64,000 bases of DNA from positions 1 to 64,000 of the forward strand of contig NZ_JARRAB010000015.1 of assembly GCF_030376615.1 (NCBI RefSeq). Reading direction: 5' to 3'. Below, piece after piece: positions 1-64,000 of this stretch (its first letter is position 1; every line of letters begins with the position of its first letter). The notes below the pieces were generated by a model, which saw only the letters and a program-made list of their open reading frames with translations, ran no database searches and was not told where the DNA came from. Position numbers and translations under genes: made by a program. The stretch is from Pseudomonas sp. sp1636. GTDB lineage: Bacteria; Pseudomonadota; Gammaproteobacteria; Pseudomonadales; Pseudomonadaceae.

Positions 1-58
1 CTCGAGCGCGGATAAATAACGCTCCCCGTCCTACAAGGCTAGAGCCTATTCAGAACCT

Positions 59-200
59 TGTAGGAGGCGCCCCCCGCGGCGAATGCAGCCCGCAGGGCTG
101 CCAGGTTGTGGTGTCGCGGTGCAGAACAAAGACCTCGCCCCGAGGTCGGGCCTCCCACAGGTAAGACTCAAGCCGGCGAACTTGAGTTAACCAACTAACC
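59..200. repeat. 142-bp dispersed repeat, copy 1
   Basis: This stretch matches 62451-62592 in the same orientation and with the same length. Shared blocks include TGTAGGAGGCG at the left edge, GCGGCGAATGCAGCCCGCAG in the middle, CCCCGAGGTCGGGCCTCCCA further on, and AAGCCGGCGAA near the right edge. Internal inverted segments suggest a REP/BIME-type element. It lies downstream of the liu operon terminator, and positions 1-58 hold no gene that I can see. Confidence 0.8.
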
Positions 201-231
201 GTACTTCTGCGCGAGCCGCCGGTTGGCGAAC

Positions 232-263
232 AAAAAAGGCCGCGACACTGAGTGACCGCGGCC
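232..263 (-). terminator. Terminator of the liu operon
   Basis: On the minus strand a GGCCGCG...CGCGGCC stem is followed by six T residues (read as A at 232-237 on the plus strand). It begins about 20 nt past the liuE stop codon, so it fits an intrinsic terminator for the operon. Confidence 0.85.
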
Positions 264-283
264 GGGGAAAGGCGTGGCAGTGT

Positions 284-1186
284 TCAGGCCTGGGCCAGGC
301 GGGCGCGGGCCACCCGCGAGCCGTTCTCCTTGCCGAGCAGGGTGCAGATACGCGCACCGGCCTGGATCAGCTGATCCAGGTCGATGCCGGTCTCGATGCC
401 CAGACCGTTGAGCAGGTAGAGCACGTCTTCGCTGGCGACGTTGCCGCTGGCGCCCTTGGCATAGGGGCAGCCGCCTAAGCCTGCGACCGAGCTGTCGAAC
501 ACCGCGACGCCCTCGAGCAGGCTGGCGTAGATATTGGCCAGGGCCTGACCGTAGGTGTCGTGGAAGTGCCCGGCCAGCTTGTCGCGCGGCACCTCGCGGC
601 CGACCACCTCGATCAGCCGACGGGTGGCGCCGGCGGTGCCGGCGCCGATGGTGTCGCCCAGGGAGACCTCGTAGCAGCCCATGGCGAACAGTTCCCTGGC
701 CACCCGGGCGACCTGCTCGGGTGCAATCTGGCCTTCATAGGGGCAGCCGAGCACGCAGGACACGTAGCCGCGCACGCGGATGCCCTGCTGCTGGGCGGCC
801 TCCATCAGCGGCAGGAAACGTTCGAGGCTGTCGCCGATCGAGCAGTTGATGTTCTTCTGCGAGAAGGCCTCGCTGGCGGCGGCGAATACCGCCACCTCCT
901 TGACCCCGGCCGCCAGGGCGGCCTCGAAGCCTTTCATATTCGGCGTCAGGGCGGCGTAGGTGACGCCCGGGCGCTGCAGGATGCCGGCGAATACCTCTCT
1001 GCTTCCGGCCATCTGCGGCACCCACTTGGGCGAGACGAAGCTGCCGACCTCGATATAGGTAAGGCCAGCGGCGGACAGGTCGTCGACCAGGCGCACCTTG
1101 TCGGCCACGCCGATCGGCTGCTGCTCGTTCTGCAGGCCGTCGCGCGGGCCGACTTCGACCAGGCGGACATGTTGCGGTAGGTTCAT
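284..1186 (-). CDS. liuE: Hydroxymethylglutaryl-CoA lyase
   Basis: This enzyme cleaves 3-hydroxy-3-methylglutaryl-CoA to acetyl-CoA and acetoacetate, the last step of leucine/isovalerate breakdown. The 300-residue product has the family opening VGPRDGLQNE near residue 12, the metal-site segment HFHDTYGQ, and the catalytic loop GLGGCPYAKGASGN with the active cysteine at about residue 240. The start at 1186 is preferred over an in-frame ATG at 1243, because the extra 19 codons are read from the REP-rich spacer and the family begins near MNLPQHVRL. It is the last gene of the liu operon, separated from liuD by two repeat elements. Length and motifs are complete. Confidence 0.95.
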   Translation of the reverse strand: MNLPQHVRLVEVGPRDGLQNEQQPIGVADKVRLVDDLSAAGLTYIEVGSFVSPKWVPQMAGSREVFAGILQRPGVTYAALTPNMKGFEAALAAGVKEVAVFAAASEAFSQKNINCSIGDSLERFLPLMEAAQQQGIRVRGYVSCVLGCPYEGQIAPEQVARVARELFAMGCYEVSLGDTIGAGTAGATRRLIEVVGREVPRDKLAGHFHDTYGQALANIYASLLEGVAVFDSSVAGLGGCPYAKGASGNVASEDVLYLLNGLGIETGIDLDQLIQAGARICTLLGKENGSRVARARLAQA

Positions 1187-1205
1187 ATGCGCTTCTCTGT
1201 AGTGG

Positions 1206-1264
1206 TAGCCCGGATGTAATCCGGGGCAAGGATAGCTGGCCATTCCCGGATTGCATCCGGGTTA
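1206..1264. repeat. REP-like hairpin (TAGCCCGGAT type)
   Basis: An imperfect inverted repeat starts TAGCCCGGATGTAATCCGGG and closes CCCGGATTGCATCCGGGTTA. A close relative lies at 30238-30294 in the isoleucine arm. It sits in the liuD-liuE gap just upstream of the liuE start, so it may affect mRNA stability or relative expression. Confidence 0.8.
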
Positions 1265-1317
1265 GGTACTGAGCACGCCGGCAGGGCAATGGTGGGCACG
1301 GGGTGCCCTACGCCTGT

Positions 1318-1408
1318 CGTAGGGTGGAAAACCGCGAAGCGTTTTCCACCGTCTGTCGTCCTCGAGTCCTTGATGTCGGTGGACAAGCTTCGCGTTGCCC
1401 ACCCTACG
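1318..1408. repeat. REP-like hairpin (CGTAGGGTGG type)
   Basis: The element opens CGTAGGGTGG and closes CCACCCTACG, with an inner GGTGGAAAAC...GTTTTCCACC hairpin. The same design recurs at 6020-6088 between liuA and liuB. It ends just past the liuD stop codon. Confidence 0.8.
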
Positions 1409-1416
1409 GGCGCTAA

Positions 1417-3372
1417 TCAGACCTCGTCCAGTTCCACCAGCACGCTGCCCTCGGCGACCATCTCGCCTTCGCCGCAGTACAGCGCCTTGACCGTGCCGGC
1501 ATGGGGCGCGCGGATGCTGTGCTCCATCTTCATCGCCTCCAGCACCACCAGGGCGGTGCCGGCCTCGACCTGCTGGCCGGTTTCGACCAGCACGCGCACG
1601 ATGCTGCCGTTCATCGGCGCGGTCAGGCCGCCGTGGTGACTGTGGCTGGCTTCGACTTCGGCGATTGGATCGACGCGGCTGACGCCGTGTAGCACTCCCC
1701 GATACTCGAGGTACAGCGTATCGCCACGGCGGATCGCCAGATGCTGTTGGCGCACGCCGTCACGCTCGACCAGCAAGCGTTCACCGTCGAGTCGCACAGC
1801 GGCTGGCGCGCTGTGGCGCAGGTGAATCACCTGGCGTTCGCCATTGCAGGTCAGCTGCAGGTCGATCTCTGCCGGCAGTCCGACTCGCCAGCCACTGTTC
1901 GCTACCCAGGGCGAATGGAAGTCCTCATGGTTGCGCCGTGCGGGCTCACTCTGCACAAAGGCTTCGGCGGCCAGTTGCCAGAACTCGACGGGTAGCCCGC
2001 TGGGGGGCGGCAGCAGCTGCTCCTGATAACGCGGGATAAAGCCGGTATCCAGCTCGGCGGCGGCGAAGGCCGGATGCGCCAGTACGCGGCGCAGGAACGC
2101 CAGGTTGGTCTTGACCCCGCCCACGCCGGTTTCATCCAGCATGGCCAGCAGACGCAGGCGCGCTTCCTCGCGGTTGTCGCCCCAGGCGATCAGTTTGCCG
2201 AGCATCGGGTCGTAGAACGGCGACACCTCGTCACCTTCGGCCACGCCCGTGTCGACCCGCCGACCCGGGCCAGCGCTGGCCTCGCGGTACAGGCTCAGGC
2301 TGCCGGTGGACGGCAGGAAGTCGTTATCCGGGTCTTCGGCATAGAGGCGCACCTCGATGGCGTGGCCGACCAGCGGCACCTGCTCCTGGGTCAGCGGCAG
2401 CGCCTCGCCACGGGCCACGCGAATCTGCCAGGCGACCAGGTCCAGGCCGGTGATGGCCTCGGTGACCGGGTGTTCGACCTGCAGGCGGGTGTTCATCTCC
2501 ATAAAGAAGAAGTCGCCACGCTCGTCCAGCAGGAACTCCACGGTGCCGGCGCCGACATAGCCGATGGCCTGGGCGGCCTTGACCGCGGCCTCGCCCATGG
2601 CCCGGCGCAGTTCGGGGCTGAGGCCCGGAGCCGGGGCTTCCTCAACCACCTTCTGGTGGCGGCGCTGGATCGAGCAATCGCGCTCATTCAGGTACAGGCA
2701 GTGGCCGTGCTGGTCGGCGAATACCTGGATCTCCACATGACGCGGCTTGAGCACGTACTTTTCCACCAGCATGCGCGCGTCGCCGAACGACGATTGCGCC
2801 TCGCGCTGGGCGGAAGCCAGGGCCTCGCTCAGCTCGCTTTCGCGTTCGACCACCTTCATGCCCTTGCCGCCGCCGCCGGCGGTGGCCTTGAGCAGTACCG
2901 GGTAGCCGATCACCTCGGCGGCGGCGCGGAAAGTCTCCAGATCCTGAGCCGCGCCGTGGTAGCCGGGCACCAGCGGCACCCCGGCCGCTTCCATCAGCGC
3001 CTTGGCCGCGGATTTGCTGCCCATGGCATCGATGGCGCTGGCGGGCGGGCCGAGGAACACCAGCCCGGCGTCCTCGATGGCGCGGGCGAAGCCGGCGTTC
3101 TCCGAGAGAAAGCCGTAGCCCGGGTGGATGGCCTGGGCGCCGCTGGCCTGGGCCGCTTCGAGCAGGGCGTCGATACGCAGGTAGCTGTCGGCCGGTTTGG
3201 CACCGCCCAGGTCGATGGCGATGTCCGCTTCGCGCACGTGGCGGGCATTACGGTCGACGGCGCTGTGCACCGCCACGCTCTTGATGCCCATGGCCTTGGC
3301 CGTGCGCATGACGCGGCAGGCGATTTCGCCACGGTTGGCGATCAGCAGGGTGTCGATGTGCTTGTGACTCAT
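1417..3372 (-). CDS. liuD: 3-methylcrotonyl-CoA carboxylase, biotin-carrying alpha subunit
   Basis: This subunit charges biotin with bicarbonate-derived carboxyl groups for conversion of 3-methylcrotonyl-CoA to 3-methylglutaconyl-CoA, together with LiuB. The 651-residue product has an N-terminal biotin carboxylase fold, the glycine-rich ATP-grasp loop GGGGKGMKVV, the EMNTRLQVEHPVTE segment, and a C-terminal biotinyl domain with VLEAMKMEH, whose biotinylated lysine is about residue 615. The LiuD assignment rests on pairing with the liuB gene and on operon context. The start codon overlaps the stop of a 30-codon ORF (ATGA), and an AGGAG ribosome site lies inside that ORF. Confidence 0.95.
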   Translation of the reverse strand: MSHKHIDTLLIANRGEIACRVMRTAKAMGIKSVAVHSAVDRNARHVREADIAIDLGGAKPADSYLRIDALLEAAQASGAQAIHPGYGFLSENAGFARAIEDAGLVFLGPPASAIDAMGSKSAAKALMEAAGVPLVPGYHGAAQDLETFRAAAEVIGYPVLLKATAGGGGKGMKVVERESELSEALASAQREAQSSFGDARMLVEKYVLKPRHVEIQVFADQHGHCLYLNERDCSIQRRHQKVVEEAPAPGLSPELRRAMGEAAVKAAQAIGYVGAGTVEFLLDERGDFFFMEMNTRLQVEHPVTEAITGLDLVAWQIRVARGEALPLTQEQVPLVGHAIEVRLYAEDPDNDFLPSTGSLSLYREASAGPGRRVDTGVAEGDEVSPFYDPMLGKLIAWGDNREEARLRLLAMLDETGVGGVKTNLAFLRRVLAHPAFAAAELDTGFIPRYQEQLLPPPSGLPVEFWQLAAEAFVQSEPARRNHEDFHSPWVANSGWRVGLPAEIDLQLTCNGERQVIHLRHSAPAAVRLDGERLLVERDGVRQQHLAIRRGDTLYLEYRGVLHGVSRVDPIAEVEASHSHHGGLTAPMNGSIVRVLVETGQQVEAGTALVVLEAMKMEHSIRAPHAGTVKALYCGEGEMVAEGSVLVELDEV

Positions 3373-3461
3373 GCTTGTTGCTCCTGCCGGAGGGATTGAC
3401 GTTTATCGAGCCAGCTGCCGCACTGAACGGTATGGAGCACTAGATCGCAAGGAATAGTCAT
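3369..3461 (-). CDS. 30-codon ORF bridging liuC and liuD
   Basis: The ATG overlaps the liuC stop codon (ATGA), and the TGA stop overlaps the liuD ATG, so the ORF could couple translation of the two genes. An SD-like CAGGAG lies ahead of each start. The encoded peptide ends DKRQSLRQEQQA, which resembles the LiuC tail DKRKPSWQEQP. At DNA level GTTGCTCCTGCC and CGTTTATC each recur at a constant 86-bp offset (3377/3463 and 3400/3486). No function is recognised. It may be a leader or coupling peptide, or a scar of a partial duplication of the liuC end. Coding status is inferred only from the overlaps and SD sites. Confidence 0.45.
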   Translation of the reverse strand: MTIPCDLVLHTVQCGSWLDKRQSLRQEQQA

Positions 3462-4255
3462 GGTTGCTCCTGCCAGCTGGGTTTGCGTTTATCCAGGAAC
3501 GCGCGCAGGCCTTCCTGGCCTTCGGCGCTGACCCTGATGCGGGCGATGGCGTTTTCGGTGTAGCGGCGCAGGGCCGGGGTGAGTACGCCGCTGGCGACTT
3601 CCTTGAGCAGATCCTTGCTCGCCTGCATGGCCTGCGGGCTGTTGAGCAGCAGATTGGCGATCCAGTCGTTGGCCGCGTCGTCCAGTGCCTCGGCCGGGTA
3701 GCACTCGGCCAACAGGCCCAGTTCACGGGCCCGCTCGCCGCTGAAGCGCTCGGCGGTCAGGGCATACCGGCGCGCCGCGCGTTCGCCGATGGCCTGCACG
3801 ACGAAGGGGCTGATCACCGCCGGCGCCAGGCCGATGCGCACCTCCGACAGACACAGTTGGGCATCGTCGGCGCCGATGGCCATGTCGCAACAGGCGATCA
3901 GACCCAGCGCGCCGCCGAAGGCCGCACCCTGGATCACGGCCAGGGTCGGGATCTTCAGTTGGTAGAGGTTGTGCATCAACTCGGCCAGCTCGCGCGAATC
4001 GGCCAGGTTGGCGTTGTAGTCGAGGGTCGCGGCGTGCTGCATCCAGGCCAGGTCGGCGCCGGCGGAGAAGTGCTTGCCGCGCCCGCGCAGCAGGAGGAAG
4101 CGCAGGCTCTTGTCGGCCTGCACGGCATCGAGGGCGAGGATCAGCTCGCGGATCATCTCGGCGTTGAAGGCGTTGTGCTTGTCGGCGCGATTCAGCCAGA
4201 GGGTGGCGAAACCGCGCGGGTCTTTGTCGAGTTGTACGGTGCTGAAATCGGTCAT
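3458..4255 (-). CDS. liuC: 3-methylglutaconyl-CoA hydratase
   Basis: This crotonase-fold enzyme hydrates 3-methylglutaconyl-CoA to HMG-CoA in leucine degradation. The 265-residue product shows the oxyanion-hole segments FSAGADLAWMQ and AAFGGALGLIACCDMAIG, followed by CLSEVRIGLAPAVISPF, a pattern typical of LiuC/AtuE-type hydratases. It lies between liuB and liuD, its stop codon overlaps the start of the 30-codon ORF, and a REP-like element separates it from liuB. Its C-terminal tail is echoed in that small ORF. Confidence 0.93.
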   Translation of the reverse strand: MTDFSTVQLDKDPRGFATLWLNRADKHNAFNAEMIRELILALDAVQADKSLRFLLLRGRGKHFSAGADLAWMQHAATLDYNANLADSRELAELMHNLYQLKIPTLAVIQGAAFGGALGLIACCDMAIGADDAQLCLSEVRIGLAPAVISPFVVQAIGERAARRYALTAERFSGERARELGLLAECYPAEALDDAANDWIANLLLNSPQAMQASKDLLKEVASGVLTPALRRYTENAIARIRVSAEGQEGLRAFLDKRKPSWQEQP

Positions 4256-4284
4256 GGTCTGTCGCGTTCCTCGATGCTGCTTTT

Positions 4285-4366
4285 TGTAGGAGGCCCGACC
4301 TCGGGGCGAAGCTTTAGCTTCGGGCAGGCTGTCGCCTGCGTTCGCCGCGAGGTCGCGCCTCCTACA
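4285..4366. repeat. REP-like hairpin (TGTAGGAGGC type)
   Basis: The inverted repeat opens TGTAGGAGGC and closes GCGCCTCCTACA, with an inner CGACCTCGGGGCGAA / TTCGCCGCGAGGTCG pair. It shares core words with the 142-bp repeats at 59 and 62451. It occupies the liuB-liuC gap just upstream of liuC. Confidence 0.8.
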
Positions 4367-4390
4367 GGTTGGGGGGGCGCCTTGATACCG

Positions 4391-5998
<1,608 letters not shown>

Positions 5999-6019
5999 CG
6001 ATTTGGCTCCGGTTCAATC

Positions 6020-6088
6020 CGTAGGGTGGATGACGCTTTATGCATCCACCGGCTCTGGTGGAAAACCTGCGCGGTTTTCCACCCTACG
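6020..6088. repeat. REP-like double hairpin (CGTAGGGTGG type)
   Basis: The outer arms are CGTAGGGTGG and CCACCCTACG. Inside are two hairpins, GGTGGATG...CATCCACC and GGTGGAAAAC...GTTTTCCACC. It fills most of the liuA-liuB gap and matches the element at 1318-1408. Confidence 0.8.
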
Positions 6089-6101
6089 TGCGGCAATCGC
6101 C

Positions 6102-7265
6102 TTACTTGGTCTCGTTGAACAGCTCGCGGCCGATCAGCATGCGCCTGATCTCGCTGGTGCCGGCGCCGATCTCGTAGAGCTTGGCGTCGCGCAGCAGGCG
6201 GCCGGTGGGGAACTCGTTGATGTAGCCGTTGCCGCCGAGAATCTGGATCGCCTCCAGGGCCATCTGCGTCGCGCGTTCGGCGCTGTAGAGGATCACCCCG
6301 GCGGCGTCCTTGCGGTTGGTCTCGCCGCGGTCGCAGGCCTGGGCCACGGCGTACAGGTAGGCGCGGCTGGCGTTGAGCTGGGTGTACATGTCGGCCACCT
6401 TGCCCTGGATCATCTGGAACTCGCCGATGCTCTGGCCGAACTGCTTGCGGTCGTGGATATAGGGCAGCACCACGTCCAGGCAGGCCTGCATGATGCCGAT
6501 CGGCCCGCCGGCCAGCACCACGCGTTCGTAGTCCAGGCCGCTCATCAGCACCCGTACGCCGCCGTTTTCCTTGCCGAGGATGTTCTCTTCCGGCACCTCG
6601 ACGTCATCGAAGAACAGTTCGCAGGTGTTGGAACCGCGCATGCCCAGCTTGTCGAACTTGTTGCCGCGGGAGAAGCCCTTCCAGTCGCGCTCGACGATAA
6701 AGGCGGTGATGCCGTGGGCGCTCTTGTCCAGGTCGGTCTTGGCGTAGATCACGTAGGTGTTGGCGTCCGGGCCGTTGGTGATCCAGGTCTTGGAGCCATT
6801 GAGCACGAAGTGGTCGCCGCGGCGCTCGGCGCGCAGCTTCATCGACACCACGTCGGAGCCGGCGTTGGGCTCGCTCATGGCCAGGGCGCCGACGTGCTCG
6901 CCGCTGATCAGCTTGGGCAGGTACTTGGCCTTCTGCTCGGGCGTGCCATTGCGGTTGATCTGGTTGACGCACAGGTTGGAGTGGGCGCCGTAGGACAGGC
7001 CGACCGAAGCCGAAGCACGGCTGATCTCCTCGATGGCGACCACGTGGGCCAGGTAGCCCAGGCCGGCGCCGCCGTATTCCTCGGAGACGGTGACCCCGAG
7101 CAGGCCCATGTCGCCGAACTTCTTCCACATGTCGGCGGGGAACAGGTTGTCGCTGTCGATGGCCGCGGCGCGCGGCGCCAGTTCCGCGGCGACGAAGGCC
7201 TGCACCTGCTCGCGCAGCATGTCGATGGTTTCGCCGAGGGCGAAGTTGAGGGACGGATAGCTCAT
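6102..7265 (-). CDS. liuA: Isovaleryl-CoA dehydrogenase
   Basis: This FAD enzyme oxidises isovaleryl-CoA to 3-methylcrotonyl-CoA, committing leucine carbon to the liu pathway. The 387-residue product carries the isovaleryl-CoA dehydrogenase hallmark of a catalytic glutamate in [14 protein letters not shown] (helix G), while the usual C-terminal glutamate position is replaced in [11 protein letters not shown]. The start at 7265 ([10 protein letters not shown]) matches the family N-terminus. An in-frame ATG at 7301 would add 12 unlikely residues. First gene of the liu operon, with a perfect LiuR-type palindrome 61 nt upstream of its ATG. Confidence 0.96.
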
Positions 7266-7326
7266 GGAAGGCACCTTGATTGTCGTTGTCGGCTCGTACA
7301 TTGGTATGGGTTGTCAGTCCATATAC

Positions 7327-7344
7327 CTTTACGTTAACGTAAAG
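7327..7344. promoter_or_regulatory. LiuR-type operator in the liuA/ligase divergent region
   Basis: The perfect 18-bp palindrome CTTTACGTTAACGTAAAG lies 61 nt from the liuA ATG and 84 nt from the divergent ligase ATG. Its core recurs ahead of the importer (10104) and ahead of liuR (16813). MerR-family activators bind such symmetrical sites within promoters, so it may serve both directions. Confidence 0.85.
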
Positions 7345-7428
7345 CTGGCTTCGTGAGCTGTCAAGCCTCGAGCGCCAATCGAAGTTCAAACGCCAGCCTC
7401 AGAACAAGCAGAACAAGCGAGGAATTCC

Positions 7429-9111
7429 ATGACTTCACCCAGTTACACCCGCGGATTGCAGGACAAACCCCTGTTGGCCATGACCATAGGCGCGGCGTTC
7501 GATCAGACGGTGGCGCGTTTCGCCGAGCGCGAGGCGCTGGTGGTTCGTCATCAACAGCTACGTTACAGCTGGGCTCAGCTGGGCGAGGCGGTGGATCGCT
7601 GTGCCCGCGCCTTGTTGGCCATCGGCATGCAGCCCGGCGAGCGCCTCGGCATCTGGGCGCCGAACTGTGCCCAGTGGTGCATCGCCCAATTCGCCAGCGC
7701 CAAGGTTGGCGTGGTGCTGGTCAATATCAACCCGGCCTACCGCCTCAGCGAACTCGAGTATGCGCTCAAGCATTCCGGCTGCCGCTGGCTGATCTGCGCC
7801 GATGCGTTCAAGAGCAGCGACTACCACGCGATGCTCGGTGAACTGTTGCCGGAGCTGGCCGGTTGCGCCGTCGGTGCACTGCAAAGCCGCCTATTGCCCG
7901 AGCTGCGTGGGGTGATCAGTCTCGGCCAGCAACCGGCCGTCGGTATGTTCGACTGGACGGCGTTCCTGGCCCGTGGCGATGAGGTCGGCCCGGAGCAGTT
8001 GCGCGCCTGCAGTGCCCAGCTGCAGTTCGACGACCCGATCAATATCCAGTACACCTCGGGCACCACCGGCTTCCCCAAGGGCGCCACCCTCAGCCACTAC
8101 AATATCCTCAACAACGGCTATATGGTCGGCGAAAGCCTGGGCCTGACCGAGCATGACCGCCTGGTGATCCCGGTGCCGCTGTACCACTGCTTCGGCATGG
8201 TGATGGGCAACCTCGGCTGTCTGACCCATGGCAGCACCATGATCTACCCGGGCGCCGCCTTCGAACCGCTGGGCACCCTGCAGGCGGTGGCCGAGGAGCG
8301 GGCCACGGTGCTCTACGGCGTGCCCACCATGTTTATCGCCGAGCTGGATCTGCCGGAGCGCGCCGGCCTGGATCTGTCCAGCCTGCGCAGCGGGATCATG
8401 GCCGGCGCCACCTGCCCGATCGAGGTGATGAAACGGGTGATCGGCGAGATGCACATGGCCGAGGTGCAGATCGCCTACGGCATGACCGAAACCAGCCCGG
8501 TGTCGACCCAGACGGCCGCCGATGACGATCTGCAGTGCCGGGTCAGCAGCGTCGGCCGCACCCAGCCCCATCTGGAGAGCAAGGTGATCGACGAGCAGGG
8601 ACGCATCGTCCCGCGTGGGCAGGTCGGTGAACTCTGTACCCGTGGTTACAGCGTGATGCTCGGTTACTGGAACAATCCTGCGGCCACCGCCGAAGCTCTG
8701 GATGCGGCGCGCTGGATGCACACCGGCGACCTGGCGGTGATGGACGAGCAGGGCTACCTGAGCATCGTCGGGCGCAACAAGGACATGATCATCCGCGGTG
8801 GCGAGAACGTCTATCCGCGCGAGATCGAGGAGTTCCTGTTCGGCCATCCGGCGGTGGCCGATGTGCAGGTGGTGGGCATTCCCGACGACAAATATGGCGA
8901 GGAAATCGTTGCCTGGATCAAGTGCCACCCGGGCCACCAGGCGGCTGCGGCGGAACTGACCGAGTTCTGCAAGGGCCGCATCGCCCATTTCAAGGTGCCG
9001 CGCCACTTCCTGCTGGTCGACGAGTTCCCGATGACGGTCACCGGCAAGGTGCAGAAATTCCGCATGCGCGAGCTCAGCATCGAGCGCCTGGAGCTCACCT
9101 CGAAACCTTAG
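7429..9111 (+). CDS. AMP-forming acyl-CoA ligase of the LiuR block
   Basis: This enzyme probably activates a short or branched carboxylic acid to its CoA thioester, with isovalerate as the obvious candidate from context. The 560-residue product has the P-loop [16 protein letters not shown], the A5 motif YGMTETSP, the A7-A8 region [13 protein letters not shown]...[16 protein letters not shown], and the catalytic-lysine motif [13 protein letters not shown]. It is divergent from liuA and shares the intergenic LiuR-type palindrome. A GAGGAA ribosome site precedes the ATG. The fold is clear, but substrate choice is inferred, and a longer or aromatic acid cannot be excluded. Confidence 0.88.
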
Positions 9112-9168
9112 GCTTTGGCACCTGCGGCGCCAGCGAGCCTGGCGCCGTTTCAGATAAAGGAGTATCCG

Positions 9169-9759
9169 ATGTCCCCGCAGATCAGCCGCTTTGCGCTGCC
9201 CGAAAACCTCGAGCAATTACCTGACGATATGCGTGAGCGAATACTCGCGGTGCAGGAGAAGGCCGGCTTCGTGCCCCATGTGTTCCTCATGCTGGCCCAT
9301 CGTCCGGACGAGTTCCGCGCCTTCTTCGCCTACCACGACGCCTTGATGGAACGTCAATCCGACAGCCTGACGCCGGCGGAAAAGGAGATGATCGTGGTCG
9401 CCACCAGTGCCCGCCACGGCTGCTTGTACTGCGTGGTGGCGCATGGCGCGGTGTTGCGCATCTACAGCAAGGATCCGCTGCTGGCCGACCAGGTGGCGGT
9501 CAACCACCGCACCGCGCCGCTCGCCGAGCGCCAGCGCCTGATGCTCGACTTCGCCTTTCACGTCGGCCTCGAGCGTGGCGGCCTGGATGGCGACTGGCAG
9601 GCACGCCTGCAGGCGGTCGGCTTCAGCCTCGACGACATCTGGGACATCGGCGCCATCACCGCCTTCTTCAGCCTGTCCAACCGCCTGGTATCGCTGGCCG
9701 GCACGCCGCCCAATGCCGAGTTCTACCTGATGGGCCGTGTGCCCAGGGCGCCGGCTTGA
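9169..9759 (+). CDS. AhpD-like peroxidase-related protein
   Basis: This 196-residue protein belongs to the carboxymuconolactone decarboxylase/AhpD superfamily of peroxidase-related enzymes. The diagnostic thiol motif is GCLYCVVAHG, where the CxxC pair and nearby histidine match the AhpD redox centre. The start at 9169 follows AAAGGAG. It lies 57 nt after the acyl-CoA ligase and probably shares its transcript. Its exact partner or substrate is unknown. A role in removing peroxides during acyl-CoA dehydrogenase flux is a guess from neighbourhood. Confidence 0.8.
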   Translation: MSPQISRFALPENLEQLPDDMRERILAVQEKAGFVPHVFLMLAHRPDEFRAFFAYHDALMERQSDSLTPAEKEMIVVATSARHGCLYCVVAHGAVLRIYSKDPLLADQVAVNHRTAPLAERQRLMLDFAFHVGLERGGLDGDWQARLQAVGFSLDDIWDIGAITAFFSLSNRLVSLAGTPPNAEFYLMGRVPRAPA

Positions 9760-10178
9760 AACTACGCCGCTAGCTGCAGCGCAAGCTCCCCTGGCATGCC
9801 GGGGAGCCCATGACTTTGCCGTCTTTCCACCGTGCGTTCAGGGGCGTGGGCAGGGCTGTGCGCGGCGGGTGCAACGGTTTCAATCGATGCGACTTTTATG
9901 CATAACGCACCTGATTTTTTGCTCGTTATTATTTTACGAATGCCTGCCTATACTCTGACTCGCCGGTCATGGGGGCATGGTTCGGCAGGCTTCGCCAGCA
10001 ATAACCGCGGTCGGAATAACTAGGGGCTGGCCGCATCAATAGCTGCTCTCAGTTTGAAGCGTCATATCCAGACTTTCTGGTCGCAGGTAGACCTTCGTAT
10101 AGTATTCACGTTTACGTAAAGGTAATAGTGTCAGCACCGCCATAACCGATAACAACAATCAAGGTTAGAGGGCTCCAC
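9760..10178. other. Intergenic region upstream of the importer operon
   Basis: No convincing gene lies in these 419 bases. A GCTCCCC/GGGGAGC hairpin at 9785-9807 without a T-run follows the AhpD-like gene and may stop or stabilise its transcript. An AT-rich patch around 9895-9960 contains a TATACT that could be a -10 element. The LiuR-type site at 10104 follows a TATAGT at 10098. Candidate small ORFs here lack ribosome sites. Confidence 0.6.
10104..10121. promoter_or_regulatory. LiuR-type operator ahead of the importer operon
   Basis: ATTCACGTTTACGTAAAG differs from the liuA palindrome at only three of 18 positions. It ends 57 nt before the first importer ATG. The match predicts co-regulation of the transporter with leucine catabolism. 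Confidence 0.75.
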
Positions 10179-10955
10179 ATGTCACCAGAGTTCGTATTGG
10201 AAACACGGGGTTTGACCAAGGAATTTCGCGGCTTCACCGCGGTGGACTCGGTCGATCTGCGTGTGCAGAAGGGACACATCCATGCGTTGATCGGACCCAA
10301 CGGGGCCGGCAAGACCACGGTGTTCAACCTGCTCACCAAGTTCCTTCCGCCCAGCCGCGGCGAGATCCTCTATCAGGGCAAGGCGATCACCGCCATGAAG
10401 TCGAACGAGATCGCCCGTCTCGGCCTGGTGCGCTCCTTCCAGATTTCCGCGGTGTTCGGCCACATGAGCGTGGTGGAGAACGTGCGCGTGGCATTGCAGC
10501 GCAAGCTGGGCAACGCTTTCCACTTCTGGAAGTCCGAGCGCAGCCTCGAGGTGCTCAACGAGCGCGCCCTGCAGATGCTCGACGAGGTCGGCCTGCTCGA
10601 TTTCGCCGACACCCTGGCCATCGAGTTGCCCTATGGGCGCAAGCGCGCGCTGGAACTGGCCACCACCCTGGCACTGGATCCGACGGTATTGCTGCTCGAC
10701 GAGCCGACCCAGGGCATGGGCGCGGAGGACGTGGAAATGGTCATCGGCCTGGTGCGCCGCGCCGCGGTGGGGCGCACGGTGCTGATGGTCGAGCACAACC
10801 TCAGTGTGGTCAGCCAGCTGTGCGACCGCATCACCGTGCTGGCGCGCGGTGCGATCCTCGCCGAGGGCGACTACGCCAGCGTGTCGGCCAACCCCCAGGT
10901 GCGCGAGGCCTACCTGGGCAGCGAAGCGGCCGTCCTCGAGGAGGCTCACGCATGA
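10179..10955 (+). CDS. HAAT-family ABC transporter ATPase (LivG-like)
   Basis: This is one of two ATPases of an importer related to branched-chain amino acid (Liv) systems. The 258-residue product has Walker A GPNGAGKTT (residues 39-47), a LivG-type degenerate signature LPYGRKRALELA, Walker B VLLLDEPTQG, and the H-loop LMVEHN. Its stop overlaps the next start (ATGA). It is the first gene of a five-gene transporter set with a LiuR-type palindrome 57 nt upstream, so the cargo is probably linked to leucine or branched-acid catabolism. The cargo itself cannot be read from the sequence. Confidence 0.9.
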   Translation: MSPEFVLETRGLTKEFRGFTAVDSVDLRVQKGHIHALIGPNGAGKTTVFNLLTKFLPPSRGEILYQGKAITAMKSNEIARLGLVRSFQISAVFGHMSVVENVRVALQRKLGNAFHFWKSERSLEVLNERALQMLDEVGLLDFADTLAIELPYGRKRALELATTLALDPTVLLLDEPTQGMGAEDVEMVIGLVRRAAVGRTVLMVEHNLSVVSQLCDRITVLARGAILAEGDYASVSANPQVREAYLGSEAAVLEEAHA

Positions 10956-11674
10956 CCAGCCTGCACAGTCCGGATTACGAGCAACTGCGGGTCAGCGACC
11001 TGCATGCCTTCTACGGCGAGTCGCACATCCTCCACGGCATCGACCTGCTGGTGCGCCGCGGCGAGCTGGTGACCCTGCTCGGGCGCAACGGCTCGGGTCG
11101 TTCCACCACCCTGCGCGCGATCATGAACCTGGTGGGCCGCCGCACCGGCTCGATCGTGGTCAACGGCAACGAGACCCTGGGTATGGCTGCGCACCTGATC
11201 CCGCGGCTGGGCGTCGGCTTCTGTCCGGAGGAGCGCGGCATCTTCGCCAGCCTCAACGTCGAGGAGAATCTGCTGCTGCCGCCCATGGTGCGCAGCGGCG
11301 GCATGAGCCTCGACGAGATCTACGAGATGTTCCCCAACCTCTACGAGCGACGCTTCAGCCAGGGCACCCGGCTGTCCGGCGGCGAGCAGCAGATGCTGGC
11401 CATGGCGCGCATCCTGCGTACCGGCGCCAACCTGCTGCTGCTGGATGAGATCACCGAGGGCCTGGCCCCGGTGATCGTGCAGAAGCTGGCCGAGGTGCTG
11501 ATCAAGCTCAAGAACAAGGGCCTGACCATAGTGCTGGTGGAGCAGAACTTCCGCTTCGCCGCGCCGCTGGCCGATCGGCATTACCTGATGGATCACGGCC
11601 AGATCGTCGAGGAAATCAGCGCCGCCGAGCTGTCGTCCAAGCAGGAACTGCTGCACCGCTGCCTAGGCGTCTGA
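10952..11674 (+). CDS. HAAT-family ABC transporter ATPase (LivF-like) with arginine in Walker A
   Basis: Second ATPase of the importer, 240 residues. The signature LSGGEQQMLAMARIL and Walker B LLLLDEITEGLAP are normal for LivF. The Walker A is GRNGSGRSTT, with arginine (CGT, about residue 50) where nearly all ABC ATPases have the catalytic lysine. No single-base error would convert a lysine codon to CGT. The first ATPase keeps its lysine, so this pair may hydrolyse ATP asymmetrically. The start at 10952 is fixed by the ATGA overlap with the upstream gene; a longer frame upstream is an overlap artefact. Confidence 0.9.
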   Translation: MTSLHSPDYEQLRVSDLHAFYGESHILHGIDLLVRRGELVTLLGRNGSGRSTTLRAIMNLVGRRTGSIVVNGNETLGMAAHLIPRLGVGFCPEERGIFASLNVEENLLLPPMVRSGGMSLDEIYEMFPNLYERRFSQGTRLSGGEQQMLAMARILRTGANLLLLDEITEGLAPVIVQKLAEVLIKLKNKGLTIVLVEQNFRFAAPLADRHYLMDHGQIVEEISAAELSSKQELLHRCLGV

Positions 11675-11777
11675 ACCCGGTTTCACCCCTCGAAACATGC
11701 AGTACGGCGCGGCTCAGGCCCGTCGGATCGGGATTGCTTTGCCCGCGACAACAACAATAACTGTGGAAGGTAACCAA

Positions 11778-12992
11778 ATGAATCTGTTCCAGAAGACTGC
11801 AAGCGCCATCCTCGTCTCCAGCCTGATCGCCGGCGCCGCCCAGGCCCAGGTCAGCGACGACGAAATCCGCATCGGCTACCTGGCCGACATGTCCGGCACC
11901 TACCGCGATCTCTCCGGGCCGGGCGGCCTGGAAGCGCTGAAGATGGCGGTCGAGGACTTCGGCGGCCAGATCGACGGCAAGAAGATCGTCATTTTCAGTG
12001 CCGACGACCTGAACAAACCGGATGTCGGCGCCAACACCGTGCGCCAGTGGGTCGATGAGCGCAACGTCGACATGGTCACCGGCCTGGTCGCCTCCTCGGT
12101 GGTGCTGGCGGCGAGCCAGGTGGTGGAGCAAGCCGGCAAGCTGGCGCTGATTTCCGGCGCGGCGGCCTCCAGCATTACCAACGAATTCTGCTCGCCCAAC
12201 CATGTCCACTGGACCTACGACTCCTACGCCCTGGCCAACGGCACGGCCAAGGCGGTGCTGGCCAATGGCGGCAAGAGCTGGTTCATCCTGACCGCCGACT
12301 ACGCCTTCGGCCACGCCATGGAAAGCGACATCACCAAGGTGGTCGAAGCCGATGGCGGCGCCGTGCTGGGCAAGGTGCGCCATCCGTTCCCGAGCAGCGA
12401 CTTCTCATCCTACATCTTGCAGGCCCAGGGTTCCGGTGCCGATGTGATCGCCCTGGCCAACGCCGGCGCCGACACGGTCAATTCGCTGATGACCGCCAAT
12501 CAGTTCGGCGTCGCCCAGTCCGGGCAGAAGCTGGCCGGCATGGTGGTGTTTCTCAACGACATCCACGCCATGGGCCTGGATGTGACCCAGGGACTGATGC
12601 TGACCACCGGCTGGTACTGGGATCTCAACGAGGAAAGCCGCGCCTGGGCCAAGCGCTATGAGGAACGCGTCGGCAAGATGCCGGGCATGGTGCCGGCCGG
12701 TATCTACTCGGCCGCGATGCACTACCTGAATGCGGTCAAGGCCACTGGCAGCGACGATACCCAGGCGGTGCGGGCGCAGATGATGGCGGCTCCGGTCAAC
12801 GACATGTTCGCCAAGAACGGCAAGATTCGCGCCGATGGCCGCATGGTTCACGACATGTACCTGGCCCAGGTGAAGACCCCGGCCGAGTCCAAGGGCGAGT
12901 GGGATCTGTACAAGATCGTGCGCACCATCCCCGGGGACGAGGCCTTCCGTCCGCTGGCCGCGAGCCAGTGCAAGCTGCTGACGCAGAACTGA
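11778..12992 (+). CDS. Periplasmic binding protein of the HAAT-type importer
   Basis: This 404-residue protein starts with a classic signal peptide, MNLFQKTASAILVSSLIAG, cleaved probably after AQA at residue 23. The mature part fits the Leu/Ile/Val-type periplasmic binding family (IRIGYLADMSGTYRDLSGPGG, VTGLVASSVVLAASQVVE). GGAAGG-like spacing (GGAAGG at 11765) supports the ATG at 11778. It lies between the ATPase and permease genes. Many members of this family bind acids or aromatic compounds rather than amino acids, so the ligand is open; isovalerate-like acids are my inference from regulation. Confidence 0.9.
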   Translation: MNLFQKTASAILVSSLIAGAAQAQVSDDEIRIGYLADMSGTYRDLSGPGGLEALKMAVEDFGGQIDGKKIVIFSADDLNKPDVGANTVRQWVDERNVDMVTGLVASSVVLAASQVVEQAGKLALISGAAASSITNEFCSPNHVHWTYDSYALANGTAKAVLANGGKSWFILTADYAFGHAMESDITKVVEADGGAVLGKVRHPFPSSDFSSYILQAQGSGADVIALANAGADTVNSLMTANQFGVAQSGQKLAGMVVFLNDIHAMGLDVTQGLMLTTGWYWDLNEESRAWAKRYEERVGKMPGMVPAGIYSAAMHYLNAVKATGSDDTQAVRAQMMAAPVNDMFAKNGKIRADGRMVHDMYLAQVKTPAESKGEWDLYKIVRTIPGDEAFRPLAASQCKLLTQN

Positions 12993-13065
12993 TCGGCAGC
13001 TAACCCCAGCTCATCACCCGGCTGCCGGCAGCCGGGTGTCACGGACTTCCAGTGGGTGGAAAATC

Positions 13066-13953
13066 ATGACTATGGTACTCGGCATTCCGCTGAGCGTGCT
13101 GCTCGGCCAGCTGTTGCTCGGGCTGATCAACGGGGCCTTCTATGCCTTGCTCAGCCTGGGCCTGGCGATCATCTTCGGTCTGCTACGGATCATCAACTTC
13201 GCCCATGGCGCCCAGTACATGCTCGGTGCCTTCGCCGCCGTGCTCGGCCTCAACTACCTGGGGGTGAACTATTGGGTGGCGCTGGTGCTGGCACCGCTGC
13301 TGGTCGGCGCCCTCGGCATGCTTATCGAGCGCGGCCTGCTGCGCCGGATCGCCGGCGAGGATCATCTCTATGGCCTGCTGCTGACCTTCGGCCTGGCGCT
13401 GATCGTCGAGGGCTGCTTCGTCAAGCTGTTCGGCGTCTCCGGTGCGGCCTACCCGATGCCCGAGCTGCTCAAGGGTGGCTATAACTTGGGCTTCATGTTC
13501 CTGCCCACCTACCGTGCCTGGGTCGTGGTGGCGGCGCTGGTGGTGTGTCTGGCCACCTGGTACATGATCGAGCGCACCCGACTCGGTTCTTACCTGCGTG
13601 CCGGCACCGAGAACCCCAAGTTGATGCAGGCCTTCGGTATCAACGTGCCGCTGCTGATCACCCTGACCTACGGCTATGGCGCGGCGCTGGCGGCGTTTGC
13701 CGGGGTGCTGGCCGCACCCATTTATTCGGTCACCCCGACCATGGGCGCCAACCTGCTGATCGTGGTGTTCGCCGTGGTGGTGATCGGCGGCATGGGCTCG
13801 ATCATGGGCGCCATCATCACCGGCCTGGCCATGGGCCTGATCGAGGGTTTGACCAAGGTGATCTATCCGGAAGCGGCCAATACCGTGGTGTTCCTGGTGA
13901 TGGTGCTGGTGCTGCTGGTTCGTCCCGCGGGACTGTTCGGAAAGGAGACATAA
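13066..13953 (+). CDS. HAAT-family ABC permease (LivH-like)
   Basis: This 295-residue inner-membrane protein is highly hydrophobic, with about eight predicted membrane segments. It contains ALLSLGLAIIFGLLRIINFAHG and AFAGVLAAPIYSVTPTMGANLL, both typical of LivH permeases. It forms half of the transmembrane channel with the following gene. A GGTGGA site five bases before ATG 13066 favours this start over the upstream in-frame ATG. Two bases separate its stop from the start of the partner gene. Confidence 0.9.
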   Translation: MTMVLGIPLSVLLGQLLLGLINGAFYALLSLGLAIIFGLLRIINFAHGAQYMLGAFAAVLGLNYLGVNYWVALVLAPLLVGALGMLIERGLLRRIAGEDHLYGLLLTFGLALIVEGCFVKLFGVSGAAYPMPELLKGGYNLGFMFLPTYRAWVVVAALVVCLATWYMIERTRLGSYLRAGTENPKLMQAFGINVPLLITLTYGYGAALAAFAGVLAAPIYSVTPTMGANLLIVVFAVVVIGGMGSIMGAIITGLAMGLIEGLTKVIYPEAANTVVFLVMVLVLLVRPAGLFGKET

Positions 13954-13955
13954 GC

Positions 13956-14960
13956 ATGACGAGTCTGCACATCAAACAGGGCAGCCTGGTGCTGCCGCCG
14001 CAAGTGGTGCGCGAGCGCCAGCAGGCGGCACAGCGGCGCCAGCGCTGGTTCTACCTGGCACTGTTCGGTATCGCGCTGGTCGCACCGCTGGCGGTGTACC
14101 CGGTATTTCTGATGAAGCTGCTGTGCTTCGCCTTGTTCGCCTGCGCCTTCAACCTGCTGCTCGGCTATGCCGGCCTGCTGTCGTTCGGCCACGCCGCCTT
14201 TCTCGCCACCGGCGGCTACGTCACCGGATATATGCTCAGCCAGTACAGCGGCCTGGGCACCGAGCTGGGGATACTCGCCGGCACCCTGGCCTCCACCTTG
14301 CTGGGGCTGCTGTTCGGCCTGCTGGCGATCAGACGCCAGGGCATCTATTTCGCCATGATCACCCTGGCGCTGTCGCAGTTGGTGTTCTTCATCTATTTGC
14401 AGGCGCCGTTCACCGGAGGCGAGAACGGCCTGCAGGGCGTACCCCGTGGCCATTTGCTCGGGTTGTTCGACCTGAGCGACAACCTGACCCTGTACTACTT
14501 CGTCCTTGCGGTGTTCATCTTCGGCTTCGCCGTGATCCAGCGCACCATCCATTCGCCCTACGGCCAGGTGCTCAAGGCGATCCGTGAGAACGAGCCGCGG
14601 GCCATCTCCCTGGGCTACAACGTCGAGGCGCACAAACTGCTGGCCTTCGTTATTTCCGCCACCTTGACCGGCCTGGCCGGCTCGACCAAGACCGTGGTGT
14701 TTCAGCTGGCCTCGCTGACCGACGCCCACTGGCATATGTCCGGCGAGGTGATCCTGATGACCCTGCTCGGCGGTGTCGGCACCGTGCTCGGCCCACTGGT
14801 CGGCGCCGGCGTGGTGGTCACCCTGCAGAGTTACCTGTCCAACGGGCCGTTGGGCGAGTGGGTGCATGTGATCCTCGGGGTGATCTTCGTCGCCTGCGTG
14901 TTGCTGTTCCGGGCCGGCATCGTCGGCTGGGTGCTGAAACTGGCCAGGCGCAACTTCTAA
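13956..14960 (+). CDS. HAAT-family ABC permease (LivM-like)
   Basis: This 334-residue permease is the second channel subunit. It has the LivM hallmark AFNLLLGYAGLLSFGHAAFLATGGY, many hydrophobic segments, and the EAA-like coupling region AIRENEPRAISLGYNVEAHKLLAF. The ATG at 13956 follows AAAGGAG. A much longer in-frame extension upstream merely overlaps the previous permease. It closes the ABC set; the porin gene begins 215 nt later. Confidence 0.9.
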   Translation: MTSLHIKQGSLVLPPQVVRERQQAAQRRQRWFYLALFGIALVAPLAVYPVFLMKLLCFALFACAFNLLLGYAGLLSFGHAAFLATGGYVTGYMLSQYSGLGTELGILAGTLASTLLGLLFGLLAIRRQGIYFAMITLALSQLVFFIYLQAPFTGGENGLQGVPRGHLLGLFDLSDNLTLYYFVLAVFIFGFAVIQRTIHSPYGQVLKAIRENEPRAISLGYNVEAHKLLAFVISATLTGLAGSTKTVVFQLASLTDAHWHMSGEVILMTLLGGVGTVLGPLVGAGVVVTLQSYLSNGPLGEWVHVILGVIFVACVLLFRAGIVGWVLKLARRNF

Positions 14961-15175
14961 AGCAAGCCTGCTGTTGTCTGCTCAAGGTGCGGATCGAGAT
15001 CCGCGCCGGGGGCGCTGTTTGCCTGATTTTTGCTCTGCCGAGTCGTCGGCGGGGTTGTCTAGACGCCACGGGAAACCCCGTGGGTAACAGGTCGGTTGCA
15101 TTGGCCGTCGCGGGTATTGCTTGGCAGTTGGTTGCCTGGTGTTGCGGCACTACCCACCTACAAGAAGAGAGACCC

Positions 15176-16510
15176 ATGTACGTTGAAAACTCGATTACCA
15201 GGCCCTTCAAGGCCAAAGTCCTCTGCGTGGCGATTGCTGCCAGCCTTGCTGGCTTCATGGCGCCCGCCAGCGCCGACACCGCGTCCGACCTGGAGGTGCT
15301 GAAGGCGCAGATCGAAGCGCTGCAGAACAGCATTGCGGCGCTCGAGCAGAAGCAGGCCGAAACCGCCAAGGCGGTTTCACCCGCCAACAGCGTGACCGCC
15401 GGCACCACCCCAGGTTCGTTCAAGCTGCCCGGCTCCGATACCTCGGTCAAGTTCGGCGGCTACGTCAAGGCCGACCTGATATATAGCGACAGCAGCGCGG
15501 GCGCAGGCAGCACGCTCGACCAGTTGCTGGTTCCGGGTTCGATTGCCCTGGACAACGACACTGAGGACGGCCAGGTGACCCTTCACGCCCGCCAGACCCG
15601 TCTGAACGTCGCCACCAGCACCCCGACCGCTTGGGGCGAGCTCAAGACCTTCGTCGAGGCCGACTTCTTCGGCGCGAACGGCAACGAGATCGTCAGCAAC
15701 TCCAACGGCCTGCGCACCCGCCATGCCTTCGGCAGCCTCGGCGGCCTGCTCGCCGGCCAGACCTGGTCTACCTTCATGGACGCGGGCTCCCTGCCCGAGA
15801 CCCTGGACTTCGGCGGCCCGGTCGGCGAACTCTTCATCCGCCAGACCCAGGTGCGCTGGACCGAGGGCTTCGACGGCGGCTCCTGGTCGGTCGCGGCGGA
15901 AAGCCCCGAGTCCTACCTGACGACGGCCAATGCCGGCGGCGGTACGAATGCGGCGAGCGACGACGACAAGGTGCCCGACCTCGTTGCTCGAGTGGACTTC
16001 AACACCTCCGCCGGCCGCTTCGCCCTGGCCGCGATGGCGCGCAACATTCGCGTCGATACGGCCACGGCCGCCGACGACCAGTGGGGTGGCGCGCTCGCCG
16101 CTTACGGCGTAGTGCCGACCGTCGGCAAGGACACCTTCCAGTTCTCGCTCACCGCCGGCAACGCGCTCGGCCGCTACATGGGCCAGGCCGTGTTCTCCGA
16201 CGGCGACGTCGATGCCGCCGGCAAACTCAACCTGAACAACCAGTGGGGCACGATCCTCGCCTACCGCCACTTCTGGGCAGACAACCTGCGTTCCACGCTG
16301 GCGCTGTCGACCGCCCGGGCGAGCAGCCCGAGCGCTGCGACGACGCGGAACATGAACGAAAGTGCCGACACCGCTCACCTGAACCTGCTGTGGAGCCCGG
16401 TTGCCAACACGACTTTCGGCCTCGAACTGATTCACGCGAGGCGCGAAACGGAAGATGGCCGCAATGGCGAGTTGAACCGCGTCCAGACCTCGGCGCAGTA
16501 CAACTTCTGA
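15176..16510 (+). CDS. DcaP-like outer-membrane porin
   Basis: The 444-residue product has a signal peptide ending near ASA (about residue 35), then a short coiled coil (SDLEVLKAQIEALQNSIAAL) and a beta-barrel of alternating residues that ends in a terminal aromatic, QYNF. This order matches DcaP-type trimeric porins, which import small carboxylates in Acinetobacter. AGAAGAGAG precedes the ATG. It lies directly after the ABC importer and ends before a strong terminator, so it is a plausible outer-membrane entry route for the same cargo. Confidence 0.85.
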   Translation: MYVENSITRPFKAKVLCVAIAASLAGFMAPASADTASDLEVLKAQIEALQNSIAALEQKQAETAKAVSPANSVTAGTTPGSFKLPGSDTSVKFGGYVKADLIYSDSSAGAGSTLDQLLVPGSIALDNDTEDGQVTLHARQTRLNVATSTPTAWGELKTFVEADFFGANGNEIVSNSNGLRTRHAFGSLGGLLAGQTWSTFMDAGSLPETLDFGGPVGELFIRQTQVRWTEGFDGGSWSVAAESPESYLTTANAGGGTNAASDDDKVPDLVARVDFNTSAGRFALAAMARNIRVDTATAADDQWGGALAAYGVVPTVGKDTFQFSLTAGNALGRYMGQAVFSDGDVDAAGKLNLNNQWGTILAYRHFWADNLRSTLALSTARASSPSAATTRNMNESADTAHLNLLWSPVANTTFGLELIHARRETEDGRNGELNRVQTSAQYNF

Positions 16511-16587
16511 TCGCTCGCGCCGTCTGACGGCGCTGCAGCTAGGGTTGGGGACGATTCTTGCTTTTGCGTTGTTTTGCCTTGTTGCGC

Positions 16588-16656
16588 GGAGGCACCACCC
16601 GCAGCAACTTCGGCAGCGACCTGGGCGAGAACCGCTTCATCGTCAGCTACTGCTAG
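16588..16656 (+). pseudogene. Possible C-terminal remnant of an outer-membrane porin
   Basis: One frame reads GGTTRSNFGSDLGENRFIVS followed by YC and a stop. The ENRFIVSY phrase resembles the closing strand of OprD-type porins, which normally continue with P and hydrophobic residues. No start codon or upstream barrel is present, so this looks like a decayed fragment. The match is by eye only and may be chance. Confidence 0.3.
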
Positions 16657-16691
16657 CCGCTCGATCCGATTGTTCTCCGGTGTGAAGTTTG

Positions 16692-16717
16692 CCGGGCCCT
16701 GGTGGCCCGGTTTTTTT
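16692..16717 (+). terminator. Terminator after the importer-porin block
   Basis: A CCGGGCC/GGCCCGG stem with a five-base loop is followed by seven T residues. Confidence 0.9.
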
Positions 16718-16812
16718 ATCGTCGTCTCTCGCCGCTTATGCCGATCTGGATAGCGGCCGGTCACCTTCACCGCCTGCCTGCGGCCGGTGTGCCTGTTCTG
16801 GTCAGTCGTTGC

Positions 16813-16830
16813 GTTGACGTTAACGTAATG
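16813..16830. promoter_or_regulatory. LiuR-type operator at the liuR promoter
   Basis: GTTGACGTTAACGTAATG keeps the core TTnACGTTwACGTAA of the other two sites. TTGACG inside it could be the -35 box. It ends 92 nt before the liuR ATG and suggests autoregulation. Confidence 0.8.
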
Positions 16831-16922
16831 AGTTGTTAGCGTTCCCAGGCTCATAACCATGAACCCGTGCCGTGCGGACTCAGGCGCGGCCTTTCCCATG
16901 GGCAATCGACCAAGGATCAAGC

Positions 16923-17312
16923 ATGACCGCCAAGACCTACAGCATTTCCGAACTGGCGCGCGAGCTGGACGTGACCACCCGGACCATTCGTTTCTACGAA
17001 GAGCAGGGCATGCTGTTACCGACCCGGCGCGGCCAGGAGCGGATCTATACGGCCAAGGACAGGGTCGCGCTCAAGCTGATTTTGCGCGGCAAACGCATCG
17101 GCTTCTCCCTGGCCGAATGCAAGACCCTGATCGAGCTGTACGACCCGCGGGGCGACAACCGCAACCAGCTCAACATCATGCTGGGCAAGATCGCCGAACG
17201 GCGCCTGCAGCTGGAGCAGCAGTTGCTCGATATCCAGCAGATGCAGCTGGAACTGGACACGGCCGAAGAGCGTTGCCGCGCCGCCTTGCTGGAAATCCCC
17301 GAAACCCATTGA
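16923..17312 (+). CDS. liuR: MerR-family regulator of branched-chain catabolism
   Basis: This 129-residue MerR-type regulator has the N-terminal winged helix SISELARELDVTTRTIRFYEEQGM, the sequence IYTAKDRVALKLILRGKRIGFSLAECKTLIELYDP, and a C-terminal coiled-coil dimerisation helix. This pattern is close to LiuR of Pseudomonas aeruginosa as I remember it. There is no cysteine-rich metal loop, so an acyl-CoA-type effector fits better than a metal. AAGGATCAAGC precedes the ATG at 16923. In P. aeruginosa liuR directly precedes liuA; here the ligase, importer and porin lie between them, about 9.7 kb away. It runs convergent to the TetR gene. Confidence 0.9.
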   Translation: MTAKTYSISELARELDVTTRTIRFYEEQGMLLPTRRGQERIYTAKDRVALKLILRGKRIGFSLAECKTLIELYDPRGDNRNQLNIMLGKIAERRLQLEQQLLDIQQMQLELDTAEERCRAALLEIPETH

Positions 17313-17331
17313 AGCCTTGGGCCGCCGCCGC

Positions 17332-17934
17332 TCAATCCGGGAGTGCGCGCAAGGCGCCCTGCAGGGCGCTCAGTGCCATGTCGCGCAGCAGGTTGAGACG
17401 TGCCGGCGCGCTCAGCTGCGGCGTCTCGACCCAGGCCGGCAGCTGATTGAGCAGGGCCACGATGCCACTCAAGGCGGCGCGGCGGTTGTTGCCGAGCGGC
17501 TGCCCGGTGAAGCGCTCCACGCTTGCCACCAGCTGCTGTTCGTAGCGGCCGCGCAGCGCCCCGATCTGTGCCTGTTGCTCGCTGGTCAGGCAGTGGCTGT
17601 CGTATTCGGCGAGGCGGAAATGCGCGCTCATGCTCGCGTGCAGCTGTAGGTGCGCCTCGAGCAGTCCGTGCAAACACTCGGCTGGAGTCGCCGCCTGCTG
17701 GTTCACTTGGCGGGCGCCATGCAGCAACTCTTCGTAGAGTTCTTCGATCAACTCGAACAGCAGCGCCTCTTTGTTTTCGATGTGGTTGTAGATGGAGCCG
17801 GGTTTGATGCCAAGGTAGTCGGCCAGCTCGCGCATGCCGACCCGGCTGAAACCGCGTGCGGCGAACAGGCACAGGGCCTGCTTGCGGGTGGCCTGATAGC
17901 GTGAGGGATCGGCGATTCGCTGGGTGGCGGGCAT
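17332..17934 (-). CDS. TetR/AcrR-family regulator
   Basis: The 200-residue product has a typical N-terminal TetR DNA-binding domain (ALCLFAARGFSRVGMRELAD, then LGIKPGSIYNHIENKEALLF) and an unrelated helical ligand domain. It lies 106 nt downstream of the valine-arm acyl-CoA dehydrogenase on the same strand, so it may belong to that operon or have its own promoter. It converges on liuR with 19 bp between stops. TetR relatives near acyl-CoA genes often sense acyl-CoAs, but the ligand here is unknown. Confidence 0.85.
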   Translation of the reverse strand: MPATQRIADPSRYQATRKQALCLFAARGFSRVGMRELADYLGIKPGSIYNHIENKEALLFELIEELYEELLHGARQVNQQAATPAECLHGLLEAHLQLHASMSAHFRLAEYDSHCLTSEQQAQIGALRGRYEQQLVASVERFTGQPLGNNRRAALSGIVALLNQLPAWVETPQLSAPARLNLLRDMALSALQGALRALPD

Positions 17935-18040
17935 GGCTGTTCAGGATGGTGGCTGGGCGAGCGTCGAGCATGGCGCCCCGGGCGGGAAAAACCCAGGTCG
18001 CCAGCGCTCGATTTGCCTGAGCGGTTTGGCCAGTGGCCGC

Positions 18041-19192
18041 TTACAACGGGTAATGCGCCAGTTCGCGGGCGATCAACAGGCGCTGGATTTCGCTGGAACC
18101 CTCGTAGATCTGGGTGATACGCGCATCGCGGTAGTAGCGCTCCACCGGGAAATCCTCCAGGTAGCCATAGCCGCCGTGGATCTGCAGAGCCTTGGAACAC
18201 ACCCGCTCGGCCATCTCCGAGGCGAACAGCTTGGCCTGCGAGGCCTCCGACAGGCAGGGCAGGCCGGCGCTCTTCAGGCGGGCGGCGTGGTGGATCAGCA
18301 GGCGCGCGGCGTTGAGCTGGGTGTGCATGTCGGCGAGCAGGTTGGCCACGCTCTGGTGCTCGGCGATTGGCTTGCCGAACTGGATGCGTTCGCGGGCATA
18401 GCCCAGGGCCGCCTCGAAGGCCGCGCGGGCGATGCCCAGGGCCTGGGCGGCGATGCCGATACGGCCGCCCTCAAGGTTGGACAGGGCGATGGCCAGACCC
18501 TTGCCGCGCTCGCCGAGCAGGTTGGCGGCGGGGATGCGGCAGTCGGCCAGGGTCACCGCGCAGGTGTCGGAGGCCTTGATGCCCAGCTTGTGTTCGCTGC
18601 GCTCGACCAGGAAACCCGGGGTTTTGGTCGGCACCAGGAAGGCCGACAGCCCCTTCTTGCCCAGTGCCGGGTCGGTCACGGCGAAGACGATGGCCAGCTC
18701 GGCACGTTTGCCGTTGCTGACGAACTGCTTGGCGCCGTTGAGCACCCACTCATCGCCGTCGAGCACGGCCTGGGTGCGCAGGTTGTGCGCCTCGGAGCCG
18801 GCCTGGGGTTCGGTCAGGCAGAAACAACCGATGGCCTGGCCGCTGGCCAGCCGCGGCAGCCAGCTGCGTTTCTGCGCCTCGCTGCCGTACCTGAGCAGCG
18901 GCCCGCAGCCGACCGAGTTGTGAATGCTCATCAGGGCGCCGAGGGCACCGTCGCCGGCGGAGATTTCCTCCACGGCCAGGGCGTAGGCGAGGTAGTCGGT
19001 GTAGCTGCCGCCCCAGTCCTCGGGCACCACCATGCCGAGCAGACCCAGCTCGCCCATCTGCGCCACCACGGCGTCGTCGAGCCAGCCGGCCTTCTCCCAG
19101 GCCTGGGCATGCGGCGCCACCTCGCTGCGGGCGAAGTCGCGGGCCAGGTCGCGGATCATGCGTTGTTCTTCGGTCAATTGGCTGTCGTGCAT
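18041..19192 (-). CDS. Acyl-CoA dehydrogenase, probable isobutyryl-CoA dehydrogenase
   Basis: This 383-residue FAD enzyme introduces the 2,3 double bond into a short acyl-CoA. It has [38 protein letters not shown], and the catalytic glutamate in the C-terminal [12 protein letters not shown], the usual position for short-chain members and different from LiuA. Its place after mmsB and the 3-hydroxyisobutyryl-CoA hydrolase points to isobutyryl-CoA in valine breakdown. It lies 32 nt after the hydrolase gene. Specificity cannot be proven without assay. Confidence 0.85.
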
Positions 19193-19224
19193 TACAGCGG
19201 TCTCCTCGGTTCTGGCCGCGTGCT

Positions 19225-20313
19225 TCAGGCGTGGCGCAGGGGGTTACTGGCGGCGCAGCGAAAGCCGCTGAAGAAGGCCTGCACCCGCTGCGGATCCAGT
19301 TCGGCCAGGGTCGGCGGGTTCCAGCGCGGGGCCTTGTCCTTGTCGATGATCAGCGCGCGGATGCCTTCGATCAGGTCGCCGCGTTCGAACCATTGGTAGT
19401 CCAGGTGCAGCTCCTGGGCGAAGCAGTCGGCCAGCGGCAGATTACGGCCGCGCTGCAGCAGCTCCAGGGTCACCGCCATGGCCAGCGGCGAGCGGCTGTC
19501 CAGCACCCGCACGCAGTTCTGCGCCCAGGCCAGCAGCTCGGGGCGGTTCTCGCTGAGCAGGGCGGCGCGGATCGCCGCCAGGTCGGGCAGGGCGAAGTAA
19601 TCGTCGATGGCCTGGCGCAGAACCTTGAGCTCGCTAGAGGGCAGCTCGCCGTAGGCCATGGCCTCGAGCAGTTGCTGCAAACATTGCAGCGGCGAGCCCG
19701 ACCAGCTCAGGCTGTCCAGCGCCTGGTCGAACTCGACCAGCCGTTCGCTGGCCAGGCAATGGTCGGCCAGCCCGGCGTAGAGCGCGTCGGCGGCGCCGAC
19801 CTGGAGGCCGGTGAGGCCCAGGTAGAAGCCCAGTTGGCCGGGCAGGCGGGGCAGGAAGTAGCTGCCGCCGACATCCGGGAAGAAGCCGATGCCGACTTCC
19901 GGCATGCCCAGCTTGGCCCGCTCGCTGACCACCCGTAGCGAGGCCGCCTGGGCCAGGCCCATGCCGCCGCCGAGGACGAAGCCGTCGAGCAGCGCCAGCA
20001 CCGGCTTGGGGTAGCCGTGCAGGTACTGGTCGAGGGCGTACTCCTCCTCGAGAAACAGTTCGTGCTGGTTGCCGCCGCTGGTGTAGCTGTCGTACAGCAT
20101 GCGGATGTCGCCGCCGGCGCAGAAGGCCTTCTCGCCGTTGCCGCGCAGCACCACGGCGAGCACCTCGGGATCCTGCTCCCAGGCATGCAGGTGCTGCAGG
20201 AGCAGGCGCACCATGGGCAGGGTCAGGGTGTTCAGGCCGCTCGGACGGTTGAGGCACAGGTGGCCGATGCGGTTGCGCACGCTGGCCAGCACCGGGGCTT
20301 CGGCGCCGCTCAT
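19225..20313 (-). CDS. 3-hydroxyisobutyryl-CoA hydrolase (crotonase fold)
   Basis: This enzyme frees 3-hydroxyisobutyrate from its CoA ester in valine catabolism. The 362-residue length is that of hydrolase-type crotonases and longer than simple hydratases. Motifs include [38 protein letters not shown] and [21 protein letters not shown]. Its start overlaps the mmsB stop (ATGA), so the two are translationally coupled. Confidence 0.92.
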
Positions 20314-21206
20314 GCCTGGGCTTCCTGGCGGTACAGCTTGATGATGGCGGAGAAGTCCAGGCCGCCGTTACCCTGCAGACTGAAGCTCTGGTACAGCTGC
20401 TGGGCGGCGGCGCCGAGCAGTACCGGCTGGCGCGCGTGCTTGGCCGCTTCGGTGGCCAGGCCGAGATCCTTGAGCATCAGGTCGCTGCCGAAACCGCCGC
20501 TGTAGCCGCGCGCGGCCGGGGCGTTGTCCAGCACGCCGGGGAACGGGTTGTTGATCTCCGAGCTCCAGCAACGGCCGCTGGAGGTGTTGATGATGCCGGC
20601 CAGGACTTTGGCGTCCATGCCCAGCGCCACGCCGAGGGCCATGGCTTCGGCGACGCCGACCATGGAGATACCCAGCAGCATGTTGTTGGCGATCTTGGCC
20701 ACCTGGCCGTTGCCCGCCGCGCCACAGTGGACGATGTTCTTGCCCATGGCGGCGAGGATCGGTTGGGCGCGGTCGAAGTCGGCGACATCGCCGCCGACCA
20801 TGAAGGTCAGGGTGCCCGCTGCGGCGCCGCCGGTGCCGCCGGAGACCGGCGCATCGAGCATGGGATTGCCCTGGGCGGCTGCCTGGGCGGCCACTTCGCG
20901 GGCGCTGAGCGGGTCGATGGTGGAGCTGTCGATCAGCACCACGCCCGGAGCGACTTGCGCCAGCAGGCCGTCCTGGCCGAGGTAGACCTGCTTCACCTGG
21001 GCCGCCGCCGGCAGCATGCTGACGATGGCCGCGACCGGCGCCTGGGCCACCGCGGCAGGCGATGCGGCACTCGTGGCGCCGGCCTCTACCAGGGCGGCGA
21101 CAGCCTGGGCGCTGGGGTCGAAGACGGTGACGCTGTGGCCGGCCTTGAGCAGGTTGCGGGCCATGGGGCCGCCCATGTTGCCGAGACCGAGAAATCCGAT
21201 ATGCAT
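20310..21206 (-). CDS. mmsB: 3-hydroxyisobutyrate dehydrogenase
   Basis: This NAD-dependent enzyme oxidises 3-hydroxyisobutyrate to methylmalonate semialdehyde. The 298-residue product begins MHIGFLGLGNMGGPMARNLL, a Rossmann fold with GLGNMG, followed by DAPVSGGTGGAAAGTLTFMV and the catalytic lysine segment KIANNMLLG. The start at 21206 fits this N-terminus; an in-frame ATG at 21491 overlaps the preceding hydratase gene. It sits between an enoyl-CoA hydratase (25 nt upstream) and the hydrolase (4-nt overlap). Confidence 0.93.
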   Translation of the reverse strand: MHIGFLGLGNMGGPMARNLLKAGHSVTVFDPSAQAVAALVEAGATSAASPAAVAQAPVAAIVSMLPAAAQVKQVYLGQDGLLAQVAPGVVLIDSSTIDPLSAREVAAQAAAQGNPMLDAPVSGGTGGAAAGTLTFMVGGDVADFDRAQPILAAMGKNIVHCGAAGNGQVAKIANNMLLGISMVGVAEAMALGVALGMDAKVLAGIINTSSGRCWSSEINNPFPGVLDNAPAARGYSGGFGSDLMLKDLGLATEAAKHARQPVLLGAAAQQLYQSFSLQGNGGLDFSAIIKLYRQEAQA

Positions 21207-21231
21207 GGTGAATACCTCTGTAATGGGGGGC

Positions 21232-22005
21232 TCAGCGGTGCTGAAACTGCGGTTGGCGTTTTTCCACGAAGGCGCGCATGCCTTCCTTCTGGTCGTGACT
21301 GGCGAACAGCGAATGGAACAGCCGGCGTTCGAAACGCACGCCCTCGGCCAGGCCCAGTTCGAAGGCCCGGTTGACGCATTCCTTGACCAGCATGCTGGCC
21401 GGCAGCGACTTGGCGGCGATGCCACGGGCCGCCGCCAGGGTCTGTTCGAGCAGCTCGGCGGCGGGGAATACCCGCGCCACCAAGCCGGCACGCTCGGCTT
21501 CCTCGGCGCCGAGCTGGCGGCCGGTCAGGCACAGCTCCATGGCCTTGGCCTTGCCCAGGGCGTGGGTCAGGCGCTGGGTGCCGCCGATGCCGGGGATCAC
21601 TCCCAGGCTCAGCTCCGGCAGGCCGAAGCGGGCGGTGTCGGCGGCGTAGATGAAGTCGCACATCAGCGCCAGCTCGCAACCGCCGCCCAGGGCGTAGCCG
21701 GCCACCGCGGCGATCAGCGGCTTGCGCCGGTTGCCGATGCGGTCGGCGGCGGCGAAGAAGTCGTCGAGGTAGATCTGCGGGTAGCCCTTGTCGACCATCT
21801 CCTTGATGTCGGCGCCGGCGGCGAACGCCTTGGCCGAGCCGGTGATGACCATACAGCCGACTTCCGGGTCGGTTTCCAGGCGGTCGAGCACCTGGTTGAG
21901 TTCGCCGATCAGCTGGCTGTTCAGGGCGTTGAGCGCTTGCGGTCGGTTGAGGGTGATCAGGCCGACGCGTTCGCGCACCTCGACCAGCAGGGTTTGATAG
22001 TCCAT
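21232..22005 (-). CDS. Enoyl-CoA hydratase
   Basis: This 257-residue crotonase hydrates a 2-enoyl-CoA, probably methacrylyl-CoA in the valine arm. The motifs are complete: [35 protein letters not shown] and [20 protein letters not shown] with two acidic catalytic residues. It may also supply the hydratase step for tiglyl-CoA, because the isoleucine arm has no hydratase of its own in this window. The start at 22005 ([10 protein letters not shown]) is preferred over the long upstream frame, which overlaps mmsA. Confidence 0.92.
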
Positions 22006-22049
22006 GGCGATGTCTCCTGAGAGGCCGGCGCCAGGCCGGCCCGGCAGCC

Positions 22050-23558
22050 TTACTTGAGGGTGATGGTGGTGTTGACCGCGGCGCTGCTGTCGTCCTCGTC
22101 GAACCAGCGCTGGGTGACCGTCTTGGTCTGGGTGTAGAAGGTCACCACCTGTTTGCCGTAGGGGCCCAGGTCGCCGAGCTTGGAACCGCGCGAACCGGAG
22201 AAGGAGAACAGCGGCACCGGCACCGGAATCGGCACGTTGATGCCGACCTGGCCGACGTCGATCTCTTCCTGGAAGTGGCGGGCGGCGGCGCCGGAGCGGG
22301 TGAACAGGGCGGTGCCGTTGCCGTTCGGGTTGGCGTTGATCAGCTCGATCGCCTCGTTGAGGTTGGCGGCGTGCATGATGCAGAGCACCGGGCCGAAGAT
22401 TTCCTCCTGGTAAACGCTCATCTGTGCGGTGACCCCGGAGAAGATCGTTGGGCCGACGAAGTTGCCGTCCTGGTAGCCCGGCACGCTCGGGTTGCGCCCA
22501 TCCAGTTCGAGGGTGGCGCCTTCGGCGATGCCGCTGGCGATCAGGCCGTTGACACGCTCCAGCGCGGCGCAGGAGATCACCGGGCCGATGTCGGTGCCTG
22601 GCTCGGTGCCGGCGTTGACCTTGAGGGTTTTGCTTCGTTCGATCAGATCCGGCAGCCAGCTTTGCGCCTCGCCCACCAGGATCACCACCGGCAGGGCCAT
22701 GCAGCGTTGGCCGGCGGCGCCGAAGGAGGCGCCCAGCAGGTTGTTCAGGGTCTGCTGCTTGTTGGCATCCGGCAGGACGATGGCGTGGTTTTTCGCGCCC
22801 ATCATGCACTGCGCGCGCTTGCCGTTGGCGGTGGCGCGGTTGTAGACATGGGTGCCGACCTTGGTCGAACCGACGAAGGACACCGCCTTGATGTCCGGGT
22901 GGTCACAGATCAGATTGACCGCCTCGACGCCGCCGTGGATGACGTTGAGCACGCCCTTGGGTACGCCGGCTTCGAGGGCCAGCTCGGCCAGGCGCATGGT
23001 CACCAGCGGATCCTGCTCGGACGGCTTGAGGACGAAGGTGTTGCCGGTGGCGATGGCCATGGGGAACATCCACAGCGGGATCATCGCCGGGAAGTTGAAC
23101 GGGGTGATCCCGGCGCATACGCCCAGCGGTTGCAGCAGGGTGTAGGTGTCGACCCCGCCGGCGACGTTGTTGGCCAGCTCGCCCATCTGCAGGCTGCCGA
23201 TATTGGCGGCGTGCTCGACCACTTCCAGGCCGCGGAACACGTCGCCCTCGGCGTCCGGCAGGGTCTTGCCCTGTTCGGCGGTGAGCAGCGCCGCCAGTTC
23301 TTTCATGTTCTCGCGGATCAGTTGCTGGTACTTGAGGAAGATCCGCGCGCGGGCGCCGATCGGGGTCTTGCGCCAGGTCTTGAAGGCTTCGGCGGCGCTG
23401 GCCACGGCGGCGTGCATTTCCTCGGCAGTGGCGAAGGGCACGCGCGCCAGGACTTCCTGGGTGGCCGGGTTGACCACGTCGCGCCATTGTTGGGTCTTGG
23501 ATTCGACGAATTCGCCGTTGATCAATAGCTTGACGCTGGGAACTGTGGAAGAGGTCAT
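22050..23558 (-). CDS. mmsA: Methylmalonate-semialdehyde dehydrogenase (CoA-acylating)
   Basis: This enzyme converts methylmalonate semialdehyde to propionyl-CoA with NAD and CoA. The 502-residue aldehyde dehydrogenase has [16 protein letters not shown], the glycine-rich [15 protein letters not shown], and the catalytic-cysteine segment [33 protein letters not shown] near the C-terminus is typical of MmsA. It is the second gene of the valine-arm operon, 92 nt after the acyl-CoA ligase. Confidence 0.95.
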
Positions 23559-23650
23559 TTTCGGATCCTGTCTGCGGTCGTAGGTCGAGTACGCCTCCTC
23601 GGCGCCTTGGGCCGAGGGGCGGGGGGTAGGGGTGGGCGTAGCGGCCCGGT

Positions 23651-25354
23651 TCAGCCCTTCAGTTGCGGGAAGTCTTCTTCGAAATATTCCTGGGCGCCGC
23701 GCGCCTCGCCCTGGCGGCGCTGCGCCTCCATCTGTCGCAGTTCCACCCGGCGGATCTTGCCGGAGATGGTCTTGGGCAACTCAAGGACGAACTCGATGCG
23801 CCGCACCCGCTTGTAGGGCGCCAGGTGCTCGCGGGCGAAGGTGAAGATCTGTTCGGCCAGCGCCGCATTGCCGGTCTGGTCGTGGGCCAGGATCAGGAAC
23901 GCCTTGGGCACCGCCAGGCGCAGCGGGTCGGGGCTGGGCACCACGGCCACTTCCATCACCGCCGGGTGCTCGATCAGCGCGCTCTCCAGTTCGAAGGGGC
24001 TGATGCGGTAGTCGGAGGCCTTGAACACGTCGTCGGCGCGGCCGACGAAAGTGATATAGCCGTCGGCGTCGATGGCCGCGGTGTCGCCGGTGCGGTAGTA
24101 ACCGTCACGCATCGCCTCGGCGGTTTTCTCCGGGCTGTCTTCGTAGCCGAGCATCAGGCCCAGCGGATGGGGCGTCAGGGGCAGGGCGACTTCGCCTTCG
24201 CTGGCGGGCGCGCCGTCCGGGTCGAGCATGCACACGCTGTAGCCGGGCAACGGACGGCCCATGGAACCGGGCTTGAGCGGCTGGCCGGGGGTGTTGCCGA
24301 CCAGCGCGGTGGTTTCCGACTGGCCGAAGCCGTCGCGCAGGGGCAGCCCCCAGGCTTGCTGGATTTGCTCGATGATCTCCGGGTTGAGCGGTTCGCCGGC
24401 ACCGACCAGCTCGCGCAGACGCAGGCGCTCGCGGCAGCCGGCCAGGTCTTCCTGGATCAGCATGCGCCAGACCGTCGGCGGCGCACACAGGCTGGTGATG
24501 CCGTGACTTTCCAGCACCTTGAGCAGGGCCGGGGCGCTGAAACGTGCGACGTTATGGATGAACACGCAGGCGCCAGCGTTCCAGGGGGCGAAGAAGCAGC
24601 TCCAGGCATGCTTGGCCCAGCCCGGCGAGGAGATGTTCAGGTGGACATCGCCCGGCTGCAGGCCGATCCAGTACAGGGTCGACAGGTGGCCGACCGGGTA
24701 GCTCTGGTGGCTGTGCAGCACCATCTTCGGCTTGCTGGTGGTGCCGGAGGTGAAATACAGCAGCAGCGGGTCGCTGGCCTTGGTGATGCCATCGACCTGG
24801 AAGTGGACGGGGTAATGGCTCGCGGCATCATGCTCGACCCAGCCGCTGACGGCCTCGCCGACGCAGATGCGCGTGCAGCCCGGGGCCTGGTCGGCGAATT
24901 TGGCGGTATGCTCGCTGCCGACCACCAGGTGACGCACGCCGCCGCGCTCGATGCGGTCGCGCAGATCATCGCTGGTGAGCAGGGCGGTGGCCGGGATCAC
25001 CACGGCGCCGAGCTTGAAGGCCGCCAGCATGGTTTCCCACAGGGCGATGTGGTTGCCGAGCATCAACAGGATGCGCTCACCACGGCGCACGCCCCGCTCA
25101 CGCAGGTGGTTGGCCACCCGATTGGAGCGTTCGGCCAGCTCGGCGAAGCTGTAACGCCGCTCGCTGCCGTCTTCCTCGACTATCCACAGCGCCGGTGCCT
25201 GGTTGCCGGCGGCCATGGCGTCGAAGTAGTCCAGCGCCCAGTTGAAGCTGTCGAGTTGCGGCCAGCGGAAATCGCGCACGGCGGTGGCGTAGTCGCTGCG
25301 GTTGGCCAGCAGGAAGTCGCGGGCGGCGAGGAAGGGTTGGCAATTGCTGTTCAT
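23651..25354 (-). CDS. Acyl-CoA ligase of the valine arm (ACSM-like)
   Basis: This AMP-forming ligase probably makes a short branched acyl-CoA, isobutyryl-CoA being the best guess from its operon. The 567-residue protein has [77 protein letters not shown] and [15 protein letters not shown], where the last holds the catalytic lysine. It heads the operon with mmsA-ech-mmsB-hydrolase-dehydrogenase and is divergent from a LysR gene. Length and motif style match medium/short-chain (ACSM-type) synthetases. Confidence 0.87.
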
Positions 25355-25615
25355 GGTTTCGGCCCTGTCTTGTTGTTGTCGGGACTGGCCTGATACCCAG
25401 CTCGATCAGGCTTATGGGCCGAGTATAGGTAGGCGTTTGCGCAGTAAGAAGGTGTAAATAAGCCGAACAGATATGCAAAAAACTTATAGCTGATCGAGTG
25501 TACGGGCGGGCATAGAGCTGTTCGGCATTCCGCGGGGGCGGGCTGGTCAAGAAGTGGCGCGCGGGGTATATGTGTGCACATTTCCGATATGCCTACCTGA
25601 AAAAGCTGAGCCCAT

Positions 25616-26581
25616 ATGCAAAAAAATACGGCTGGCGACAAACTCAACTGGGATGATCTGCGTTTCTTTCTCGCCGTGGCGCGTACCCGCACGGCGAGTG
25701 CCGCCGCCCGCCGCCTGGAAGTGGACTACACCACGGTGTCGCGGCGCATCCGTGCCCTGGAGCTGAGCCTGGGGGCGCTGTTGTTCGAGAAATCGCGCTC
25801 GGCCGGCTTTGTCCTGACCGTCGAGGGCCAGCGCCTGCTGGGCCATGCGGAAACCCTGGAGAGCACCCTGCAGGCCGCTTGCGAGCAGGTGTCCGGTTCC
25901 AGCATGGAGCTCTCCGGGCATCTGCGCATCGGCTGCACCGAAGCATTCGGCTGCTATTTCGTCACCGCGCAGATGAGCCATTTTCTCGAGGCTTATCCGC
26001 AAATTTCGCTCGATGTGCTGCCGGTGCCGCACTTCGTCAGCCTGTCGCGGCGCGAGGCGGATATCGCCATCACCCTGGAGCGCCCGGAGCGCGGCCCCTA
26101 TGTCTGCTCCAAACTCTGCGATTACCGCTTGCGCCTGTATGCCACGGCGGATTATCTGGCGGGCCATGCGCCGATCCACAGTCGCGAGGATCTCAACGGC
26201 CACTCGTTCATCGGCTATGTTGATGATCTGGCGTTCAGTCCCAAGCTGCTCTACCTCAACGATCTGATTCCCGGTGCCTCAAGCCAATTACGCAGCACCA
26301 GTGTGATCGCGCACTATCATGCGGCTCTGGAGGGCCGCGCAATGGCTATCCTGCCGTGCTTTATCGCCGGCCCCGACCCGCGGCTGAACGAGATCCTGCC
26401 CGAGGAGATCGAGGTCACCCGCCAGTTCTGGATGTACTACAGCGAAGACCTGCGCAGACTCAAACGCATCACCCTGGTGGCCGAGTACCTGCGTGCCTGT
26501 GCCGAACTCAATCGGCCCTTGCTCCTCGGTGAGTCCACGGAAATGGCCTACCCGGCTCCCGGCTTGTCGAGCGGGAAATGA
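25616..26581 (+). CDS. LysR-family regulator, divergent from the valine arm
   Basis: The 321-residue product has an N-terminal LysR helix-turn-helix (WDDLRFFLAVARTRTASAAA, then RRLEVDYTTVSRRIRALE) and a C-terminal effector domain. LysR genes commonly control the divergent operon, here the ligase-mmsA set, through the 261-bp gap 25355-25615. That gap is AT-rich near 25430-25500 and holds a small palindrome TGTGCACA at 25573-25580. Target and inducer are inferred only from position. Confidence 0.85.
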   Translation: MQKNTAGDKLNWDDLRFFLAVARTRTASAAARRLEVDYTTVSRRIRALELSLGALLFEKSRSAGFVLTVEGQRLLGHAETLESTLQAACEQVSGSSMELSGHLRIGCTEAFGCYFVTAQMSHFLEAYPQISLDVLPVPHFVSLSRREADIAITLERPERGPYVCSKLCDYRLRLYATADYLAGHAPIHSREDLNGHSFIGYVDDLAFSPKLLYLNDLIPGASSQLRSTSVIAHYHAALEGRAMAILPCFIAGPDPRLNEILPEEIEVTRQFWMYYSEDLRRLKRITLVAEYLRACAELNRPLLLGESTEMAYPAPGLSSGK

Positions 26582-26635
26582 TCCAGGTGGCGATTGCCAG
26601 GCGACTGAGGCTATGCAAATGAACGGAGCCCCGGC

Positions 26636-27670
26636 ATGACCGCTCGCAGCGTCGACAAAGGCACCATCTCGGTCAGGCTGGTCGGCGAAGCCCTGCGCGA
26701 ATGGCGTGCCCAGGGCCGGGATGCCAGCGCGCTGCTGAGCCAGGCCGAGATCGCTCCCGAGCTGCTGGACAAGCCCTATGCGCGGGTTTCCGCGCAGGCT
26801 TATGCACGGCTGTGGTTGCTGTTGGCCAAGGCCATGGACGACGAGTTCTTCGGCATGAACGCGCGGCGGATGAAGTCCGGCAGCTACGCCTTCATGGCCC
26901 GTTCGGCGCTGAAAGAGCCAAGCCTGGGCGCGGCGCTGGACAACGCCTTGGCCTTTCTCAGCCTGGTGTTCGACGACCTGACACTGCGTCTGGAGCACCA
27001 GGCCGGGCTGGCGGCCATCGTTATCGACGAGCCGCCGGGACAGGCCTGCCGGGCCTTTGGCTGCTTTACCCTGTGGATCATCGTGCACGGCCTGGCTTGC
27101 TGGCTGCTGGGGCGGCGTATCCCGATCCTGGCGGTGGAGCTGCGTTGCCCGCAGCCGGACTACCTGGAAGATTACCGGGTGATGTTCAGCGCCAACCTGC
27201 GTTTCGCCCGCCCGCACAGTCGCCTGCTGTTCAATGCCGATTGCCTGGCGCAGCCGCTGCGCCGCAGCGAGCGCGAGCTCAAGCGTTTCCTCGCCGGGGC
27301 GCCGGCCAATATCCTGGTTCGGTATCGCGATCCGCAGAGCCATGCCGCCCGCATCAAGGCCTACCTGCGCAACCTCAAGGCCGAGCGCTGGCCGGACTTC
27401 GAGGCGCTGTCCGGGCACTTCTACATGGCGCCCTCGACCCTACGGCGCAAGTTGGCGCTGGAAGGCCAGTCCTACCAGGGGCTCAAGGATCAGGTGCGCC
27501 GCGACCTGGCCATCGCTCGCCTGGACAGCGACGCGGGTAATTTCACCGAGCTGGCCTTCGAGCTGGGGTTTGCCGACAGCAGCGCCTTCTACAAGGCGTT
27601 CAAGAAGTGGACCGGAACCACGCCGGGACAATATCGCGCGCTGATGCACCCCGAGTTACAGCCTGATTAG
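26636..27670 (+). CDS. AraC-family regulator ahead of the isoleucine arm
   Basis: This 344-residue regulator has an N-terminal arabinose-binding-like (OruR-type) sensor domain and a C-terminal AraC DNA-binding domain (FYMAPSTLRRKLALEGQSYQ, FTELAFELGFADSSAFYKAF and KKWTGTTPGQYR). It lies 54 nt after the LysR gene and 113 nt before the ligase of the isoleucine arm on the same strand, so it is the likely regulator of that operon. The effector is unknown. Confidence 0.87.
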   Translation: MTARSVDKGTISVRLVGEALREWRAQGRDASALLSQAEIAPELLDKPYARVSAQAYARLWLLLAKAMDDEFFGMNARRMKSGSYAFMARSALKEPSLGAALDNALAFLSLVFDDLTLRLEHQAGLAAIVIDEPPGQACRAFGCFTLWIIVHGLACWLLGRRIPILAVELRCPQPDYLEDYRVMFSANLRFARPHSRLLFNADCLAQPLRRSERELKRFLAGAPANILVRYRDPQSHAARIKAYLRNLKAERWPDFEALSGHFYMAPSTLRRKLALEGQSYQGLKDQVRRDLAIARLDSDAGNFTELAFELGFADSSAFYKAFKKWTGTTPGQYRALMHPELQPD

Positions 27671-27783
27671 GCGCGATTGTCCAAATTGCTCAGCCAGATT
27701 GACCCGCCTCGACATTGCCGCGACGCACCTGCACCGCGACTATCGTGGTTACTCCAGACAACAACAAACCGGGAGTCTTCCTG

Positions 27784-29436
27784 ATGCGCGATTACCTCAA
27801 CGCTGCCCGCGAGTTCGACTATCCGAGTGCCGCCGCCACGACTCTGGCGGGTTCGCTCGATGCGCTCAACGCCTGCGTCGAATGCTGTGACCGGCACGCC
27901 TTACCCGGGCGCATCGCCCTGTTCTGGGAAGGTCGCGACGGCAGCAGCGCCAGCTACACCTTCGCTGAGCTGCAACAGCAGTCGGCGCGTTTCGCCAATT
28001 TCCTCCAGGCCCAGGGCGTGCGGGCGGGCGATTGCGTGGCGGGGCTGTTGCCGCGCAATGTCGAGTTGCTGATCACCGTCCTCGGCACCTGGCGCCTGGG
28101 TGCGGTGTACCAACCGCTGTTCACCGCCTTCGGCCCCAAGGCCATCGAGCACCGGGTGCAGAGTTCCGGCGCCAGGCTGGTGGTCACCGATGCGGCCAAT
28201 CGGGCCAAGCTGGACGAGGTCGCGGACGCGCCGCTGATCGTCACGGTCGCTGGCGCCAAGGGCCAGGGCATCCAGCGCGGCGACTTCAGTTTCTGGGCCG
28301 AGCTGGAGCGTCATTCGGCCGAGTTCGAGCCGGTGCTGCGCTCGGCCGAAGACCCCTTCCTGATGATGTTCACCTCCGGCACCACCGGCCCGGCCAAGCC
28401 GCTGGCGGTGCCGCTCAAGGCGATCCTGGCGTTCGTCGGTTATATGCGCGAGGCGGTGGATCTGCGCCCCGAGGATGCGTTCTGGAACCTGGCCGATCCC
28501 GGTTGGGCCTATGGCCTTTACTACGCGGTGACCGGCCCCTTGGCCATGGGCCATCCGACCACCTTCTACGAAGGGCCGTTCACGGTGGAGAGCACCTGCC
28601 GGATCATCCGCCAATACGGCATCACTAATTTGGCCGGCTCGCCGACTGCCTACCGCCTGCTGCTGGCCGCCAGGGAGCAGGTCGAACCGCTGCTCAAGGG
28701 GCGCCTGCGTGCGGTCAGCAGCGCCGGTGAACCACTGACCCCGGAGGTGATTCGCTGGTTCGCGGGCGGCCTCGACGTGACCATTCACGATCACTACGGC
28801 CAGACCGAACTGGGCATGGTGCTGTGCAACCACCATGCGCTGGCCCATCCGGTGCGCCTCGGCGCCGCCGGTTTCGCCGTCCCCGGCCATCGCGTGGTGG
28901 TGCTCGATGAACAGCAGCGCGAGCTGCCGCCAGGCCAGCCGGGCATTCTCGCGCTCGACCGGTCGCGCTCGCCGTTGTTCTGGTTTCCCGGCTACCTGGG
29001 CATGGCAACCCGCGCCTTCGTCGGCGACTATTACCTAAGCGGCGATACCGTCGAGCTGAACGAGGACGGCAGCATCAGCTTCGTCGGCCGCAGCGACGAC
29101 GTGATCACCACTTCCGGCTACCGGGTCGGCCCCTTCGACGTGGAGAGCGCGCTGATCGAGCATCCGGCGGTGATCGAGGCGGCGGTGATCGGCAAGCCCG
29201 ATCCGGAACGCACCGAACTGGTCAAGGCCTTCGTCGTGCTGCAGCCGCAGTTCCGCGCCGCCCCCGCCCTGGCCGAAGAGCTGCAGCAATACGTGCGCAA
29301 GCGCCTCTCCGCGCACGCCTATCCGCGCGAGGTCGAGTTCGTCAGCGAGCTGCCGAAGACCCCGAGCGGCAAGATCCAGCGCTTTCTCCTGCGCAACCAA
29401 GAGATCGCCAAGGCCCAAACGGCCGCGAGCCACTGA
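27784..29436 (+). CDS. Acyl-CoA ligase of the isoleucine arm (ACSM-like)
   Basis: This AMP-forming ligase of 550 residues has [77 protein letters not shown] and [15 protein letters not shown]. The start at 27784 follows a GGGAG site; an upstream ATG at 27715 would add residues with no family match. It heads a set with a short-chain dehydrogenase, thiolase and acyl-CoA dehydrogenase, which resembles a Pseudomonas putida isoleucine-type cluster as I recall it. 2-methylbutyrate is the inferred substrate. Confidence 0.87.
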
Positions 29437-29452
29437 ACAAGGAATTGCAAGC

Positions 29453-30220
29453 ATGCGTATCGAAAACCGAGTGTTCCTGCTCACCGGTGCCAGTTCCGGC
29501 CTGGGCCTGGCCAGCGCCCGTGCCCTGGTCGAGCAGGGCGGCAAGGTCGTACTGGCCGACATCAATGCCGAGGCCGGCGCGGCGCGGGCCGAGGAACTGG
29601 GTGGCAACGCCCGCTTCGTGCAGACCGACATCACCCGCGAGGAAGACGGCCGCCATGCGGTGGCCACTGCCCTGCAGGTCTTCGGCGGCCTGCACGGGCT
29701 GGTCAACTGCGCCGGCATCGCGCCGGCGGAAAAGATCCTGGGGCGCAACGGCGTGCACGGATTGGACAGTTTCAGCCGGGTGATCGAGGTCAACCTGATC
29801 GGCAGCTTCAATATGCTGCGCCTGGCCGCCGAGGCCATGGCCCAGGGCGAGGCGAACGAGCAGGGCGAGCGCGGGGTGATCATCAATACGGCCTCGGTCG
29901 CCGCTTTCGACGGGCAGATGGGCCAGGCCGCCTATGCCGCCTCGAAAGGCGCGGTGGCGGCCCTGACCCTGCCGGCGGCGCGCGATCTGGCGCGTTCGGG
30001 GATCCGCGTGATGTGCATCGCTCCGGGTATCTTCGAGACGCCGATGATGGCCGGCATGCCGCAGGAAGTCCGCGATTCGCTGGCGGCCAACGTGCCGTTC
30101 CCGCCGCGCCTCGGCCGGCCGGACGAATACGCCGCGCTGGTGCGCCATATCATCGAGAACAGCATGCTCAACGGCGAGGTTATCCGCCTGGATGGCGCCT
30201 TGCGCATGGCGGCGAAATAA
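29453..30220 (+). CDS. Short-chain dehydrogenase, probable 3-hydroxy-2-methylbutyryl-CoA dehydrogenase
   Basis: The 255-residue protein is an SDR with the cofactor motif [14 protein letters not shown] at the mid-fold, a catalytic serine ([10 protein letters not shown]) and YAASK. The insert [16 protein letters not shown] and the tail [21 protein letters not shown] are typical of type II 3-hydroxyacyl-CoA dehydrogenases (HSD17B10-like). With the following thiolase it would carry out the last two steps of isoleucine side-chain breakdown. It starts 16 nt after the ligase stop, with AAGGAATTGCAAGC before the ATG. Confidence 0.9.
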
Positions 30221-30237
30221 ATGGTCTAAACAGTGGG

Positions 30238-30294
30238 TAGCCCGGATGCAATCCGGGAGCGCTGTAACGGCAACCCCGGATTGTATCCGGGCTA
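30238..30294. repeat. REP-like hairpin (TAGCCCGGAT type)
   Basis: TAGCCCGGATGCAATCCGGG pairs with CCCCGGATTGTATCCGGGCT A. It is a near copy of the element at 1206-1264 and fills most of the gap between the short-chain dehydrogenase and the thiolase. Confidence 0.85.
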
Positions 30295-30321
30295 GAGAAT
30301 TTGGCGATGAGAGACAACAAG

Positions 30322-31512
30322 ATGACCATGAATTCCGATCCGGTAGTAATAGTCAGCGCCGCGCGCACGCCGATGGGCGGCTTTCTCGGCGACTTCAAGG
30401 ACGTCACCGCCGCGCAGCTGGGCGCCGTGGCGATCCGCGCCACCCTCGAACGCGCCGGTCTGGCCTGTGACGCGGTGGACGAGGCGCTGATGGGCTGCGT
30501 GCTGCAGGCCGGCCAGGGTCAGGCGCCGGCGCGTCAGGCGGCCCTCGGCGCCGGCTTGGCCTTGGGCACGGTGTGTTCGACGGTGAACAAGATGTGCGGT
30601 TCGGGGATGAAGGCGGCGATGCTCGGCCACGACCTGCTGCTCGCCGGCAGCGCCGACGTGGTGCTGGCCGGCGGCATGGAAAGCATGTCGAATGCGCCCT
30701 ATCTGCTGGAGCGCGCGCGCAGCGGCTACCGCATGGGCCACGGCCGGGTGCTCGACCATATGTTCCTCGACGGCCTGGAAGACGCCTACGACAAGGGCCG
30801 CTTGATGGGCACCTTCGCCGAGGACTGCGCCCAGGCTTACGGCTTCAGTCGCGAGCAGCAGGACGCCTTCGCCATCGCTTCCCTGAGCCGGGCGCAGCAG
30901 GCCATGAACCAAGGGCGCTTTGCCGCCGAAATAGTCGCGGTCGAAGCCAAGGTGGGGCGCGAATCGCGCCTGATCGACAGCGACGAGCAGCCGCCCAAGG
31001 CGCGCCCGGAGAAGATCCCCACCCTGAAACCGGCGTTTCGCGAGGGCGGTACGGTGACCGCGGCCAATGCCAGCTCGATCTCCGACGGCGCCGCGGCGCT
31101 GCTGCTGATGCGCCTGTCCGAGGCGGAGAAACGCGGCCTCACGCCGCTGGCGGCGATTCGCGGCCACGCCAGCTTCGCCCATGCGCCGGGCCTGTTCGCC
31201 ACCGCGCCGGTCGGCGCCGTGCAGCGCTTGATGAACCGCACCGGCTGGGCGCTGAGCGAGGTCGATCTGTTCGAGATCAACGAGGCCTTCGCCGTGGTGC
31301 CGATGGCGGCCATGCGCGACCTCGACATCCCCCACGATAAGCTCAACGTGCATGGCGGCGCCTGCGCCCTCGGCCACCCGATCGGCGCGTCCGGCGCGCG
31401 GGTGCTGGTGACCCTGCTCAGCGCCCTGCAGCAGTACGACCTCAAGCGCGGAGTCGCCTCGTTGTGCATCGGCGGCGGCGAAGCCACGGCCATGGCCATC
31501 GAACTGCTGTAG
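30322..31512 (+). CDS. Acetyl-CoA acetyltransferase / 3-ketoacyl-CoA thiolase
   Basis: This 396-residue thiolase would cleave 2-methylacetoacetyl-CoA to acetyl-CoA and propionyl-CoA. The nucleophilic cysteine is in [16 protein letters not shown] (about residue 92), [13 protein letters not shown] and [19 protein letters not shown] provide the active-site histidine, and [10 protein letters not shown] has the second cysteine. I chose ATG 30322 because a GAGAG site lies eight bases upstream; ATGs at 30307 and 30328 are alternatives. REP-like hairpins lie both before and after this gene. Confidence 0.92.
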
Positions 31513-31527
31513 ACGCTAACCACCTGG

Positions 31528-31588
31528 TAGGAGCCAGCTTGCTGGCGATCTTTTTAGGTCAAAAGCATCGCCAGCAAGCTGGCTCCTA
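31528..31588. repeat. REP-like perfect 22-bp inverted repeat
   Basis: TAGGAGCCAGCTTGCTGGCG and two more bases are perfectly repeated in reverse across a 17-base spacer. It resembles common Pseudomonas repeat hairpins and lies between the thiolase and the acyl-CoA dehydrogenase within the apparent operon. Confidence 0.85.
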
Positions 31589-31637
31589 CAGGCTATGCGG
31601 CAAGGACGAAATCCCCCCGTTTGCGGAGAGACCGAGA

Positions 31638-32765
31638 ATGATTCCTTCAGAACAAGATTTGCAGATCCGCGACATGGCCCGCCAGTTCGCCCAGGAACGG
31701 CTCAAGCCGTTCGCCGCCGAGTGGGATCGCGAGCACCGCTTCCCCGCCGAGGCGCTGCGAGAAATGGGCGAGCTGGGTTTCATGGGCATGCTGGTGCCGG
31801 AGCAGTGGGGCGGCGCCGAGACCGGCCACCTGGCCTACGCCATGGCCCTGGAGGAAATCGCCGCCGGCGACGGCGCCTGCTCGACCATCATGAGCGTGCA
31901 CAATTCGGTGGGCTGCATGCCGATCCTCAAGTACGGCAGCGAGGAGCAGAAGCAGCGTTTTCTCAAGCCCTTGGCGGCCGGCAGCATGCTCGGCGCCTTC
32001 GCCCTCACCGAACCCCAGGCCGGCTCGGACGCCAGCGACCTGCGCACCCGCGCCCGGCGCGACGGCGAGCACTATGTGCTGAACGGCAGCAAGCAGTTCA
32101 TCACCTCCGGCAACCATGCCGGGCTGGTGATCGTTTTCGCCGTGACCGATCCGGCAGCCGGCAAGAAGGGCATCAGCGCCTTTATCGTGCCCACCGACAC
32201 GCCCGGTTATAAGGTGCTGCGAGTCGAGGAAAAACTCGGTCAGCACGCCTCGGACACCTGCCAGATCCAGTTCGACGAGCTGCGCATTCCGGCCAGCCTG
32301 CGCCTGGGCGAGGAGGGCGAGGGCTATCGCATCGCCCTGGGCAACCTCGAAGGCGGGCGCATCGGCATCGCCGCGCAATCCGTCGGCATGGCCCGCGCGG
32401 CCTTCGAGGCGGCGCGCGACTACGCCCATGAGCGGGTGACCTTCGGCAAGCCGATCATCGAGCACCAGGCGGTGGCCTTCCGCCTGGCCGACATGGCCAC
32501 CCAGATCGCCGTGGCGCGGCAGATGGTGCACCACGCCGCCAGCCTGCGCGAAGCCGGCCTGGCTTGCCTGACCGAGGCCTCGATGGCCAAGCTGTTCGCC
32601 TCGGAGATGGCCGAGCGGGTCTGCTCGGCGGCGCTGCAGACCCTCGGCGGTTACGGCTACCTCAAGGACTTTCCGCTCGAGCGCATCTACCGCGACGTAC
32701 GCGTGTGCCAGATCTACGAAGGCACCAGCGACGTGCAACGCCTGGTGATCGCCCGCAGCCTGTAA
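31638..32765 (+). CDS. Acyl-CoA dehydrogenase, probable 2-methylbutyryl-CoA dehydrogenase
   Basis: This 375-residue FAD enzyme has [59 protein letters not shown], and the catalytic glutamate in [16 protein letters not shown]. It is close to the valine-arm enzyme in design, but its neighbours (SDR and thiolase) point to 2-methylbutyryl-CoA in isoleucine breakdown. The start at 31638 (MIPSEQDLQ) follows GGAGAGACCGAG; the longer in-frame start at 31464 overlaps the thiolase gene. Confidence 0.88.
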
Positions 32766-32792
32766 CAGGCTTTTGTAGGCGGCTCTGCGCGA

Positions 32793-33470
32793 TCAGGCCA
32801 GGTGCTTGATCTCGAACACGTCGACGATGCGCTGCAGCTTGCCATCCCAGACGTAGCGCAGATGCACGCCCTGGCGCGGGATGCTCGCCGCCGGCGGCCG
32901 GAACAGCGCCGCGCATTCGCCCTCGGGGTGGCGCACGCTGCGATAGAGCAGGCCCCAGGAGTCCTGCTTGCGCCGTTCGGCGGCGAAGCGCTGGGCGATC
33001 GGGTAGGCGGCGGGATCCGGGTCGTGCAGCTGCTCGTGATCCTGGCGAATGTCGTCCAGCGCCTTGACCACCCGGCAGACGTAGGCACGCAGGGTCAGTT
33101 CCATGCTCGGCTCACGGGTCGCACGCAGGAAGCGTTCGCGGTGGTAGCGGGTTTCCGCCACCGCGGTGTGCAGGCTGTCGCCGCAGTAGTAGACGCCATA
33201 CTGCCCGGCGGTGAAACGGCTGATTGCGCCGACATGGGTAAAGGCGGCCATCAGCGGCGACGAACCCGGGCCGCTGACCCGGTCTTGCGGCGCCACGTGG
33301 GCGAGCAGGCCGGCTTCTTCGCGCAGGCGGTCGTTGGTCAGCCCCTCGATCAGGAAGGCTTGTTCGAGGTCGGCGGGATCCAGCACGTCCTCGAACAGCG
33401 AGATCGACGGATAGGCACTGGTAACCAGTCGATAGGCCCGCGGCCAGACCGGCAGGGTCTGCTTCAACAT
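32793..33470 (-). CDS. RES-domain toxin
   Basis: This 225-residue protein belongs to the RES toxin family, some of whose members degrade NAD+. The domain runs through RFTAGQYGVYYCGDSLHTAV and AETRYHRERFL, and the usual R..Y..E pattern of RES proteins is visible. It follows the antitoxin with a 2-bp gap, and an ATG at 33470 is close to the antitoxin stop. It converges on the last catabolic gene. The exact activity is inferred from family membership. Confidence 0.83.
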   Translation of the reverse strand: MLKQTLPVWPRAYRLVTSAYPSISLFEDVLDPADLEQAFLIEGLTNDRLREEAGLLAHVAPQDRVSGPGSSPLMAAFTHVGAISRFTAGQYGVYYCGDSLHTAVAETRYHRERFLRATREPSMELTLRAYVCRVVKALDDIRQDHEQLHDPDPAAYPIAQRFAAERRKQDSWGLLYRSVRHPEGECAALFRPPAASIPRQGVHLRYVWDGKLQRIVDVFEIKHLA

Positions 33471-33472
33471 GC

Positions 33473-33877
33473 TCAACCGCGCACACCATCGAGGTAGCGG
33501 CGCACGTCGGCGAGATCGACCACGCTGCCCGCAAGCATCAATTGCAGGGCACTGTTGCCATTGAACGGCGCCTCGCTGTTGGCTTTTCTCACCCACTCAT
33601 AGGTCGAGGGTTGGTCGCCGAACAGGATGCGCAGGGACTTGTGAATGCCCATCAGGTAGGAGACCCGCTCCAGGGTGTCGCGCGGCAGGCGGATCTCCGG
33701 CAACTGCCGGTATTTGTACAGGGTGCTGCGGCCGATTGAACCGAGCAGCACCATCTGTTCCTCGACCGTGCACTGCCACTTGTCCATCAGATTGAAGAAG
33801 AATTTCAGCGCGACCTGACCCGCCTTGGTCGACTCGAGGTCGAGGGCCGGAGCCTTGCGTTGTGCGTTAGCGGTCAT
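33473..33877 (-). CDS. Xre/MbcA/ParS-type antitoxin
   Basis: This 134-residue antitoxin has an N-terminal Xre-like helix-turn-helix (WQCTVEEQMVLLGSIGRSTL) and a C-terminal MbcA/ParS-type toxin-binding region (FNGNSALQLMLAGSVVDLAD, VRRYLDGVR). It is the first gene of a two-gene operon with the RES toxin. The start at 33877 follows GGAGATAGTGC; an upstream frame from 33937 runs through the operator. Autoregulation through the 33890-33924 inverted repeat is likely. Confidence 0.85.
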   Translation of the reverse strand: MTANAQRKAPALDLESTKAGQVALKFFFNLMDKWQCTVEEQMVLLGSIGRSTLYKYRQLPEIRLPRDTLERVSYLMGIHKSLRILFGDQPSTYEWVRKANSEAPFNGNSALQLMLAGSVVDLADVRRYLDGVRG

Positions 33878-33889
33878 GGCACTATCTCC

Positions 33890-33924
33890 ATATGAGGACT
33901 TATTTGTAATGTTAGTCCTCATAT
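33890..33924. promoter_or_regulatory. Inverted-repeat operator of the RES/Xre pair
   Basis: ATATGAGGACT (33890-33900) and AGTCCTCATAT (33914-33924) form an 11-bp perfect inverted repeat with a 13-bp spacer, 12 nt upstream of the antitoxin ATG. The size and position fit a binding site for the Xre antitoxin. Confidence 0.75.
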
Positions 33925-34063
33925 AGATATGGCGCAATGGCGCGAAAGCGGGGGCCAGGAGATCGATGTGAGTCTCGAACGGAGGTTGCGCAGGAGCACG
34001 TTGGAAAGCTAGAGTTTGGTTTAAAAGTCACATTTTTATATTTTAAATCAATATCTTGCAGAG

Positions 34064-34999
34064 TTAATCTGAGGCTTTATCGAGCTTCTTTTCCTGGGCG
34101 ATAACGTGCTGGCAGATTTCGATGATCTGCTCGCGCATCCAGCGGTTGGCCGGATCCTGGTCGGTGCTTTCGTGCCAGTACAGGTGGGTTTCCAGGGCCG
34201 GCACGTCGCTAACCGGCAGCTCGACGTAGTGCAGGTCGTTACGCCGGGCGAAGCGCTCCGGCACGGTGATCGCCATGTCGGTGTTCTGCAGCACGGTGGA
34301 GGCCATCAGGTAATGTTGCGAACGCAAGGCGACCCGCCGTTTCAGGCCCATCTTGCCCAGCGACAGGTCGATATAGCCGAGGCCGCTACGGCGGCTGGAA
34401 ATATGGATATGGGTCAGCGCCAGGTATTCGTCCAGGCCGATCTTGTCCTTACCGGCCAGCGGATGCCCCTTGCGCATGGCGCAGACGTAGCGGTCTTCCA
34501 TCATCTTGACGTGACGCACCTGGGGATCGGTGTTGAGCGGCGCATCGACGGCGAAGTCGAGCCGACCCGCAGCCAGTTCCTTGGTGGTTTCGCGCCGGCG
34601 GGCGAGCATGCTCTCGAGGCTGACATTCGGCGCCAGGCGGCGCAGGCGCTGGAACAAGGAGGGCAGCATCACCGCCTCGGTGAGGTCGGTCATGCTGATG
34701 CGATAGGTCTTGTTGGCCTCGGCCGGATTGAAGATGCGGCTTTCCTGCACCGAGATGCGCAGCTGCTGCAAGGCGCTGCGTACCGGGGCGATGATGTTCT
34801 GCGCCATCGGCGTGGGCACCATGCCCTGGGCGGTGCGCACGAACAAGGGATCGTTGAAGGTCTCGCGCAGGCGGGCGAGGGCATTGGACACCGCGGGCTG
34901 GGTGATGCCGACGATCTGCCCGGCCCGGGTCAGGTTGGCCTCGGTGTAGATGGCATCGAAGACGATAAAGAGGTTGAGGTCGACCTTGTTCAGATTCAT
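34064..34999 (-). CDS. LysR-family regulator
   Basis: The 311-residue product has a typical LysR N-terminus (NLNKVDLNLFIVFDAIYTEA and VGITQPAVSNALARLRETF) and a substrate-binding domain. It is divergent from the acyl-CoA dehydrogenase at 35154 and probably controls it through the 154-bp gap, which holds a LysR-like motif. The sequence looks like the NodD/LeuO-like subgroup. The effector is not known. Confidence 0.88.
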   Translation of the reverse strand: MNLNKVDLNLFIVFDAIYTEANLTRAGQIVGITQPAVSNALARLRETFNDPLFVRTAQGMVPTPMAQNIIAPVRSALQQLRISVQESRIFNPAEANKTYRISMTDLTEAVMLPSLFQRLRRLAPNVSLESMLARRRETTKELAAGRLDFAVDAPLNTDPQVRHVKMMEDRYVCAMRKGHPLAGKDKIGLDEYLALTHIHISSRRSGLGYIDLSLGKMGLKRRVALRSQHYLMASTVLQNTDMAITVPERFARRNDLHYVELPVSDVPALETHLYWHESTDQDPANRWMREQIIEICQHVIAQEKKLDKASD

Positions 35000-35073
35000 T
35001 CCGCGCGCGCTCCGAGGGTTGTCGGTGTCCGTGGATCATATATCGGTGATGAATGTTTATACACGGCGGGAAT

Positions 35074-35088
35074 AGATTAGATAAATCT
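35074..35088. promoter_or_regulatory. Candidate LysR binding motif
   Basis: AGATTAGATAAATCT is a short inverted repeat (AGATT...AATCT) with T-N11-A geometry, in the gap between the divergent LysR and acyl-CoA dehydrogenase genes. It is a candidate site only. Confidence 0.4.
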
Positions 35089-35153
35089 TAGTCCCTGTTC
35101 TAGCATCATTTTCAGATCGAACACCTCACCAAACAGCTCGTAGAAGGTAGCCC

Positions 35154-36362
35154 ATGGATTTCGCCTACTCCCCCAAGGTTCAGGAATTGCGTGAGCGCGT
35201 CAGCGCGTTTATGCAAACCCACGTCTATCCGGCCGAGGCCGTGTTCGAGCAGCAGGTCAATCAAGGCGACCGCTGGCAGCCGACCGCGATCATGGAAGAG
35301 CTGAAAGCCAAGGCCAAGGCCGAAGGTCTGTGGAACCTGTTTCTACCCGAGTCGGAACTGGGCGCCGGCCTGAGCAATACCGAATACGCGCCGCTCGCGG
35401 AAATCATGGGCAGCTCGCTGATCGGTTCCGAGCCGTTCAACTGCGCCGCGCCGGACACCGGCAATATGGAAGTGCTGGTGCGCTACGCCAACCAGGCGCA
35501 GAAGGAGCAATGGCTGAAGCCGCTGCTGGCCGGGGAGATTCGTTCGGCCTTCGCCATGACCGAACCGGGCGTGGCCTCATCCGATGCCACCAACATGCAA
35601 GCCCGCGCCGTGCGCGAGGGCGACGAGTGGGTGATCAACGGGCGCAAGTGGTGGACTTCCGGCGCCTGCGATCCGCGCTGCAAGATCATGGTCTTCATGG
35701 GCCTGACCAACCCCGATGCGCCGCGCCACCAGCAGCATTCGATGATCCTGGTGCCGATGGACGCCGCCGGAGTCAAGGTCGTGCGCTCGCTGCCGGTGTT
35801 CGGCTACGACGATGCACCGCATGGTCACGCCGAAGTGTTGTTCGAGAATGTTCGGGTGCCCTACGAGAACGTGCTGCTCGGCGAAGGCCGCGGCTTCGAG
35901 ATCGCCCAAGGCCGCCTCGGCCCGGGGCGGATCCACCACTGCATGCGTTCGATCGGCATGGCCGAGCGTGCCTTGAAGCTGATGTGCCAGCGCTCGATCA
36001 GTCGTACCGCCTTCGGCAAGCCGCTGGCGCGCCTGGGCGGCAACCTCGACCACATTGCCGACTCGCGCATGGAGATCAACATGGCGCGCCTGTTGACCCT
36101 GAATGCGGCTTATATGATGGACACCGTCGGCAACAAGATCGCCGCCAGCGAGATCGCCCAGATCAAGGTGGTGGCGCCGAATGTCGCGCTCAAGGTGATC
36201 GACCGCGCCATCCAGATCCACGGCGGTGCCGGGGTCTCCAACGACTTCCCGCTGGCTTACTGGTACGCCATGCAGCGCACCCTGCGCCTGGCCGACGGCC
36301 CGGACGAAGTGCATCGCATGGCCATCGGCAAGTTCGAGATCGGTAAATACATGGCGCGTTGA
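35154..36362 (+). CDS. Acyl-CoA dehydrogenase, ACAD10/11-like
   Basis: This 402-residue dehydrogenase belongs to the ACAD10/11-like group, with [60 protein letters not shown] and [17 protein letters not shown]. The usual YEG(T/S)SE glutamate segment is replaced by ADGPDE, consistent with this subgroup. Members oxidise unusual, often longer or branched, acyl-CoAs. It is alone on its strand between LysR and a terminator, so the substrate is uncertain. Confidence 0.87.
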
Positions 36363-36388
36363 AGGGCGCCAGCCCGCCCCCGCGGTAC

Positions 36389-36426
36389 AAAGCCCAAGGC
36401 TCGCCTTTATACGGGCCTTGGGCTTT
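36389..36426. terminator. Hairpin terminator after the acyl-CoA dehydrogenase
   Basis: AAAGCCCAAGGC pairs perfectly with GCCTTGGGCTTT across a 14-base loop. Both sides carry T/A runs of three, so it may act in both directions, stopping the dehydrogenase and the small ORF/TerC transcript. Confidence 0.7.
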
Positions 36427-36447
36427 GTCCGGGAGTGCTCAGGAGGG

Positions 36448-36633
36448 TCAAGTGTCCAGGTTTTCCTGCATGGCTTGTTGCCGTAGCCAGCTCAGGCGCA
36501 TATGCAACTGTGCGGCAAAGGTGCGCGCGCTCAGTTCTTCGTGAAAGGTCAGCGCACGCCGGCCCATGCGCACCTGCCAGAGTTGACGGCCGTGTTGCCG
36601 CAGGGTTTCGATCTGTACGTCGGGGTGAGTCAA
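36448..36633 (-). CDS. Small protein coupled to the TerC gene
   Basis: The 61-residue ORF starts with an ATG that overlaps the TerC stop codon (ATGA), which suggests a real, coupled gene. The product is soluble and basic, with RQLWQVRMGRRALTFHEELS and a helical tail ending LRQQAMQENLDT. No family is recognised. Confidence 0.6.
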   Translation of the reverse strand: MTHPDVQIETLRQHGRQLWQVRMGRRALTFHEELSARTFAAQLHMRLSWLRQQAMQENLDT

Positions 36634-37628
36634 TGGGCTTGCCGATCCTTTGCCGGGTGATTGCGGGTTTTCAGCAACGACAACAGTACGCCGCCCGCCA
36701 GTAAACCGAAGGTTACGCTAAGCGACAGCAATGCTGGAACCTTGCCGATAAAGCCGTGCAGGAAAATCTTCCCGCCGATAAAGATCAGCACCAGCGCCAA
36801 CGCGTATTTCAGGTAGATGAAGCGATGCATCAGTGCGGCGAGGGCGAAGTACAGCGCGCGCAAGCCGAGGATCGCGAAGATGTTCGAGGTGTAAACGATA
36901 AACGGATCCTGGGTGATGGCGAATACCGCGGGCACGCTGTCCACCGCGAACACCAGGTCAGCCAGTTCGATCAGCACCAGCGCCAACAACAGGGGGGTGG
37001 CGTAGAGCCGCCGCTGGCCGTTGGCCGGGTCGCGTAGGCGCACGAGAAAGCGCCCCTGATGCAGTTCGTCGCTGATGCGGGTATGCCGATGCAAGAATTT
37101 CAGCACGCGATTGTGCGCCAGATCCGGGTGCGCCACTTCGCGGCTGAACAGCATCTTCACCCCGGTCAGCAGCAGAAAGGCCGCGAATACGTAGAGAACC
37201 CAATCGAAACGCTGCACCAGCACCGTGCCCAGGGCGATCATGATCGCACGCAGGACGATAACCCCGAGGATGCCCCAGAACAACACCCGGTGCTGGTAGC
37301 GCCTTGGAATGCCGAAGAAACCGAGAATCATCGCCATGACGAACACGTTGTCCATCGACAGCGATTGCTCGACCAGAAAGCCGGTGTAGAACTCCATTGC
37401 CTTGCTGGCACCGAGCTGCCACCAGATCCAGCCGCCGAACAACAAGCCCGCACTGAAATAGCCGCTGTACAGCAGCAGGCTTTCACGCATTTCAATCGCA
37501 TGCTGGTCGCGATGCAGCACGCCGAGGTCGAATACCAACAACGCCAGGACAATGGCGATAAAGGCCAGCCAGAACCAACTGGGCGTGCCAAGAAAGGGCT
37601 CGGTAAAAAAAGCATGTAGCGCGGTCAT
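36630..37628 (-). CDS. TerC/Alx-family integral membrane protein
   Basis: This 332-residue protein has about nine hydrophobic segments and the TerC family features VFDLGVLHRD, EQSLSMDNVFVMAMILGFFG and IELADLVFAVDSVPAVFAI, with conserved acidic residues in the membrane. TerC/Alx relatives are tied to metal (manganese or calcium) export and metal loading of exported proteins. GGGAGGG precedes the ATG, and a leader hairpin lies at 37649-37669. It is the first gene of a two-gene unit with a 61-residue ORF. Confidence 0.9.
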   Translation of the reverse strand: MTALHAFFTEPFLGTPSWFWLAFIAIVLALLVFDLGVLHRDQHAIEMRESLLLYSGYFSAGLLFGGWIWWQLGASKAMEFYTGFLVEQSLSMDNVFVMAMILGFFGIPRRYQHRVLFWGILGVIVLRAIMIALGTVLVQRFDWVLYVFAAFLLLTGVKMLFSREVAHPDLAHNRVLKFLHRHTRISDELHQGRFLVRLRDPANGQRRLYATPLLLALVLIELADLVFAVDSVPAVFAITQDPFIVYTSNIFAILGLRALYFALAALMHRFIYLKYALALVLIFIGGKIFLHGFIGKVPALLSLSVTFGLLAGGVLLSLLKTRNHPAKDRQAH

Positions 37629-37648
37629 GAGCCCTCCCTGTCATCAGG

Positions 37649-37669
37649 CTAAGTTGAGAACCAACTTAG
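37649..37669. promoter_or_regulatory. Leader hairpin upstream of the TerC gene
   Basis: CTAAGTTG pairs with CAACTTAG across a five-base loop, about nine bases before the GGGAGGG ribosome site of the TerC gene. It could affect translation initiation. I could not match the leader to the known manganese (yybP-ykoY) riboswitch consensus. Confidence 0.45.
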
Positions 37670-37841
37670 TGACTCCGACATCACGGTGAGGAGCTCGCCG
37701 CCAGAGGGGCCCGGTGTCACATGCAGTAAGGCTAGAGCCGAAAAGACTGTGGGGCAACTCCGCGGTGTTGCTGTCGGGCGGGGCGGTGCTGGTGGATGAG
37801 GGTTGATCCAGGCAACTCTCCGGCCTCGCTGCGCCAGGGGC

Positions 37842-39224
37842 TCAATACACCCACACCTCGACGCGACGGTTCTTGATCCGCCCGTCCTCGGCGTCATTCA
37901 CGGCCACCGGCAGCTCGTCGCCGAGCCCGGTGATCTCGCGGAACACGACCCCGTGCCTGGCCAGTTCGCGACGCACGGCCATGGCCCGCAGTTTTGACAG
38001 CAACTCGGCCCTGGCCGGATCGGCCTTGGCATCGCCGAAGCCGACCAGCACCACCTTCTGGCGCAGTTTGTCTTGCTCTTTCAGGTAGGCGAGTAGCCGC
38101 TCGAGGTCGCGCAGGGCCTTGTTGTCCAGCACGGCGCTGCCTTGCTGGAAGCGGAAGTTCACCGACAGCCGTTTTGCTTCACGGGCCAGGGCCTGGTAGG
38201 TCTCAGGCATGCCGCTGTCAGGGACGATGGTTATCGCTTGCACGGTCTGCGCGATAAAGCCGCTGTGCGCGACTATCGCCTGGCCGCGTGGACTATGGGC
38301 GAAACTGACCAGCGCCTTGGCCCAGGGGTTGGGCAAGCCTGGCTGATTATAGAGAAACAGCCGCCGTGACAACGGGTAGTCCTCGGTCGCGATCAGGTTC
38401 AGGCTGGGCCGCATTGCTTGCGAATCGCCGGCGGCGATGGCCACGGCCTTGGCCTGGCGGACATAGGGCAGGCCGATAAAGCCGATGCCGTTCGGGTCTT
38501 GGCTGACCGCGTCGGACAATGCTTCGCTGGACTCGAAGCGCTGCGCGCTGGCCGCCAGGGTTGTCTCGTGGGCGCTCAGCACCAGTTCCTTGAAGGTGTC
38601 GTAGGTACCCGAGTTGTCATCGCGCGCGTACAGCTTGATCGGCCCGCGGTTACCGCCTAGCTGCGCCCAGTCCTGCAGCTCGCCCGAGAATATCTGCGCC
38701 AACTGATCGATACGCAACGCCCCGAGCGGGTTGCCCGGGTGCAGGATGATCGCCAGGCCATCGAGGGCAATGATTTGCTCGGCCTCCCGGCTTTGCAGGT
38801 CGCCCAAGGCCGCCAGGGCGCTGAGTTCGCTGGCCTTGATCGGCCGTGAGGAGGCGGCCAGATCGGTGCTGCCGTCCTGCAAGGCGCTAAACCCGGTACC
38901 GGAGCCATGGGCGGCGACTTCGACGGTCACCCGGCGCCCGTCGCGGGTTGTGCCGATGACCTTCTGCTCGTTGTCGACGGCGCCGGCTTCGAGGTGTATG
39001 GCGTTCAGGCCCTGTTCTTCGAACAGGCCTCTGACCAGCGCCGGGCCAAGGGTGGCGCCAATGGTGTTGGAGCCCTGAATCCGCAGGACGCTGCGGTTGT
39101 CCGCGGGGATCGGCAGGGCGGCGAACACCGACCAGGGCAGTGCGTAGCAGATAAAACCGAGCAGCAGGGCGGCGCCGGTACTGTTCCAGGTGGGCTGATT
39201 ACAAGTAGGCAGGGCGCGCGGCAT
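37842..39224 (-). CDS. PstS-like phosphate-binding protein fused to an OmpA domain
   Basis: The 460-residue product has a hydrophobic N-terminus resembling a signal peptide (LLLGFICYALPWSVFAALPI). A PstS-like phosphate-binding domain follows (LRIQGSNTIG, AAHGSGTGFSALQDG, DNSGTYDTFKELVL). The C-terminal OmpA-like peptidoglycan-binding domain starts near KRLSVNFRFQQGSAVLDNKA and ends VGFGDAKADPARAELLSKLR and RRVEVWVY. It therefore probably sits in the periplasm anchored to the cell wall. A Pho box lies 55 nt upstream of the ATG. Start 39224 gives the natural signal sequence. Confidence 0.85.
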   Translation of the reverse strand: MPRALPTCNQPTWNSTGAALLLGFICYALPWSVFAALPIPADNRSVLRIQGSNTIGATLGPALVRGLFEEQGLNAIHLEAGAVDNEQKVIGTTRDGRRVTVEVAAHGSGTGFSALQDGSTDLAASSRPIKASELSALAALGDLQSREAEQIIALDGLAIILHPGNPLGALRIDQLAQIFSGELQDWAQLGGNRGPIKLYARDDNSGTYDTFKELVLSAHETTLAASAQRFESSEALSDAVSQDPNGIGFIGLPYVRQAKAVAIAAGDSQAMRPSLNLIATEDYPLSRRLFLYNQPGLPNPWAKALVSFAHSPRGQAIVAHSGFIAQTVQAITIVPDSGMPETYQALAREAKRLSVNFRFQQGSAVLDNKALRDLERLLAYLKEQDKLRQKVVLVGFGDAKADPARAELLSKLRAMAVRRELARHGVVFREITGLGDELPVAVNDAEDGRIKNRRVEVWVY

Positions 39225-39278
39225 GCGGTGGACACCTTGTAGAGGCAATTGAAGGTGCCGCGACGGTAAGACAAATAG

Positions 39279-39296
39279 ATGACTGCAATATGACAA
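39279..39296 (-). promoter_or_regulatory. Pho box (PhoB site)
   Basis: Read on the minus strand, TTGTCATATTGCAGTCAT gives two 7-bp repeats of the CTGTCAT type four bases apart, a near-consensus PhoB site. It faces the PstS-OmpA gene and predicts induction under phosphate limitation. Confidence 0.8.
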
Positions 39297-39375
39297 CATG
39301 GCGTTGGCCGGGGAGGGGCTACGCACGCGTAGGCTGAGCGGTGCCGAGCCCAACCTAGCTCAGGGGGGGGCGTCT

Positions 39376-40188
39376 TCAGCTCAGCTCCAGCCAGATCGGG
39401 GCATGATCGGAAGGCTTTTCCATGCCGCGCAACTCGTAGTCGATCCCTGCGTCCTTGAAGCGCGCTTGCAGGGGCTGCGAGGCCAGGATCACATCGATAC
39501 GCAGACCGCGTTTGGGCTCGTCCTCGAAACCGCGGCTGCGGTAGTCGAACCAACTGAACCGATCGCTGACCGTGGGGTTGAGCTGGCGGAAGCTGTCGAC
39601 CAGGCCCCAGTTCTTCAAGCGGGCCAGCCACTCGCGCTCTTCCGGCAGAAAGCTGCATTTGCCGGTTCTCAGCCAGCGCTTGCGGTTCTCCTCGCCAATG
39701 CCGATGTCGCAGTCTTGCGGCGAAATATTGATATCGCCCATCACCACCAGCGCTTGCTCTGGCTGAAACTGGTTGTGCAAGAGTTGCTGCAGGTCGGCGT
39801 AGAAGCGTTGCTTGGCGGGGAACTTGAGCGGATGGTCGCGGTTTTCGCCTTGGGGGAAATAACCGTTCATCACGGTCACCGGGTTGCCCTGGGCATCGGC
39901 GAAGGTGCCATAGATAAAGCGCCGCTGGCTGTCCTCGTCATCGCCGGGGAAGCCCTTGTGCAGCGCCAGGGGCTCTTGGCGCGACAGCAGGGCGACGCCG
40001 TAATGGCCTTTCTGGCCGTGGTAATGCACGTGGTAGCCGAGTTGGCGAATGTCCGCTTCGGGGAATTGCTCGTCGGCGACTTTGGTTTCCTGCAAGCCGA
40101 TCACGTCCGGCTGGTGTTTCTCGATCAAGGCCGCCAATTGATGGGGGCGCGCACGCAGGCCGTTGATATTGAAGGAGACGATCTTCAT
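39376..40188 (-). CDS. xthA: Exodeoxyribonuclease III
   Basis: This DNA-repair nuclease has 3'-5' exonuclease and AP-endonuclease activity. The 270-residue product begins [14 protein letters not shown] and shows [38 protein letters not shown] and the catalytic [12 protein letters not shown] histidine motif. The length is close to E. coli XthA. An in-frame ATG at 40218 lies before an AGGAG site, so ATG 40188 was chosen. Divergent from the GNAT gene. Confidence 0.95.
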
Positions 40189-40327
40189 GGGCGGCAAGTC
40201 CTGGGGTCGTTGGGGCAAGCTAGGATGCTAGCCGATCCAGCGACCGCCCGGCCAGTTCTGGCTGTCGTCGGGTTGCGATGCTAGGGTTGCCACAAGCCAG
40301 GTTGGATAAGAACAGAGGTCGCTCCCG

Positions 40328-40969
40328 ATGCCGAACAATCCTGTCGAAGTCCGCATGCTTGATAGCGGCTATGCCCGCGAAGCGCGCTCGCTGCTGTACC
40401 TCGCCTATCGACATGAGCCGACCTTTTCTTATCTGTTCGAAGCCGAGCGGCCTGGCTATGACCAGCGCGTGCGCGCCACCGTCCGCGAGTTGGTGCAACA
40501 ACACTTCGGCGAGGATCTGCCGGCGATTGGCTTACTGATCGATGACCGCCTGATCGGCATGGCGCTGATCGCCCCACCGCAGCGGCGCCTGGATATCACC
40601 GAAAGCTGGAACTGGCGCATGCGCATGCTGTTGACCGCCGGGTTTCGCTGTACCAAACGTTATCTGGCCTACCACGATGCCATCTTGGCCTGCCTGCCGC
40701 CCGGGTCTTACCACGTGCTGCCATTGCTTGGCATGCACCCCGAGTTCCAGGGCCAGCACCTGGGTGAGCAACTGCTCGAAGCGCTGCACCACTGGTGCGC
40801 CGAGGATGCCGGTTCGCTCGGCGTGGTGATCGACACCGGCAACCCGCATTATCTGGACTTCTACAAGCGCCATGGCTATGAAGAAATCGGCGAAGTGGCG
40901 GTTGGGCCGATCATCGAACATGTGTTCCTCCATCCCAACCCGCAGCCGGCCGTCAGAACCAGCGCCTGA
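40328..40969 (+). CDS. GNAT-family N-acetyltransferase
   Basis: This 213-residue protein has the GNAT fold: a strand-rich N-terminal part, then the acetyl-CoA-binding segment LLGMHPEFQGQHLGEQLLEA and a C-terminal YLDFYKRHGYEEIGE motif. The substrate is not evident. It is a single gene divergent from xthA and upstream of tamA. Confidence 0.88.
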   Translation: MPNNPVEVRMLDSGYAREARSLLYLAYRHEPTFSYLFEAERPGYDQRVRATVRELVQQHFGEDLPAIGLLIDDRLIGMALIAPPQRRLDITESWNWRMRMLLTAGFRCTKRYLAYHDAILACLPPGSYHVLPLLGMHPEFQGQHLGEQLLEALHHWCAEDAGSLGVVIDTGNPHYLDFYKRHGYEEIGEVAVGPIIEHVFLHPNPQPAVRTSA

Positions 40970-41106
40970 TGGCTCGCAGGTCAGCAGGGGGGGGCGCGCA
41001 GACTGGCGTTTCCCCGCTGGGGGCTGGAGTGCAGTAATAAAGCGTAACTGCGAGAACACTGCCATGCGCTCTGGCATGCGGCTTGGCACGTGCTAGCATC
41101 GCCTTC

Positions 41107-42834
41107 ATGAGAACGTTTCCCACAGTTTGCGCCGGATTGGCGCTGTTCCTGCTGAGCACGTCGGTGCTGGCCGAGGCGCGTCTGGTGGTCAGGGTGCAGC
41201 CGGCCAATCCCGCGCTCAAGGCCAATGTGGAAGGCTATATCGGCAGCCTGGGCGAGCGCGACCGCGAGGCCTTGCAGCGTTTTCGCCGGGTAGCCGAGGC
41301 GCAGGCGGAAAAGGCTGCGCAGGCCCTGGGTTACTACCAGGCGCAGATCGTCAGCGAGGTCAGCGCCGGTGAACCATTACGCCTGAGCGTCCGCATCGTC
41401 CCCGGCGAACCGGTCAGGTTGCGTGAGGTGATCTTGCGCATCGACGGGCCGGCCAACCAGATGCGCGAATTCCGCCTGCCCAGCGATTCCCGGCTGAAAA
41501 CCGGCGCGGTACTCAATCATGGCCGTTACGACAGCGCCAAGCGGCAGATCCAGAACCAGGCCTCGCGCTATGGTTTTTTCGCGGGGCGCTTCACCCGGCA
41601 ACGCCTGAGTATCGACCCGCGCGCCGGGGTCGCCGACATCGAACTGGTCTATGCCAGTGGCCCGCGCTACCAGTTGGGCGCCGTCAGTTTCGCCGGCGAT
41701 GCGCCGTTCGCAGAGCAACTGCTGCAACGCATGGTGCCGTTTGCCGTCGACGCGCCCTATGACTCCGAGCGGATCGCCGAGCTGTACCAGAGGCTGCGCT
41801 CCAGTGGTTATTTCGAGTCGGTGAGCGTCGAGGCCAATCCGAACGCCGCCGAGCAACAGCGGATTCCGGTGCATGTTCAGCTGCAAACGCGCAAGCCACG
41901 CAGCCTGGGGCTGGGGCTGGGGTTTTCCACCGATGTCGGTCCGCGTGGTCGCGCCAACTGGACACGCCATTGGGTCAACCCGCAGGGCCACAGCTACGGC
42001 GCCGAGATGGAGTGGTCGGCGCCGCGGCAGAACGTCGGCCTGTGGTACGACGTGCCCGGCGACCCGCCGCTGACCGACAAGTTGCGCTACGCCGGCGGCT
42101 ATCAGTATCAGGAACTGGCCGACACCGACAGCCTCAGCCGCCTGCTGAGCCTGGGGCCGGAGTGGCACAGCAAGCTGGACAGTGGCTGGCAACGGGTCAT
42201 CTCGTTGAAGTGGCAGCATGAGCAATACCGGCTGGGCGACGATTCAGGTCTGAGCACCTTGCTGATGCCCGACATCAGCTACGCGTACCTGCACAGCGAC
42301 AATCAGGTCGACCCTCAGCATGGCTACCGCCTGCAATTCGATCTGTCGGCGGCCAAACGCGGCTTACTCTCCGACGCCGATGTGCTGCACGCCAATGTCC
42401 TGCTCAAAGGCTTGACCAGCCTGGCGCAGAAGCATCGTTTGCTCGGCCGGGTGCAGTTCGGTGCGACTGAATCCGGCGGTTTTTCCGCAGTGCCGCCGTC
42501 GCTGCGGTTCTTCGCCGGCGGCGATCAGAGCGTGCGCGGTTACGACTACCAGAGCCTGTCGCCGGAAAACGCCCAGGGCGATAAAATTGGCGGCCGTTAC
42601 CTGTTCGCCGCCAGCGCCGAATACCAGTACGGCGTGGCCGAGCGCTGGCGCCTGGCGACCTTTGTCGATCAGGGCAACAGCTTCGATTCGCTGGACTTTC
42701 CCTCCTTGAAAAACGCCGTCGGCATCGGCTTGCGTTGGGTCTCGCCGGTCGGCCCGTTGCGCCTCGACCTGGCGCATCCGCTGGATGACCAGGGCGGTGT
42801 GCGGGTGCATTTCTCGATGGGGCCGGAACTGTGA
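41107..42834 (+). CDS. tamA: Autotransporter assembly factor TamA (Omp85 family)
   Basis: This outer-membrane Omp85-family protein works with TamB in outer-membrane biogenesis. The 575-residue product has a signal peptide (MRTFPTVCAGLALFLLSTSV, cleaved near residue 22-24). POTRA domains and a C-terminal barrel follow; RFFAGGDQSVRGYDYQSLSP is the Omp85 VRGY/F motif and the end is FSMGPEL. The start at 41107 gives the natural signal sequence. Its stop overlaps the tamB GTG start. Confidence 0.93.
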   Translation: MRTFPTVCAGLALFLLSTSVLAEARLVVRVQPANPALKANVEGYIGSLGERDREALQRFRRVAEAQAEKAAQALGYYQAQIVSEVSAGEPLRLSVRIVPGEPVRLREVILRIDGPANQMREFRLPSDSRLKTGAVLNHGRYDSAKRQIQNQASRYGFFAGRFTRQRLSIDPRAGVADIELVYASGPRYQLGAVSFAGDAPFAEQLLQRMVPFAVDAPYDSERIAELYQRLRSSGYFESVSVEANPNAAEQQRIPVHVQLQTRKPRSLGLGLGFSTDVGPRGRANWTRHWVNPQGHSYGAEMEWSAPRQNVGLWYDVPGDPPLTDKLRYAGGYQYQELADTDSLSRLLSLGPEWHSKLDSGWQRVISLKWQHEQYRLGDDSGLSTLLMPDISYAYLHSDNQVDPQHGYRLQFDLSAAKRGLLSDADVLHANVLLKGLTSLAQKHRLLGRVQFGATESGGFSAVPPSLRFFAGGDQSVRGYDYQSLSPENAQGDKIGGRYLFAASAEYQYGVAERWRLATFVDQGNSFDSLDFPSLKNAVGIGLRWVSPVGPLRLDLAHPLDDQGGVRVHFSMGPEL

Positions 42835-45800
42835 GGCGCGGCTTGAGATCCGGTCTCTATGCTCTGCTCGGCGCCTTGCTGATGCTGGTGTTGACGCTGA
42901 CCTGGCTGCTCGGCAGCCAGGCCGGCAGCCGTTGGGCGTTGGCCCAGGTGCCGGGCTTGCAGGTGAGCACCTTCAGCGGCCAACTGGGCGGGCAGTGGCG
43001 CGCCGAACAGTTGCGTTGGCAGCAGGGCGACAACCTGGTGAAGCTCCACCTGGCCGAGGTGGCCTGGTCACCGCTGTGTTTGTTGCGCATGCGCCTGTGT
43101 ATCGAGCGGCTGCGGGTCGAGCGCGTCGAGCTGAGCTTGCCGCCTGACGAGGAGACGGACGACGCACCATTGCGCTTGCCGCAGGTGCAGCTGCCATTGG
43201 CCCTGCAACTGGGCGAGGTGCGCATCGGCAGCCTGCAACTGAATGGCGATGAGCAGCTGCAAGGCCTGCACCTGACGGCGCGCTGGAGCAATGGGGGCTT
43301 GCGGATCGACAGCCTGCGCCTGCAGCGCGGCGACTTGGCGCTGGAACTGAGCGGCCAGTTGCGGCCCAGCGGAGACTGGCCATTGAGCATCGCCGGCACG
43401 CTGCAACTGCCGGCGCCCGAGCAACAGGGCTGGCAGCTGGCCGTCCAGATTGTCGGCGATCTGCAGCAGAGCCTGCGGGTCAGCGCCGACAGCACGGGCT
43501 ACCTGAATGGGCGTTTGCGCGGCAGCGTGCAGCCGCTGGCGGATAATCTACCGGCCAGCGCGCAGTTGCTGGCCGATGGGTTCATGGCCAGCAGCGAATT
43601 ACCGGCTACCTTGCACCTGAACCAGATAGCGCTGAATGCCAGCGGCGATCTGGCCGACGGCTACCAAGTCAGCGGCCACGCCGAGTTGCCGGGCGAGGGC
43701 GGGCCGCTGGCTCTGACCCTGCAAGGGCTGCTGAACGCAGACGGGGCCGAGATCGCCGCGCTGGATCTGAGCGCCAGCGCCGAGCAGCGTGTGCACCTCA
43801 GTGGCCAGTTGGACTGGCGCGAGGGCTTCGGCCTGGACAGTAGTTTCGATTGGCAGGACTTTCCCTGGCGCCGCCTGTATCCCGATCTTGCACAACCACC
43901 GTTGGCATTGCAGCGGCTGAGCGGTGAGCTGAGCTATCGCGACGGCAACTACCTGGGCCACTTCGCCGCCGAGCTGGATGGCCCGGCCGGGGCTTTCACT
44001 CTGGCGAGCCCGCTCAGTGGCGATTGGCAGCAGTTGCACCTGCCCGATCTGCAGCTGCGTGCCGGCCAGGGCCGGGCCGATGGCCAGCTGAGCCTGGGTT
44101 TTGCCGATGGCCTGCGCTGGGATGCGCGCTTGCAGCTGCACGAGTTGGATCCGGCCTACTGGCTGGCGGAACTGCCGGGCAGCCTGGGCGGGCCGCTGCA
44201 CAGCCAGGGCCAGTTGAAGGATCAGCAACTGCGCCTGAATGCGCAGGTCGACCTCAACGGCCGCTTGCGAGGCCAGCCGGCGCAGTTCCAGGCCCAGGTT
44301 AGCGGGGCCGGGCAGCGCTGGGGGCTGCCGCGATTGGCGCTGCGCCTGGGCGACAATCGCATCGACGGCAGTGCCGAGTTGAACCAGCGCCTGAGCGGGC
44401 AATTGCGCCTGAAGCTAGCGCGCCTGGGCCAGCTCTGGCCGCAGTTGCACGGGCAACTCGCGGGCCAACTCGACCTGGCCGGCAGCCTGCAGGCGCCCCA
44501 AGGCCAGCTGAGCCTGCAAGGGCAGCGCCTGGGCTACCGCGACCGACGTCTGCAGCACCTGCAACTCGATGCTTCGCTCGACGCTGCCCAGCAGGCGCGG
44601 ATCGCGCTGGACGGCCAAGGCATTGTCCTGGGCGAAACCGAACTGGGCCGGCTGACGGCCAGCGGGCAGGGCGATCGGCGCCAGCAACGCCTGCAACTGA
44701 AACTCGCGGGCCCCTTGCTGCAGAGCGCCTTGGCCCTCGACGGCCGTCTGGATCAAGGTGCCTGGCGCGGACGCCTGAGCAGCGCCGAGGTGCACAGCGG
44801 CGGTCAGAATTGGCGCTTGCAACAACCCGCCGCGCTGCTGCGCCTGGCCAACGGCCAGCTCAGCCTCGCCGCGCACTGCTGGCGTTCCGCCGCGGCCAGC
44901 CTGTGCGGCGAGGCGCAGCGGCTGCTGCCCGAGCCCAGGCTGCGCTATCGTCTGCGCGATTTCCCCCTCGACAGCCTGGCGCCATGGCTACCCAAGGACT
45001 TCGCCTGGCAAGGCCTGCTGAATGCCGAAGTGCAACTCGACTTGCCTGCCGCGGGGCCGAGCGGCCGGGTGCTGCTGGATGCCGGCAGTGGCACCTGGCG
45101 CATTCGCGATCAAGGCCAATGGCTGGACTTTGCCTACGACAGCCTGCGCCTGGAGAGCCAGCTGCGCCCGCAGCAAATCGATACCCGGCTGGATCTGCGC
45201 GGGCCGAAAATCGGCGAGCTGTTGTTGCAAGCCCGTCTCGATCCGCGGCCGGCCACTAAACCCTTGTCCGGCGAGTTTCGTCTGAGCGCTCTGGATCTGG
45301 CACTGGCGCGGCCGTTCGTGCCGATGGTCGAGCGTCTGGCCGGGCGGCTCGACGGCAGTGGCAGTCTGTCCGGCAGCTTGCTGGCCCCCCAGGTAGCGGG
45401 TCGTTTGCAGCTCAGCGGCGGTGAACTGTCCGGCGGCCAATTGCCCAGCACTGTCGAGGCGTTGCAGGTGCAGGCCGTGATTGCCGGGGCCAGCCTGCAA
45501 CTCAGCGGCGGCTGGCGCAGTGGCGACAGCGGCCAGGCCGGTCTGGCCGGCGAGTTGTCCTGGGATGGCGACTTGCTGGGCGAGTTGCGGGTGCGTGGCA
45601 GCCGTTTGCCGCTCGATATCGAGCCCTATGCGCAGCTGGAGGTCGCACCGGACTTGACCCTGCGCATCGCCGCCGAACAGCTGTCGATCACTGGCAAGGT
45701 GCTGATTCCGCGCGGTCAGATTGTCATCCGCGAACTGCCGCCGTCGACGGTCAAGGTCTCGGAGGATGCGCTGATCGTCGGCAGTGACCGCGTCGAGCCG

Positions 45801-46496
45801 CAGCCGGTGGCAATCGCCATGGACATCGCCGTCGAGGTGGGGCAGGAGCGCCTGAGTTTCAAGGGTTTCGGCCTGAATGCCGATCTGGCCGGACGCGTGC
45901 ACATCGGCAACGACCTCGACACTCGCGGTGAGCTGAACCTGAACAATGGCCGTTTTCGTGCCTATGGCCAACGCTTGACCCTCCGCCGTGCGCGCTTGCT
46001 GTTCGCCGGGCCGATCGATCAGCCCTATCTGGATGTCGAGGCGATTCGCCGAGTCGATGCGGTGGTCGCCGGCCTGCGCCTGAGCGGCAATGCCGAACAA
46101 CCCAGCACCGAGGTGTTTGCCGAGCCGGCCATGAGTCAGCAGCAGGCGCTCTCCTACCTGGTGCAGGGCCGGCCTCTGGGGCAGAGCAGCGGCGACAACA
46201 TGCTGGGCCAGGCGGCGCTGGCCATGGGCTTGGCCGGGAGTGCCTCGGTGACCGGCAGCGTGGCACAGACGCTCGGCATTCGCGACTTCCAGCTGGACAG
46301 TGAGGGCAGCGGCGTCAATACCAGCGTGGTGGCCAGTGGCAGCCTGTCTGAGCGCCTGAGCTTGCGTTACGGCGTCGGCGTATTCGAACCGGTGAATACT
46401 GTCGCGTTGCGTTATGAACTGAGCAAACGCCTCTACCTCGAAGCTGCCAGCGGTCTGGCCAGTTCCCTAGACCTGTTCTACCGGCGCGATTTCTAG
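42831..46496 (+). CDS. tamB: Translocation and assembly module TamB
   Basis: The 1221-residue product starts at GTG 42831, which overlaps the tamA stop codon, and begins with an N-terminal membrane anchor (ALLGALLMLVLTLTWLLG). The long middle part is repetitive beta-strand-rich sequence, and the C-terminus is the TamB/DUF490 domain (YLVQGRPLGQSSGDNMLGQA, LGIRDFQLDSEG, FYRRDF end). TamB forms a groove that moves lipids or substrates to the outer membrane. Length and order are typical. Confidence 0.93.
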   Translation: MRRGLRSGLYALLGALLMLVLTLTWLLGSQAGSRWALAQVPGLQVSTFSGQLGGQWRAEQLRWQQGDNLVKLHLAEVAWSPLCLLRMRLCIERLRVERVELSLPPDEETDDAPLRLPQVQLPLALQLGEVRIGSLQLNGDEQLQGLHLTARWSNGGLRIDSLRLQRGDLALELSGQLRPSGDWPLSIAGTLQLPAPEQQGWQLAVQIVGDLQQSLRVSADSTGYLNGRLRGSVQPLADNLPASAQLLADGFMASSELPATLHLNQIALNASGDLADGYQVSGHAELPGEGGPLALTLQGLLNADGAEIAALDLSASAEQRVHLSGQLDWREGFGLDSSFDWQDFPWRRLYPDLAQPPLALQRLSGELSYRDGNYLGHFAAELDGPAGAFTLASPLSGDWQQLHLPDLQLRAGQGRADGQLSLGFADGLRWDARLQLHELDPAYWLAELPGSLGGPLHSQGQLKDQQLRLNAQVDLNGRLRGQPAQFQAQVSGAGQRWGLPRLALRLGDNRIDGSAELNQRLSGQLRLKLARLGQLWPQLHGQLAGQLDLAGSLQAPQGQLSLQGQRLGYRDRRLQHLQLDASLDAAQQARIALDGQGIVLGETELGRLTASGQGDRRQQRLQLKLAGPLLQSALALDGRLDQGAWRGRLSSAEVHSGGQNWRLQQPAALLRLANGQLSLAAHCWRSAAASLCGEAQRLLPEPRLRYRLRDFPLDSLAPWLPKDFAWQGLLNAEVQLDLPAAGPSGRVLLDAGSGTWRIRDQGQWLDFAYDSLRLESQLRPQQIDTRLDLRGPKIGELLLQARLDPRPATKPLSGEFRLSALDLALARPFVPMVERLAGRLDGSGSLSGSLLAPQVAGRLQLSGGELSGGQLPSTVEALQVQAVIAGASLQLSGGWRSGDSGQAGLAGELSWDGDLLGELRVRGSRLPLDIEPYAQLEVAPDLTLRIAAEQLSITGKVLIPRGQIVIRELPPSTVKVSEDALIVGSDRVEPQPVAIAMDIAVEVGQERLSFKGFGLNADLAGRVHIGNDLDTRGELNLNNGRFRAYGQRLTLRRARLLFAGPIDQPYLDVEAIRRVDAVVAGLRLSGNAEQPSTEVFAEPAMSQQQALSYLVQGRPLGQSSGDNMLGQAALAMGLAGSASVTGSVAQTLGIRDFQLDSEGSGVNTSVVASGSLSERLSLRYGVGVFEPVNTVALRYELSKRLYLEAASGLASSLDLFYRRDF

Positions 46497-46813
46497 TCCC
46501 CCCCGGCGTGCCGAGTGCCCGCTTGCGCTTAAATCGCTGAATGTGCGGTGTCTTTTCAGTATGTGGCCAACTACATCTGGCTTATTCGGCTTTTAACGGC
46601 AGATACAGCTAAGTACTGCTGGCTAAACAGTAAAATAGACTGCACATCTCTTCATATACTGACGCCCGCTCCAGCAGGGCGAACGTTTCCAGCGTTCGCC
46701 CTGCTGGATGTGGCGCTGATGGCGTCAGTCGGTCAATCAGTACTGCCTATCCGGCGGTCGAGCATGCGCAGGGTACCCAACCTCGCAATTACTACAAGAA
46801 TAAGGAACTTTAG
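46497..46813. other. Leader region of the alanine-type symporter gene
   Basis: These 317 bases hold no convincing gene. A strong 16-bp hairpin occupies 46670-46708. The first part (46497-46660) is AT-richer. I looked for glycine-riboswitch signatures and saw none. Confidence 0.6.
46670..46708. promoter_or_regulatory. Strong hairpin in the leader of the symporter gene
   Basis: CCAGCAGGGCGAACG and its exact reverse complement CGTTCGCCCTGCTGG flank a seven-base loop, extended by one T-A pair. It has no T-run and lies 105 nt before the symporter ATG, so it could be the tamAB 3' hairpin or a leader control element. Confidence 0.6.
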
Positions 46814-48190
46814 ATGGAAACCCTCAACAGTTTGGTCAATCAACTCAACGGTCTTGTCTGGGGGCCACCGATGCTGGTGGCGATCCTCGGCACCGGCTTG
46901 TTCCTGATGCTACGCCTGAAATTCATGCCGCTGAGCAAGATCGGTGACGGTTTCAAACTAATGTGGCAAGGCCGCAAGAAAGGCGATGCCGAAAGCGGCG
47001 AAATCACTCCGTTCCAAGCGTTGATGACCTGCCTGGCGGCAACCGTGGGCACCGGCAATATTGCCGGCGTGGCCACTGCAATTTTTCTTGGCGGCCCCGG
47101 CGCCCTGTTCTGGATGTGGTGCACCGCCCTGGTCGGCATGGCCACCAAATACTGTGAAGTGGTGCTGGCGGTGCATTACCGCGAGAAAGACGAGCGCGGC
47201 GAGCACGTCGGCGGGCCGATGTATGCGATCAAGAACGGCTTGGGCAAGAAATGGCTGTGGCTAGGCACTGCGTTCGCCATCTTCGGCGGCCTGGCCGGCT
47301 TCGGCATCGGCAACATGGTGCAGGTCAACAGCATGGCCGCGGCCCTGGAAACCACCTTCAACGTGCCGTTGTGGGTCACCGGTCTGGTCACCATGTTCTT
47401 CGTCGGCCTGGTTATCCTCGGCGGCATCAAACGCATCGGTAAGGTCGCCGCGACCCTGGTGCCCTTCATGTGCGTGGCCTACATCGTCGCCGCCATCGTG
47501 GTGCTGGTGGTCAACTCTGCCCAGATCCCGGCCGCGTTCGAGATGATCTTCACCTACGCCTTCACCCCAGTCGCAGCGACTGGCGGTTTCGCTGGTGCGG
47601 CGGTGATGGCGGCGATCCGTTTCGGTGTGGCCCGCGGCATCTTCTCCAACGAAGCCGGCCTCGGCACGGCCGGTATCGCCCAGGCAGCCGGCACCACCAA
47701 CAGCGCGGTGCGTTCGGGCATGATCGGCATGCTCGGCACCTTTATCGACACCATCGTCATTTGCAGCCTGACCGGCCTGGCGATCATCTGCTCCGGGGTC
47801 TGGACCAGCGGCGTCAGCGGCGCGGCACTCTCGGCGGCAGCCTTCGAGTCGGCCATGCCGGGTGTCGGTGGTTATATCCTGACCATTGCCCTGGTGGTGT
47901 TCGCCTTCACCACCATCCTCGGCTGGAGCTATTTCGGCGAGAAGTGCTGGGAATTCATGGTCGGCACCAAGGCTATCCTGCCATTCCGCATCCTCTGGGT
48001 GCTGGCTGTGCCGTTCGGGGCAGTCGCGCAACTGGACTTCGCCTGGCTGGTGGCGGACACCCTCAATGGCCTGATGGCGATTCCCAACCTGCTGTCGCTG
48101 TTGCTGCTCAGTCCGGTGGTGGTCAAGCTGACCCGCGACCACTTCGCCCGTGAGACTCGCGTGGGCGGCATCGAAAGCCTGCAGCGTTAG
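46814..48190 (+). CDS. Sodium:alanine/glycine symporter (AGCS family)
   Basis: This 458-residue inner-membrane carrier imports small neutral amino acids with sodium. It has about ten hydrophobic segments and family motifs TPFQALMTCLAATVGTGNIA, GGPGALFWMWCTALVGMATK and FSNEAGLGTAGIAQAAGTT. AAGGAAC precedes the ATG. It is a single gene ending before a clear terminator. Confidence 0.92.
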   Translation: METLNSLVNQLNGLVWGPPMLVAILGTGLFLMLRLKFMPLSKIGDGFKLMWQGRKKGDAESGEITPFQALMTCLAATVGTGNIAGVATAIFLGGPGALFWMWCTALVGMATKYCEVVLAVHYREKDERGEHVGGPMYAIKNGLGKKWLWLGTAFAIFGGLAGFGIGNMVQVNSMAAALETTFNVPLWVTGLVTMFFVGLVILGGIKRIGKVAATLVPFMCVAYIVAAIVVLVVNSAQIPAAFEMIFTYAFTPVAATGGFAGAAVMAAIRFGVARGIFSNEAGLGTAGIAQAAGTTNSAVRSGMIGMLGTFIDTIVICSLTGLAIICSGVWTSGVSGAALSAAAFESAMPGVGGYILTIALVVFAFTTILGWSYFGEKCWEFMVGTKAILPFRILWVLAVPFGAVAQLDFAWLVADTLNGLMAIPNLLSLLLLSPVVVKLTRDHFARETRVGGIESLQR

Positions 48191-48234
48191 CCGCTGCCGA
48201 TTTTCTGCATAAACGCTGGTTATTTGCTGCAATG

Positions 48235-48261
48235 AAAAAGCCCCGGATTTCGGGGCTTTTT
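48235..48261 (+). terminator. Terminator of the symporter gene
   Basis: AAAAAGCCCCG, a five-base loop, and CGGGGCTTTTT form a classical intrinsic terminator between the symporter and tpx. Confidence 0.92.
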
Positions 48262-48347
48262 CGTAGGCGGCATGGTTAACTCTGATTGCGTTGTGTATTT
48301 TTCCGACAACTAAATATCCCCCCGTTCCGGCAAAAGAGGACACCTCG

Positions 48348-48848
48348 ATGACTCAAGTAACCCTGCATGGCAACCCGGTACAAGTCGAAGGTCAGCTGCC
48401 ACAGGTCGGGCAGCAGGCGCCGGCCTTCACCCTGGTCGGCGCCGGTCTGGCCGATGTCAGCCTGAGCAGCCTGGCGGGCAAGCGCAAAGTGCTGAATATT
48501 TTCCCCAGCGTCGACACCCCAACCTGTGCCACCTCGGTACGCACCTTCAATGCCAGTGCCAGCAAACTGGAGAACACCCTGGTGCTGTGCATCTCCGCCG
48601 ATCTGCCGTTCGCCCAGGCGCGCTTCTGCGGTGCCGAAGGCCTGGAGAACGTGGTCAACCTGTCGAGCATGCGCGGCACCGAGTTCCTCAAGGACTACGG
48701 CGTAGCCATCGCCGACGGCCCGCTGGCCGGCGTTGCCGCCCGCGCCGTGGTGGTGCTGGACGAGCACGACAAGGTGCTGCACAGCGAGCTGGTCGGCGAG
48801 ATCGGCAACGAGCCGAATTACCAAGCGGCGCTGGCCGCACTCAAGTAA
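48348..48848 (+). CDS. tpx: Thiol peroxidase (2-Cys peroxiredoxin)
   Basis: This 166-residue periplasm/cytosol peroxidase reduces hydroperoxides using thioredoxin. The peroxidatic cysteine is C60 in [17 protein letters not shown] and the resolving cysteine is C94 in [16 protein letters not shown], spacing typical of Tpx. The start at 48348 follows AGAGGACACC. It lies between two terminators as a single gene. Confidence 0.95.
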
Positions 48849-48865
48849 GCGCAAGCGATTCAGAC

Positions 48866-48896
48866 AAAACGGCCTACTTCGGTAGGCCGGGTTTTT
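48866..48896. terminator. Terminator between tpx and the aldo/keto reductase
   Basis: AAAAC-GGCCTAC-TTCG-GTAGGCC-GGGTTTTT gives a seven-base-pair stem with a UUCG loop and flanking A and T runs, so it can serve both converging genes. Confidence 0.88.
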
Positions 48897-48906
48897 CCTG
48901 GCGGAC

Positions 48907-49902
48907 TCAGCGCGTCAGCATCGCCATCGACTCCGCCGCATAGCGTTCGCCGGCGGCGGCTCGCGGCGGGAAGATGGCGTCCAGCGCGGCGATCTCGACG
49001 GCGCTCAACGGGATGTCCAGCGCGGTGACGTTCTGTTCCAGGTAGCTGCGGCGCTTGGTGCCGGGGATCGGCAGCAGATCCTCGCCTTGGGCCAGCACCC
49101 AGGCCAGCGCCAGTTGCGAGGCCAGCACGCCTTTATCCGCGGCCAGTCGCTCGACCTGGCTGACCAGTTGCAGATTCTTGGCGAAGTTGTCGCCCTGGAA
49201 GCGCGGACTGAAGCGCCGGTAGTCGTCGGCGGCGAAGTCTTCCGGGCTCTTCAAGGTGCCGGTGAGAAAGCCGCGGCCCAGCGGGCTGTAGGGCACGAAG
49301 GCGATGCCCAGCCGGCGGCAGGTCGCCAGCACGCCATTCTCCTCGGGGTCGCGGGTCCATAGCGAGTATTCGCTCTGCACCGCGCTGATCGGGTGTACCC
49401 GCTGGGCACGTTCCAGGGTCTCGGGGGCAACCTCGCTCAGGCCGAGGTAGCGCACCTTGCCCTGCTGCACCAGCTCGGCCATGGCGCCGACGGTCTCCTC
49501 GATCGGCACCTCGGGGTCGATGCGGTGCTGGTAGTAGAGGTCCAGGTAGTCGGTGCCTAGGCGCTTTAGGCTGCCCTCGATCGATTGGCGCACGTACTCC
49601 GGCCGGCCGCTGACGCCACGCCGCTGCGGATCCTGCGGATCGCGCAACAAACCGAACTTGCTGGCCAGGAAGGCCTGCTCGCGCCTGCCGGCCAGGGCCT
49701 TGCCCAGCAACAGCTCGTTGCTGTGCGGGCCATAGGCGTCTGCCGTGTCGAGCAGGTTCAGGCCCAGTTCCAGGGCGCGGTGTACGGTGGCGATGGATTC
49801 GCGCTCATCGCGGCCGGCGACATAGAACTCGCTCATGCCCATGCAGCCGAGGCCGATGGCTGAAACCAGAGGGCCGTTACGGCCGAGTCGGCGAGTTTTC
49901 AT
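48907..49902 (-). CDS. Aldo/keto reductase
   Basis: This 331-residue NADPH-dependent oxidoreductase has the AKR pattern [20 protein letters not shown] (catalytic tyrosine), FLASKFG (lysine) and [17 protein letters not shown] (histidine). It resembles AKR13-type plant/bacterial enzymes. The substrate is not evident. Divergent from the LysR gene at 50019. Confidence 0.92.
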
Positions 49903-50018
49903 GGGGGTGCTCCTGTGTGGTGGGGAAGGGTCACGCCCAGTCTGAATGTTAAGGCTGAGTGGATAAACCTACTGAAAACGTATTCACTATTTGCTTATTC
50001 GAAATAGTGGTGCTGCAG

Positions 50019-50930
50019 ATGGATCGTTTTCTCGCCATGCGGGTGTTCAGTCGGATCGTCGAATTGCGCGGCTTCGGCAAGGCTGCGGACAGCCTGGGTC
50101 TGCCGCGGGCCTCGGCCACCCAGCTGATCAAGCAGCTGGAGGCCCATCTCGGGGTGCAACTGTTGCGTCGTACCACCCGCCAGGTCGGCCCGACCCCGGA
50201 TGGTCAGGCCTACTACGAGCGCTGTCTGCGTTTGTTGGCTGATCTGGAGGAAGCCGAGTCGTTTTTCTCGCAGAGCGGCAGCGGCCCACAGGGGCGGCTG
50301 CGGGTCGACCTGCCGGCCTCGCTGGCGCACCGGCTGGTGATTCCGGCGTTGCCAGATTTCTGCGCCCGTTTCCCGCGCATCGAACTGGAAGTCGGCGCCA
50401 GCGACCGCCCGGTGGAGCTGATTCGCGAAGGGGTGGACTGCGTGCTGCGTGCCGGCGAGGTGTACGACACCAGCCTGGTGGCGCGGCCGTTGAGCGCATT
50501 GCCGCAGATTACCTGCGCCAGTGCGGCTTACCTGCAGCGCTACGGTATCCCGCAGACGCTCGCCGAGTTGGAGGGGCACCGCGCCGTCAATTACTTCTCC
50601 GCCCGCACCGGACGGCGTCTTCCCCTGGATTTTATGGTGGCGGGCGCGCGGGTCGAGCTGGAGCTGCCCGGCAACATCGCCCTGAGTACCGCCGAAGGCT
50701 ATGTCGCCGCCTGCGAAGCGGGGATGGGCATCATCCAGGCGCCTTATTACCACCTGCGCGAGCAACTGGCAGCCGGCAGCCTGCGCGAAATCCTCGCCGA
50801 CTTCCGCCCGGCACCGATGCCCTTGGCGGCGCTCTACCCGCCGCACAGACAGCTGTCGCGGCGGGTGCGGGTGTTCGTCGATTGGTTGGTCGAACTGTTT
50901 GCCCGGCACGATTCGCTACGGCCGAATTGA
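50019..50930 (+). CDS. LysR-family regulator
   Basis: This 303-residue LysR protein starts MDRFLAMRVFSRIVELRGFG, with the helix-turn-helix LGLPRASATQLIKQLEAHLG. ATG 50019 is preferred over an upstream in-frame ATG (49959), because family members begin here. It is divergent from the aldo/keto reductase by 116 bp and is its likely regulator. Confidence 0.87.
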   Translation: MDRFLAMRVFSRIVELRGFGKAADSLGLPRASATQLIKQLEAHLGVQLLRRTTRQVGPTPDGQAYYERCLRLLADLEEAESFFSQSGSGPQGRLRVDLPASLAHRLVIPALPDFCARFPRIELEVGASDRPVELIREGVDCVLRAGEVYDTSLVARPLSALPQITCASAAYLQRYGIPQTLAELEGHRAVNYFSARTGRRLPLDFMVAGARVELELPGNIALSTAEGYVAACEAGMGIIQAPYYHLREQLAAGSLREILADFRPAPMPLAALYPPHRQLSRRVRVFVDWLVELFARHDSLRPN

Positions 50931-51115
50931 GCCGAGCCGCTGGCAGCCGGGGCGAAACCCTCGTAAAGCCAGCGTCAGCGCTCTGTGTCAGGCGGTTTTT
51001 TATCGACAGGGCATGGGCTTAGCAACCTAAGTTAGAGGTAAATAGCCGGTAAAGAGGCTTTGCTTCGTGCCTGACACTGCTTATCGTTCAGGCACTCCAA
51101 AGAAGTGACCTGGCC

Positions 51116-52336
51116 ATGTCTGAGACAACCGCATTACCCCGTACCTCGAAGCAGTCACGCCAATGGCTGATCGGTCTGATTCTGTTGGCGCTGATCATCG
51201 CCCTGATCTGGTGGTTCTGGCCCAACGAACCGCAGGCCCAGGCGGGCGGCCACTGGCGCGATGGCGGGCCGGTGCCGGTGCGGGTGACGGCGGTCACGCA
51301 AGGCGATTTCCCGGTCGAGTTGAAAGCCCTGGGCACGGTGACCGCCTACAACACGGTGCATGTACGCGGCCGGGTGGAAGGTGAGCTGGTCAAGTTGTTG
51401 TTCGAGGATGGCCAGCGGGTCGAGGCCGGCGACCTGCTCGCGGTGATCGATCCACGGCCTTATGAAGTGGCCCTGCAACAGGCCTTGGGCGTGCAGCAGG
51501 AGAATCAGGCGCAACTGCACAACGCCGAGTTGGATCTGGCCCGTTATCGTGGCCTGTACGCCGAAGACTCCATCGCCAAACAGACCCTGGACACCCAGCA
51601 GGCCCTGGTCAACCAATACCGCGGCGTGCTCAAGAGCAACCAGGCGGCGGTCGCAGAGGCGCGCCTGAACCTCGACTTCACCCAGGTGCGTGCGCCTATC
51701 AGTGGCCGTCTCGGTCTGCGCCAGGTGGATCGCGGCAACCTGGTCAACTCCGCCGATGCACTGCCGCTGGTGGTGATTACCCAAACCCTGCCGATTGCCC
51801 TGCTGTTCACCTTGCCCGAGGCCGAGCTGCCGGCGGTGTTGCGCCAGTTCAGGGCTGGGCAGCGGTTGCGGGTCGAAGCCTGGGATCGCAACGACACGCT
51901 CAAACTGGCCGAAGGGCAGCTGGACAGCCTGGATAACCTGATCGATACCGCCACCGGCACGGTCAAGCTCAAGGCACGTTTCGAGAATGCCGAGGAGCTG
52001 CTGTTTCCCAACCAGTTCGTCAACGTCCGCCTGCTGCTGGAGACCCGCGAGCAGGCCCTGTTGATACCCGCTGCAGCCTTGCAGTTCGGCGCGCGCGGCA
52101 CCTTCGTCTATGTGGTCGACGCGCAAGACAAGGTGCAGGTGCGGCCGATCGTGACCGGGCCGAGCAATGGTGAGTTGACCCTGATCGAGGAGGGCGTCGA
52201 GCTGGGCGAGCGCCTGGTGCTGGAGGGCACCGACCGCCTGCGTGACGGCAGCGCCGTCGAGGTGATCGGCGAAAGCCAGGCTCCGACCGCCAAGCAAACC
52301 AACGTGCGGGCAGTGCGGACACCGGCAGACGCATGA
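51116..52336 (+). CDS. muxA: RND efflux membrane-fusion protein (MuxA/MdtA-like)
   Basis: The 406-residue adaptor has an N-terminal membrane anchor ([19 protein letters not shown]), a biotinyl-lipoyl segment, an alpha-helical hairpin, and a beta-barrel ([20 protein letters not shown]). It links two RND pumps to an outer-membrane channel. The operon with two RND pumps and an OMF matches MuxABC-OpmB of P. aeruginosa, which confers resistance to several antibiotics. Its stop overlaps the next start (ATGA). Confidence 0.9.
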
Positions 52337-55300
52337 ACGCTTCCCGCCTGTTTATCCTGCGCCCGGTCGCCACCACCCTGATCATGCTGGCGATCCTGCT
52401 CAGCGGCCTGATCGCCTATCGCCTGCTGCCGGTATCGGCCTTGCCCGAGGTGGATTACCCGACCATTCGCGTCATGACCCTCTATCCCGGCGCCAGCCCG
52501 GACGTGATGGCCAGTGCGGTGACCGCCCCGCTGGAACGCCAGTTCGGCCAGATGGCGGGCTTGAAGCAGATGTCTTCGAGCAGCTCCGCGGGCGCCTCGG
52601 TGATCACCCTGCGCTTCGACCTGGAGGTGCAACTGGAGGTTGCCGAGCAGGAGGTGCAGGCGGCGATCAACGGGGCGAGCAACCTGCTGCCCAACGATCT
52701 GCCGGCGCCGCCGGTGTACAACAAGGTCAACCCGGCCGATACCCCGGTGCTGACCCTGGCGATTCGTTCGGCCACTATGCCGTTGCCGCAGGTGTTCGAC
52801 CTGGTCGATACCCGCCTGGCGCAGAAGCTGGCGCAAACCAGCGGCGTCGGCCTGGTCACCCTGGCCGGCGGCCAGCGCCCGGCGGTACGCATCCGGGTCA
52901 ATCCGCAAGCCCTGGCCGCCTACGGCCTGAATCTCGCCGATGTGCGCAGCCTGATCACCGCGAGCAACGTCAACCAGCCCAAAGGCAACTTCGACGGCCC
53001 GACCCGCGTCTCGCAACTGGATGCCAACGACCAGCTCAAATCCCCGGAGGAATACCGCGAGCTGATCTTGAGCTACCAGAACGGCGCGGCGCTGCGCCTG
53101 AAGGAGGTCGCCGAGATCGTCGACGGCGCGGAAAACAATCGCCTGGCGGCCTGGGCCAACCGCAACGAGGCGGTGCTGGTCAATGTGCAGCGCCAGCCCG
53201 GCGCCAACGTGATCGAGGTGGTCGAGCGCATCCAGGCCTTGTTGCCCACTCTCAGTGCAGGCTTGCCGGCCACTGTCGAGGTCAGTGTGCTGACCGACCG
53301 CACCCAGACCATTCGCGCCGCGGTACGTGACGTACAGCACGAGTTGCTGCTGGCGGTGCTGCTGGTGGTGCTGGTGACCTTCCTGTTCCTGCGCAAGCTG
53401 TCGGCGACCATCATTCCGTCGATAGTCGTGCCGCTGTCGCTGATCGGCACCTTCGGCGTGATGTACCTGGCCGGCTTCACCATCAACAACCTGACCCTGA
53501 TGGCCCTGACCATTGCCACCGGCTTCGTGGTCGACGACGCCATCGTCATGCTGGAAAACATCGCCCGCCACCTGGAAGCCGGCGAAACCCCGCTGAATGC
53601 CGCGCTCAAGGGCGCCAAGCAGATCGGCTTCACCCTGATCTCGCTGACCATCTCGTTGATCGCGGTGCTGATTCCGCTGTTATTCATGGCCGATGTGGTC
53701 GGCCGGCTGTTCCGCGAGTTCGCCATCACCCTGGCGGTGGCGATCCTGATTTCCCTGGTGGTGTCGCTGACCCTGACGCCGATGATGTGCGCGCGCCTGC
53801 TCAAGCATCAGGCGCAGGCCGAGCAGGGGCGCTTCTACCGCAGCAGCGGCCAGTGGATCGACAAGTTGATCGCCCATTACGGCATCTGCCTGCAATGGGT
53901 GCTCAGGCGCCAGCCGCTGACCCTGTTGGTCGCCATCGTCACCCTGGCGTTGACCGTGCTGCTCTACCTGGCGGTGCCCAAGGGCTTCTTTCCGGTGCAG
54001 GACACCGGGGTGATCCAGGGCATTTCCGAGGCGCCGCAGTCGATTTCCTTCGGCGCCATGAGCGAGCGCCAGCAGCGCCTGGCCGAGCTGATCCTGCAGG
54101 ATCCGGCGGTGGCCAGCCTGTCGTCCTACATTGGCGTGGATGGCGACAACCCGACCCTCAACAGCGGGCGTCTGTTGATCAACCTCAAGCCGCATGCCGA
54201 GCGCGATGTCACGGCCAGTCAGGTGATCGAGCGCCTGCGCCCGCGCTTGGCCAAACTGGCCGGCATCGAGCTGTACCTGCAGCCGGTGCAGGATCTGACC
54301 ATCGAGGATAGGGTCAGCCGCACCCAGTTCCAGTTCAGCATGGAGTCGCCAGACCAGGCGTTGCTGGAGGAATGGGTGGCCAAGCTGGTTGCCGCGCTGC
54401 GTCAGCAGCCGCAACTCAGCGATGTCGCCAGCGACCTGCAAAGCCGTGGCCTGCAGGTATTCCTGCAGATCGACCGGGACGCTGCCTCGCGCCTCGGCGT
54501 GAGCGTCGCCGCCATCGACGATGCGCTCTACGACGCCTTCGGCCAACGGCAGATCTCGACCATCTACACCCAGGCCAGCCAGTATCGGGTGGTGCTGGAA
54601 AGCGACAACGCCGGCAGCATCGGCCCGGCCGCATTGCGCCAGATCCACGTGGCGACGGCCGACGGCAGGCAAATTCCCTTGTCGTCGCTGGCGCGCATCG
54701 ACGAGCGCGCCGCCAGTCTGCTGACCAACCGCATCGGCCAGTTCCCGGCGGCGACCCTGTCGTTCAACCTGGCCGCAGGTGTTGCCCTCGGCGAGGCGGT
54801 GGCGGCGATCGAGCGGGTAGAGCAGGACATCGGCTTGCCCGGCGGGGTGCAGACCCGGTTCCAGGGGGCGGCCGAGGCCTTTCGCGCCTCGCTGTCGAGC
54901 ACCCTGCTGCTGATCCTGGCCGCCATCGTCACCATGTACATCGTCCTCGGCGTGCTCTACGAGAGCTACATCCACCCGATCACCATCCTCTCGACCTTGC
55001 CTTCGGCCGGGGTCGGCGCGTTGCTCGCGCTGCTCTTGACCGGCAACGAGCTGGGCCTGATCGCGGTCATCGGCATTATCCTGTTGATCGGCATCGTCAA
55101 GAAGAACGCGATCATGATGATCGACTTCGCCCTCGACGCCGAACGCAATCAAGGCATGGCCCCGGAAGCGGCGATCTACCAGGCGGCCTTGCTGCGCTTC
55201 CGGCCGATTCTGATGACCACCCTGGCGGCGCTGTTCGGCGCCATTCCGCTGATGCTGGCCTCGGGTTCCGGTGCCGAACTGCGTCATCCGCTGGGCCTGG

Positions 55301-55425
55301 TGATGGTCGGCGGCCTGTTGCTCAGCCAGGTGCTGACCCTGTTCACCACGCCGGTGATCTACCTGTACTTCGACCGGTTGTCGCGGCGCCTGAGCGGGCG
55401 CAGCGCGGCGGGAGTGCTGGTGTGA
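52333..55425 (+). CDS. muxB: RND efflux pump subunit (MuxB/MdtB-like)
   Basis: This 1030-residue inner-membrane proton antiporter has the RND layout of 12 membrane segments and two large periplasmic loops. [20 protein letters not shown] carries the proton-relay aspartates of TM4, and [20 protein letters not shown] is the conserved late motif. It starts inside the muxA stop (ATGA) and its stop overlaps muxC. It works as a heteromer with MuxC, as in MdtBC. Confidence 0.93.
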
Positions 55426-58400
55426 ACCTCTCCGCGCCCTTTATCCGCCGACCGGTGGCGACCCTGCTGCTGAGCCTGGCGATCCTCCTGCTCGGCGGCG
55501 TCAGCTTCGGCTTGTTGCCGGTGGCACCGCTGCCGCAGATGGATTTTCCGACCATCAGCGTGCAGGCCAGCCTGCCGGGGGCCAGCCCGCAGATCATGGC
55601 CTCCAGCGTGGCCACGCCGTTGGAACGCTCGCTCGGCACCATCGCCGGTATCAGCCAGATGAACAGCCGCAGCAGCCAGGGCAGCACGCGGATCATGCTG
55701 CAGTTCGAGCTGGATAAAGACAGCAACGTCGCCGCCCGCGAGGTACAGGCGGCGCTCAATGCCGCGCGCGAGCTGCTGCCCAGCGGCATGCGCAGCATGC
55801 CGAGCTACCGCAAGTTCAACCCGTCGCAGGCGCCGATCATGGTGCTGTCGCTGACCAGCGAGGTGCTGGATAAGGGCCAGCTGTATGACGTGGCTTCGAC
55901 CATCCTGGCGCAGAAGCTCGCGCAGGTCAGCGGCGTCGGCGAGGTGAGCATCGGCGGCAGCTCGCTGCCGGCGGTGCGCGTGGCCTTGGAGCCGCGCCTG
56001 CTCGACCAGTACGGCATCGCCCTGGACGAGGTGCGCCAGACGATCAGCGCAGCCAATGCCCAGCGGCCGAAAGGCGCGCTGGAAAATGGCGAGCGCTATT
56101 GGCAGGTGCAAGCCAGCGACCAGTTGGAGAAAGCGGCCGATTACCTGCCGCTGATCATTCGCTATCGGGACGGCGCCGCGGTGCGCCTGGGCGATGTGGC
56201 CACGGTCAGCGATGGGGTGGAGGATCGCTATAACAGCGGATTCTACAACGATGAACAAGCCGTGCTAATGGTGATCAACCGCCAGACCGGGGCCAATATC
56301 ATCGAAACCATCGCCAGCATCCGCGAGCAGCTACCGGCGCTGCGTGCGGTGATTCCGGCCAGCGTCAAGTTGGCCGTGGCGATGGATCGCTCGCCGGTGA
56401 TCCGCGCCACCCTGCACGAGGCCGAGCGCACCCTGTTGATCGCCGTGGCCCTGGTGATCCTGGTGGTGTTCGCCTTCCTCGGCCGTTGGCGCGCCGCGCT
56501 GATCCCGGCGCTGGCGGTGCCGGTGTCGCTGGTCGGCACTTTCGCGGCGATGCACCTGCTGGGTTTTTCCCTGAACAACCTGTCGCTGATGGCGTTGATC
56601 ATCGCCACCGGCCTGGTGGTGGACGACGCCATCGTCGTGCTGGAAAACATCACCCGCCATATCGAGGCCGGTGAAACGCCCATGGCCGCGTCCCTCAAGG
56701 GCGCGCGCGAGGTGGGCTTCACCCTGCTGGCGATGAATCTGTCGCTGGTCGCGGTGTTTATCTCGATCCTGTTTATGGGCGGCATCGTCGAACGGCTGTT
56801 TCGCGAGTTTTCCATCACCCTGGCGGTGGCCATAGTCGTCTCGCTGCTGGTTTCGTTGACCCTCACGCCGATGCTGTGCGCCCGTTGGCTCAAGGCCGAA
56901 CAGCTCGAGCGTCAGCCCAATGCCTTGCAGCGTTGCGCGGCGCGGATGCAGGCGCGGGTGCTGGACGGTTACCGGCGCAGCCTGGACTGGGCGCTCAACC
57001 ATGCGCTGCTGATGCTGTTCAGCTTGCTGGCGACCATCGCGCTGAATGTCTTTCTGTTCGTCAGCGTACCCAAGACCTTCCTGCCGCAGCAGGACACCGG
57101 CCAGTTGATCGGCATGATCCGCGGCGACGACGGCCTGTCGTTCCAGGTCATGCAGCCGAAGATGGAAATCTACCGCCGCGCGCTGCTGGCCGATCCGGCA
57201 GTGGACAGCGTGGCCGGCTTCATCGGCGGCTCCGGCGGGATCAACAACGCCTTCATGATAGTGCGCCTGAAGCCCATCGCCGAGCGCGACCTGTCGGCCC
57301 AGGAGGTGATCAATCGCCTGCGCCGCAACGCGCCGAAGGTGGCCGGTGGGCGCATGTTCCTCATGCCGGATCAGGATCTGCAGATCGGCGGGCGGGAAGG
57401 GCGTAGCTCGGAAAACGAATACATGCTGTTGTCCGGCGACCTAGAGCTGCTCCGCGAGTGGTTGCCGAAGGTGCGCGAGGCCTTGCGAACGCTGCCCGAG
57501 CTGACCGACATCGACGCCAAGGAGACCGAGGGCGCCCAGCAGATCCGCCTGCTGGTCGACCGCGACACGGCCAAACGCCTCGGCGTGGACATGAACATGA
57601 TCACCGCACTGCTCAACAACGCCTTCAGTCAGCGCCAGGTGTCGACCATCTACGACAGCCTCAACCAGTACAGCGTGGTCATGGAAATCAACCCGCAATA
57701 CGCGCAATACCCGGAGACCCTCGACCAACTCCAGCTGATCGGCGCCGATGGGGCACGAGTGCCGCTGTCGAGTTTGGCCCGCTGGGAGCGCGGCCTGGAG
57801 GAAGACCGGGTGCATCACCAGGGCCAGTTCGCCGTCGAGAATATCGGCTTCGCCCTGGCCGAAGGGATCAGCCTGGAGCAGGCCAGTGTGGCGATCGAGC
57901 GCGCGGTGGCGCGGCTCAACCTGCCGACCGAGGTACAGGGCATGCTCGGCGGTACCGGTGGCGCCTTCCAGCAGACCCAGCAGAATCAGCCGTGGATGAT
58001 CCTGCTGGCGCTGCTGGTGGTGTATATCGTCCTCGGCGTGCTCTATGAGAGCTACATCCACCCGCTGAGCATCCTCTCCACCTTACCCTCGGCGGGGGTC
58101 GGCGCCTTGCTCGCCCTGCAGCTGATGAGCATCGAATTCAGTCTGATCTCGCTGCTCGGCTTGTTTTTGCTGATCGGCATCGTCAAGAAGAACGCCATCC
58201 TGATGATCGACCTGGCCCTGCAACTGGAACGTCAGGAACAGCTGAGCCCGCAGGAGTCGATCCGCCGCGCCTGCCTGCTGCGCTTTCGACCGATCATGAT
58301 GACCACCCTGGCGGCGATCCTCGGCGCGCTGCCGCTGGTGTTGGGCAGCGCCGAAGGCGCGGAGATGCGCCAGCCGTTGGGCATCACCATCGTCGGCGGG

Positions 58401-58529
58401 CTGATCCTCAGCCAGTTGCTGACCCTCTACACCACTCCGGTGATCTACCTGTATTTCGACCGCTTGCGCCACCGGGTCAACCGCTGGCGCGGCGTACGCA
58501 CCGATGCCGCCCTGGAAACCCCCGTATGA
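55422..58529 (+). CDS. muxC: RND efflux pump subunit (MuxC/MdtC-like)
   Basis: Second RND pump, 1035 residues, starting with GTG 55422 that overlaps the muxB stop (GTGA). Motifs include [20 protein letters not shown] (TM4 aspartates) and [20 protein letters not shown]. An in-frame extension upstream to 54372 runs through muxB in another frame and is not coding. Its stop overlaps the opmB start. Confidence 0.93.
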
Positions 58530-59977
58530 AGCCTGTAATCCTGCGTTCGCTGTGCCTGAGCCTGGCCACCTTGGCCCTCAGTGCCTGCGCCATTGGCCCC
58601 GACTACCGGCGCCCGGATTCGGCCAGCGCCCTGCACTTCAAGCAGGCCGCCGGCTGGAAGGCCGCCGCACCGGCCGATGAGGCGCTGCGCGGCGACTGGT
58701 GGCGGCTGTATGGCGACAGCGAGCTGAACCAGTTGGTCGAACGCCTGAATGCGAACAACCAGAGCCTGGCCAGCGCCGAAGCGCAATATCGCCAGGCCGT
58801 CGCCCTGGCGCGCGGCGCACGGGCGGCGTTGTTTCCCAGCGTCGGTTTCAATAGCGGGGTGACCCGCGCCGGGCAGGGCGGCGGCGACAGCACCATTGGC
58901 ACCAGCGGCGGCATCAGCGTCAGCGGCTCCAACGCCGCGCAGGTCTCGAAGACCTACGACGCCAACCTCGGCGTCAGCTGGGAGCTGGATATTTGGGGCA
59001 AGCTGCGTCGGCAACTGCAGACCGACAACGCCAGCATGCAGGCCAGCGCCGCCGACTTGGCGGCCGTGCGCCTGAGCCAGCAGGCGGAGCTGGTGCAGAG
59101 CTACCTGCAGCTGCGCGTGCTGGATGAGCAGAAGCGCCTGCTGGACGCCACGGTGGCGGCCTATCGGCGCGCGTTGAAGATCGCCGACAACCAGTACCGC
59201 GCCGGCATAGTGCCGAAGTCCGACGTGACCCAGGCGCTGACCCAACTGAAGAGCGCCGAGGCCGAGGCGATCGACCTGGAGTTCCAGCGCGCTCAGCTCG
59301 AACATGCCCTGGCGGTGTTGATTGGCGTGGCGCCGGCCGAGTTTGCCCTGGCCAGTCGCGAGCATGTCCCCAGCCTGCCGACGGTGCCGCTGAGCCTGCC
59401 CTCGGCACTGCTCGAACGCCGCCCCGACATCGCCGCGGCCGAACGCCGGGTGATCTCGGCCAACGCCGCCATCGGTGTGGCCAAGGCCGCCTACTACCCG
59501 GATCTGACCCTGTCCGCCAGCGGCGGTTACCGCAGCGGCGGCCTGAACGGCTGGATCAGCACGCCTAACCGGTTCTGGTCGATCGGCCCGGCGTTCGCCG
59601 TCAACCTGTTCGACGGCGGCCTGATCCGCTCCCAGGTCGAGCAAAGCGAGGCGCGCTACGACCAGACCGTGGCCGATTACCGGCAAACCGTGTTGCAGGG
59701 CTTCCGCGAAGTGGAGGACTTCCTGGTGCAGCTGGCGGTGTTCGAGCGTGAGGCCGTGGTGCAACAACAGGCGTTGGAGGCCGCGCGCGAGTCGCTACGG
59801 CTGATCCTCAACCAGTACCAGGCCGGCACCCTGGGCTTCAGCGACGTGGTCAGCGTGCAAACCAGCGCCCTGAGCAACGAGCGCACCCGCCTGACCCTGC
59901 AAGGCAACCGCCTGACCGCCAGCGTGCAGCTGATCGCCGCCCTGGGCGGCGGTTGGCAGGCGGTGCCACAGGAGTAG
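58526..59977 (+). CDS. opmB: Outer-membrane efflux lipoprotein (OpmB, NodT/OprM type)
   Basis: The 483-residue product has a lipoprotein signal with lipobox LSAC (acylated Cys about residue 21), followed by a repeated OMF architecture (GDWWRLYGDSELNQLVERLN and NLGVSWELDIWGKLRRQLQT) and the C-terminal LILNQYQAGTLGFSDVVSVQ. It forms the trimeric exit duct for MuxABC. It starts inside muxC's stop (ATGA), so all four genes are translationally coupled. Confidence 0.92.
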   Translation: MKPVILRSLCLSLATLALSACAIGPDYRRPDSASALHFKQAAGWKAAAPADEALRGDWWRLYGDSELNQLVERLNANNQSLASAEAQYRQAVALARGARAALFPSVGFNSGVTRAGQGGGDSTIGTSGGISVSGSNAAQVSKTYDANLGVSWELDIWGKLRRQLQTDNASMQASAADLAAVRLSQQAELVQSYLQLRVLDEQKRLLDATVAAYRRALKIADNQYRAGIVPKSDVTQALTQLKSAEAEAIDLEFQRAQLEHALAVLIGVAPAEFALASREHVPSLPTVPLSLPSALLERRPDIAAAERRVISANAAIGVAKAAYYPDLTLSASGGYRSGGLNGWISTPNRFWSIGPAFAVNLFDGGLIRSQVEQSEARYDQTVADYRQTVLQGFREVEDFLVQLAVFEREAVVQQQALEAARESLRLILNQYQAGTLGFSDVVSVQTSALSNERTRLTLQGNRLTASVQLIAALGGGWQAVPQE

Positions 59978-60129
59978 ATAAGGTGCCGCTGCAATATGCG
60001 GGTTGGCATGCTCGTTAGCGGAAAGCGGTATAAACCAGCGGTTGCTGCCGCAGTAACAGCGCCGGACTATTAACAGGCCGCGTACATGCCTGGCGCCTCT
60101 CGCGCCAGTGCGCGGGCAAGGGTGGAGCT

Positions 60130-60813
60130 ATGAGCCGAGACGCTTTCCTGCACCTTCCGATTCGCGACCGGGTGGCCGCGGGTGAGGGCTTGGCGCGGCT
60201 ACTCGTAGCCTATCGCCAGCGCCCCGACGTGATCGTCCTGGCCCTGCCGCGCGGCGGGGTGCCCGTGGCTTACCGGATCGCCAACGCCCTGGACGTGCGC
60301 CTGGATCTGCTGCTGGTACGTAAGCTCGGCGTCCCCGGCCATGCGGAGCTGGCCATGGGCGCCATCGCCAGTGGCGGGGTGCGGGTGATCAACCACGACG
60401 TGCTGCACTACGCCCGCATCGACCAGGCCAGCCTCGACGCGGTGGCCGCGCGGGAAACCGAGGAACTGCAGCGCCGTGACCGGGCCTATCGCGGCGAACG
60501 GCCGGCGCCGGTGCTGCGCGACCAGCAGGTGATCCTGGTCGACGATGGCGTGGCCACCGGCGCCACCATGCAGGTGGCGATCCGCGCGGTACGCCAGCAG
60601 AGCCCGGCGCGCATCGTGGTCGCCGTGCCGGTGGCGGCACCTGACAGCGCGCAACTGCTGCGCAGCCAGGTCGACGAACTGGTCTGCCCGTTGATGCCCG
60701 AGATGCTGGTGGCCATCGGGCGCTGGTACCTGGATTTCGACCAGACCACCGACCGCGAGGTGCTCGATCTGTTGCAGCGCGCCTGGCAGCGCAGCTGCGA
60801 AACAACGGTGTGA
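60130..60813 (+). CDS. Phosphoribosyltransferase-family protein
   Basis: This 227-residue protein has a type-I PRTase fold: PRGGVPVAYRIANALDVRLD early, and the PRPP-binding loop VILVDDGVATGATMQVAIRA. The substrate base is unknown. It is followed 22 nt later by an alpha/beta hydrolase. In other bacteria these two domains can be fused; Rv0571c of Mycobacterium, as I recall it, is an example. A joint stress-related role is plausible. GTGGAGC precedes the ATG. Confidence 0.85.
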   Translation: MSRDAFLHLPIRDRVAAGEGLARLLVAYRQRPDVIVLALPRGGVPVAYRIANALDVRLDLLLVRKLGVPGHAELAMGAIASGGVRVINHDVLHYARIDQASLDAVAARETEELQRRDRAYRGERPAPVLRDQQVILVDDGVATGATMQVAIRAVRQQSPARIVVAVPVAAPDSAQLLRSQVDELVCPLMPEMLVAIGRWYLDFDQTTDREVLDLLQRAWQRSCETTV

Positions 60814-60835
60814 TTCCCGACAGGAGGCGAAGCCG

Positions 60836-61501
60836 ATGCAAACCCCTGGCACACGCGTGTTGAACCTGACCCTGAGCGATGTGCAGCTGGCTGCCGACTT
60901 GCTGCTGCCCGCCGCCGCGACGGGGTTGGTGGTGTTCGTGCATGGCAGCGGCAGCAGCCGGCTCAGCCCGCGCAATCAACAGGTGGCGCGCTATTTCAAT
61001 GGGCGCGGGCTGGCCACCTTGCTGTTCGACCTGCTGAGCGAGGTGGAGCAGCGCCTGGATCGGGTCAGCCGTGAGCTGCGCTTCGACATCCCATTGCTGA
61101 CCGGGCGCCTGCTCGGGGTGATCGATTGGCTCGGCGCCGACAGCCAACTGCGCCATTTGCGCCTCGGCCTGTTCGGCGCCAGCACCGGCGCGGCCGCCGC
61201 GTTACTGGCTGCGGCGCAGCGCACGCAGAGGGTGCAGGCGGTGGTCAGTCGTGGCGGCCGCAGCGACCTCGCCGGTTCAATGCTGGCCGAGGTGCTGGCG
61301 CCGACCCTGCTGATCGTCGGCGGCGAGGATTCCCTGGTGTTGCAACTCAATCGCCAGACCGGCGAGCAACTGCGCTGTATCCAGCGGCTGGCGGTGATCC
61401 CCGGGGCGAGCCACCTGTTCGAGGAACCCGGCGCCCTGGAGATCGTGGCCCGCGAGGCCGGCGACTGGTTCGAGCGTTATCTGGGCACTGCCACGCGATA
61501 G
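60836..61501 (+). CDS. Alpha/beta hydrolase (dienelactone-hydrolase-like)
   Basis: This 221-residue protein has the alpha/beta-hydrolase nucleophile elbow LFGASTGAAAALLAA (serine), GGEDSLV (acid) and PGASHLFEEPGALE (histidine). The PRTase-hydrolase order suggests a functional pair. The substrate is unknown. Confidence 0.85.
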   Translation: MQTPGTRVLNLTLSDVQLAADLLLPAAATGLVVFVHGSGSSRLSPRNQQVARYFNGRGLATLLFDLLSEVEQRLDRVSRELRFDIPLLTGRLLGVIDWLGADSQLRHLRLGLFGASTGAAAALLAAAQRTQRVQAVVSRGGRSDLAGSMLAEVLAPTLLIVGGEDSLVLQLNRQTGEQLRCIQRLAVIPGASHLFEEPGALEIVAREAGDWFERYLGTATR

Positions 61502-61662
61502 CCCGCACCGCACGGGATGGCCGTCGACAAGGTCTGCCTGGCGCTGGGCCGAGAAATCGCCCAGAAGCCTAAGCGTTGCGCCCAACTGGCTCGACACCGA
61601 GCAGGCCCGCCCGACGTTCTCCTGACAGGTGCACAGGCGGCTCGAACTTGGCCTAAGCGCGG

Positions 61663-62148
61663 TCAGTCACGATGCCAGTGGATGTCGACGTGGTGCTCAT
61701 CCTCGCTGTAGCTGTACTCGATGCGGCCCTTGTAGGCGGCACCCAGGGCATGACCAATGCGGTTGGCCAGGTGCAGGCCGGTGGTGGTCGCCTGCATGCC
61801 GTCGTCCTGCTCGCTGATCCTGAGCAGGCGCTCGAGCGCGTGCTGGGCCTTTTCCGACTGCTCGGTGTTGTGGATCAGATTGAGGATTTCATCGCGATGC
61901 TCACCCAGGAAGTTGCCTGAGAGTTGCAGGGTTCCGGCGGGCTGATCGTCGGCGATACGCTGGCAGGCCGGGCAAACCACGCTCTGCGCAGCGCTTGGGG
62001 CCGCGTCTTGCCAGGCCCAGCGTCCCTGCTGGTAGATGACGCCACACTCCGGGCACAGTGCCACGCCATTGCGCGGTGGCTTCAAGTAGGGGTCGCCGTT
62101 GCGAGCGGGATAAAGCTGGGTTTTCTGACTTTGCTGTTGCTTGTCCAT
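61663..62148 (-). CDS. BCAM0308-family zinc-ribbon protein
   Basis: The 161-residue product has two CxxC pairs (LCPECGVIYQQGRW and VVCPACQRIADD), which probably bind zinc, and a C-terminal alpha/beta region (GLHLANRIGHALGAAYKGRI and SYSEDEHHVDIHWHRD). It resembles the BCAM0308 family of unknown function. ATG 62148 follows CAGGAGAAGGTC and is preferred to the ATG at 62178. Confidence 0.8.
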   Translation of the reverse strand: MDKQQQSQKTQLYPARNGDPYLKPPRNGVALCPECGVIYQQGRWAWQDAAPSAAQSVVCPACQRIADDQPAGTLQLSGNFLGEHRDEILNLIHNTEQSEKAQHALERLLRISEQDDGMQATTTGLHLANRIGHALGAAYKGRIEYSYSEDEHHVDIHWHRD

Positions 62149-62637
62149 GACCTTCTCCTGGAAGCCGATGGGGCGCATGCAGGTTGTCGGACGTCGCAGT
62201 GCAAGGCTGTCTGCCAGACACCTGCTAGAGAAACGCTACGCCTGGAACAGCTTCCCGACAATCACCTGTGCTGGTTCTTTATTGCGCTGAGTTGCGGCCT
62301 GGCCTGGTCAGTCTCAACCAACGGCCTAAGCCTGGGTCTGTTCGGGCCTGGTTTCACGGGCAGACTCGATCCCGCCAGGCGGCGCCAAGATCGCCTAGCG
62401 GCCTGATCGATTAAGCCGTTTAGCCATGGACTCAAGCCTGTCCGCAACCATGTAGGAGGCGCGCCCCGCGGCGAATGCAGCCCGCAGGGCTGCCAAGTTG
62501 TGGGGGCGCGCTGCTGGACAACGGCTTCGCCCCGAGGTCGGGCCTCCCACAGATAAGACCCAAGCCGGCGAATCTGAGCTAATCGACTAGCCAAACCGGC
62601 CTTCTAGCGCCTTATTTTGCAAACGCCATCGAGCCGA
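62149..62637. other. Intergenic region with 142-bp repeat
   Basis: These 489 bases hold the 142-bp repeat (62451-62592). I see no gene. I looked for an Anr-type TTGAT-N4-ATCAA box and found none. Confidence 0.7.
62451..62592. repeat. 142-bp dispersed repeat, copy 2
   Basis: Second copy of the element at 59-200, same length and orientation, with matching blocks such as GCGGCGAATGCAGCCCGCAG and CCCCGAGGTCGGGCCTCCCA. Confidence 0.8.
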
Positions 62638-63204
62638 TCAGCGCTTCGCACCGTGGCGCACCACCTCGATACGCCAGGTGTCCTCGTAGGGCGGTACGTT
62701 GCACTCGATGATGTCGTTGGGCGCGACCTGCAGGCACGCGCCGACGATATCGGCGTGGATCGGCTGTTTGCTGCTGCGTCTGTCGACCAGCACCGCGGTG
62801 CGCACCTCTTGCGCGCCGAGACTGCTCAGATAGCTGCAGGTGCGCAGCAACGAATGCCCTTCATAGAGCACATCATCGACCACCAACAGCGTGGTATTGC
62901 CCAGGTCGAGTGCGGCCAGTTGCGGGTTTTCGGTCAATGCCGTCTGCGCATGCAGCAGGCTGAGGTCGTCGGCATAGCGTTTCACCTTGAGCGGATACAG
63001 TGGCAACTCGGGTTGCCCGGTATCCCGCGCCAGATACTGCTGGAGCCTGCGCGCCAGCGGCTCGCCGCGGCGCAGAATCCCCACCAGCGCAGCTCGCCCA
63101 GGGGGCAGCAGGGCGGCAGCCTGACGCGCCATCAGCTGCAAAATCTCGTCGAGTTCCTCCGCGTTGTACAAGCAGAACCGTTGGCCTGCGGGTTTCGGCT
63201 GCAT
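62638..63204 (-). CDS. Phosphoribosyltransferase (PyrR-like)
   Basis: This 188-residue PRTase has GILRRGEPLARRL and a PRPP loop VVDDVLYEGHSLLRTCSYLS, which resembles PyrR/uracil-type enzymes. It is separate from the PRTase at 60130. RNA-binding regulation like that of Gram-positive PyrR is not evident. Upstream lies the CapA-like gene on the same strand. Confidence 0.85.
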   Translation of the reverse strand: MQPKPAGQRFCLYNAEELDEILQLMARQAAALLPPGRAALVGILRRGEPLARRLQQYLARDTGQPELPLYPLKVKRYADDLSLLHAQTALTENPQLAALDLGNTTLLVVDDVLYEGHSLLRTCSYLSSLGAQEVRTAVLVDRRSSKQPIHADIVGACLQVAPNDIIECNVPPYEDTWRIEVVRHGAKR

Positions 63205-63301
63205 GTGACGGCTCCTGGTGGCGGGCTGATGAGTTAACCATAGCGCGCCGCGCCGGTGCCGCCGGGCACGGCGAGGCCCGCTCGGTCGATTCGCCCGGGC
63301 A

Positions 63302-64000
63302 CTACCGGGCCGGCCAAACCAGGCTGAAGCCCTGGCCGCTGTCAGGCCGCACGCTGCAAGCAAAACCTGCACACTCGCGTAGCAGGCTGTCCAGCAGCCA
63401 CTGGCGATCCGCTCCTTCGGCAGCCTGGATGCTCAGCCGCCGCTGGCGAGTGGGCTGCAACTCCAGGGCCAGCAGGCGACCGTCGGCGGCCAACTCGGCG
63501 AAATACAACAGCCCCAGGTCGGCGCGGTAACCGGCATGGCTGTCGATGCCTTCGTAGTCGTCGAGCAGATCGCCGCAGCCGTAGAGAATCAGGCGCTGGC
63601 GGTACACCTCGAGCGCCTTGATATGGTGCGAGGAGTGGCCGTAGAGCACATCCACCCCAGCCTGGTCGATCAAGCCGTGGGCGAAGCGCACTTGCTCCGG
63701 CGCGATGGCGAAGCCCCAGTTGCCGCCCCAGTGCAGGGAGACGACGATCAAATCGCCCGGACGTTTCGCCGCCGCGATGCGCGCCGCCACCCGCTCCAGA
63801 CTGTGCGCCGAGAGGTTCTCCAGGCGGGCGACGCCCGGCCGCCGCTCGTCGGCCGCCCAGTCTGGCGGCACCCCGCAGTCCGGGGTGGCCCAGGCGAACA
63901 GCAGCAGCCGGCGGCGATCGGCCAGGGGGAGAATCGCCGGGGTTTCGGCCGCGGCCAGGCTGAGCCCCGCGCCGGCATGTTGCAGACCCAGCTTGTCCAG
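63302..64000 (-). CDS. CapA-family poly-gamma-glutamate-synthesis-like phosphatase (partial)
   Basis: The gene runs off the window; 232 C-terminal residues are visible and the frame is open to base 64000. It has VVSLHWGGNWG and DVLYGHSSHHIKALEVYRQR, then LILYGCGDLLDDYEG, the metallophosphatase motifs of CapA. A GTG near 63871 is not the true start, because the frame continues upstream with family-like sequence (QHAGAGLSLAAAETPAILPL). The role is unknown; it lies 97 nt upstream of the PyrR-like gene. Confidence 0.85.
   Translation of the reverse strand: MDKLGLQHAGAGLSLAAAETPAILPLADRRRLLLFAWATPDCGVPPDWAADERRPGVARLENLSAHSLERVAARIAAAKRPGDLIVVSLHWGGNWGFAIAPEQVRFAHGLIDQAGVDVLYGHSSHHIKALEVYRQRLILYGCGDLLDDYEGIDSHAGYRADLGLLYFAELAADGRLLALELQPTRQRRLSIQAAEGADRQWLLDSLLRECAGFACSVRPDSGQGFSLVWPAR

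Follow-up and report, generated by a model that had tools for sequence, protein, structure and literature searches.

Five genes at 10179-14960 encode a HAAT-type ABC importer and lie between liuABCDE and liuR in Pseudomonas sp. sp1636; the question raised by this arrangement is which compound the importer carries. The window, i.e. the whole stretch of 64,000 nucleotides that was analysed, contains the following features around the importer. The names liuA to liuE and those of the valine branch were assigned from general knowledge of the families and are presumptive; the regulator at 16923-17312 is presumably LiuR, by its position and by the same kind of knowledge.

284-7301, minus strand: presumed liuE, liuD, liuC, liuB and liuA, leucine/isovalerate catabolism (open reading frames and translations)
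7328-7343, no strand: LiuR-like palindrome TTTACGTTAACGTAAA between liuA and the ligase gene (motif search)
7429-9111, plus strand: acyl-CoA ligase (AMP-binding and AMP-binding_C; PRK12583)
9169-9759, plus strand: AhpD-like 'peroxidase-related' protein, a frequent neighbour of the importer (TIGR01926, 176.5 bits, cut-off 81.8)
10105-10126, no strand: LiuR-like site TTCACGTTTACGTAAAGGTAAT, about 70 bases 5' of livG (motif search)
10179-10955, plus strand: livG-like ATPase (ABC_tran and BCA_ABC_TP_C)
10952-11674, plus strand: livF-like ATPase (ABC_tran), overlapping livG by 4 bases
11778-12992, plus strand: periplasmic binding protein (SBP), 404 aa (Peripla_BP_6, 352.6 bits)
13066-13953, plus strand: LivH-like permease (BPD_transp_2)
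13956-14960, plus strand: LivM-like permease (BPD_transp_2)
15176-16510, plus strand: DcaP-family porin (Pfam DcaP PF19577)
16582-16653, plus strand: remnant (3' end) of an OprD-family porin gene (residue and DNA likeness to OprD loci)
16691-16717, plus strand: terminator-like hairpin and T run 3' of the porin gene (terminator scan)
16814-16828, no strand: LiuR-like site 5' of liuR (motif search)
16923-17312, plus strand: presumed liuR, MerR-family regulator (MerR_1 and MerR-DNA-bind)
18041-23558, minus strand: presumed valine branch, with acyl-CoA dehydrogenase, HIBYL-CoA hydrolase-like, MmsB-like and MmsA-like proteins (translations)
23651-25354, minus strand: second acyl-CoA synthetase (AMP-binding; best NCBIfam match MbcS, below cut-off)

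Gene order and LiuR-like sites

A Peripla_BP_6 protein, two BPD_transp_2 permeases and two ATPases stand together, followed by the porin gene. The Pfam domains thus bear out an earlier note on this DNA, which had described a HAAT-family ABC set followed by a DcaP-like porin, and the palindrome at 10105-10126 agrees with the LiuR-type site that it had placed 5' of the importer. The neighbouring ligase falls into the NCBIfam subfamily PRK12583 (961.6 bits, cut-off 832), and the second synthetase scored 403.9 bits with MbcS against a cut-off of 850. Terminator-like sites in 7250-17400 numbered eight, with 6.3 expected from shuffles, and the longest stem was that of 16691-16717. No sigma-70-like match was obtained in a promoter scan of 7250-17400 and no Rfam match in 6000-26000.

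The whole genome was searched with the LiuR-like pattern TTKACGTNAACGTAA, allowing at most one mismatch. Six matches were obtained at four places (7328, 10106-10125, 16814 and one on contig C12), and the pattern read backwards gave three matches in the same genome, so that single matches may be due to chance. Three of the places lie within 9.5 kb, each 5' of a gene of the set, and chance is therefore unlikely for these. Sites in relatives were scored against a consensus from this locus's own liuA site (maximum 16, threshold at least 13). Such a site was present 69-81 bases 5' of livG in all 20 class-I loci, this locus included, and in none of the nine loci formed by L034 and the cyclohexanecarboxylate class; in a third class, in which the SBP gene comes first, none of six loci carried it 5' of that gene.

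A larger, named set comprised the best 80 of at least 587 confirmed relatives and was rich in Halomonas-group and Marinobacter loci. Twelve of these 80 loci had no readable livG upstream region and were excluded; none of the twelve showed a site of at least 13 5' of the SBP gene. The site was found 5' of livG in 59 of the 68 readable loci from the best 80 of at least 587, as against 31 of 6800 shuffles and two of 529 upstream regions of genes lying in random segments; these segments were cut at hand-picked round-number positions out of 12 genomes, most of them from Pseudomonadaceae. The nine loci scoring below 13 were L159, L161, L105, L110 and L121 (the last three with a score of 12), L135 and L138, where a LiuR-like site sits before a ligase gene that precedes livG, and L144 and L147, which carry the ali trio described below. 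The fetched class-I set and the named set share loci (L047 and L096 denote one contig), which makes their rows non-independent, and the tree of relatives is a quick tree with long branches. Chance as the origin of the site was rejected by the genome-wide search, the shuffles and the random-segment controls, despite the three backward matches. A site in the promoter region, kept in relatives, is what marks a LiuR regulon, and the importer is accordingly predicted to be under LiuR control. Its position and the conserved site support its being part of the leucine/isovalerate gene set.

Neighbouring genes in relatives

Among the 19 fetched class-I relatives, liuA or liuB adjoins the importer in 16, the AhpD-like gene is present in 18 (all but L032) and a ligase gene lies near the importer in 15, the exceptions being L031, L032, L033 and L046. 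In the named set (best 80 of at least 587), 60 of 80 loci had a ligase with queries that derived partly from these loci (L135, L139); with such locus-derived queries, 18 of the 59 site-bearing loci showed no adjoining ligase. Because the queries came partly from the tested loci, the count was redone with E. coli FadD and PrpE, which detected a ligase in 48 of the best 80 loci and in one of 38 random segments; the two LIV loci in the Pseudomonas sp. sp1636 genome gave none.

This count bears on the possibility that branched 2-oxo acids (2-oxoisocaproate, 2-oxoisovalerate) are imported and converted by the BKD complex without a ligase. An Anabaena HAAT binding protein (4obb) was solved with a 3-methyl-2-oxo acid, and the Shewanella LiuR regulon is described as including bkd (PMC3223726). 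Against this stand the frequent ligases and the rarity of an E1-type dehydrogenase near the importer, which was found in only one of the 80 named loci (L113; best 80 of at least 587) and in none of the 38 random segments; the sister class treated below also serves a CoA-ligase pathway. A 2-oxo acid cargo is considered quite improbable.

In 14 of the best 80 of at least 587 loci, liuR is oriented away from the importer, with acyl-CoA dehydrogenase/hydrolase genes behind it; all 14 belong to the Halomonas group. L066 shows the same orientation and order. The recurrent partners of the site-bearing loci in this best-80 set were liu, mms and acyl-CoA dehydrogenase genes, and the importer accompanies valine genes in many of its Halomonas-group, Marinobacter, Nitrincola and Oceanospirillum loci. 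The cargo proposed in the earlier note, an isovalerate-like acid destined for CoA activation, was for this reason probably too narrow as regards isovalerate; the acid itself stood, in view of the liu position, the conserved LiuR-like site, the frequent ligases and the missing amino-group signature of the SBP.

SBP relatives at E 1e-60 were absent from 225 of 298 genomes of the family, including at least 20 of the same genus, and P. aeruginosa is a known user of leucine/isovalerate; the importer is thus not required for growth on the acid.

Binding protein and cargo

The importer shares its five-subunit make-up and Pfam domains with E. coli LivJ/LivK-LivHMGF and Pseudomonas BraCDEFG. It might therefore be an extra branched-chain amino acid importer with a LivJ/BraC-like function, placed under LiuR since leucine and valine feed these pathways; its co-occurrence with leucine and valine genes and the amino acid names under which PDB 3i09 and 3n0w were deposited would agree with this. 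All subunits, however, scored far below the NCBIfam cut-offs (bits/cut-off: LivK 44.9/477, LivG 191.3/362, LivF 158.7/441, LivH 103.7/379, LivM 93.9/366). The amino-group pocket of LivJ, which we take to be formed by Thr102 and Glu226, is also absent: Thr102 is replaced by Ala and Glu226 by a non-acidic residue in all 80 site-bearing rows. BraC retains Thr and Glu, and the second LIV-type protein encoded by the Pseudomonas sp. sp1636 genome has Thr and Asp at these positions. This genome already has two other LIV-type binding proteins, both with amino-group residues. The importer further differs from the LIV systems in its LiuR-like site, its CoA ligases and the porin gene that often lies nearby. 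An amino acid cargo is rather unlikely. An IlvE-type aminotransferase was found within about 10 kb in none of the 80 named loci (best 80 of at least 587), which says little because the 38 random segments had none either. An invariant Asp261 is located near the lost Glu226 and may substitute for it; it is not amino-specific, as the cyclohexanecarboxylate class keeps it too. A urea importer, UrtABCDE, was rejected (bits/cut-off: UrtA 63.1/492.75, UrtB 181.6/250.3, UrtC 139.2/296.2, UrtD 206.6/304.1, UrtE 202.3/285.8).

The closest PDB match of the SBP was 3i09 (Burkholderia mallei BMA2936; E 2e-124), for which a literature search as a solute-binding protein found no paper. With the AlphaFold model (mean pLDDT 85.2), Foldseek ranked 3i09, 3n0w (B. 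xenovorans Bxe_C0949) and 4maa first, and the next six rows were aromatic-acid binders. In VIA-align, no solved relative came closer than 3i09 and 3n0w (Z 47.0 and 48.4), but the Brucella LIV-type protein 7jfn (Z 39.0) was level with the aromatic-acid binders, so the fold alone does not decide the cargo. The Rhodopseudomonas HAAT-type aromatic-acid binders 4evq, 4evs, 4eyg and 4ey3 (19-23% identity to the SBP) belong to the nearest solved structures whose ligands are known. These ligands are carboxylic acids that lack an amino group, whereas short branched acids and not aromatic ones are predicted here.

This structural closeness would also suit a different acid that is activated with CoA, be it terpenoid, alicyclic, aromatic or acetoacetate-like; its importer would be in the LiuR regulon because degradation of the acid leads finally into the Liu pathway. 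Sister importers with an SBP 58-69% identical adjoin cyclohexanecarboxylate genes, the trio aliA-badI-aliB, in Pseudomonadaceae (L049-L056, with an OprD porin alongside) and in Marinobacter (L144, L147), and they too belong to a CoA-ligase-based acid pathway; the trio was present in all eight fetched sister loci, with AliB over its cut-off at L055. One site-bearing locus, L146, likewise has the trio nearby. The sister importers differ, however, in having no LiuR-like site and in their alicyclic acid pathway, and the neighbours in the present locus are liu genes, the PRK12583 ligase and the AhpD-like gene. None of the remaining 58 named loci with a site (best 80 of at least 587) showed the trio; their recurrent partners are those given above. 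Thirteen positions conserved in site-bearing rows differ in at least two of the three cyclohexanecarboxylate clades, and four of them (41, 107, 127 and 259) lie in pocket loops by alignment; for these four the change is seen in two clades and is absent from L144/L147. Judged from the ali/bad trio, the recurrent partners and these positions, such another acid is an unlikely cargo.

The position at liu, the site, the frequent CoA ligases and an SBP without amino-group signature make an acid the best reading. The system probably takes up, under the control of LiuR, the short branched free acids of the leucine/valine pathways, i.e. isovalerate, isobutyrate, 2-methylbutyrate and perhaps 3-methylcrotonate. 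The acid would reach the periplasm by way of a carboxylate-type channel in the outer membrane, the DcaP-like porin here and an OprD-family protein in many Pseudomonadaceae relatives. The periplasmic protein, to judge from its residues, would hold it by the carboxylate with no amino-group pocket, and the LivHM/LivGF-type core would, as in the family generally, drive import with ATP. The neighbouring ligase may then form the CoA ester for liuABCDE or for an acyl-CoA dehydrogenase/MmsAB route. LiuR, putatively binding at the observed site, would repress until branched acyl-CoA intermediates, its putative effectors, accumulate. There is an even chance that Pseudomonas/Stutzerimonas, Marinobacter, Nitrincola, Oceanospirillum and the Halomonas group share an ATP-driven, LiuR-controlled importer specialised in free short branched-chain acids, whose CoA ligases can be exchanged and whose carboxylate porins, within Pseudomonadaceae, can be exchanged too (OprD to DcaP here).

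Isovalerate and isobutyrate, which fermentation commonly yields in sediments, guts and waste streams, are usually assumed to diffuse into cells. Such an importer could allow cells to scavenge traces of both, also at alkaline pH, where passive acid entry is poor; many genes annotated as 'branched-chain amino acid ABC transporter' would need correcting, and the importer would help both in studying how marine and soil bacteria scavenge volatile fatty acids and in strain engineering. Among the papers matched for isovalerate or branched-chain fatty acid transport, titles and abstract openings apparently describe no bacterial importer; the matches listed for LiuR and ABC transporters, at the level of title or abstract opening, apparently do not describe the present importer. 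A search combining LiuR, isovalerate and ABC transporter found no paper, although the LiuR lists of RegPrecise/Kazakov 2009 may already contain the operon. In GapMind, outer-membrane uptake is outside the model, and the accessible part of its description has nothing on isovalerate uptake (PMC9007349).

Outer-membrane channel

The porin matched Pfam DcaP PF19577 with 100.2 bits (cut-off 27) and, in the PDB, the Acinetobacter 'DcaP-like protein' 6eus (E 1.6e-16). Its start at 15176 fits a signal peptide, as judged by eye, while the listed open reading frame (14858-16510) begins too early. Acinetobacter DcaP is tied to dicarboxylates, and we know of neither DcaP nor OprD/Occ channels having been tested with isovalerate-type acids. 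OprD channels depend on a carboxyl group (PMC3260308).

The porin was the only DcaP match in this genome. Among the named relatives (best 80 of at least 587), DcaP was found at one locus (L085). In the fetched relatives L032 and L033, OprD occupies its slot. The porin, which the earlier note had counted as part of the uptake system, is thus not conserved, and DcaP as a defining component was rejected. Porin relatives at E 1e-30 occurred in six of 298 family genomes, this one included, the other five with 31-34% identity. OprD was present in seven of the best 80 of at least 587 named loci and in two of 38 random segments, i.e. without enrichment; OprD alongside the importer is a Pseudomonadaceae feature. 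The DcaP porin is a local replacement of the OprD-type channel carried by many Pseudomonadaceae relatives, and this replacement hints that outer-membrane channel and inner-membrane importer stay together. The OprD remnant at 16582-16653 has 15 of 23 residues identical to the C-terminus of the L035 OprD (E 2.6e-4 against the whole 64-kb window), and its DNA is 82% identical over 45 bases to L086 and 76% over 51 bases to L033.

Gene layout and the LiuR-like control site

In the best-supported reading of the cluster, the HAAT-type importer would take up short branched acids, its predicted ligand, under the control of LiuR, and the imported acid would then be activated to its CoA form.

Genes of the cluster in the window
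284-7301, minus strand: liuABCDE
7429-9111: acyl-CoA ligase, between liuABCDE and liuR
9169-9759: AhpD-like gene ('peroxidase-related'), between liuABCDE and liuR
10179-14960: HAAT importer, five genes, between liuABCDE and liuR
15176-16510: DcaP-family porin, between liuABCDE and liuR
16923-17312: liuR
18041-25354: valine-branch genes and a second acyl-CoA synthetase, downstream; names from translations

In the window, livG and livF overlapped by 4 bases and livH and livM were separated by 2 bases; gaps this short fit one transcript for the importer genes. The porin started 215 bases past livM, and a terminator-like hairpin came after it at 16691. The AhpD-like gene was also found near the importer in 18 of the 19 fetched class-I relatives.

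PMC3223726 describes LiuR as a MerR-family regulator that represses the use of branched-chain amino acids in proteobacteria. The whole own genome was searched with the pattern TTKACGTNAACGTAA, allowing at most one mismatch; this gave six matches at four places, and the backward pattern, used as control, gave three. Of the four places, one was before liuA and the ligase, a second before livG, a third before liuR and the fourth on another contig. This fourth site (G000 contig C12, 171964-171978, one mismatch) was located outside the cluster and may be a chance match.

For relatives, the best site upstream of livG was scored over the 16 bases of the palindrome, with a threshold of 13 or more. All 20 class-I loci (the window and 19 relatives) reached this score, 69-81 bases upstream of livG, and none of nine loci comprising L034 and the sister class (L049-L056) did so. 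A third class, in which the binding-protein gene comes first, had no site in the stretch before that gene (0/6). Among the named loci, the best 80 of 587 confirmed relatives, the region upstream of livG was readable in 68, and 59 of these scored at least 13; the score was reached in 31 of 6800 shuffles of the same stretches and in 2 of 529 upstream regions of predicted genes from 38 random segments. Three of the nine low scorers were liuR-neighbour loci with a 12-point site. The site stood before the ligase preceding livG in L135 (15 points) and L138 (14 points), and among the low scorers none was found in L144, L147, L159 and L161. The Halomonas-group loci L099, L116 and L120 carried the site though no liu genes were nearby. 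The parts of the system are of known kinds. Its novelty lies in how they are combined, in the cargo predicted for it and in a LiuR-like site found across the class; RegPrecise may already include the operon among its in silico LiuR targets.

Distribution, gene neighbours and CoA ligases

In the family survey, 52 of 298 genomes (table count) had an orthologue with 75% identity or more, and 225 of the 298 had no match at E 1e-60. Many relatives lack the system, so its likely benefit is scavenging, which would help most where concentrations are low and the pH is alkaline.

The fetched class-I relatives had liuA or liuB adjacent in 16/19 cases and a ligase in 15/19. In L066, a locus from another family of the order, liuEDCBA-liuR was oriented away from livGF-SBP-livHM-acdH-hibch-mmsB (SBP, periplasmic binding protein), and a similar order occurred in 14 of the best 80 of 587. 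Several Marinobacter loci (e.g. L132, L134 and L136) showed mmsA, acdH, a hydratase/hydrolase, mmsB, ligase and importer in order; in L139 the genes before the importer were a ligase and two small ones, which by eye encode a protein of the hotdog type and a hydrolase. With queries partly derived from these loci, a CoA ligase was found in 60/80 named loci (best 80 of 587), 41/59 site-bearing loci and 1/38 random segments. Repeating the count at one fixed search size with two outside queries, E. coli FadD and PrpE, gave 48/80, 31/59 and 1/38, respectively; these queries found no ligase in the 20-kb segment around either of the two other LIV-type binding proteins of the genome. Against MbcS, which we take to be a branched-acid ligase of Staphylococcus, the L139 ligase scored 346 bits and the second ligase of the window 404, both far under the cut-off of 850. 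Near the importer, an E1 dehydrogenase was found in one and an IlvE-type aminotransferase in none of the best 80 of 587; as the random segments gave 0/38 for each, this rarity is weak evidence.

In L032, the genes next to the importer and its LiuR-like site encoded an amino acid permease, an alcohol dehydrogenase, an aldehyde dehydrogenase and a regulator of LuxR type; they may form a route for branched alcohols. Halomonas-group loci (L153, L156-L158, L160, L162-L164 and L067) carried an SBP relative beside CoA ligases and acyl-CoA dehydrogenases, with a thiolase also present in L067 (by eye); orthologous ABC core genes were not recognised beside the SBP relative in these loci.

The porin slot

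Many Pseudomonadaceae relatives had an OprD-family channel in place of DcaP, and Pfam OprD was confirmed for three of these channels. In L032 and L033 the gene came after livM; eight g15 and two g18 loci had it between the AhpD-like gene and livG, and 8/8 sister loci had it near the importer. No such gene was seen near the importer in five loci of g10, one of g16 and L031, a locus at a contig edge. In the best 80 of 587, OprD occurred in seven, all Pseudomonadaceae-type loci, and in 2/38 random segments, so its link with the importer is a family feature. DcaP was found only in the window and, within this set, in L085, its closest relative there.

Just past the DcaP gene, the translation of 16582-16653 looks like the C-terminal end of an OprD protein. 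It matched the OprD of L035 at 15/23 residues (E 2.6e-4 against the whole window) and that of L033 at 12/22 in a short-stretch search, the latter with no match at whole-window scale; DNA-level matches were obtained to L086 and L033. Judging from this 3' remnant, an OprD gene probably once stood in the slot and was then replaced. As the new occupant again belongs to a carboxylate-type family, a carboxylate channel would seem to benefit the importer.

The sister class and the binding protein

In L049-L056 the binding protein was 58-69% identical and stood beside a ligase, a crotonase-family hydrolase and an acyl-CoA dehydrogenase. In L055 these scored 773 bits as cyclohexanecarboxylate-CoA ligase (under the cut-off of 792), 462 as BadI (under 467.6) and 614 as cyclohexanecarboxyl-CoA dehydrogenase (over 575). 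Close relatives of all three enzymes were present in 8/8 fetched sister loci and in six of the best 80 of 587 (L119, L129, L131, L144, L146 and L147), L146 being the single case of the six with a LiuR-like site. The trio indicates that part of the importer family goes with CoA-activated acids lacking an amino group. In L049-L056, L119, L129, L131, L144 and L147, the relatives of this importer or of its binding protein beside such aliA-badI-aliB-like genes probably import alicyclic acids, though annotation would call them amino acid transporters. Site-bearing and site-free groups were interleaved in the SBP tree, with at least eight trait changes, some groupings being weakly supported.

The window SBP (11778-12992) fell well short of the LIV and urea cut-offs. 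Its AlphaFold model (mean pLDDT 85.2) was nearest to 3n0w (Z 48.4), 3i09 (Z 47.0) and 4maa (42.5), after which a Brucella LIV-type protein and aromatic-acid binders tied; Foldseek placed aromatic-acid binders ahead of LIV proteins. In LivJ, Thr102 and Glu226 presumably bind the amino group and Ser79 the carboxylate. In all 80 site-bearing rows, Thr102 was replaced by Ala and Glu226 by a non-acidic residue, the alignment being gapped near Glu226; no acidic residue occurred in any of these rows at window-protein positions 252-256 and 258-260. The Ser79 equivalent was Ser in 74 rows and Thr in six. Asp261 was invariant in the 80 rows, as it was in ten listed rows of the cyclohexanecarboxylate class. 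Thirteen positions that the site-bearing rows conserve differed in two or more of the three cyclohexanecarboxylate clades; four of these (41, 107, 127 and 259) fall, by alignment, in loops lining the LivJ pocket.
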